Source: an uncultured Prolixibacteraceae bacterium
GTDB lineage: Bacteria > Bacteroidota > Bacteroidia > Bacteroidales > Prolixibacteraceae
Length of the DNA: 34,691 bases
Assembly: GCA_903865775.1 (NCBI GenBank)
Contig: CAIPKZ010000092.1
Span: 1-34,691 of the forward strand
Direction: 5' to 3'
The notes below the pieces were generated by a model, which had not been told where the DNA came from, made no database searches, and worked only from the letters and a program-made list of their open reading frames with translations. Below, one piece after another: positions 1-34,691 of the stretch. The translations under genes and the position numbers were made by a program. Each line of letters opens with the position of its first letter. Within the stretch, counting starts at the first letter, position 1.

Positions 1-777
1 ACTGGTATATCCTCGTTTGTCCAACAGAAATTTCGCAAAATCGAGGTATTTCTGTTCTCCGGTTACCACATATAATTTTGCAAAGGCCATTTCAGCAATC
101 TGGTGTCCGGGAACAACAATAACCTGTCCCGGATTTGGTCCGATTTCACGAATGGCACAGTCTGCATATTTTCTGGCGATATTCAGAAAAGTGGTCTTTC
201 CGGTAGCCTGATAATGTGCAATGGCGCCTTCAACCATGTGACCCAAATTGTATAATTCATGGCTCAGATCTTCTTCCTTCTCCCAACGTTTGGTTCCTGA
301 CCATTCGTGCGGATGCTTGGGGTTCATCGTGCGTGTAGTATACAAATACCCGTCTGGTTCCTGCGCTGCAGCCACAAGGACAAGCACACTGTCGATGTAC
401 TTATCCAACTTTTTATTTGGAAAGGTTTGCATCGAGTAGCTTGCTCCTTCAATGGTTTTATAGACATCGGTATCGTCGAACGAAAAGCCCGTAACTTTTA
501 TGGTATCACTCGGATGAGCAGCCAGAACAAAGTTTTTGTATCTACCTGTTTCCTCACATTTGCTGAATGCCAATGGAATGGTCACTTCGCGACTGGCTTT
601 GAGTCGTTGTCCCCAAAAAGCTTCAGTTACTTTTACTGAGGTAAAAGGCACAGGTGAAATCGGATATCCGACGTTTTGCTTTTGCGATTTTTGTGGCGAA
701 CCAGCATACGTAAACATGCCCGTAAATAACAAAATAAGCATTGACATTAATAATCGACTGATTGTTCTTCGTTTCAT
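1..777 (-). CDS. GH127-family (DUF1680) beta-L-arabinofuranosidase, N-terminal part, cut by window edge
   Basis: An open frame of 259 codons runs from an ATG at 777 off the left end of the window. It begins with MKRRTISRLLMSMLILLF, a signal peptide with no clear lipobox cysteine. The mature part has the opening of GH127/DUF1680 proteins: a VKVTEAFWGQRL segment, then PDGYLYT near residue 143, SHELYNLGHMVEGAIAHY near 172-189 and the VVPGHQIAEMAFAKLY helix. These form the first helices of the (alpha/alpha)6 barrel. Known members remove beta-L-arabinofuranose; the zinc and cysteine active site lies further along and is outside the window, so activity cannot be judged. It sits downstream of the GH43 gene but beyond that gene's terminator, so it may have its own promoter; I see no consensus one in 778-852. 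Confidence 0.88.
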   Translation of the reverse strand, partial: MKRRTISRLLMSMLILLFTGMFTYAGSPQKSQKQNVGYPISPVPFTSVKVTEAFWGQRLKASREVTIPLAFSKCEETGRYKNFVLAAHPSDTIKVTGFSFDDTDVYKTIEGASYSMQTFPNKKLDKYIDSVLVLVAAAQEPDGYLYTTRTMNPKHPHEWSGTKRWEKEEDLSHELYNLGHMVEGAIAHYQATGKTTFLNIARKYADCAIREIGPNPGQVIVVPGHQIAEMAFAKLYVVTGEQKYLDFAKFLLDKRGYTS

Positions 778-852
778 ATTATTTTTATTTTGGATAGGTT
801 TTGACTATAGTATTTTAAATATTGCCTTTGAAAATTCACCTCTTAGATTTTG

Positions 853-893
853 AAAAACAGGCACTTAAATAAATATTTTCGGCACCTGTTTTT
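853..893 (-). terminator. Rho-independent terminator after the GH43 gene
   Basis: Read on the minus strand, AAAAACAGG (885-893) pairs with CCTGTTTTT (853-861). The stem extends inward through two G-U wobbles and a C-G pair, and the descending arm ends in five T. It lies about 50 bases after the GH43 stop codon and closes the 9462-946 transcription unit. Confidence 0.75.
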
Positions 894-945
894 ACTTTTC
901 TCTCTGAAAAACTCACACAAATTAATCTAACAAACAAATATTTTA

Positions 946-3108
946 TCACTTCATCCTCCGGATTGTCGCAGGTCTTGTGGTATCCATCAATTTAACTATT
1001 TCCTCCTGACTCATAGCTTGATCATACATTTGCATAGAAGCCATATAACCCGTATAGTTTTCACCAGTATCCGAGGCTCCGAGTATTATTTTTGCCTTAT
1101 CGATTGCTGAGGCCAATGTCATATTCTGCGAATTATTCAAAACACCATCAACATATATTTTTTCGACCACCCCATCAAAAGTCAGGACAATATGATGCCA
1201 GGTATTTTCAATTGGAACTTTTTTATAGCGCATATCAAAATGACCTTCAAGATGAGCAGCTGCGCCATAACCACCACTGTTATAAAATAATGCATTGTAA
1301 GAGTTTGCCAGGTAATATTCTGTACGATCGCACCACGAAACCAGGCACTCATCGACGTTATTTACCACAGGATTTTTTGCCCAAACAGATACGGTATAAG
1401 CGCCATTCCATGCCAAGCTCGCGGGTACAGCTCTGTCGTTCAGTGTTAAAGCTCCATTATTAAACCTGATAAACTTAAAACCTTCTTTTTCATCCTTTCC
1501 GATGGTAACATCACCACTTCTGGAAAAATTGCCTCCAATACTTCCTCTATTTGGAATGCTTGACAAAGAATCGGTAAGCGAAATCTTATCCAGATCAAGG
1601 TTCACCAATTGTTCCATTTTGCTTTGCAAGGCAGGACCTTCATTCGAGGTTTTGTTTTCCAGTTTCAACGGGATGTCAAAAAGTGTATCGTAAACCTTCA
1701 TATTCCAAACGGCAGCATACAACCCTGTTTTTTCAGTTGCCAAAACAGTCAGTTTCAGGAAACGTGCTGAAACAGATTTGTCATCAATCATCGGGCTTCC
1801 TGAAGTTCTGTTTTTTGATTTATCGACATACATTTTCCATTTTTTTCCATCGCTTGAATATTCAATTTTGTATTGGTAATAGTAACTGGCAAATTCAAAC
1901 TGGGTCATAATTCGATTGATTTTCTGAACCTTACCCAAATCAACTGTAAGATTCTGTGGTAAACTGTTGGTGGCAGCTTTCCATAGGGTCGCATTGTTGT
2001 TATCGGTTGCGAATGATGGCTTGTATTCGTAATTACAAGCAAGCGATTCTAAGTTATAGTAAGACGAAGCAGTCGTTTTTGCCAGATAGGCAATATTTTC
2101 AGGGGATTTGATGTTTACGAAATTGCGTATTCCGCGGTGCGAGGGAACAACAGTTTTAATGGTAGAGTCATTTTCAAAAATTAAACTATCCATACATATT
2201 TGTCTTGCAAGCCCACCGGCAGTAAATGGATAATCGTGTCGGTGATAAATGATGTAATAATCGTTGTTATTTTTCAGCACAGAATGGTGTCCGGGCCCAT
2301 GAACCGACTTATCAGCATTCGTGCTCAGAATGGGGTTATTCTTTCCCGGGGTGAATGGCCCGTAAGGACTGTTTGAATATGAGTATCTGACATTGTAAGT
2401 TTCGTCGTGACAGGAAGCACTTGAATACATTAAAATGTATTTGCCATTCCGTTTCATCATATATGCTGCTTCAAATGGCTTTGGCGTCTGTGTAAGCGGT
2501 ATGTTTTTGGAATCAAACATCGCATCCATGGTCTGGTTATTCAATTGTCCAACGGCATATCCGTTGTTGTAATGAACCCAGGTTCCCCAATATGCATAAA
2601 TTTTGCTGTCGTCATCTTTAAAGAATTGTGCATCGAGTGATGGAAATCCTTCTCGGGGGTAATTATGGGAAATAACCGGAGTATCATCCTCATGTAACTT
2701 TTTCCATGGACCTACAGGAGTATCAGAAACATACCCGTAAATATTACAACCAGCCTGGCAATTACCAAAATACAGGTAATATTTTCCATCATCACCGATC
2801 ACCAGATCAGGAGCCCAGAAGTTTCTAAGGTTTACAGCTGACATGGAAGGTATTTCCATGGTATAGTTATACCAATTCTGGAAATCGCGGCTATACCACA
2901 CCGTAGGAGCTCCTGAACCAAGCATTTCGTTATCGGTAGTCGCATAGATGTAATAAATATCACCAATTTTCACGATGGTCGGATCAGCAAACCACCCTGG
3001 AATTATTGGATTTCCATTCCCTGCATCAGCTGGTGTGCTTTGCGCTAATCCGCTCCCTGCGGCAATTCCAAGCAAAAGAGAAATGAATAAGAGTGATTTA
3101 GATATCAT
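946..3108 (-). CDS. GH43 glycoside hydrolase with F5/8 C-type (CBM32-like) and LamG-like modules
   Basis: This secreted enzyme has 720 residues and a signal peptide ending near LAQ (residue 23). The five-bladed GH43 propeller covers about residues 30-330. The expected catalytic residues are visible: general base Asp42 in WFADP, pKa-modulating Asp159 in PSLDAQFF and general acid Glu213 in PFEAAY. The family's WAPD (98-101) and HGPGHHS (270-276) are also present. A discoidin/F5-8 C-type carbohydrate-binding module follows (about 335-475), then a concanavalin/LamG-like sandwich (about 500-705). There is no lipobox and no T9SS tail. GH43 enzymes are mostly alpha-L-arabinofuranosidases, arabinanases or beta-xylosidases; next to two GH127-family genes I favour an arabinofuranosidase, but the subfamily is not resolved. 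It starts 17 bases after the stop of the upstream gene, so they share an operon. Confidence 0.92.
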   Translation of the reverse strand: MISKSLLFISLLLGIAAGSGLAQSTPADAGNGNPIIPGWFADPTIVKIGDIYYIYATTDNEMLGSGAPTVWYSRDFQNWYNYTMEIPSMSAVNLRNFWAPDLVIGDDGKYYLYFGNCQAGCNIYGYVSDTPVGPWKKLHEDDTPVISHNYPREGFPSLDAQFFKDDDSKIYAYWGTWVHYNNGYAVGQLNNQTMDAMFDSKNIPLTQTPKPFEAAYMMKRNGKYILMYSSASCHDETYNVRYSYSNSPYGPFTPGKNNPILSTNADKSVHGPGHHSVLKNNNDYYIIYHRHDYPFTAGGLARQICMDSLIFENDSTIKTVVPSHRGIRNFVNIKSPENIAYLAKTTASSYYNLESLACNYEYKPSFATDNNNATLWKAATNSLPQNLTVDLGKVQKINRIMTQFEFASYYYQYKIEYSSDGKKWKMYVDKSKNRTSGSPMIDDKSVSARFLKLTVLATEKTGLYAAVWNMKVYDTLFDIPLKLENKTSNEGPALQSKMEQLVNLDLDKISLTDSLSSIPNRGSIGGNFSRSGDVTIGKDEKEGFKFIRFNNGALTLNDRAVPASLAWNGAYTVSVWAKNPVVNNVDECLVSWCDRTEYYLANSYNALFYNSGGYGAAAHLEGHFDMRYKKVPIENTWHHIVLTFDGVVEKIYVDGVLNNSQNMTLASAIDKAKIILGASDTGENYTGYMASMQMYDQAMSQEEIVKLMDTTRPATIRRMK

Positions 3109-3125
3109 GATTTATTAGTCTTTGT

Positions 3126-6100
3126 TTAGTTTGAAATGATTAGTTTTCCGGTTGCCGATTCTTTTTCGGTGTCAATCCTTACCAAATATAGGCCATCGCC
3201 TTTCAAAATGTTTTTATTCAGCTTTAGTTCATCGTTGAAAGCACTCTTATACAGTAATTTGCCGGTAGAATCGCAGATAAAGACCGTTGCATTCCGGGTG
3301 TCATTCATGTTGATGGTAAACTCTGAGTTGGCCGGATTCGGATGAATATGAATCTTTTCAGCTGTTTTTTTTCTGATTTCGGTTGAAGAAACCAAAGTCG
3401 AAGTTTTTACCTCGTCTGACTGAACCGAGAAATTCCCGGCATTGTCTCTGGCAATCAGCGAAAACCGATAGGCTGTGTTTTCTTTTAAACCTGAAATTGT
3501 ATCCGTAAGGCTGGTTGACAAATGATCCGCTTTGCCGTTGATAAAAACAATGTAGTTGGTAATTTCTTCATTGTCATGCGAGGCATTCCAATTCAGAACA
3601 ACCGAAGTACCCTTATAAACGGTCGCAGACAAGTTCTGAGGTGCTTCAGGAATATCGCCCAAGGGATAAGTGTATTGATCGACCAATTGATTGACATCGT
3701 TGTTAGCCGGGCTCCAAAGATTCTTATCGCAGGTGGCTCTTGATAATTGCAGATAAACACCTTCGTTGCAGGTTGTAAATTTATTTTGATCGCCGCCAAC
3801 AACTGCATTTCCTGATATTGCTGCTCCCGTTAACCACGAAACATCTTTCAGTACAGCATTTCCTGAAACAGAGCAATTAAATGCGACCGCACTTCCAGTC
3901 ACTACTCCATGATCAGAAATTTTACCTCCATAAACGCGTGCCGCTTTTTCAACTAACCCAGCACCATAAACAGTAGCTTTTTTACCCACAATGGCATTTC
4001 CACGAATGAGCGCACTATCCTTAACTACAGCATCGTCGGTTATGATAGCAAAATCTTCAATCCGGGCTTTTCCCTGCACTTTCGCTTTACCCAGAACCTG
4101 AGCATTTGTCCCAACAAATGCAGTTGGCGCTACCGATGCAGTTGATGCTACCCAGCCACCGCCATTCGGATGTGCTGAACCTGAAATCGTATTTTTCTGG
4201 CTATTGTATCCGTCTTTTTGTCCGGAGGGTAATGCATTTTCAAATTGGATAGAATAGGGGAAACGGTAAACTGTTGGCCATGAAGGAGTCCAGGCATACG
4301 TATTGGTTGCTTTTGGACTGGCAATTACTACCAGATAGAATTTCTGATCAGTCGGTTGAATGGTCAGTGTTGCCTGAACATCCGATTCCAAAGCTACTGC
4401 TTCGTAACGTGGTTTTCCGGCGGCATCAATAGCTACAAAACCGTAACTCCAGCCACCACCTTTGGCAGGTTGATTTTCGTATCCGGAAAGTTTCGCAGTA
4501 ACTTCACTTGCTCCTTCATTCGGAAATACGGGAATAATGTTGTATCCGTAGTCAGCCGGAGCCATTTCGCGCGGAACTATGAATGTGTTGGCTTTGTCTT
4601 TGATCGGTTGTAAAAAAGTATATTCCCTGCAAATCACCGAAGGATCGCTGGTATAGAGTGAATTTTTGATCAGGTCCCCGATCGAATAATCCCAGGTGAC
4701 ATTGTGCATGGCAAACAACCCGGCTTCACGCCGCATTTCGTCACGGGTCATTCCCAAACCTTTGCCCAAAGCGTCAAATGGGTTATCACCCACGTCGGCA
4801 GCACGCCATTGTTTTCCCAATGCTTTTATTCCGAACTTGTCGATGATATATGCAGGTAAATAGATTGCTTCATATTGACGGTAATCGATTGTTGAAAGAT
4901 ATTGCAACATGGATGTATTGGCAAACAAAGGAGAAATCATATTCCCTGTTTCTCCGGACGAAAGAAAACCCATGTAGTTGGCGCAAGCTTCCCAGTACAT
5001 TCCGACATTTTTGTTGTCATTTATGTTCTTAAACCCTTTTTTTGGATATTGAATCGGAATCATGGCCTGAAAAGCATGACCTAATTCGTGGGCAATTACA
5101 AAACCACCGCGAGGAGTCATCCACATACAGCCAATCACATCGTCAACCGAAGCGCCATAAGCGCCATTGTCGGCATAACCAACGTTCCACGAATTGAAAA
5201 GTACGATGGCAAATTTGTATTTACCCATGTTTCCCTCATTCGGATTTAAGATAAACTTCATCGAATCGAGATAAAAAGTGTAGTACGTTTCCAATTCATT
5301 CAAGATCACATTCGGATCAAAACTTACACCTCCGGCAGACGGTTTTAATGGATTTGGTCCGGTTTTCGAACCCCAAAAAGCCACAAAATTCTTCGACTGT
5401 GCTGTTTGATCCCAACTAAATTCTTTGAGGGCCAAAATATCTTTGGGTACATAAACTTCTTTTTCTCCAGACTGATGAATATAGCCAATTGCCGGATCTA
5501 AAGGAGTATTTCCATCATTACTTTTGAACCGAATCTGAATGCCATCCTGCAAATCGACCACCGCAGGAACAGTAATTCCGAGAGATGATTTTCCTTCTGA
5601 ATCGGTTGCTGAAAGCGTATTTCCGACTGATGACGAAGCTACAGCCAAACCGCCAACTTTAAACGCTTCAACAGTTGTTGATGTCTTGTTTATTAACTCT
5701 ACATCGTATTTGAAAACATATCCTTTGATTGGATTTTTGAACGAATCGAATGCATATACAAACTGAGTTGTAGTTGATGGCCGATATATATTGACACCTG
5801 AATTTATGGATGAATTCTTCAGGTTTATTGCTCCTGCCTGTATTTCCTGATTCAGTAATTGCGGTACAAACCCAACAGCGATGACAGTTATGGCTTTAGT
5901 TCCTGATTTGGTTAAGAGTTTATTCGCATTCGATGGTTTGAGGATCAAACTTCCGGCACTCACTGAATAATCAGCAGGTTCAAGTGCAACTCCGTCAACT
6001 GTAACTTTCGAAACAGCACTTCTCCATGCCGGTTGATCTTCAAACGAAATCTGAATATCATGATCCACATTATTCTCAAGGACATCAGCAACCAAAACCG

Positions 6101-6986
6101 GGGGAATTAATCCCGATTCGAAATACTGAACAGCAAAAATTTCGGTAACTCCGTTATCTAGTATAATTGAAATACGGATCCCATCGTTTGGATCGACTTC
6201 AGCCGGAATTGATAGCTCGAAGGATGTTTCGCCGGCGGTATTGGTTATTGGCAGTAAAGTTCCTTTTGAATCAGCCGTAAGCGACTGACTGTTTATTTGA
6301 TATACTTCTTTGTTGTTGTCAATTTGGTTATTAACCGATACATCCAGTTTGAATTGATAGTTTGCAACAGGATTTCCTTTTGCGTCGATAGCTTTCAACT
6401 GAATGGTGCTTTTCGCTCCTTTTGCGATTGGTGTTATTACTGAAACCGTTGTTTTTAGTGGTACATTTTGCTGGATTGAACCAAAAACTTTCCATTCCAG
6501 GATGCCCTGTGCCGCGGTGCTGATGCAATACAAGCGAATTTTATTGGTTAACACAGCACCCAAATCGGTAACGTTGTATTTATCGGCAGAAACGCCAACC
6601 TGAGTTTCGATTTTCACCCATTTTCCTGAGAAAATGTCCCAGTATTCGAGGTAGCTGCTGTATGGAATTTGAATACCACCTCCATCGGTCCACCAATAAA
6701 CTTCAGAACGATCGATTAAGTAATAGCTTGCAAAATCGTATTCAACCCAGTTCCATTTGTTAAAATTGTCGGCACCATTCCAGTTTCCGTATGCGCTGCC
6801 ATTTTTATCGCCCGAACTTTTTGGCTCGTAACCATCATTAATGGCATTCAGTTTTTCCCAGGCTGAAACAAACGAAGTACTTAATTTACTTGCCTTCGAT
6901 GCAATGTTTTCCTGCGCTTGCGTGGACAGATTGCCAACGATCAGGAGAAAAAAAATCAGGAAGGTATATCTTAATGTTTTTATCAT
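3126..6986 (-). CDS. Large T9SS-secreted mosaic: discoidin, Ig-like repeats, DUF6055 putative zinc metallopeptidase, beta-helix, Fn3
   Basis: This protein has 1286 residues and a signal peptide ending near TQAQ (residue 25). Modules in order: F5/8 C-type-like sandwich (about 26-172); two related Ig-like domains (about 175-290 and 385-505), each ending in a PA-V-D---DGI-I segment; between them a DUF1533/Shr-HID-like domain (about 295-380); a DUF6055-type domain (about 515-775) with HELGH at 633-637 and a likely third zinc ligand Glu666 in WEACANYM; a sandwich continuing to about 918; a left-handed parallel beta-helix of hexapeptide-like repeats (about 951-1063); an Fn3 domain (about 1112-1198); and a T9SS type A sorting domain (about 1210-1286: HPNPAN, then a GLYLVRI strand). 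The metallopeptidase role rests on the motif only. The gene lies 112 bases after the GH127/146 stop and 17 bases before the GH43 start. A shorter paralogue is at 11351-12742. Confidence 0.85.
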   Translation of the reverse strand: MIKTLRYTFLIFFLLIVGNLSTQAQENIASKASKLSTSFVSAWEKLNAINDGYEPKSSGDKNGSAYGNWNGADNFNKWNWVEYDFASYYLIDRSEVYWWTDGGGIQIPYSSYLEYWDIFSGKWVKIETQVGVSADKYNVTDLGAVLTNKIRLYCISTAAQGILEWKVFGSIQQNVPLKTTVSVITPIAKGAKSTIQLKAIDAKGNPVANYQFKLDVSVNNQIDNNKEVYQINSQSLTADSKGTLLPITNTAGETSFELSIPAEVDPNDGIRISIILDNGVTEIFAVQYFESGLIPPVLVADVLENNVDHDIQISFEDQPAWRSAVSKVTVDGVALEPADYSVSAGSLILKPSNANKLLTKSGTKAITVIAVGFVPQLLNQEIQAGAINLKNSSINSGVNIYRPSTTTQFVYAFDSFKNPIKGYVFKYDVELINKTSTTVEAFKVGGLAVASSSVGNTLSATDSEGKSSLGITVPAVVDLQDGIQIRFKSNDGNTPLDPAIGYIHQSGEKEVYVPKDILALKEFSWDQTAQSKNFVAFWGSKTGPNPLKPSAGGVSFDPNVILNELETYYTFYLDSMKFILNPNEGNMGKYKFAIVLFNSWNVGYADNGAYGASVDDVIGCMWMTPRGGFVIAHELGHAFQAMIPIQYPKKGFKNINDNKNVGMYWEACANYMGFLSSGETGNMISPLFANTSMLQYLSTIDYRQYEAIYLPAYIIDKFGIKALGKQWRAADVGDNPFDALGKGLGMTRDEMRREAGLFAMHNVTWDYSIGDLIKNSLYTSDPSVICREYTFLQPIKDKANTFIVPREMAPADYGYNIIPVFPNEGASEVTAKLSGYENQPAKGGGWSYGFVAIDAAGKPRYEAVALESDVQATLTIQPTDQKFYLVVIASPKATNTYAWTPSWPTVYRFPYSIQFENALPSGQKDGYNSQKNTISGSAHPNGGGWVASTASVAPTAFVGTNAQVLGKAKVQGKARIEDFAIITDDAVVKDSALIRGNAIVGKKATVYGAGLVEKAARVYGGKISDHGVVTGSAVAFNCSVSGNAVLKDVSWLTGAAISGNAVVGGDQNKFTTCNEGVYLQLSRATCDKNLWSPANNDVNQLVDQYTYPLGDIPEAPQNLSATVYKGTSVVLNWNASHDNEEITNYIVFINGKADHLSTSLTDTISGLKENTAYRFSLIARDNAGNFSVQSDEVKTSTLVSSTEIRKKTAEKIHIHPNPANSEFTINMNDTRNATVFICDSTGKLLYKSAFNDELKLNKNILKGDGLYLVRIDTEKESATGKLIISN

Positions 6987-7025
6987 ATCAATTTCAAAAT
7001 TGAAATCCGTTAAAATTTACAAGCT

Positions 7026-7072
7026 ACCGTGGGTTATCATTGTATGACTGAGCTCATGTTGAAACCCGCGGT
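7026..7072. repeat. Imperfect inverted repeat between the GH127/146 gene and the mosaic gene
   Basis: ACCGTGGGTT (7026-7035) and AACCCGCGGT (7063-7072) form a 10-bp stem around a 27-base loop. The one irregular pair is a G-U wobble on the plus strand but an A-C mismatch in the minus-strand transcript. It falls just after the stop codon at 7099. A weak terminator, attenuator or mRNA-processing hairpin is possible; there is no clean T tract, so a firm terminator call is not justified. Confidence 0.4.
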
Positions 7073-7098
7073 TATTCAAATTCAACCCTTCAAGCTTT

Positions 7099-9462
7099 TT
7101 AAAGTTTTATCGTTCGGACCATAAAAACAGGTCCGGCCCGGTGCCCTTCGTGCCCAACAAATTTCACAGCTACTTTATCTTTTCCTTTTGTCAAACTTTC
7201 AGGAATATTGTAAATAATATCAATGAATTTCCCCGGTGCCACATTCGAAATGTTTTGCGTGGCAATTAACTGATCACCAACCAAAATATCGAAGGTTTTT
7301 GAGCCGGTATAACCACCCCAATATTCAATATTCAAAGCCGCTGGCTTACCTTTGGTTATTTTCATTTCGAACGAGAACCAACCTTCACGGTCAGCCTCTC
7401 TGGCTTTACGCGATTTATATTCAACGACATAAGATTTTTCATCTTTAAAATTGTGTGCGCGTTCTGGTTGCATTTCTCCAATCCGGAAAAGATCAATGGT
7501 TTTTAACTCGAGTTCTTTCTTTTTCTTTTGCTCATTTTGGTAGGTCGCTTCATGAGCTGCCCATTCCTTGTCGTCATAAGTATCCCAGTAAACGGAATAG
7601 TGGCATTCATGAGTTTTATAGAATGGCTTTAAAACAATATCTCGCGGTTTTCCTATTTCGTGTGTTTTAAAAGTGTTGGCTTCTCCTGAAACCGGAGTCA
7701 GCCACTTTTCAGGATTTTTTTCTTTGGTCATCAATACCGGTACATACAAAGGATCAATCGAAAGCGAATCGGGATCGGGACCTAAAACTCCTGCCAAAAC
7801 AACTGGCCCATTAAATACAGCAACCCGGTTTGGATTGTCGGGCATAGCCTCCAGACGCAAGGTAAATGGAAATTTCACTTCGATTTTGTCGCCGTTTTTC
7901 CATTTTGTTCCAACTTCAACAAAACTTCCGGGTTCGGCTTCCACTTTGATTGGATTTCCATTGACTGAAATCTGAATTCCCTTTGCGGCCCAATAAGGAT
8001 AACGGATTTTTATGGACAGTTTAAAAGGTTCAGCACTTTCAATTTCGAGGTTTGTTCCTTGTTCATCAGGAAATTGAGTGGTTTGACGAACTTTGATTCC
8101 TTTTTCTTTCCAATCGAGTTCCGATGCAATAAACTGGGTCACATAAAGGGCTTCGTTGTTGTGGTAGAAAATATTCTTGCTGTATTTTGAATGGTTTTCC
8201 ATGCCAGTTCCCACACAGCAGGTAAACCATTGCGGATCCTGATAAACTTTGGCGCCACCCATATCGAGTGAGAGGTTGTAAATCACCCGTCCGTCTTCAG
8301 GATGCTGCGACGAAAGAATGTGGTTGAAAAGCGCCCTCTCGTAATAATCGGCCACTTTGGGCGATGCATCCCATTCGAAGAGGTGCTCCGATAATTTGAG
8401 CATGTTGTAAACATTGCAGCTTTCGGTGGTTTCGTCGCTCAGCTGATCGTTTAACGAATCAGCCGCTCCGAAATATTCATGATTGCAATTTCCTCCGGTA
8501 ACATAAGAATGGTGATTGACCACGCGATCCCAGAAAAATTCAGCAGCTTTCCGGTCCGACTGACTACCGGTGAGTTCATATCGTCTGGCAAGTCCAACCA
8601 GTTTTGGAATCTGGGTATTGGCATGTTTACCTGCAAGAATATCCACTCCATGTGACAGTGAATCCAATATTGCTTTGTGATGAAAAACCTGAGAAAGCTC
8701 TAAATATTTTTTATTACTGGTACACGCATATAGCTCAGCCAGCGATTCATTAATTCCACCATGTTCACAATTCAGCATTTTCTGAATCTGATCATCATTT
8801 AGGTTTTTCACTATTGTTGAAAGCCAATCGGCGAAACGTTCATTGATTTCAAGTGCTTTCTTGTTTCCGCAATATTTATAGGCATGGAACAATCCATCCA
8901 TCACTTTGTGCTCAGTATAAAAAGGGACCCAAATTCCATTCAGGTTAAAACCCTGCGAACGGATATCCCCTTTAGCAACCTGTTCTTCAAGGATTTTCTT
9001 TCCATTTGGGAAAGCCCCCAAATATCCGTCTTTATCGGCTTGCTGGCATTCATACAATTCGTCAACCATATAATTTACCCGTTTCAGAAATTCCGGATCG
9101 CCGGTTGTTTGATACATCAGCACAATTGCGGTGAGGTAATGGCCCAGACTATGTCCGGCGATGGTATTGTCTTCCCAGCCGTGATAACTTTCAGCCTTGG
9201 GTTTTAAACCGGCTTCACTCCTGAACTTTGCCAAAAAGCGATCGGGTTCGTAAGCAAGAAGTGATTTTATATTTAATTCGGTAGCACGATTAAATGGTCC
9301 TTCGAGCAATTTTACATCTTCAATTTTAAATGGCAATACTTTAAAATCTACTACATCCAACTTATCCTGTTTGATGCGTTTTTCGCTTAGGGAATTACAA
9401 GATAAAATCATCGCGCTAAGAAAAGTCGCTAAGATGATTAATTGGGTTTGTTTAAATCTCAT
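7099..9462 (-). CDS. GH127/GH146 beta-L-arabinofuranosidase, lipoprotein
   Basis: I take the ATG at 9462 (787 residues) over an in-frame ATG at 9501. It gives a clean lipoprotein signal, MRFKQTQLIILATFLSAMILSC, with the lipid-bearing cysteine at residue 22. The DUF1680 (alpha/alpha)6 barrel covers roughly 40-440. The zinc-thiolate active site described for HypBA1 is conserved: Glu347 and Cys349 in TTESCN, then Cys415-Cys416 in WFTCCVGTGMENH. Beta-sandwich domains follow, including a C-terminal module (about 655-787). Length, lipid anchor and extra C-terminal module resemble the GH146 branch (BT0349-like), which removes beta-L-arabinofuranose from pectic arabinan, but GH127 cannot be excluded. 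Likely surface-anchored or periplasmic-facing. It is the first gene of the 9462-946 unit; the preceding unit ends at the 9907-9941 terminator. Confidence 0.92.
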   Translation of the reverse strand: MRFKQTQLIILATFLSAMILSCNSLSEKRIKQDKLDVVDFKVLPFKIEDVKLLEGPFNRATELNIKSLLAYEPDRFLAKFRSEAGLKPKAESYHGWEDNTIAGHSLGHYLTAIVLMYQTTGDPEFLKRVNYMVDELYECQQADKDGYLGAFPNGKKILEEQVAKGDIRSQGFNLNGIWVPFYTEHKVMDGLFHAYKYCGNKKALEINERFADWLSTIVKNLNDDQIQKMLNCEHGGINESLAELYACTSNKKYLELSQVFHHKAILDSLSHGVDILAGKHANTQIPKLVGLARRYELTGSQSDRKAAEFFWDRVVNHHSYVTGGNCNHEYFGAADSLNDQLSDETTESCNVYNMLKLSEHLFEWDASPKVADYYERALFNHILSSQHPEDGRVIYNLSLDMGGAKVYQDPQWFTCCVGTGMENHSKYSKNIFYHNNEALYVTQFIASELDWKEKGIKVRQTTQFPDEQGTNLEIESAEPFKLSIKIRYPYWAAKGIQISVNGNPIKVEAEPGSFVEVGTKWKNGDKIEVKFPFTLRLEAMPDNPNRVAVFNGPVVLAGVLGPDPDSLSIDPLYVPVLMTKEKNPEKWLTPVSGEANTFKTHEIGKPRDIVLKPFYKTHECHYSVYWDTYDDKEWAAHEATYQNEQKKKKELELKTIDLFRIGEMQPERAHNFKDEKSYVVEYKSRKAREADREGWFSFEMKITKGKPAALNIEYWGGYTGSKTFDILVGDQLIATQNISNVAPGKFIDIIYNIPESLTKGKDKVAVKFVGHEGHRAGPVFMVRTIKL

Positions 9463-9906
9463 TTGTTTATATCTGTTGGAATACGGTTTTAAATCACTCA
9501 TTCTATGTTCTGCTATGGGCGTATGATAAACGAAAGTTTGAAGTACTACAATTTACCTTCTTTTTGCCTTACCATATGTTCAAATAACTAGCACTTTTGT
9601 GTTGAGGAGTAAATCCATCAAAGGGTATCAGGTGCTGGCTAAAAAAGAATAATTAATTCATATAGAGGTAGCTGTTTTACAATTGCAATCGAAATAGAAT
9701 ATAAACAGAAGAATTTCTCATTTTATAAAATCTCATTCTGGCATCAAATTCTGTTTGTCCGGAAAGATTGGGAACACAATGATTTGCCGTATTTTGCTTA
9801 CTGATTCCATTGTTCTTTAACCAGTCAGGGAGTCTCAGCAGGAAAAAATCTCACAATACCGAATTGGGAAAATTAGGTATTATGTTTGAGATAAGAATCA
9901 AAATCA
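9463..9906. other. Gene-free stretch upstream of the GH127/146 gene
   Basis: No coding frame here looks real. The stretch lies between a terminator (9907-9941) and the GH127/146 start, so it should hold a promoter, but I found no convincing Bacteroidota pair of TTTG and TAnnTTTG on the minus strand. CAAATAACTA at 9581 and CAAAGGGTA at 9619 are partial matches at the wrong spacing. Confidence 0.5.
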
Positions 9907-9941
9907 GAAAAAAGGGAGCACCTTATTATAGACGCTCCCTT
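9907..9941 (-). terminator. Rho-independent terminator after the DUF1349-like gene
   Basis: On the minus strand AAGGGAGC (9934-9941) pairs perfectly with GCTCCCTT (9912-9919), with a 14-base loop, followed by a run of six T (complement of 9908-9913). It lies 55 bases after the stop codon at 9996 and closes the enzyme block that starts with the sulfatase-like gene. Confidence 0.85.
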
Positions 9942-9995
9942 CGATATTATTTCTTGTTTAATACTTCCAGCGAAATACTAAAAGGTGATATGTAT

Positions 9996-11042
9996 TTATT
10001 CGCTAATACTAACTTTCTTAACCTGAGTGCCTTTTGATGTTTCAACAGCTACCAGATACAAACCTTTTTGGCTCATTGAAATGTTGCAGTTGCTTGTATT
10101 CAACCCGCTTACCACTTTAACCAAACTTCCAGAAATGCTATATACACTTACTTTGGCAATTGTTGAGCTGGCAGCATCGATATGAATTAAACCAGCCTGA
10201 TTGGAATATGCTTTTACGTCGTTGTTAGTTGTGCTTACATTAACTTTGGTTGGAGCGCCTTCTTTATCGTGAGTTAAAATGAAATCATCAAGAATACTAG
10301 AGGTAAAATAATCAGCAGCAGGAGCATCACCTGACCAGAAATTACATTGTGCTACACCAACTTGCAAATCGATTCCTTCAAAATCTGGTCGTTCGCATGA
10401 AACAGTTTCGATCCACACTTTGCCATCTTTGCTTAAGAGCAGAGTGAATTTAGTCCCAACACGTGCAATTTTCATATAAGGATAATCCTTGATCTGATAA
10501 TTAGGAGTTTTTGCAACATCCATTGTGTTTACCAATTCTGTTTGAGCACCATCTATAACAGTCTTAATCATAGAATGAATGTTGAATGCCTCAAAGAACA
10601 TAGCGTAAATGGTATTTTGTTTGCTGTGGTCAGGATTGCGGATAAGAATACCCGTTGAATTATATTCTGTAAAGGCAGCTTTCCCATCAAATGTCATAAA
10701 ATCACCACCGGTAATCTTAACCTGAACTTCGAAATCAACACCAGCAACAACAGTCCTGTATAAAAAGGCTCCATCGTCATGGTTGCCTTCCCAACCACCA
10801 TTTGAGGTTTTGAAAACTAATCCACCATCAACAGCATTTAATCCCATTACTGTGCTGGTCTGCTCAGCCAATACTACTCCTGAATTGAATTCAAAACCTT
10901 TCCATATACCTGTTTTAAAATCAGATTTTAGATAATCAACCGGAGTAGAAAAATCATCGGAATAAGTTACAACTTGTGCTTTTAATGAGGTACCACCCAC
11001 TAAGAACACCAATAAGAGTGTCAAAAAAGTAAAATTTCTCAT
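9996..11042 (-). CDS. DUF1349/LamG-like beta-sandwich protein with T9SS sorting domain
   Basis: The chosen start at 11042 gives 348 residues beginning MRNFTFLTLLLVFLVGGTSLKAQ, a good signal peptide; an in-frame ATG at 11096 would add 18 residues in front of it. Residues about 25-265 look like a concanavalin-type sandwich of the DUF1349 or 3-keto-disaccharide-hydrolase-like group: YSDDFSTPVDY at the start, GILIRNP, a KVWIETVSCERPDF strand and a DDFILTHD finish. The last 75 residues are a T9SS type A sorting domain (VSVYSISGSLVK, KGLYLVAVET, KKVSISE). The protein should be exported and fixed at the cell surface. It is more likely a carbohydrate-binding accessory than an enzyme; no catalytic residues can be named. 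It follows the DUF6055 gene after a 308-base gap and is the last gene before the terminator at 9907-9941. Confidence 0.78.
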   Translation of the reverse strand: MRNFTFLTLLLVFLVGGTSLKAQVVTYSDDFSTPVDYLKSDFKTGIWKGFEFNSGVVLAEQTSTVMGLNAVDGGLVFKTSNGGWEGNHDDGAFLYRTVVAGVDFEVQVKITGGDFMTFDGKAAFTEYNSTGILIRNPDHSKQNTIYAMFFEAFNIHSMIKTVIDGAQTELVNTMDVAKTPNYQIKDYPYMKIARVGTKFTLLLSKDGKVWIETVSCERPDFEGIDLQVGVAQCNFWSGDAPAADYFTSSILDDFILTHDKEGAPTKVNVSTTNNDVKAYSNQAGLIHIDAASSTIAKVSVYSISGSLVKVVSGLNTSNCNISMSQKGLYLVAVETSKGTQVKKVSISE

Positions 11043-11350
11043 AGGTAATTTTTTAATAGTTAATAATTTAAAATTAGAGACAGGAACTAAAGACAAGCTT
11101 TTAATCCTAAAATTTGGTCTTTAAAACCTGATTGAAGTAACTTATCATTGAGTATTTAATCCGTCACGCATGTCTAAATTACTTGCACTATTGTCTATCA
11201 CAAACGGCTGTCTTGAATTGGCAAAAAACGTTCTTAACACCTGAAAAAGAAGCATTTATGTATAAATAAAAGTCAATAAAAAACTTATCCGAAATTCCGC
11301 TAACGAATTGCTCTTCCTAAAAAGCACCTTACACGAAAAGATGCATTGGT
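11043..11350. other. 308-base intergenic gap inside the enzyme block
   Basis: No open frame, strong hairpin or clear promoter is visible. It is much longer than the other gaps in this block (9 and 30 bases), so the DUF1349-like gene may have its own promoter here. Confidence 0.45.
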
Positions 11351-12742
11351 TTATTTTAATACCGAATCATCGAAGGTTGTTCCCGACAACTGAATCTGAT
11401 AAGGCCACTGTTCATCGTTCTCGTCTTTCCCATCAATTTCGTGAGTCCAATGTTCGGTAGGCGCTCCACTTACAACCAACCACAAGAATTTTGTATTTTG
11501 CGGAACCTTGAATTTTGTTTCCCCAATGGCTTCTGAGTTTACTTTGCCATAAACACGACTGCCATCTTCTTTTACAGCAACAAATCCATAACGCCAACCG
11601 GCTTTTTCTACCTTCATTGACCGGTATCCTTCAGTGCCGGCAATACCTTTAAATTTCAGTATGAGCCAGGTACCAGCAGCCGGAACTTTCAATTTTATGC
11701 CGTTGTATCCGTAATTCTGTGGGCATTTACTTTCATCAATTTTGTACCAGCCACCATCCATTGAATCGAGTTTACTGCTGTGCTGATTGGCGTATATTTT
11801 TGCAACTTGATCAATGCGTTTCATATCCCAGGTTATAAACCTGCGGGTGGCATCAAAAATCTCATCGTTAAACTCATACTGATTAAGGCCTGTTAAACGT
11901 TTATAAGTCATGACCGGATCTTCATCCTTTTTCCCTTCACGCCACATTTTCCCAATAAAATCAATCCCACGTTTATTCGACCAAAACTCCAAAACATAGG
12001 GAGAATGGTACATGTTTTTTTCATGCAAAAAAGCGTAATGAGTTTGTTTCATAAAATCAACCAAATGGTAGTTTTCAAAAGTCATCCATTCGGGGTAAAC
12101 CTGCCACAACATGTATTGCGATGTCATTTCAACAAACGAATAGCTTCCACCTCCCTCGGTTGAAGTGGTATCACCCTTGGCTTTATCTGCACTTAATATA
12201 TACTGAAACGAATGTCCCAGTTCATGAGCTAAGGCTCCAAAAGGCGCTTTGCTCATCCTTGCCGGAGGCGCCCAAAACATCCCAACTTTGTGATCTTCAC
12301 CACCTCCAAAGGCAGTTCCTTCGTTTGAATCAATAATGAAAATCAAGCATTTATATTTATCTGTCAATGAATTGCCTTTCTCCACAAACTTCAAATCGTT
12401 GACATAGTATTCATATACCCGTTCACTTTCTTTTAAAATCTCACCAACATTAAACCGTTGAGTTAAATCAGGATTTGTCATCGGGTCGTTTCCAAATTTT
12501 TTAGACCAGAAAACAGCTATATTTTTCGATTCCTTCATCCGGTTAAAACAATACTCGCTTGTATCGTTTTTAAAGTCATTATTATCCGGCACGTTCCAAA
12601 TTTTGGCAGGTAGGTATAACTCCTTTTCAAGGTGTTTTGCAATACTGTCAGCAGATTTATTTTCAAAAGAATAAACATGCTGAGTTGTTAGGAAAGCAGC
12701 AAGTAGGATTACTACCCTTTTATAGGAAGAATTAAACATCAT
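11351..12742 (-). CDS. DUF6055-family putative zinc metallopeptidase (short form)
   Basis: This 463-residue protein has a signal peptide (MMFNSSYKRVVILLAAFLTT..., cleavage near YSF); the second Met could also be the start. The domain matches the DUF6055 region of the 1286-residue protein at 3126-6986: an N-terminal NIAVFWSKKFGNDP segment (NFVAFWGSKTGPNP in the paralogue), HELGH at 173-177 and Glu205 in VEMTSQYM, 27 residues after the second His (28 in the paralogue). This HExxH...E layout fits gluzincin-type zinc peptidases, with Glu174 as the catalytic base. The C-terminal sandwich (about 330-455, with GWRYGFVAVKEDG) is also shared. There is no T9SS tail or lipobox, so it may be periplasmic or released. 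Peptidase activity is inferred from motif only. It starts 30 bases after the CotH gene. Confidence 0.82.
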   Translation of the reverse strand: MMFNSSYKRVVILLAAFLTTQHVYSFENKSADSIAKHLEKELYLPAKIWNVPDNNDFKNDTSEYCFNRMKESKNIAVFWSKKFGNDPMTNPDLTQRFNVGEILKESERVYEYYVNDLKFVEKGNSLTDKYKCLIFIIDSNEGTAFGGGEDHKVGMFWAPPARMSKAPFGALAHELGHSFQYILSADKAKGDTTSTEGGGSYSFVEMTSQYMLWQVYPEWMTFENYHLVDFMKQTHYAFLHEKNMYHSPYVLEFWSNKRGIDFIGKMWREGKKDEDPVMTYKRLTGLNQYEFNDEIFDATRRFITWDMKRIDQVAKIYANQHSSKLDSMDGGWYKIDESKCPQNYGYNGIKLKVPAAGTWLILKFKGIAGTEGYRSMKVEKAGWRYGFVAVKEDGSRVYGKVNSEAIGETKFKVPQNTKFLWLVVSGAPTEHWTHEIDGKDENDEQWPYQIQLSGTTFDDSVLK

Positions 12743-12772
12743 TTGATTCGTATTTTAAAGTTAAGGTCTAAT

Positions 12773-15700
12773 TCAATGATTATAAATCACTTTTCGGGTT
12801 TGAGTACCTGTTTGAGTTTCAATTTTCAGTAAGTATATGCCCGAATTGATATTGAGTTGCTTTAAATTGATTGTCGTAACTGATTGAAACGAATACTGGT
12901 AAATGAGCCTTCCGTTTAAGTCAAGCAGAAATGCATTAACTGGCTCATTACGGTTTCCGTTTTCGAGCCTGATGGTGACAGACTCGCTGGTTGGAACCGG
13001 AAAAACAGTAAGTGCAAATTCATTTGAAATGTCACCGGATATCCGATCAATAATGCCATCATCGTTGGCAAAAGGAGAACCATCTAATTTGGACGATTTT
13101 TTCCAATAGCTGAAATCATTGGGATCGCTTGTCGGATTTTTCTCAACTGAAGTCAGAGTATATTCATCACCATCAGCTTCAACCGGCCAGGGAGCAGCAT
13201 CGTCGTAGGTAAACGAGCTGATTTTGTCGCCATTTCGGTTAGCGAGCAGAACATATTCGCCACCATTGTTGAACTTGTTCTCATAATTACCACTGGGATA
13301 AACTCCGTATTGACTGTAAAACGAGTTGGGTTTCGATGCCACCACATAAAAAGCTCCGGGAGCCAGCAAGGTATTTTCCGGAAATGTATAATTCGCCGCC
13401 GAATCCAGTTTTAATCCTGAAAGGTCGAGAAAACTGCTGCCTGTATTTTTAAACTCGATGAACTCGAAGTTATCGCCATCGATGGTATCAGTAGCGGTAT
13501 ATTGCTCCATCGGATGGTAATGTAGTTCTGTTACTTTCAAGGCAGAGTAATCCTGATTTTCGATTGAAAAAATCATTTTTGTCAATGGACTCCATGAATT
13601 GCTTATTTTTATTCGAGCAGTTATTACCGAAGTTTTGTCCAGATTCATTTCAACATTGCCTGAACTGGTGATTGCCTTACCTGAAAGTTGTCCGCCCACC
13701 AATCGGGGATCTGTCCCATCCGTGGTATAACAGATTTGTCCGGAGGTATTAGAATTTTGAATAGAAACAGGAGTACTTCCTGAAATCATTGTTTTATCGC
13801 TTGTAATTTTAACTCCCGATTTTATAATGTCCGGAGAATTATAGTCTGAATAAAGTTTTTCGTCTTTGAGCTGCCCTACTACAATACCTGTTCGTGCCGG
13901 AAAATAATTGGTATACATCGAATTAATTTCGGGTAACCAATCGTCGTTTTTGGTACGCGATGGCCAAGTTTGGGCATCGCCCCACCTAGCCGATTCTGCA
14001 ATTACCGCAGTTTCGATCTGATCGGCTCTTTTCTTAAATAGTGCTTTGGTTTTTTCAGGAGATAATATGCCGCCCTCTTTGAGGTATTTCATAGCCCGGT
14101 CAGCAAAACGCAAGCGGTACTCTGCATTCGAGCATAACTTGTAATGAAGCCATTGCGGATTAAAATTGAGTACATTGCTTATTCGCATTTGGCCATTTGA
14201 ACCAATATTTGCCCGATTTTCATTAATTCCGTCTCCATTAATGTTCTCGACAAACAAACAATGTTCTGCATCATGTCCTACAAAATGATAGCCTAATGAA
14301 TTATTCTCACGGTTGAACAAAGCAAAAAAATTGTTAGGCATATCGTTACCATACCAGGCCGATACCGGTGCATCAATGTTACCAGAATAAAAGATCACTA
14401 ACATATAGTCAATCAGGTTGTCAATATCGACCAGAACATTGCCGCCTGAGACAGCATTTCCATTTTCATCTTTGCTTTCGAGAGAAAAATAAGATCTATT
14501 GGTTTGAAAACCTGACTGGCATAAATTCCATAAATTAGTCCATGAATCCATATTTCCATCAGTTGCAATATCGTAATAAGGCCAAGGTTGAGTATCAACC
14601 TTAATAACATCATAATCATCCTTATCGCCGCCAAGATATGAAGCCCCAAAACTTGATTCAGGTCGTTCGTCGGTTTGGAAAAGTCCCCAATACATTCCAT
14701 TCAGGTATAGGTGGTAATAACGACCTTTGGAGTATGGTTCTCCCATTAATCCTTGTAAATCCCGACAAAAAACGTCTTTCACCATGGTATTATGCGTATC
14801 ACCATCCATACTCCAGGAATAATTCTGTTCACATCGCAAATCGACGCAGTCAAATTCGCTAACTCCTTCATCCCCAAACAATGGAAACTTTAGTTTTTTA
14901 GCGCCATATTCTTCGCGAAAAAACAACCTAAACGCATGTTTCGGATTATTCAGGTTCTTTGCGCTGTTTCCTCCACGAACGCGTAAGCCTGCGTTAATCT
15001 GAAAACCTGGATCACCATTGGGATTAATCAGTTCTACCGAACAATCACGTTCCCATTCATCACCTTTTTCAGGAGAATTAACGTAAATTCCGGTTGCCGG
15101 ATCGAACAGGTTTTTCAGATCGGTTGAAATGGAAATAGTTGGAATTTGCAATAATGCAGGAACGATCTCTGAACTGTAACCGGATACCACATCAGAAGCC
15201 ATATCATAGTCAATTCGTTGACCATTTACATTCGTAGTGGGCCATCCACCGCCAGGTGATCGCTGTAATTTTACTTGTTCAAGAAACAAAAATGTATTTG
15301 CTACCGGATTAGAAGAAGTAAATCCATCTTTTGAAAGGCTCGCACGAACAATAAATGCAGGAGTTTTCCCACGTCCGGAAATATTATCTGGATTGATCGG
15401 AACCACGACCGTTGAACCCGCAGTTTTTCTGGTTGCTGAAGTAAGTGGATTGCTGCCATCGATGGTATAAACTATACCCAACGAACTGTCAGTTGAGCTT
15501 AAAGTCAGATCGAAAGGAGTGGAATAAAATCCCGCTTTGTGGCTAAAAATCACATATTTTCCACCGGCATCTAATGGTGGTAATTCGGGTTGAGCTTGTA
15601 AACTTACATCGAAATAAAAATCAGAACTGCCCAGTGTGACATTAAATACCTGAACTGCCAAGGTGTTAATCCCTTCATTTAAATCAAGATCAGTGGTTTT

Positions 15701-16150
15701 GACAACAAAACTGACTGGCACACCCGGATCGTGGTTGACCAATGCCAGAGCTGTATTCGAAATTGTGGAGGGGACATTCTGACGGGTGGCTTCTTTACCG
15801 TTGATCCAAATTATAAAACCATCGTCATAATCGGCAGTTATTGTGAGCTGATTGATGTTTTGAGTGTTTCCGGCAGTAAATGTGGTTCTTAGGTAAAGTG
15901 TTGAATAGGAATTTCGCATATCCGAAAGCAAAGTGCCATTTGCACCTTTCCCGTAGCGGAATGGTGCCAGACCACTGCTCCAGATTGCATCTATAAAATC
16001 CGTGGAAGTCCAATCGGAGGATAAGTTTGCAGCGTTGTTCCCCTTAAGGTATTTAAACTCTGAACCGGATTTGAAATTAACCTGTGAAAAACATGAAAAT
16101 GCAAATCCTACAATCGATATCAGGAAAACAGGAAGGAACTTAAGTTTCAT
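12773..16150 (-). CDS. CotH-kinase-like multidomain protein with lamin-tail and T9SS domains
   Basis: This protein has 1125 residues and a signal peptide ending near CFSQ (residue 23). Modules in order: a PA14/discoidin-like sandwich (about 25-188, with DDGFIIWINGKE); a chitobiase C-terminal-type domain (about 198-288, with YTIDGSNP); a CotH-type domain (about 335-715, with LRVRGGNSAK, KHAFRLFFREEYG, YHLYLNGMYWGLFQTDERP and the late FVGHDAEHCLF); a second chitobiase-type domain (about 785-862, with YTTDGTDP); a lamin-tail domain (about 870-1000); and a T9SS type A sorting domain (about 1045-1125). CotH of Bacillus spore coats is a protein kinase; secreted Bacteroidota relatives have no settled role, and I cannot confirm kinase residues by eye. 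The start lies 9 bases after the stop of the sulfatase-like gene, so the two are co-transcribed. Confidence 0.83.
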   Translation of the reverse strand: MKLKFLPVFLISIVGFAFSCFSQVNFKSGSEFKYLKGNNAANLSSDWTSTDFIDAIWSSGLAPFRYGKGANGTLLSDMRNSYSTLYLRTTFTAGNTQNINQLTITADYDDGFIIWINGKEATRQNVPSTISNTALALVNHDPGVPVSFVVKTTDLDLNEGINTLAVQVFNVTLGSSDFYFDVSLQAQPELPPLDAGGKYVIFSHKAGFYSTPFDLTLSSTDSSLGIVYTIDGSNPLTSATRKTAGSTVVVPINPDNISGRGKTPAFIVRASLSKDGFTSSNPVANTFLFLEQVKLQRSPGGGWPTTNVNGQRIDYDMASDVVSGYSSEIVPALLQIPTISISTDLKNLFDPATGIYVNSPEKGDEWERDCSVELINPNGDPGFQINAGLRVRGGNSAKNLNNPKHAFRLFFREEYGAKKLKFPLFGDEGVSEFDCVDLRCEQNYSWSMDGDTHNTMVKDVFCRDLQGLMGEPYSKGRYYHLYLNGMYWGLFQTDERPESSFGASYLGGDKDDYDVIKVDTQPWPYYDIATDGNMDSWTNLWNLCQSGFQTNRSYFSLESKDENGNAVSGGNVLVDIDNLIDYMLVIFYSGNIDAPVSAWYGNDMPNNFFALFNRENNSLGYHFVGHDAEHCLFVENINGDGINENRANIGSNGQMRISNVLNFNPQWLHYKLCSNAEYRLRFADRAMKYLKEGGILSPEKTKALFKKRADQIETAVIAESARWGDAQTWPSRTKNDDWLPEINSMYTNYFPARTGIVVGQLKDEKLYSDYNSPDIIKSGVKITSDKTMISGSTPVSIQNSNTSGQICYTTDGTDPRLVGGQLSGKAITSSGNVEMNLDKTSVITARIKISNSWSPLTKMIFSIENQDYSALKVTELHYHPMEQYTATDTIDGDNFEFIEFKNTGSSFLDLSGLKLDSAANYTFPENTLLAPGAFYVVASKPNSFYSQYGVYPSGNYENKFNNGGEYVLLANRNGDKISSFTYDDAAPWPVEADGDEYTLTSVEKNPTSDPNDFSYWKKSSKLDGSPFANDDGIIDRISGDISNEFALTVFPVPTSESVTIRLENGNRNEPVNAFLLDLNGRLIYQYSFQSVTTINLKQLNINSGIYLLKIETQTGTQTRKVIYNH

Positions 16151-16159
16151 AAACCGATT

Positions 16160-18145
16160 TTAAAATGATTCTCCGGTGGAAATATTTGCGGAATATACTG
16201 TGCCGTCCAGCTTCGCGCCACGTGACAGTTTTCCGTAGGATTTGATCCAGCCGGCTACTGAATTACCTGCAAATAGCAAACGCGATTGTGCTTGTGGATG
16301 CCCCTGTTGCACAGTCAATGGCCAGATCGTTTGAAAGCTGTAATTTGTTGATAAAGCATTCGATGAAATATTCATTGTTCCTGAATTGTCAATATTTAAT
16401 TCGACCTGAAACCTTTTTCGTGAAATGATTTCAGGAATACGGTAAATTTCTTCCTTACCCCATTTTCTGATTCCAAAGCATAACTGACCATTTTCGACAT
16501 ACAATGAAAAGCCATGAACATTCTCAATGCTGTACAATACAATCGGACCGCTGGCATTGGCTTTCAGTTGAAGATCTGCTTTCAGTTTTAAAGCTTTCCC
16601 GGGGAAATAGGGGGTTTCATTATCATACAAACTTTGGCCGTTCTTCAATTGAACCTTTTTGATCAACAGCTGGTATTCCTGACGGTTTGCAAGTGAGGTA
16701 TTTATTCCGGGATAAAAATCAAGAAGTAATTTTTGCAGAGAATCTTTTTTCTGCTTGAATTCTGGAAGGTCGTAAACGTTTTTTAATTCGTTTGGATCTG
16801 CTTTGCGGTTGTACAATTCACCTTCATTATAAGTTGTGTACAAGCCCATCTTATATTTGTCAGTAACAACTGCATAGTTATTCAGAACTTCCATAAAAGT
16901 ATGGTCCGGAGCATTTTTTTCTCCTTTCATAACCGGGACGATGGATTGGCCATCTAATGCATCGTAGATATTAAGCTTTGCTAATTCCAAAAAAGTCGGA
17001 AGCAAGTCGACATGAGAAGTAAATCCTTTGATATGTTGACTTTTCAAGTGTTTTGGCCACAAGACTACTAACGGAACATGAGCCGACCGTTCGTAAAAAA
17101 CTCCATTTTGAAACAGGTGATGATCACCAAGCATTGATCCGTTGGTTGAGGTAAAAACGATGATGGTATTATCGAGCTGACCCTGCTTCTTCAGTTCGTT
17201 GAGGATTTCACCAATCTGACTGTCGATAAGTGATAAATTTCCATAAAATCTGGATTTGATTTCCTGCAGAACGGAAGGAAGTAATTTCGGATCAACATCG
17301 GTTGCATCGGCAATTGAACGATTGTATTGGTAACGGCACAAGCTCTGGTCGAATGGCTTATTTTTCAGCTCTCCCTCTTTGCTTCTTGTGGATGAGAAAT
17401 TGGTGTTTTGATGATTTTCTTTTTGTGAATCGTTGGTTAACCAGGAGTATTGAGGTCCATTAAATGAAACCCATAAGAACCAGTCTTTATTTTTACTTAA
17501 TTTTTTTTCACGGATATAATTTACCGTTTTTGAGCCAATGAAATGATCAATATTTAGGGTGTCAGTCAATGACCATTCATTTATACCTTGTATTTTAGCA
17601 TTTTCAATGTTCTTCAGATAATCCCAACGGGTGTATTTATTTTTCTTGAGGAAGAAATAATAATCATCATGTTTTAAAGTATCACTTGCTATTGAACCAT
17701 AGCCATCAGCAATAATGCGTTCATGGAAACCGGCCTTTCGCTCCCATGGTTTGAGCTGCAATTTACCAATTCCAATAGTCTGGTAGCCAGCTTTGGATAA
17801 TTGCTCCATCAGTATCGGAGTTCCTTCATGCATCCAGTTTGCACCATCTTCCATCATTTGATGGTTGTGCGGATATCTTCCGCTTAAAATGGAATAAAGC
17901 GCTGGTACGCTTGATGGAGCAGCACAATAATGATTTTCAAAGACCACACCATCCTGATATAACTTATCGATAACAGGTAAATCCAAATCGTGGTTTACGG
18001 CATGAACATCTTCCCATGCCTGGTTTTCAGTCGTAATAAAAAGGATATTTGGTCTTTTCTGGTCACCGGAGCCCGAGCAAGCAGCCATCAGGAAAATTCC
18101 GATTGCTAAAATCACTATTCCGGCACTACTTCTGGTTCTGTTCAT
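16160..18145 (-). CDS. Sulfatase-fold lipoprotein with degenerate active site (probable pseudo-sulfatase)
   Basis: I prefer the ATG at 18145 (661 residues) over the long open frame from 18244. It gives MNRTRSSAGIVILAIGIFLMAAC, a lipoprotein signal with the acylated cysteine at residue 23. The fold is clearly S1-type sulfatase: RPNILFITTE at 31-40, CAAPSSVPALYSILSGRYP at 74-92, IGKLQL at 126-131, SFNGPQ at 227-232 and FTSTNGSMLGDHHL at 331-344. The chemistry is missing: the Asp-Asp metal pair is Glu40-Asn41; the C/S-x-P-x-R maturation motif reads Ser79-Val-Pro-Ala-Leu83, without Arg; the GKxH His is Gln130; the later His is Gln232; the Asp of S-D-H/N-G is Thr334. Lys128 and Asn335 remain. A sandwich-like C-terminal region covers about 515-661. 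Possibly a sugar-binding pseudoenzyme. The reading frame is intact, so this is not simple decay. Confidence 0.8.
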   Translation of the reverse strand: MNRTRSSAGIVILAIGIFLMAACSGSGDQKRPNILFITTENQAWEDVHAVNHDLDLPVIDKLYQDGVVFENHYCAAPSSVPALYSILSGRYPHNHQMMEDGANWMHEGTPILMEQLSKAGYQTIGIGKLQLKPWERKAGFHERIIADGYGSIASDTLKHDDYYFFLKKNKYTRWDYLKNIENAKIQGINEWSLTDTLNIDHFIGSKTVNYIREKKLSKNKDWFLWVSFNGPQYSWLTNDSQKENHQNTNFSSTRSKEGELKNKPFDQSLCRYQYNRSIADATDVDPKLLPSVLQEIKSRFYGNLSLIDSQIGEILNELKKQGQLDNTIIVFTSTNGSMLGDHHLFQNGVFYERSAHVPLVVLWPKHLKSQHIKGFTSHVDLLPTFLELAKLNIYDALDGQSIVPVMKGEKNAPDHTFMEVLNNYAVVTDKYKMGLYTTYNEGELYNRKADPNELKNVYDLPEFKQKKDSLQKLLLDFYPGINTSLANRQEYQLLIKKVQLKNGQSLYDNETPYFPGKALKLKADLQLKANASGPIVLYSIENVHGFSLYVENGQLCFGIRKWGKEEIYRIPEIISRKRFQVELNIDNSGTMNISSNALSTNYSFQTIWPLTVQQGHPQAQSRLLFAGNSVAGWIKSYGKLSRGAKLDGTVYSANISTGESF

Positions 18146-18249
18146 TTCGGGAAATACCAAGCAATTCAATACTGTATTGATTATGAGATTTAAGGATTTA
18201 TATTTTAATAAATTTCGAAAAATCTGGACAGGGTAGTTATTCAATAGAT

Positions 18250-18283
18250 AAAAAAGGGGTCGACATGAAGATCCGACCCCTTT
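18250..18283 (-). terminator. Rho-independent terminator between the SusCD block and the enzyme block
   Basis: On the minus strand AAAGGGGTCG (18274-18283) pairs perfectly over 10 bp with CGACCCCTTT (18253-18262), with an 11-base loop, and the transcript then runs into six T (complement of 18250-18255). It stands 30 bases after the stop of the DUF1735-type lipoprotein gene. It should lower or end transcription before the sulfatase-like gene. Confidence 0.88.
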
Positions 18284-18312
18284 CGATGAACTAAACTAAA
18301 ATTAACGAACCA

Positions 18313-19224
18313 TTATCTTCTCCATTCATTTATTCCATCCCTTATTCGGTTTCTCCAAACCAAGGTTGTTGAGGCTGTTTGATATGAATTATTTGCTGAT
18401 ACTACTTTGTAATTTAACACAAAAGTAGAAGTCTTAGGATCATAGGTATTACTACCTGTTGGTACAATGACATTTGCTGCTGAAGCTGCAGTATTACTGA
18501 TTTTAACAGATTTATCAGGGTTAACAACTAACTTCATTTCATAAGCACTGATTTTAGTAGTATTAATCATATTGACCATTCCATTGGCAACTACAGTATC
18601 GAGAGAAAGCGTAGTAAATGTCAAAACATTCTTTACATTGGCTTTGCTTTTTTGCACTCCATCAGCCGAAAAAGATGTTACAACGCTTGTTTGATCATAG
18701 AATCCCGAAAAATGGTTAATGTACTTAACAACAATGATTTTGGTATTCTGAGTCGCTAAAATTGAATCCTCCGAGGTAGCCGTCAAACGAAATGGAATGG
18801 CATAAATATTTTTCACGGCTTTTGGATCGGATAAAAACTTTACCGAGTCGAGTACGATGGTCACTTTTCCCAGCGTACTGCCTGATTTAATTTCAAACCG
18901 TGAAGGATTACTTAAGGTGTAATATGATGCCGGCATCAATTCATAACCTAATTTTTTAATCGCAGCATTATCCATCAAAGAGGGGTCAACGACAAAATCA
19001 GCCCATCGGTCTTTCCTGTTGTCAAGGATTCCTGCCAGATAAATGCCAGCCTCTAATTTCAAACCTTCATCTTTCACCACACTCCGATGCAAAACACCCA
19101 CTACTCCGGATCCTCCATCAGCTGTAGAGAAAGCAACGGCTGATGTAGGATTATCAACCCTGAATTCATCGTAGCAACTTGCTAAAACACAAGCCAGGCA
19201 AACTATTATTAGTAATTTTTTCAT
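18313..19224 (-). CDS. DUF1735/DUF4361-type surface glycan-binding lipoprotein (SusE position)
   Basis: This 303-residue lipoprotein begins MKKLLIIVCLACVLASC, with the acylated cysteine at residue 17. Residues about 30-170 resemble the DUF1735 Ig-like domain (AVAFSTADGG, AGIYLAGILDNRKDRWADFVVD, MPASYYTLSNP, LDSVKFLSDPKA, AIPFRLTATSEDSILATQ). Residues about 175-303 look like a DUF4361-type domain. Proteins of this kind are surface glycan-binding partners encoded just after SusCD pairs. Here the gene lies 31 bases after the second SusD and ends the importer unit at a strong terminator. The ligand is unknown. Confidence 0.83.
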   Translation of the reverse strand: MKKLLIIVCLACVLASCYDEFRVDNPTSAVAFSTADGGSGVVGVLHRSVVKDEGLKLEAGIYLAGILDNRKDRWADFVVDPSLMDNAAIKKLGYELMPASYYTLSNPSRFEIKSGSTLGKVTIVLDSVKFLSDPKAVKNIYAIPFRLTATSEDSILATQNTKIIVVKYINHFSGFYDQTSVVTSFSADGVQKSKANVKNVLTFTTLSLDTVVANGMVNMINTTKISAYEMKLVVNPDKSVKISNTAASAANVIVPTGSNTYDPKTSTFVLNYKVVSANNSYQTASTTLVWRNRIRDGINEWRR

Positions 19225-19255
19225 TTTATATTCATTTTAAATTTGAAAGTACTTC

Positions 19256-20923
19256 CTATTTCCAACCAATGTTTTGTTTCAGGCTATTCATAATCAATGT
19301 TTGATCATAAGGAACCGGAATATAGCGCATGTAATCCTGAAATGTATGATTTTCAACATCCACGTACTGATAAACCTGTTCGGTCGAAATCTTAACCCCT
19401 CTGCTCGTATGGTTCAATGGAAGATTCATGCGACGCATATCCCAGAAACGAAAACCTTCAAAACACAATTCAATTCTCCGTTCGTTTTGAATTAAAGACC
19501 GGAAAGCATCAGTACCAGAAGCGGCCTGTTCGTCAAGATAATTATCTGCTCCGGTAATTCCACGTTGGCGGATGAGTTGAAGTGCAGCTTTCGCAGAAGT
19601 TCCCAGGACAGCATTGTTTGGTCCGTAAGCTTCATTAACAGCCTCTGCATAATTCAGGTACAATTCCGGTTTTCCGAGAAATACTTTGAGTTTATAATCA
19701 GACTTTAATTTACCGGGAACCAAAGATACTTTTACACTCAGAAGCTTTTTCATATAATATCCTGTGCGTGTACCATATTGGTTTATTCCCCCAGGCGCAT
19801 CGCTACCACCATCCTGCGTTTGTATAGTTGTCCCATTGTATAAATCACCATTGAAAAAGATAAATTTGGCAAATCGGGCATCCCGGTTTTTGTATGGATT
19901 GAGTGCATCATATACTGCACTCATTTCAATTGGATAGCCGTCGCTTGCAGGGAAAGCATCAACCAGGTTTTGTGAAGGATTGCAAGTTCCTTTTCCATAA
20001 AGTGAAGGAGGATAAAAGACGGACTCATAATAATTATCAGATGCAGGAGTTGAACTCCAAATATTATCAGTGCTTTTTGAATTGTTAAAATTGCCATAGT
20101 CGGCCAATTTGGTAAAGCCTCCTGAAGCTACAACCGCATCAGAAGCTGCTTTTGCTGCACGTTCCCAGGTTGCTTTATTCGAATTTCCAAAAGCAGGACT
20201 CGCAGCATAGAGATAAACCCTGGCCTTCAGGGCTAAAGCAGCAGCGCCACAACCACGCCCGATATTGTACAAACCAATTAACTGGTCATTCCCATTAAAG
20301 TAATTCAAGGGCAGAATCCTGAATGCCGAATCGCAATCGGCTGCAATCTGAGCCACACACTCTTCGTATGTATTACGCGGAATATCCAGATTGTCGTTTG
20401 CTGTTAGCGGCTTGGTTACAATGGGGAATCCCATAGCAACCGGACTTCCATCGATTAATCCACCATAAGCCTGAAGTAATCGCCACTGATACCATGCCCG
20501 TAAATAAAAGGCTTCCCCAATCCGATTGGCACGTAAAACTGAATCTTTGCGGTGATCGCTATTGGCATAAGGCATGTAACGACCATTTTTGAGAAACAGA
20601 TTGGTGTATTTGATCATGTTATAATTAAGCGTCCACTCCCCAATTGGGTTATTTTCTACAGTCCAACTGCCCAAGGCCAATTTATTTGTCCCCGGAACAT
20701 TCGGCACCACATTGTCGGTATAGCTTTCCAGTACATAATTCGTATTCATCTCAGAAGCTCCACTCTGACCAATTCCCAGATAGGCTGTTGTAAGAATACC
20801 TTCGCCATAATCGGCATGGCTCCATAAGGCTTCTGTTGTTTGATCCTCGGTTGGCACAGTATCCAGAAAATTACAGGAGGCCAAGGTGGTTATTGCCAGA
20901 AGGAATAAATATATATTTTTCAT
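19256..20923 (-). CDS. SusD/RagB-family glycan-binding lipoprotein (second pair)
   Basis: This 555-residue lipoprotein has the acylated cysteine at residue 17 (LLAITTLASC, then NFLDTVPTEDQ). It shows the SusD N-terminal helical signature (YLRAWYQWRLLQAYGG, with DSAFRILP further on) and the C-terminal RagB/SusD signature (YLNYAEAVNEAYG, IRQRGITG, ERRIELCFEGFRFWDMRRM), ending NIGWK. SusD proteins cap the SusC barrel and deliver glycan at the outer face of the outer membrane. It starts 17 bases after the SusC stop at 20941, and the reading order SusC-SusD-surface protein is the usual one. Confidence 0.95.
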   Translation of the reverse strand: MKNIYLFLLAITTLASCNFLDTVPTEDQTTEALWSHADYGEGILTTAYLGIGQSGASEMNTNYVLESYTDNVVPNVPGTNKLALGSWTVENNPIGEWTLNYNMIKYTNLFLKNGRYMPYANSDHRKDSVLRANRIGEAFYLRAWYQWRLLQAYGGLIDGSPVAMGFPIVTKPLTANDNLDIPRNTYEECVAQIAADCDSAFRILPLNYFNGNDQLIGLYNIGRGCGAAALALKARVYLYAASPAFGNSNKATWERAAKAASDAVVASGGFTKLADYGNFNNSKSTDNIWSSTPASDNYYESVFYPPSLYGKGTCNPSQNLVDAFPASDGYPIEMSAVYDALNPYKNRDARFAKFIFFNGDLYNGTTIQTQDGGSDAPGGINQYGTRTGYYMKKLLSVKVSLVPGKLKSDYKLKVFLGKPELYLNYAEAVNEAYGPNNAVLGTSAKAALQLIRQRGITGADNYLDEQAASGTDAFRSLIQNERRIELCFEGFRFWDMRRMNLPLNHTSRGVKISTEQVYQYVDVENHTFQDYMRYIPVPYDQTLIMNSLKQNIGWK

Positions 20924-20940
20924 AATTCTTATATTTTTCT

Positions 20941-23900
20941 TTAAAATTTACAAGATAAACCAATCGTGAAATTCTGATACATTGCATAGGAATTAACTCC
21001 GGCATAGGTATTCTCCGGATCCAATCCATATTTCGAAAATTCAGAAACCGAAAACAAATTACTTCCACGAACAAACACTTTACAGGCAGACATTTTCAGG
21101 TTTTGAATGGCCAAAGGTGGTAATGAGTAGCTAAACTCAACATTCTTAACCTTGAAATAAGCTGCATTTACCAGCCAAAAAGTTGAAGATTGAATGTTGT
21201 TCGTTGACGTAGTTGACAATCTTGGGTAATTATTAGTCGCTGGCCAGCTATCAAGCATTGGTTTGGTATAGTTTTGCTTTGCTCCACTTGATACGATGTA
21301 AGAATTGTAGTTTAATAAGGTTTGACCGTTGGCCTGTCCTTGTCCAACTACCAGTAAATTGAATCGTTTGTATCCTAAGGATAAATTGACACCATAAAAC
21401 AATCGTGGGGCATGAGCACCCGTGCGGAACTGATCTTTTTCATCAATTTTTTGATCGTTATTGTAATCCAAATAGCGAATATCACCTGGTTTTACATCAC
21501 CCCATATTTGGGCTGATTTTGAAGCATCGATTTCGGCCTGGTTCTGGAAAAGTCCGTCGGCCTGGTAAAGCAAAAATTCGTCCGATTGTTTGCCTGCATA
21601 TTTGCGATAATCAGGTGTTGTTGAAGGTTCATCAATGGTTACAATATGATTACGGCTGTATAGCATATTTCCGCCAATGCTTAAATTAACTTTTCCAATT
21701 TGTTTGGTGTATTGAATAGCAGCATCGAACCCTGAAGATACCGCTTCGCCATAGTTGGTCGCCGGTAAGAATTGGCCGGAACCAAAGATCGTTGGGATTG
21801 AATTTTGCTTTTGGGAAATTAAATCATAATAGCGGTTTCGGTAATAGTTCATATCAACCGATAAACTGTTGTTGAACAATGAGCTTTGAACACCAATATT
21901 CAGTATCTGCGTTTTAGGCAAAACATAATTGGAGCTTCCTTCTTGCAAAATTGTAAAGCCTGTAGTGGCATCAGCAAAAGTACCTAAAGCGCCTGTACGC
22001 AAATAACCACCTTGTTGCCAAAGAGTTTGGTACAAATAATAGGAGTTATATCCAGCCATTGAGAAATTATTGGTTCCCATAACGCCCATCGAAGCGGCAA
22101 ATTTCAAATAGTTAATACTTTTTATTTTGCGGATAAAGGATTCGTTGCTAGCGACCCAACCTAAACCCACCGTTGGATAGGTAGAAAACCGTTCTCCTGT
22201 CGGAAGCCTCATGCTTCCGGTATAAACCAAATCAGCCTGAGCAATGTATTTTGATTTGAATGTATAATTCCCTCTAAAAGAAGTGTTTTGCATTTTTTCA
22301 GGCTGATAACCGGTAAAACCTCTGCTTTCGAATGTTCCCTGGTAATAAGTCGCATTCGCTACAAAAGCATGATTGCCAAAAGTCCGGTCATAATTCAGAG
22401 TAAAATAACCAAGTGTTCGGCGAAGAATATCGCTATATGCATTAGTCTCGTCGCTCGTTACCATTTTTTGGACCATTAAAACCAACGTATCAGCGCCCGT
22501 AATGGTTTTATCCATCCGGTAAAGTGCTCCGGTTCCACCTTTAGTGTTTTGAATATCATTATAGGCATCAAATGAAACGTTTGCCTTCGCCGATAATCCT
22601 TCAGTAACTTTTTTCAAATCGAACATCAAACTGGCATTATTCTGGGTATTCAATGCAGTACGTGATCCATATCCAGTGTACAATAAGTCATTATCAATGT
22701 TAATCGGATAATCATCACTAATAATCAGCTTATCATCAACATTTGTTGGATGTGCATTTGCCGGCAATCCTGAAAGTCTGTTGAAAATATCATAGGCCTG
22801 AGAGTAAATAGTAACGTTACCATTGCTGAATGAAGCTACATTACCGCCATTGGGATATCTTCCGGTTTTAATCGTACCAGTAATACTCACATTCATTTTA
22901 ACGTTTTCGAGTAGCTTGATATTCACATTTGTCCGCATTTTAATCCGGTCGCTGCTTATCGTATTTCCAGCAGATTCTAATCCGTTATTCCCAACATAGT
23001 CAAACATGGTATAATAATTGGCCTTGTCGTCACCTCCCTTGAAATTGATATTTGCCCGGGTAAAAGGTGTTGATGATTTTAAATATTGTTTCCGGTAATC
23101 AATATTGGGATAATGAATCGGGTCGCTACCCGTTTTATAGGCATTTAAAGCTGCATCGCTGTAATAGGGATCTAATCCATCGCTGGTAAGGGCCTTGTTG
23201 TGCAAGCTTCCATAATCAAATGAATTGAGGTATTCAGGGACAGCTGTAGGGGAACTCATCCCATATTCAGCCGAAATATTCATTTCCTTTTGAAAGCTTT
23301 GTCCTTTCTTTGTTTCGATCCACAGTACAGGCGCCGAACCCATAATACCCAGAGCAGCACGTCCTGAAAAATCTTTCAGTACCTGTACCGATTCGACTTC
23401 CGAAACGGATAAATCTTCAACGCTGCGCACCAGGCCATCAACATAAACCACTGCGGTTTCGCCTCTGATCGTAACATATATGGTTTCAAAACCAGGAATT
23501 GAACTTCCCTGCTGAATGACCAGGCCGGGAATTCGTCCGGCAAGAGATTCCAGAATGTTTAAGGAGGGATAAGTTAAAAGTTCTTCTCCTTTGATTGTAT
23601 AGATTGAAGCAACATTGTGATTGGTGGTTGTTTTCATATAAGGCAGACTTACTTCATTTTTGCCATCAATAAGGTAAGTCTTTTCAAGAACAATGGGCTT
23701 AACTAATTTTTTCGCGTCAGAAATTTCAACCGTCTGGATTTTATATCCAGCCTCATTCACAAACAATTGATCAATGCGCTCCTTGTCCACTTTGATACTG
23801 AATTTCCCATCTTGGTCGGTGGTGGTCATATCATGACCATAGAAGGACTTAACTAAAATGTTTGGCAACGGTGTTGAATTTTCATCAACAATTTGAGCTG

Positions 23901-24009
23901 TCACCACGGTCGTTTCTTTTTTTTCCTTTTGGGCATGAGAGTCAAAAACTCCCAGGACACAGGAAAAAAATACAACCGGAAACAAGCTTTTTATTATCGT
24001 GTTTTTCAT
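20941..24009 (-). CDS. Divergent SusC/RagA-family TonB-dependent outer-membrane transporter (second pair)
   Basis: This protein has 1022 residues with a signal peptide ending near SHAQ (residue 27). A carboxypeptidase-regulatory-like Ig domain (about 35-110, with DENSTPLPN and TTTDQDGKFSIKV) precedes the plug (about 135-235: ILESLAGRIPGLVIQQG, VVYVDGLVRSVEDL, VESVQVLKDFSGRAALGIMG) and a 22-strand barrel ending in the aromatic IGLSCKF. Where the common SusC TonB box (VVVGYG) would be, it has EVSLPYMKTTTNHNV (119-133), as in another SusC subgroup, so it may use a variant TonB box. It imports oligosaccharides with the SusD at 19256-20923. It starts 30 bases after the stop of the other SusD, so the two pairs appear to be one transcript. 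Confidence 0.93.
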   Translation of the reverse strand: MKNTIIKSLFPVVFFSCVLGVFDSHAQKEKKETTVVTAQIVDENSTPLPNILVKSFYGHDMTTTDQDGKFSIKVDKERIDQLFVNEAGYKIQTVEISDAKKLVKPIVLEKTYLIDGKNEVSLPYMKTTTNHNVASIYTIKGEELLTYPSLNILESLAGRIPGLVIQQGSSIPGFETIYVTIRGETAVVYVDGLVRSVEDLSVSEVESVQVLKDFSGRAALGIMGSAPVLWIETKKGQSFQKEMNISAEYGMSSPTAVPEYLNSFDYGSLHNKALTSDGLDPYYSDAALNAYKTGSDPIHYPNIDYRKQYLKSSTPFTRANINFKGGDDKANYYTMFDYVGNNGLESAGNTISSDRIKMRTNVNIKLLENVKMNVSITGTIKTGRYPNGGNVASFSNGNVTIYSQAYDIFNRLSGLPANAHPTNVDDKLIISDDYPINIDNDLLYTGYGSRTALNTQNNASLMFDLKKVTEGLSAKANVSFDAYNDIQNTKGGTGALYRMDKTITGADTLVLMVQKMVTSDETNAYSDILRRTLGYFTLNYDRTFGNHAFVANATYYQGTFESRGFTGYQPEKMQNTSFRGNYTFKSKYIAQADLVYTGSMRLPTGERFSTYPTVGLGWVASNESFIRKIKSINYLKFAASMGVMGTNNFSMAGYNSYYLYQTLWQQGGYLRTGALGTFADATTGFTILQEGSSNYVLPKTQILNIGVQSSLFNNSLSVDMNYYRNRYYDLISQKQNSIPTIFGSGQFLPATNYGEAVSSGFDAAIQYTKQIGKVNLSIGGNMLYSRNHIVTIDEPSTTPDYRKYAGKQSDEFLLYQADGLFQNQAEIDASKSAQIWGDVKPGDIRYLDYNNDQKIDEKDQFRTGAHAPRLFYGVNLSLGYKRFNLLVVGQGQANGQTLLNYNSYIVSSGAKQNYTKPMLDSWPATNNYPRLSTTSTNNIQSSTFWLVNAAYFKVKNVEFSYSLPPLAIQNLKMSACKVFVRGSNLFSVSEFSKYGLDPENTYAGVNSYAMYQNFTIGLSCKF

Positions 24010-24039
24010 ATTTTTAGAATTTGAAATTCATATTTTCGT

Positions 24040-25782
24040 TTACCAACCCGGATTTTGTTTAAACTCATAAAACATCGTAGCATCTGATAGTCTGACAGGC
24101 CATCTATAATGTTTTTGATCAAAAGTCAGGGTAAAAATTGGAGAAGGCGATTGAGAGAATGTATAGCCTGTTGGTTTCGAGGCATCTGCTGCAATATCCA
24201 TTCCGTACAATTCCTTGTGTTCCTTTTTTGAAGCATCTCCCCAACGCGAAAGGTCGAAGAAACGTTTTCCTTCCAAATACAATTCGATGGCACGTTCATT
24301 TTTAATCCTTTCCCTGAATGTTTCTTTACTTGACAGATAACGGGAATCAACGCCAGGCATTTTGACACGCGCCCGAATCCTGTTAACCGCTTCAAGGGCG
24401 GTTAAATTTGCACCTGCCAATTTGTAATTCGGACCTCCCAACTCATTAGCTGCTTCAGCATATTGTAATAAAATATCAGCATACCTGAAGTAAATGCTGT
24501 GAGAAATGGGGTGTTGTGCCTTGGAGAATTGATCAACGTTATTGACCCAGAATTTTCGTGACAAAAATCCGGTATAACTGTAGTGTGATTTGCCATTACG
24601 TTCTTTCCCTCCGTTAAATAATTCAAGGTATAAATCGGTCTTACTGGTCCAACGTTCCTGATTAAATAAAATATTAGAATAAAAACGGGGATCGCGGTTG
24701 ATAAAAGGATTCTGATCTAAATAAGTGGCATCATCTTTAATTGAAAGGCCATTCTTGGTTTCAAACATATCAACAATGTTCTTCGTCGGACTAAAACCCT
24801 GAATGATTCCACCACTGGCTAAACTTGGTACAGTAAAAGTTGTATATCGATTACCGTTTTGCATGCCTCCGAAATTCTCCCAGATAATCTCGTCGTTATA
24901 CGGAACATAGTTGAAAATACTATCATAACCACCAGTATATGAAATAGTTTCAATTCCTGAAGGTGCTTTGTATGTTACTTTTGCAGTTGAATTACATGGA
25001 ACTAACTTGTATATTCCGTTTGATTCCGAATAATTGATCAAATCCCATGAAGCTTGTGCTGCTTTTGTCCATTTGGCCTGATCGTCAGGACTATTTGTCG
25101 GGCTGGCGCTAAACAATAGAACGCTGGCTTTCACTGCCATGGCAGCACCAATGGTTGGTCTACCTAAATTGGCATCGTCCCATTTCTTAGGTAACAGGGC
25201 CATTGCCGAATCGCAATCAGCGGCAATTTTCATTGCAGTTTCCTCGTAGCTTAAACGAGGTAATGCAAAAACATCGGTTCCTTTTAAAGATTTGGTTATA
25301 TAAGGCATACCACCCTGACGCTTCAGAAATTCATAGTAATACCATGCCCGCATAAAATGAGCCTGCCCCTTTAAAAGTTTAATTTCATCATCAGTTGCCA
25401 CACCTTTTAGTTTAGGTAGTTCCTCAAGTGAAATATTTGCAATTCGAACACTCTGCCATGAGTTCCAAACATTTGTAAACTGTAGTGCCTGACCTGCATT
25501 GTAGCAACCAAGCCAGTCTCCATTTTGAGCCTTTGGTAATGTTTCCCATTGAACTGATTCGGTATAACCTTCATCGCAAAAGGCTGCAATAAACGTGTAA
25601 TCATAATCAGCAAGATAATCATGCATGTCTTTATACATTCTATCTTCGAATTGTCTAAAGTTCAAATAATTGGTAAACACATTATCTTCAGTCATTCCGG
25701 TAGCGTCCGGTGACTTGTCTAAGTAATCTACACAACTTGTTGTGTAGAGTGCTATCGCTATAATTAAAAATATCCTTTTCAT
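24040..25782 (-). CDS. SusD/RagB-family glycan-binding lipoprotein (first pair)
   Basis: This 580-residue lipoprotein has the acylated cysteine at residue 17 (IALYTTSC, then VDYLDKSPDATG). SusD signatures: FMRAWYYYEFLKRQGGMPYI near the middle of the N-terminal half, IAADCDSAMALLPKKW, then in the C-terminal domain YADILLQYAEAANELGG, NRIRARVKMPG and NERAIELYLEGKRFFDLSRW. It ends FKQNPGW, the usual SusD finish. It starts 18 bases after the SusC stop at 25801 and should form the lid of that transporter. It is clearly different from the SusD at 19256-20923, so the two pairs probably bind different pieces of the substrate. Confidence 0.95.
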   Translation of the reverse strand: MKRIFLIIAIALYTTSCVDYLDKSPDATGMTEDNVFTNYLNFRQFEDRMYKDMHDYLADYDYTFIAAFCDEGYTESVQWETLPKAQNGDWLGCYNAGQALQFTNVWNSWQSVRIANISLEELPKLKGVATDDEIKLLKGQAHFMRAWYYYEFLKRQGGMPYITKSLKGTDVFALPRLSYEETAMKIAADCDSAMALLPKKWDDANLGRPTIGAAMAVKASVLLFSASPTNSPDDQAKWTKAAQASWDLINYSESNGIYKLVPCNSTAKVTYKAPSGIETISYTGGYDSIFNYVPYNDEIIWENFGGMQNGNRYTTFTVPSLASGGIIQGFSPTKNIVDMFETKNGLSIKDDATYLDQNPFINRDPRFYSNILFNQERWTSKTDLYLELFNGGKERNGKSHYSYTGFLSRKFWVNNVDQFSKAQHPISHSIYFRYADILLQYAEAANELGGPNYKLAGANLTALEAVNRIRARVKMPGVDSRYLSSKETFRERIKNERAIELYLEGKRFFDLSRWGDASKKEHKELYGMDIAADASKPTGYTFSQSPSPIFTLTFDQKHYRWPVRLSDATMFYEFKQNPGW

Positions 25783-25800
25783 AGTATTTAATTTGCCTGG

Positions 25801-28800
25801 TTAGAATGTGAAATTTAGCTCAATAGAATACCTCTTCATTTGAGGATAAGCTCCGAAATCTACACCAGAGTTTCCACCTTCAGGATCGCCACCCAATGGC
25901 ATTTTAGTCCAGGTAATCAAGTTGGTGCCAGTTAAAGCAATTTCAGATTTCTTTATTCCGATACCTCTTAAGGGCCTCAGATCCAATGTGTATCCAATTC
26001 TTAAATTTTTAAGCCTGAAATACTGTCCATTGACACTTGAGAAACTACTCATGTGATAATTTGGATTGTTTTCGACCTGGCTGTGAACTGCAGGATAGGC
26101 AGCATTCGTATTAGATGGAGTCCAGTAATCAGCTTGTCCGGTAAGTGCATTGTCTTTATTCTGTGAAAATGGATACAGGTAGAACATACCCCCATTACGC
26201 ATTTGGTACTCAACAGGAGAAATTCCATAGAAGTCAACACGTCCGTTCCAATTCTTGTAGTTAAATCCAAACTTTGCACTCCAGTTAAGTAGAGGTGCGT
26301 AAGGATGTTTTGAAACCACATTATCACTTTGATCAACAATTCCGTCTCCGTTATAGTCCAGATATAACTGATCACCAATCCCTGGGGCAACACCGCTGGT
26401 CTTGGGAGCCATAAAAAGCTCATCCAAATTCTGATAATATCCTTCTACCTGAATTCCGGCCGAAGGTGTATTATACGTCATATTTTGAGCAATTTCAACC
26501 GGCTTTCCTTCAAGGCTTAAATTGGACGCCTTCTTCACAGGTTCATCATATTTCAATACGCGGCTTTCGTGTCCTGCAAGTATTCCATTGAAGTAAATAT
26601 TCAATTCATTGGTGAAGGTCTTGTTCAACCCAAGTTCAACTTCAAATCCATGACTTTTTGATTCACCAATATTTGCAGCAATACCAGACACTCCCACCCA
26701 GGTAGGTACTGATCTCCTGTCCTGAAGCATACCTGTGCGCATTTCATTGTATACATCGACATTTAATGTGATTTGATTGCTAAGAAAGCCCATTTCCAAT
26801 CCAATATCTTGTTTGGTAGCTGTCTCCCAGGTAATATCGGTAACAGGAACATTTCCTTCAGAAATATTTGGATAATACTCATAAGGATATCCAAACGTAG
26901 TACCTGAATTGGAATTGGAATATTGCGAAGAATACAACCACCGGGCAACTCCCTGATCGCTACCTACCTGACCCAATGAATACCTTATTTTCATCATATT
27001 GGCCCAAGGCAAAGCATTTTTAAAGAATTCTTCGTTTGAGAGTACCCAGCCAGCAGCCATAGATGGAAAGGTACCGTAGCGCTTGTCCGGTGAAAATTTT
27101 TCAGAGCCGGCATAAGATATGCTACCTTCAAAAAAATACTTCTCCATATAATTATATGTTCCCCTTCCTACCCAGTTTTCTTCGTAGTGGAGAAATTCGG
27201 TAGGGTTACTTCTTGATTGACGGCGAGAAAATAAACCTGTTCCGGAAACATTGCTCTTTCCAAAACTACGAACATAATTTACTCTTCCCTCCAGATAGTA
27301 ACTTTTAGCTGCAGCGGACAAATCATCTTGCTGCGTTTTCAAAAGAGGCTGCGGGGTATCTGTATCAACTTTTGCTCCATCAACATCATACCGCGTCCAG
27401 GTCGAATCAACAGGATTCAGATAAAAACCATAATAATTGTCCAGGGTAAACCATTGTTCATACCTGACATAGTTATTATACGAAACAGTAGCTCCAACTG
27501 ATAAACCAGGTGTTACTACATCAAGGGCCTGTTCAATTGCCACATCGGCATTCAGTTCATTACTTTTTTTGCGTTGAAACCCACGGCCGCCGTTCCAGTC
27601 CAGGCGAACATTACCCTGACCAGGTACAATACCCGGACGTGGTGTATTCTGATTGTAAGGAATCGCATTATCGGGAAACTGTTTTATTGCATCAACCGGA
27701 TAAAATGGCGGTACTGTTACAGGCTCAAACCAAAGCTCCTGGGTAAATATATCAATAGGCTTACCCCATTGTTTGATGTTTCCTCCAAGGTTAACCGACA
27801 ATTTGGTGGTTTTAGTCAAATTAAAATCAAGATTATTCCTGAAATTATATCGGTTATGAAAATAGCCTGCATTGTGTTTGTCGTAATCATAAGGGAACAC
27901 ATTGGCCAAACTAAAAACATCACCTTCGTTTAGATAACCAACCGAAACGAAATACTTCACAAAATTATTGCCGCCCCTTGCATTCAGGTTATACTCCTGA
28001 TCAAATCCTGGTTTAAACGCATAATCCATCCAATCAGTATTTGGATATAAATAGGGCGAATCCTGTGTGCGATAATGTTCCAGAGCATTGTTCGAAATCA
28101 ATTTATCCCATTTTTGGTCGTTGCTGTAAGCCTCGTTGCGCATTTTCATGGTTTCGTACGAATTCAAATATTCTGGCAACCGGGTTGGAACTTTCATCGA
28201 AAATTGAGTGTTCAAATTTAGTTCCAATGCTCCAGTATTTCCTCGCTTGGTTGTAACAATAATAACTCCGTTAGCTCCTCTGACTCCGTAAACTGCAGTA
28301 GCTGAAGCGTCTTTTAAAACAGCTACAGAAGCTATCTCGTTCGGATCTAAATTCGAAAAGCTGCGTTCAACTCCATCCACAAGAACCAATGGAGCATTAC
28401 CATTAATTGAAGTACTACCTCTAATTATCATCTTAATTGGCGCAGCAGCATAATAACCGCCAATAGCTTCTTCTCCGGGAGTTGGATCAGTCATATATAC
28501 AGTGAGTCCGGGAATATTTCCCTGTAAGGAATTTTCGACACTACCCCCCATTTTCATTTTCATAAGTTCACTACCCTTAACCTGAGAGATGGCTCCTACA
28601 ACTGATTTCTTTTTCTGAATACCATAACCTACAACGACAAATTCTTCAAGTTTTTTTACTTCAGAAGTCATTGATACTTTAAATTTATTCTTCAGGCCAA
28701 CCACAACTTCCTGTGGGCTCATTCCAATGAAACTAAAAAGCAGGACGTCCGAATTATTGACATTAATACTAAAATTGCCTTCGATGTCCGTAACAGTTGC

Positions 28801-28968
28801 TGTCGTTACTCCCTTTACCCGAATACTGACACCGGGCATTCCATTTCCAGTTTCATCGATAACATTACCTGTTACAGTTTTCGATTGCCCAAAACCCCAA
28901 AGGGGTAAAAAGGCAACAAGAACGATACATAGCAGCAATCGATTTTTCTTAAGAAAGTTTGATTTCAT
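25801..28968 (-). CDS. SusC/RagA-family TonB-dependent outer-membrane transporter (first pair)
   Basis: This 1055-residue protein is a canonical SusC. It has a signal peptide ending near FGQ (residue 28) and a carboxypeptidase-regulatory-like domain (about 31-100: GNVIDETGNGMPGVSIRVKG). The TonB box EFVVVGYG lies at about 109-116. The plug covers about 122-243 (VENSLQGNIPGL, PLVLVDGVERSFSNLDPNEI, VAVLKDASATAVYGVRGANG). The barrel ends in YSIELNFTF. It carries oligosaccharides across the outer membrane with energy from TonB-ExbBD. It is the first gene after the regulator, 390 bases downstream of it, and the likely first gene of the importer operon reaching to the terminator at 18250. Confidence 0.96.
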   Translation of the reverse strand: MKSNFLKKNRLLLCIVLVAFLPLWGFGQSKTVTGNVIDETGNGMPGVSIRVKGVTTATVTDIEGNFSINVNNSDVLLFSFIGMSPQEVVVGLKNKFKVSMTSEVKKLEEFVVVGYGIQKKKSVVGAISQVKGSELMKMKMGGSVENSLQGNIPGLTVYMTDPTPGEEAIGGYYAAAPIKMIIRGSTSINGNAPLVLVDGVERSFSNLDPNEIASVAVLKDASATAVYGVRGANGVIIVTTKRGNTGALELNLNTQFSMKVPTRLPEYLNSYETMKMRNEAYSNDQKWDKLISNNALEHYRTQDSPYLYPNTDWMDYAFKPGFDQEYNLNARGGNNFVKYFVSVGYLNEGDVFSLANVFPYDYDKHNAGYFHNRYNFRNNLDFNLTKTTKLSVNLGGNIKQWGKPIDIFTQELWFEPVTVPPFYPVDAIKQFPDNAIPYNQNTPRPGIVPGQGNVRLDWNGGRGFQRKKSNELNADVAIEQALDVVTPGLSVGATVSYNNYVRYEQWFTLDNYYGFYLNPVDSTWTRYDVDGAKVDTDTPQPLLKTQQDDLSAAAKSYYLEGRVNYVRSFGKSNVSGTGLFSRRQSRSNPTEFLHYEENWVGRGTYNYMEKYFFEGSISYAGSEKFSPDKRYGTFPSMAAGWVLSNEEFFKNALPWANMMKIRYSLGQVGSDQGVARWLYSSQYSNSNSGTTFGYPYEYYPNISEGNVPVTDITWETATKQDIGLEMGFLSNQITLNVDVYNEMRTGMLQDRRSVPTWVGVSGIAANIGESKSHGFEVELGLNKTFTNELNIYFNGILAGHESRVLKYDEPVKKASNLSLEGKPVEIAQNMTYNTPSAGIQVEGYYQNLDELFMAPKTSGVAPGIGDQLYLDYNGDGIVDQSDNVVSKHPYAPLLNWSAKFGFNYKNWNGRVDFYGISPVEYQMRNGGMFYLYPFSQNKDNALTGQADYWTPSNTNAAYPAVHSQVENNPNYHMSSFSSVNGQYFRLKNLRIGYTLDLRPLRGIGIKKSEIALTGTNLITWTKMPLGGDPEGGNSGVDFGAYPQMKRYSIELNFTF

Positions 28969-29199
28969 TAATCATAGATTTAGGTAATTATTAATTTTTG
29001 CTCATCCCGGTTACCTGTTTTCGAACTCCAGATGATTTTGCTCTTGCATAAATAAGGAGTTCACTATTGGGACCCCGCGGTTGAAATTGAATAATAAAAT
29101 TCATCGTTACAAAAAAGTTAGGTTTCTAAGTATAAAAGAGATCAGTACAATAGAATGTAAATATCATGAAGACATCATCTTTCAATACACTCATATGTG

Positions 29200-29229
29200 C
29201 AAAATACTTGCATAAATGTACAAGCAAAA
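29200..29229 (-). promoter_or_regulatory. Candidate promoter of the SusCD operon
   Basis: On the minus strand a TTTG (complement of 29225-29228) is followed after 18 bases by TATTTTG (29200-29206). This resembles the Bacteroidota sigma-ABfr promoter (TTTG, about 19-21 bases, TAnnTTTG) but is one base short in the -7 element. It would give a leader of roughly 220 bases before the SusC start. Confidence 0.35.
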
Positions 29230-29264
29230 CTTAATCTAAACACAGTAGATCAGATGTTTACGCT

Positions 29265-29306
29265 AATTTGCATTGAAGTTGCCAATGCTATCTGGCATCA
29301 ATTTGC
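29265..29306. promoter_or_regulatory. Repeat cluster, possible binding site of the hybrid two-component regulator
   Basis: AATTTGC occurs at 29265-29271 and again at 29300-29306, 35 bases apart start to start. Between them lies an imperfect dyad: ATTGA (29272-29276) and TGCCA (29280-29284) mirrored by TGGCA (29293-29297) and TCAAT (29298-29302). The cluster sits about 45-75 bases upstream of the candidate -33 element, where an AraC-type activator would be expected to bind. Confidence 0.35.
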
Positions 29307-29358
29307 GGGAAATTAATTAAGGAATTTTCACAATTGGAGATGAATGAAAAACAAGTCA

Positions 29359-32300
29359 TTACAGATTGAAATAATCGCGGGGCGATTTACCGTAATGTTC
29401 CTTGAACCGGCGGGTAAAGTATGCAGGGCTTGAGAAGCCTGTTTCATATGCAGCTTCTGAGATGTTGCATTTTCCGGAGGAGATTAGTTTTACGGCCTCC
29501 TTTAAACGAACCGAACGGATAAATTCAGTTGTTGAGCTGTCAACCAGTCCTTTAAGTTTTAAATGCAGCAACGAACGACTTACTCCCATTTTCTGAATCA
29601 GGAAAGTTACGTCCATATCCGGATCGCTAATGTTCGACAACACAATAGCAGTCAACTTTTCAACAAATAGTTTATCGCCTTCCGATTGCGCAATTTCGCT
29701 CATTGGAACAAATGCATCATTTTTAAACCGTTCGATGAGACTACGGCGGGTATTCAGAATGTTTTCAATATTCTGCTCAAGTATATTGGGATAAAACGGT
29801 TTCTCTATATAATAATCAGCTCCGGTTCTTAATCCCCTGAATTTATTCTCCAAACCACTTTTAGCGGTGAGCAGAATGACTGGTATGTGAGAGGTTTTGA
29901 TAGCAGACTTAATACTCTTTGTGAACTCAAAACCGTCCATCCCTGGCATCATCACATCACTGATAATTAATTCAGGAGTAAAGTGATTCAGTTTTTCAAG
30001 TGCTTCCAATCCGTTCTGCGCGGTAAAAATCTGGTATTTCTCTTCGAGCGATTCCTTCATAAAATCGAGCAATTCCATATTGTCTTCCACAATCAGAACA
30101 ACCGGATTACGCGATGATCCGTTAGAGTCAATCATTTTGATATCTATGTCGTAATCTGAATCGATGGTCATATTATCCTCGTGATCGATAACTACTGAAT
30201 CTCTCTTTACAATTTCTTCAGCCGAATAGTCTTTCTTTGATGCAGGAATCACTACCGTGAATTTTGTCCCTTTTGAAAGTTCACTTTCGACCTTGATTTG
30301 ACCACGATGCAAGAGTACCAGGCTCTTCACATAGGCAAGGCCGATGCCTGAACCTTTATTTTTGTTGTTTCCGTCCTCAATTTGGAAGAACCGGTCAAAC
30401 ACTTTGTCAAGCATATCCGTTTTGATTCCCTTGCCCGTATCCGAGACCGAAATCAACAAATCATGATTTGATTTTTTCGACCGTCCGTCTCTTTTAACTA
30501 CGTCGATAATTAACTCTACCAAACCACCAGCGTCAGTAAATTTAAATGCATTCGAAAGTAGGTTGAATAAAACTTTATCAATTTTATTGGCATCGAACCA
30601 GATCAGCGTTTCAAGAGGTGGAATAATAATTCTGAATTCAATGTCCTTTGATTCCGATAATGATTCAAATGATTCTTTAATATCATGGGCTAACAGGCGG
30701 ACATCACTTTGCGAAACCTGCAAATGCTCCTTCCCGTTTTCTATTTTCCTGAATTCAAGTAACTGATTTATCAACTGAAACAAACGCCTGGCATTTTTCT
30801 CAATTCCTAAAAGTCGTTTTTTTGAAACGGGCGCAAGTTTTTCTTCTTCCATAATCTTGCTCAGTGGACCCAGAATTAGGGTCAGCGGAGTCTTTAATTC
30901 ATGAGAAATATTGGTGAAAAACTCAAGTTTGACTTTATTGATCTCCTCAGCATGTTCTTTCTCAAGACGCTCCATAGTGACCAGAGTCTTTGATTTTTCC
31001 AGTCGTTTCCCTATCAGATACAAAACGATTGAAATGATACAAACCAGGATAAAATAGACCAGAAAAGCCCAGATTGAAAGGTAATAGGGGGGGGTGATTA
31101 TTATTATCAGAACCTTTTCGGAGGGTTCGTTCATGATATTATTTTCTGAACCCTTCACATGAAAATAGTAGGTGCCCGGACTCAGGTTAGTATACGTGGC
31201 AAAATTTCGGTTGCCCACGAAGTTCCAAGCCTTCTCGAAATTCTCCAGATAGTAGGCATATTGACAGCGGCCATGAGTCGAGAAATTCAACGCGGTATAT
31301 TCGAGTGTAAAAACGTTCTGATCGTATCGTAGTTTAATTTTATCAGTCTTATTCAACGATATTTTTAGCGGTGAGTCCTTGCCAGGCTGAACGGGCTGAT
31401 TAAACAGCTGCAATCCGGTAAAGTTGATCGGTTTATTTTTCGAAACATCAAGATCATCGCTTTCATTAAATGAAACCATTCCATTATTTCCGCCAAAATA
31501 AATATTCCCATGCCTATCGGTATACGAAGCCCTGAAGTTAAACTGATTAAATGCAATTCCTGAATTGCTGTCAAATAGCACAAAGTCTTTTGTTTCAGGA
31601 TTGAAATTGATCAGGCCTTTATCGGTACTCACCCAAATCCAGCCATTTTTACCCTCTTCAAGACTAAACATCCATGATGCAGGAAAATTATTCTCCTTAT
31701 TGAAAAAGACTACCTTATCGCTCTTTTCGTCAAAATAACAAAGTCCATTGTAGCAATCTCCAATCCAAATCCGGCTTTTGGAATCAGCTTTTACAAAGTT
31801 GATGTGAGTCATTTGGGGGATTTTCTCAAACTTGATCAAGGAATCGGTTTTCAGATCAAGGTAGTACACACCTTGAACAGAGGAAAACCATATCTTATTG
31901 CCCGATTTACAAATGCTTTGAAATTCGATATTACCAAGCATATCCGGTTTAAATTTCGAAATCTTCCGGGTACTTATATTGTAGAGAGCAATACCCTGCG
32001 ATGTTGCAATAAAGATGGAATTTTCCAGTCGATAAAATGCATATACATTGTCTGATGGTAATTCGGAATTGTTCCGTTGGTTGATGTAACTAAATTTACC
32101 GGTATTAGGATTCAGAATATTTATCCCCCCGGTATAAGAGGCGATCCAAAGCTCATCGTCAGAAGCAAATAATAAGTCATGAAGATTGTTATATGTCAAG
32201 CCCTTTACATTTCCTTTGCTCGTGTATTTGATGATTTCTCCGGTTCGGATATCATATTTATTCAGGCCCATATCTTCAAAAGCAATCCACAAATTTCCGG

Positions 32301-33444
32301 CTGAATCCTCTTTCAGACAACTTACCACATTTCCGCCCAATTGCCAATCGCCTATTCCAGAACTCCAGGTCTTGAAAAAACTCGTTTCGGAACTCCAAAA
32401 ATTAATGCCACCAAAATAGGTGCCCAACCAGATATTACCTTTGTTATCGCAGAAAGAACTATAAATCGGGTCACCATTTAAACCATTTGGATTGGCTGGT
32501 TCGAATTTATGGAAGGAGAATGTTTCGGTATCATTCGACCACAAAAACAATCCGGCTTCAGTTCCGATCCATAAGCGGTTTTGCCGATCTTCGCTGAAAC
32601 AATGAACCATATTATGAGGAATATAGGTATTGTCGTAGTGATCGGTTGCAAAACAAGTGTACTTCCCTGTTTTTAAATCCATTCGGCATAAACCTCTGTT
32701 CTCCTGAGATAACCATAAATAATTCAGATTGTCCAGATAAAACGTCGTGATGGGTATATTGCCAAACATCGGAGGAATTTCAAAGCTTTTAAAGGATTCA
32801 CTCTTTAAATCAAACCAGAAAATCAATTGATTTCCGGTCAGGGCAATCAGGTGGTCTCCTTTTACCAGAAGGTTCAGAAAGGTTATTTCATTTGGTATCT
32901 TCCCAAACCCGTCCATTTTTCTCAGGTCGGTCAGCAAGCTGGTTTTTGAGTCCAGAAAATAAATGTTGTTATCCCGACAAATCCAATATCCGCCTCTCGT
33001 CGGCTCAACCGATTGAGTCTGCCCAATATTATTCAATAAATTATAGGATTTAAAAGTCTCCTGATCAGAATCAAAATAGAAGTACTTTCCATCGTTGGTT
33101 TTACACACCAATAACGAATCGGGACAAACAAAAATGCGGTTACACAACAATTCAGTTTGTTCTCCATTTTCGTCGTAGGCAGGAAATTGCTTATACTGAC
33201 TTCCATCGAACCGGCAAACTGCCACACGTGTAGCCAACCAGATAAACCCGTAATGATCCTGAGTTATTGATTTGACATAGGAAGAAGGTAATCCGGTTTC
33301 GTTGGTATAATGGTAAAAGCTAAGAATATCATTGCTGGCCTTTAGGTCGATTGACATGGAGCAAAACATCACTGATAAAATCAGCAGGCTGTTTTTAATC
33401 TTCCTGAGTGCATATATTAAATGGATATGTTGCTCTACTCTCAT
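29359..33444 (-). CDS. Hybrid two-component system regulator (HTCS)
   Basis: This 1361-residue protein fuses sensor, kinase, receiver and transcription factor. A signal/membrane segment lies near residues 18-32. Two seven-bladed Reg_prop propellers follow (about 38-710, repeats such as DHYGFIWLAT, DRQNRLWIGTEAG, DNKGNIWLGTYFGG), then a Y_Y_Y domain (about 715-783) and a transmembrane helix (about 788-812). The kinase has the H box NISHELKTPL with phospho-acceptor His848, an N box (NLLSNAFKFTD), and G boxes DTGKGI and GSGIGLAYV. The receiver has acceptor Asp1163 in IISDVMMPGMDG. The AraC domain covers the last 100 residues (SEAAYETGFSSPAYFTRRF). Such proteins bind an oligosaccharide in the periplasm and activate the adjacent SusCD operon. 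It is the only regulator visible here for two SusCD pairs. A run of eight C lies at residues 784-786. Confidence 0.96.
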   Translation of the reverse strand: MRVEQHIHLIYALRKIKNSLLILSVMFCSMSIDLKASNDILSFYHYTNETGLPSSYVKSITQDHYGFIWLATRVAVCRFDGSQYKQFPAYDENGEQTELLCNRIFVCPDSLLVCKTNDGKYFYFDSDQETFKSYNLLNNIGQTQSVEPTRGGYWICRDNNIYFLDSKTSLLTDLRKMDGFGKIPNEITFLNLLVKGDHLIALTGNQLIFWFDLKSESFKSFEIPPMFGNIPITTFYLDNLNYLWLSQENRGLCRMDLKTGKYTCFATDHYDNTYIPHNMVHCFSEDRQNRLWIGTEAGLFLWSNDTETFSFHKFEPANPNGLNGDPIYSSFCDNKGNIWLGTYFGGINFWSSETSFFKTWSSGIGDWQLGGNVVSCLKEDSAGNLWIAFEDMGLNKYDIRTGEIIKYTSKGNVKGLTYNNLHDLLFASDDELWIASYTGGINILNPNTGKFSYINQRNNSELPSDNVYAFYRLENSIFIATSQGIALYNISTRKISKFKPDMLGNIEFQSICKSGNKIWFSSVQGVYYLDLKTDSLIKFEKIPQMTHINFVKADSKSRIWIGDCYNGLCYFDEKSDKVVFFNKENNFPASWMFSLEEGKNGWIWVSTDKGLINFNPETKDFVLFDSNSGIAFNQFNFRASYTDRHGNIYFGGNNGMVSFNESDDLDVSKNKPINFTGLQLFNQPVQPGKDSPLKISLNKTDKIKLRYDQNVFTLEYTALNFSTHGRCQYAYYLENFEKAWNFVGNRNFATYTNLSPGTYYFHVKGSENNIMNEPSEKVLIIIITPPYYLSIWAFLVYFILVCIISIVLYLIGKRLEKSKTLVTMERLEKEHAEEINKVKLEFFTNISHELKTPLTLILGPLSKIMEEEKLAPVSKKRLLGIEKNARRLFQLINQLLEFRKIENGKEHLQVSQSDVRLLAHDIKESFESLSESKDIEFRIIIPPLETLIWFDANKIDKVLFNLLSNAFKFTDAGGLVELIIDVVKRDGRSKKSNHDLLISVSDTGKGIKTDMLDKVFDRFFQIEDGNNKNKGSGIGLAYVKSLVLLHRGQIKVESELSKGTKFTVVIPASKKDYSAEEIVKRDSVVIDHEDNMTIDSDYDIDIKMIDSNGSSRNPVVLIVEDNMELLDFMKESLEEKYQIFTAQNGLEALEKLNHFTPELIISDVMMPGMDGFEFTKSIKSAIKTSHIPVILLTAKSGLENKFRGLRTGADYYIEKPFYPNILEQNIENILNTRRSLIERFKNDAFVPMSEIAQSEGDKLFVEKLTAIVLSNISDPDMDVTFLIQKMGVSRSLLHLKLKGLVDSSTTEFIRSVRLKEAVKLISSGKCNISEAAYETGFSSPAYFTRRFKEHYGKSPRDYFNL

Positions 33445-34138
33445 GATTACAAAGCTTCTCTAAATTACCTTAGAAAGTCAGGTGTATATTAAATGTCAAT
33501 ATTACACTTTATTTAATCCCGAAACAAAATAAGCATTAAATTAAATTTTCCTGCCTTATGAAAACATTCAGACTACATTTTCTTCAGTGTAAATTTAAAG
33601 AAAAGCTATCTTTTTTATCCATACTTTTATTAGAAATCTTCATTGCTCTCTAACCCTAATTTGAAGCGGAATATCCCAAAATTTATCTCAACCCATTCTG
33701 TATGTTCCATAATTTTATAAAAAATTATGGATAAAAGAATCACATTGGAGACTAATACCATTCTGCACCGAAACAAAATGTAAATGTGATCAGTCCATCC
33801 ACTGCCACCTATGTACTTGTAAAATTCATCAAATTACTTCTAAAGGTCTGCACGATTTTGAAAGGACCGAACAAAAGACTTGAATTCATTTTCGTTATTT
33901 GTTGACTCTCCAAATTAAAGTATAAGATGCAGCTATTTTATTTTTCAACTTAAAATTTTTCGAAATAGTACTTAGCCAATAGTAATTTACCTTGGTGTGT
34001 GATGACCATATTATGCGATGTAATACACTTAAATTCAGCTTTTTGATTCAGAATAATTATTATATCTTTCTCAAGGGGGAGAGAGTTTCTCAAAACAATA
34101 AAATAGACCAATCCATGTTCAAATCGTGTATCAAAGAA
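33445..34138. other. Gene-free stretch upstream of the regulator
   Basis: About 700 AT-rich bases with no credible coding frame on either strand. The regulator's promoter should lie at the low-coordinate end, but I see no consensus pair. The only clear structure is the palindrome at 33706-33731. Confidence 0.5.
33706..33731. repeat. 11-bp inverted repeat
   Basis: TCCATAATTTT and AAAATTATGGA form a perfect 11-bp inverted repeat around a 4-base spacer. There is no T tract on either side, so it is not a standard terminator. It lies about 265 bases upstream of the regulator start and may be an operator or simply an AT-rich palindrome. Confidence 0.5.
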
Positions 34139-34171
34139 AAAGAGTCACAAACTAATGACTTGTAACTCTTT
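34139..34171 (-). terminator. Second hairpin after tRNA-Leu, possible back-up terminator
   Basis: AAAGAGTCACAA (34139-34150) and TTGTAACTCTTT (34160-34171) pair over 12 bp with one irregular position. On the minus strand the hairpin is followed by further T (complement of 34137-34140, then CTTTG). It lies in tandem after the stronger terminator at 34256-34293. Confidence 0.45.
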
Positions 34172-34255
34172 ACTTTTATGTCGGTCTGCTTAGATTGTTA
34201 ATCCAAAGGTTTTCCGCTTGATCCCAGAAAAGTATGTAGATATTTATGGTGGAGT

Positions 34256-34293
34256 AAAAAAAATAGCTGTAATATGTTATATTACAGCTATTT
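34256..34293 (-). terminator. Rho-independent terminator of tRNA-Leu
   Basis: AAATAGCTGTAATAT (34261-34275) and ATATTACAGCTATTT (34279-34293) are a perfect 15-bp inverted repeat with a 3-base loop. On the minus strand it is followed by a run of eight T (complement of 34256-34263). It begins 14 bases after the tRNA 3' end. Confidence 0.85.
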
Positions 34294-34307
34294 AAAATTT
34301 GATAAAG

Positions 34308-34391
34308 TGCCCAGAACAGGACTCGAACCTGCACAAGCTTACGCTCACTAGTCCCTGAAACTAGCGTGTCTACCAATTTCACCATCTGGGC
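34308..34391 (-). tRNA. tRNA-Leu (anticodon CAG)
   Basis: The minus strand gives a full 84-base cloverleaf of class II type. The acceptor stem is GCCCAGA with TCTGGGC and discriminator A. The D arm contains GGTAGAC. The anticodon stem CTAGT/ACTAG holds the loop TTCAGGG, so the anticodon is CAG (reads CUG). A long variable arm (about TGAGCGTAAGCTT) is typical of tRNA-Leu, and the T arm is GCAGG-TTCGAGT-CCTGT. CCA is not encoded. Its 3' end faces the utilisation locus and it has its own terminator. Confidence 0.95.
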
Positions 34392-34691
34392 ATTCACTTT
34401 TCGTTTAAAGCGCAGCAAATATAGAAATTTTTAGTCTTGACCGAAGAATTTTCAAACTTAAAATTCAAAATAAATGCAATTGGTTTGGCCTTCGGCATAT
34501 CACCAATCGTTCTGAGCGGATTATCCTCATCCAGCCGTTCGTTTATCGGCAATAATCAGGCATTGGTCGTTTTATTTTTCTCCTGCTTTACCGAAATTCA
34601 GATATTGCGGCTACCATAACAAATAGCCATGTTGAAAAATTATACCAATCAATATTCCCTGATTTGGAATTCCTGTTCAAATCAGATGCCT
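34392..34691. other. Right flank upstream of tRNA-Leu, no confident gene
   Basis: No confident gene. The minus strand is open from the window edge to a stop at 34588-34590 (33 codons, ending WLFVMVAAISEFR). This could be the end of a membrane protein gene that starts outside the window, but 33 codons are too few to claim one. The tRNA promoter should lie just above 34391. Confidence 0.3.

Follow-up and report, generated by a model that had tools for sequence, protein, structure and literature searches.

A conserved pseudo-sulfatase encoded in a susCD operon of an uncultured Prolixibacteraceae bacterium

Sulfatase genes in polysaccharide utilisation loci (PULs) are commonly read as a sign of sulfated substrates. 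Ten positions are usually listed as the active site of S1 sulfatases. Part of this list is given in the accessible text of PMC5066984. For a sulfatase-type fold that has become a scaffold, the nearest precedent is the periplasmic domain of YejM/PbgA/LapC, as described in the accessible part of PMC13125744. That protein is a membrane regulator and belongs to another branch than the protein described here; moreover, an intact metal site and phosphatase activity are reported for it in the accessible part of PMC7576196, which disputes its status as a pseudoenzyme. The S1_46 sulfatase BT1918 (7oz8) resembles our protein by fold only (25% identity) and has the motif residues in the aligned blocks, whereas our protein has lost them. 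No description of a PUL pseudo-sulfatase was found in a search of the openly readable literature.

The window is the whole analysed stretch of DNA, 34,691 nucleotides from an uncultured Prolixibacteraceae bacterium. The gene of interest, here called the pseudo-sulfatase, has the following parts.

16160..18145 (-): pseudo-sulfatase gene, 661 aa, ATG at 18145, stop at 16160
18074..18145 (-): lipoprotein-type signal peptide, residues 1-24, LMAAC with Cys23 as candidate lipid site, read by eye
16682..18061 (-): S1 sulfatase-fold domain with the catalytic set lost, residues ~29-488 (Pfam PF00884 and PF16347, model)
16163..16681 (-): C-terminal domain, predicted laminin-G/CBM40-like beta-sandwich, residues ~489-661 (AlphaFold2 and structural match)

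The reading frame runs from ATG to stop without a break over all 661 residues, as an earlier sequence-only reading of this DNA had stated. The same reading had seen a lipoprotein signal; LMAAC with Cys23, matched by eye, is a candidate lipobox, and the protein is probably lipid-anchored. Pfam Sulfatase matches residues 32-390 with 158.5 bits against a cut-off of 25, and SGSH_C matches with 82 bits. The nearest solved structures by sequence are S1 sulfatases, the best being 7oz8 (E 2.7e-39). An AlphaFold2 model built from 31 window and locus sequences reached pLDDT 88.8 and pTM 0.87, and its residues 31-488 superpose on BT1918 with Z 45.0 and rmsd 2.4 A (433 aligned residues, 25% identity). The Pfam score and the predicted model thus assign the protein to the sulfatase fold of the alkaline phosphatase superfamily.

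An orthologue (G434:C167) was found among 140 genomes of the family, in a genome of another genus of Prolixibacteraceae (G434, 86% complete); it is 44.3% identical over 659 aligned residues. The named copy of this gene lies on JAFGEV010000141.1, a Prolixibacteraceae MAG. We aligned the pseudo-sulfatase with 138 homologous frames from the collected loci, so that 137 rows serve as comparators besides the pseudo-sulfatase and the orthologue. Two own-locus copies had been excluded, as had frames identical to others or contained in them; near-copies (e.g., from marine alphaproteobacteria) were kept. The alignment places the active-site positions as follows.

18023..18028 (-): E40-N41, replacing the metal Asp-Asp (Asp-Tyr in the intact subfamily described below)
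17897..17911 (-): S79-V-P-A-L83, replacing the maturation motif C/S-x-P/A-x-R
17756..17764 (-): K128-L-Q130, replacing K-x-H
17450..17455 (-): P231-Q232, replacing P-H
17141..17146 (-): T334-N335, replacing the metal D-N/H/Q
17105..17107 (-): N347, replacing the active-site Lys

The pseudo-sulfatase has lost three of the four metal ligands (E40, N41 and T334 stand in their place, N335 is kept), the maturation Arg, both catalytic His (now Q130 and Q232) and the distal Lys. K128 is retained, and S79 and N335 are residues also found in intact sulfatases. All residues that had been named from the sequence (E40, N41, S79-V-P-A-L83, Q130, Q232, T334, N347) fall at the proposed positions; at least six of the ten had been called changed, and the count is seven. 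Asn347, offered as the probable counterpart of the later Lys, indeed stands where 136 of 136 comparators have Lys.

Among comparator rows with a residue at the position, the canonical one is found at D40 in 129/129, C/S79 in 131/131, R83 in 131/131, K128 in 131/132, H130 in 123/132, H232 in 133/133, D334 in 136/136 and N/H/Q335 in 136/136. Of 129 such rows, 111 carry D or Q at position 41, whereas all 13 members of an otherwise intact subfamily have Tyr there; therefore N41 alone is little informative. The five core sites D40, R83, H232, D334 and K347 are all canonical in each of the 128 homologues that cover all five. The pseudo-sulfatase has none of the five (E, L, Q, T, N), and neither has the G434 orthologue.

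We also matched the five S1 signatures given in the accessible text of Barbeyron et al. 2016 (PMC5066984) to the 134 sequences of at least 400 aa. The pseudo-sulfatase and its orthologue are the only two that match none; ten others match just one. In the pseudo-sulfatase the maturation signature fails on SVPAL, and both Ca signatures fail as well. The signatures are strict (the first Ca-binding signature fails in 13/13 members of the intact subfamily just mentioned), so we treat this count as supporting evidence.

Misalignment was considered and rejected: the motif blocks are free of gaps across the 15 subfamily rows, and of 100 columns that do not vary among the 13 intact members, both pseudoenzymes keep 64. 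Fifteen of the 100 are changed in both, and ten of these fifteen are catalytic positions or adjoin one. That the protein might still be an active sulfatase with unusual residues is extremely improbable. S79 could be a formylglycine precursor, and K128 and N335 are compatible with activity, but the motif Arg, both His, the metal Asp and the Lys are lost together, and not one of the 128 comparators that cover the five core sites has a non-canonical residue at any of them. We infer that the pseudo-sulfatase is inactive as a sulfatase.

The pseudo-sulfatase is a pseudoenzyme branch of a known sulfatase family. In a 31-row IQ-TREE phylogeny, rooted by midpoint and outgroup rows only, it forms a 100/100 clade with the G434 orthologue, and the pair is nested in a 15-row clade with support 100/99. 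When the catalytic columns were masked with X, the same supports were obtained (100/100 and 100/99), so that both trees hold the pseudo-sulfatase together with the other 13 members, loci L057 and L068-L079 among those collected (12 from Bacteroidota or the same family, one from Planctomycetota). The exact sister of the pair, L069 or L074/L075, is weakly resolved. These direct relatives are ~34-43% identical in the nearest branch and ~28-35% in the other. Their active-site set, lost in the pseudo-sulfatase, is intact: all 13 keep C/S-x-P-S/A-R, both His, Asp-His and Lys. One intact member is carried by G521, a genome of the same family. All 13 members of this unnamed S1 subfamily have Asp-Tyr in place of the metal Asp-Asp. 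Judged by eye, six of them (L068, L070, L071, L072, L073 and L076) have Tat-like twin-Arg starts, and lipobox-like signals are seen in the two pseudoenzymes, L069, L057, L077, L078 and L079.

The neighbours of the gene in the window are as follows.

29359..33444 (-): hybrid two-component regulator (Reg_prop, HisKA, Response_reg, HTH_18), with a 60% relative in G434
25801..28968 (-): SusC-like TonB-dependent transporter 1
24040..25782 (-): SusD-like protein 1
20941..24009 (-): SusC-like protein 2, with a sub-threshold CarbopepD_reg_2 match only, named by size, place before a SusD gene and eye
19256..20923 (-): SusD-like protein 2
18313..19224 (-): BT_3987/BT_3044-like protein, 167 bp upstream of the pseudo-sulfatase
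12773..16150 (-): CotH kinase-like protein with lamin-tail, chitobiase-C and T9SS sorting tail, 9 bp downstream of the pseudo-sulfatase
11351..12742 (-): DUF6055 (Svx-like) protein with HELGH...E (Pfam)
9996..11042 (-): T9SS-tail protein of no other Pfam family, with a 33% relative in G434
7099..9501 (-): GH127 beta-L-arabinofuranosidase (Pfam)
3126..6986 (-): DUF6055 (Svx-like) protein with HELGH...E, a weak NeuD/YdcK-type stretch and a T9SS tail
946..3108 (-): GH43 with F5/8C and LamG (Pfam)

The gene lies on the same strand as the susCD run, 167 bp past the BT_3987-like gene, which bears out its reported place in an operon. The G434 contig carries on one strand the regulator, the pseudo-sulfatase, aminopeptidase P, CotH, SusC1, SusD1, SusC2, SusD2 and a BT_3987-like gene. 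Identities between the window and G434 are 60% for the regulator, 59-60% for SusC1, 63-67% for SusD1, 46-48% for SusC2, 59-60% for SusD2, 56-57% for the BT_3987-like protein and 55% for CotH. The two loci do not arrange these genes alike; the BT_3987-like gene precedes both the pseudo-sulfatase and CotH in the window.

At the active-site positions the orthologue has E40, G41, C79, K83, K128, D130, M232, T334, Q335 and G347, and thus has lost the same sites. The sequence-only reading foresaw a clade sharing E-N, S-x-P-x-L, Q, Q and T: a clade with the same sites lost does exist, but of that set only E40 and T334 are shared with the orthologue, whose residues at the five core sites are E, K, M, T and G. 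It had further argued that conservative, isosteric substitutions point to selection for a binding pocket; this fails, because the orthologue carries G41, K83, D130, M232, Q335 and G347. The same residues bear on the idea that the remodelled pocket performs a new chemistry, e.g., metal-free hydrolysis, by means of K128, S/C79, E40 and T334. Both members have E40, T334 and K128, as well as the changes E99 and Y233, and a Ser or Cys persists at position 79. A shared catalytic set would not be expected to differ as this pocket does (Q/D130, Q/M232, N/G41, N/G347, L/K83), and three of four metal ligands are changed; we regard new chemistry as quite unlikely.

The selection proposed earlier is supported by sequence divergence. 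Comparison of the two orthologues gives a pN of 0.373 and a pS of 0.776; because pS is saturated, omega is not given. For six neighbour genes pN is 0.255-0.336 and pS 0.76-0.85. The pseudo-sulfatase is constrained, although none of the other six genes reaches its pN, which leaves room for a degree of relaxation. The sulfatase machinery of the genomes also has to be considered here. PF00884 matches three frames of the own genome, which is 99.6% complete, and the pseudo-sulfatase is one of them. In the other two (618 and 652 aa) C/S-x-P/A-x-R is absent; they have long hydrophobic starts and look LTA-synthase-like. G434 retains one other apparently canonical S1 sulfatase (CSPSR), which speaks against both hosts having given up sulfatases. 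Six genomes were searched for the anaerobic maturase anSME (TIGR03942). It scores above the cut-off in G068, G927 and G928, each of which has a Ser-type intact member; the own genome, G434 and G521 have no match above the cut-off. A search for FGE (PF03781) gave matches in all six genomes, mostly proteins of 440-780 aa. The cysteine-motif pattern matched no PF03781 frame examined, nor an FGE-looking 375-aa protein of G521, and is thus uninformative.

One could therefore suppose that an unneeded sulfatase is degenerating in an organism without sulfatase maturation, given that the own genome has neither anSME above the cut-off nor another S1-type frame with the motif, and given the highest pN of the seven genes. 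Against such decay stand the frame kept intact in two genera at 44% identity, a pN well below pS, and the preserved domains and neighbourhood content. Decay is thus very unlikely, and a pseudogene was rejected. The open frame, pN below pS, the gene set shared across two genera and the 100/100 two-member clade indicate, from sequence comparison, that the pseudo-sulfatase and its orthologue are a conserved pseudoenzyme under selection.

The two known members come from a MAG and from a 500-contig assembly. We surveyed 61 genomes of relatives, 393 + 393 of the order (overlapping draws), 140 of the family, 395 of the class, 395 of the phylum and 47 of the G068 family at cut-offs from 1e-3 to 1e-50, with at most three candidates scored per genome in the order, class and phylum draws. 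No third pseudoenzyme was found in these surveys, G434 being the sole further member. A related-locus search with the single pseudo-sulfatase protein gave no match; the search made from the alignment, with two peptide patterns and the best 80 of 541 confirmed places, gave the orthologue and the relatives. Because of these two patterns and this selection of places, further members may exist.

The C-terminal ~170 residues are predicted to form a laminin-G/CBM40-like sandwich. Folded alone by AlphaFold2, residues 486-661 reached pLDDT 85.5. The model best matches the LG3 domain of laminin-G structure 7zc9_A (VIA Z 13.5, rmsd 2.9, 143 aligned) and CBM40 6er2_B (Z 13.1, rmsd 3.2, 150 aligned), which lie within 1 Z of each other, and Foldseek matches it to agrin LG (E 5.6e-7). 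A PDB profile search with this domain had no matches at E 1; Pfam does not match the domain of the pseudo-sulfatase, and Laminin_G_3 is found weakly in two of nine members. The domain, which has invariant H, G, R and W positions, occurs in full or in part in 7 of the 13 intact members; L074 and L075 stop after ~400 residues. LamG/CBM40 folds also bind proteins, and the fold alone reveals no ligand.

The lectin-like role suggested earlier is plausible inasmuch as this predicted domain follows the dead one, though not by way of an isosterically preserved pocket. Any binding is more likely to involve the LamG/CBM40-like domain, or else the outer rim of the dead one, than isosteric substitutions in the old active site, because the two orthologues differ at the pocket positions. 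The dead domain might alternatively be a structural scaffold that docks to SusC/SusD, CotH or the peptidases without glycan, protein-protein contact alone being selected. Its active-site substitutions differ between orthologues while most invariant subfamily positions persist, and CotH is directly downstream in the window and next but one in G434 (two genes downstream), as a scaffold would allow. The LamG/CBM40-like domain, however, is shared with 7 of the 13 intact relatives, which would be expected to use it in connection with glycans, and we consider a pure scaffold unlikely.

What might be bound is suggested by the neighbours. GH127 is encoded at 9 of the 13 intact-subfamily loci (L057, L068, L069, L070, L074, L076-L079; called by BLAST only at L076 and also by Pfam at the other eight), these loci not being independent, since L072-L074 come from one genome and L068 and L076 are near-identical. 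The four misses (L071, L072, L073, L075) are stretches of 3-15 kb. GH127 was found at no locus of two control sets, one of 66 other sulfatase loci (L081-L146, whose titles name no Bacteroidota) and one of 20 sulfatase loci from the same order, 14-20 kb long and picked from match lists blind to content. The intact loci L070 and L072 adjoin L-arabinose isomerase, kinase and epimerase-type genes. On the 38.6-kb G434 contig BLAST found neither GH127 nor DUF6055; this contig also carries dipeptidyl peptidase IV, aminopeptidase P and a GH27-type alpha-galactosidase, which presumably suit X-Pro peptides and galactosylated serine. The L061 contig has a DUF6055 gene at 53%.

Both DUF6055 neighbours match NCBIfam avirulen_svx (Svx/AvrXca) with HExxH...E present, at 207 and 69 bits, below the equivalog cut-off of 625; unlike Svx/AvrXca, one of them bears a T9SS tail. 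Svx proteins are gluzincin metallopeptidases that are presumed, by prediction, to target plant extensins (accessible part of PMC10815107), and the two DUF6055 proteins may be Bacteroidota extensin peptidases. The weak NeuD/YdcK matches in the 3126-6986 protein may correspond to an acyltransferase-like domain that has been reported in Svx. GH127 is tied to arabinose on extensin hydroxyproline (accessible part of PMC4454575).

As for the operon's substrate, the neighbours (GH127, GH43, two DUF6055 proteins and two SusCD pairs) point away from a sulfated sugar and towards a hydroxyproline-rich, extensin-like glycoprotein that carries arabinose. The sulfated or carboxylated sugar once proposed as ligand finds no support in this operon, and the other two PF00884 frames of the genome are without the motif. 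Volvox pherophorins are hydroxyproline-rich glycoproteins with arabinose and are highly sulfated (accessible part of PMC9818292), so such sulfated pherophorins are a possible substrate for the intact relatives. The intact subfamily plausibly acts on sulfated arabinosides.

We infer the ligand, the surface location and the binding role of the pseudo-sulfatase from this context. Rather probably, the protein with its LamG/CBM40-like sandwich belongs to a SusCD system that takes up arabinosylated, hydroxyproline-rich (extensin-like) glycoproteins, and serves there as a subunit that binds or presents them without catalysis. It would hold glycoprotein fragments at the cell, while the Svx-like peptidases, GH127 and GH43 would cut protein and arabinose. 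It descends from the subfamily of otherwise intact sulfatases that is linked to GH127 and, in two cases, to arabinose catabolism; the sulfate-removing step would have been lost and the glycan-facing body kept. More tentatively, and with some doubt, we propose a PUL pseudo-sulfatase family in which a sulfatase-LamG ancestor acting on sulfated arabinosides of algal or plant glycoproteins became a surface receptor for an unsulfated arabinosylated glycoprotein.

A conserved sulfatase fold without its catalytic set means that the inference from a sulfatase gene to a sulfated substrate can fail. The protein is a case of a hydrolase fold that probably became a receptor, and its operon is a candidate for the locus by which bacteria use extensin-type glycoproteins. 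The analysis also marks out a sulfatase subfamily that has no name and is linked to GH127; sulfated arabinosides may be the substrates of its intact members. If the proposed role is true, Bacteroidota would possess a receptor dedicated to extensin, with Svx-type peptidases and GH127 as its partners, and this would be the first PUL-encoded pseudo-sulfatase family.
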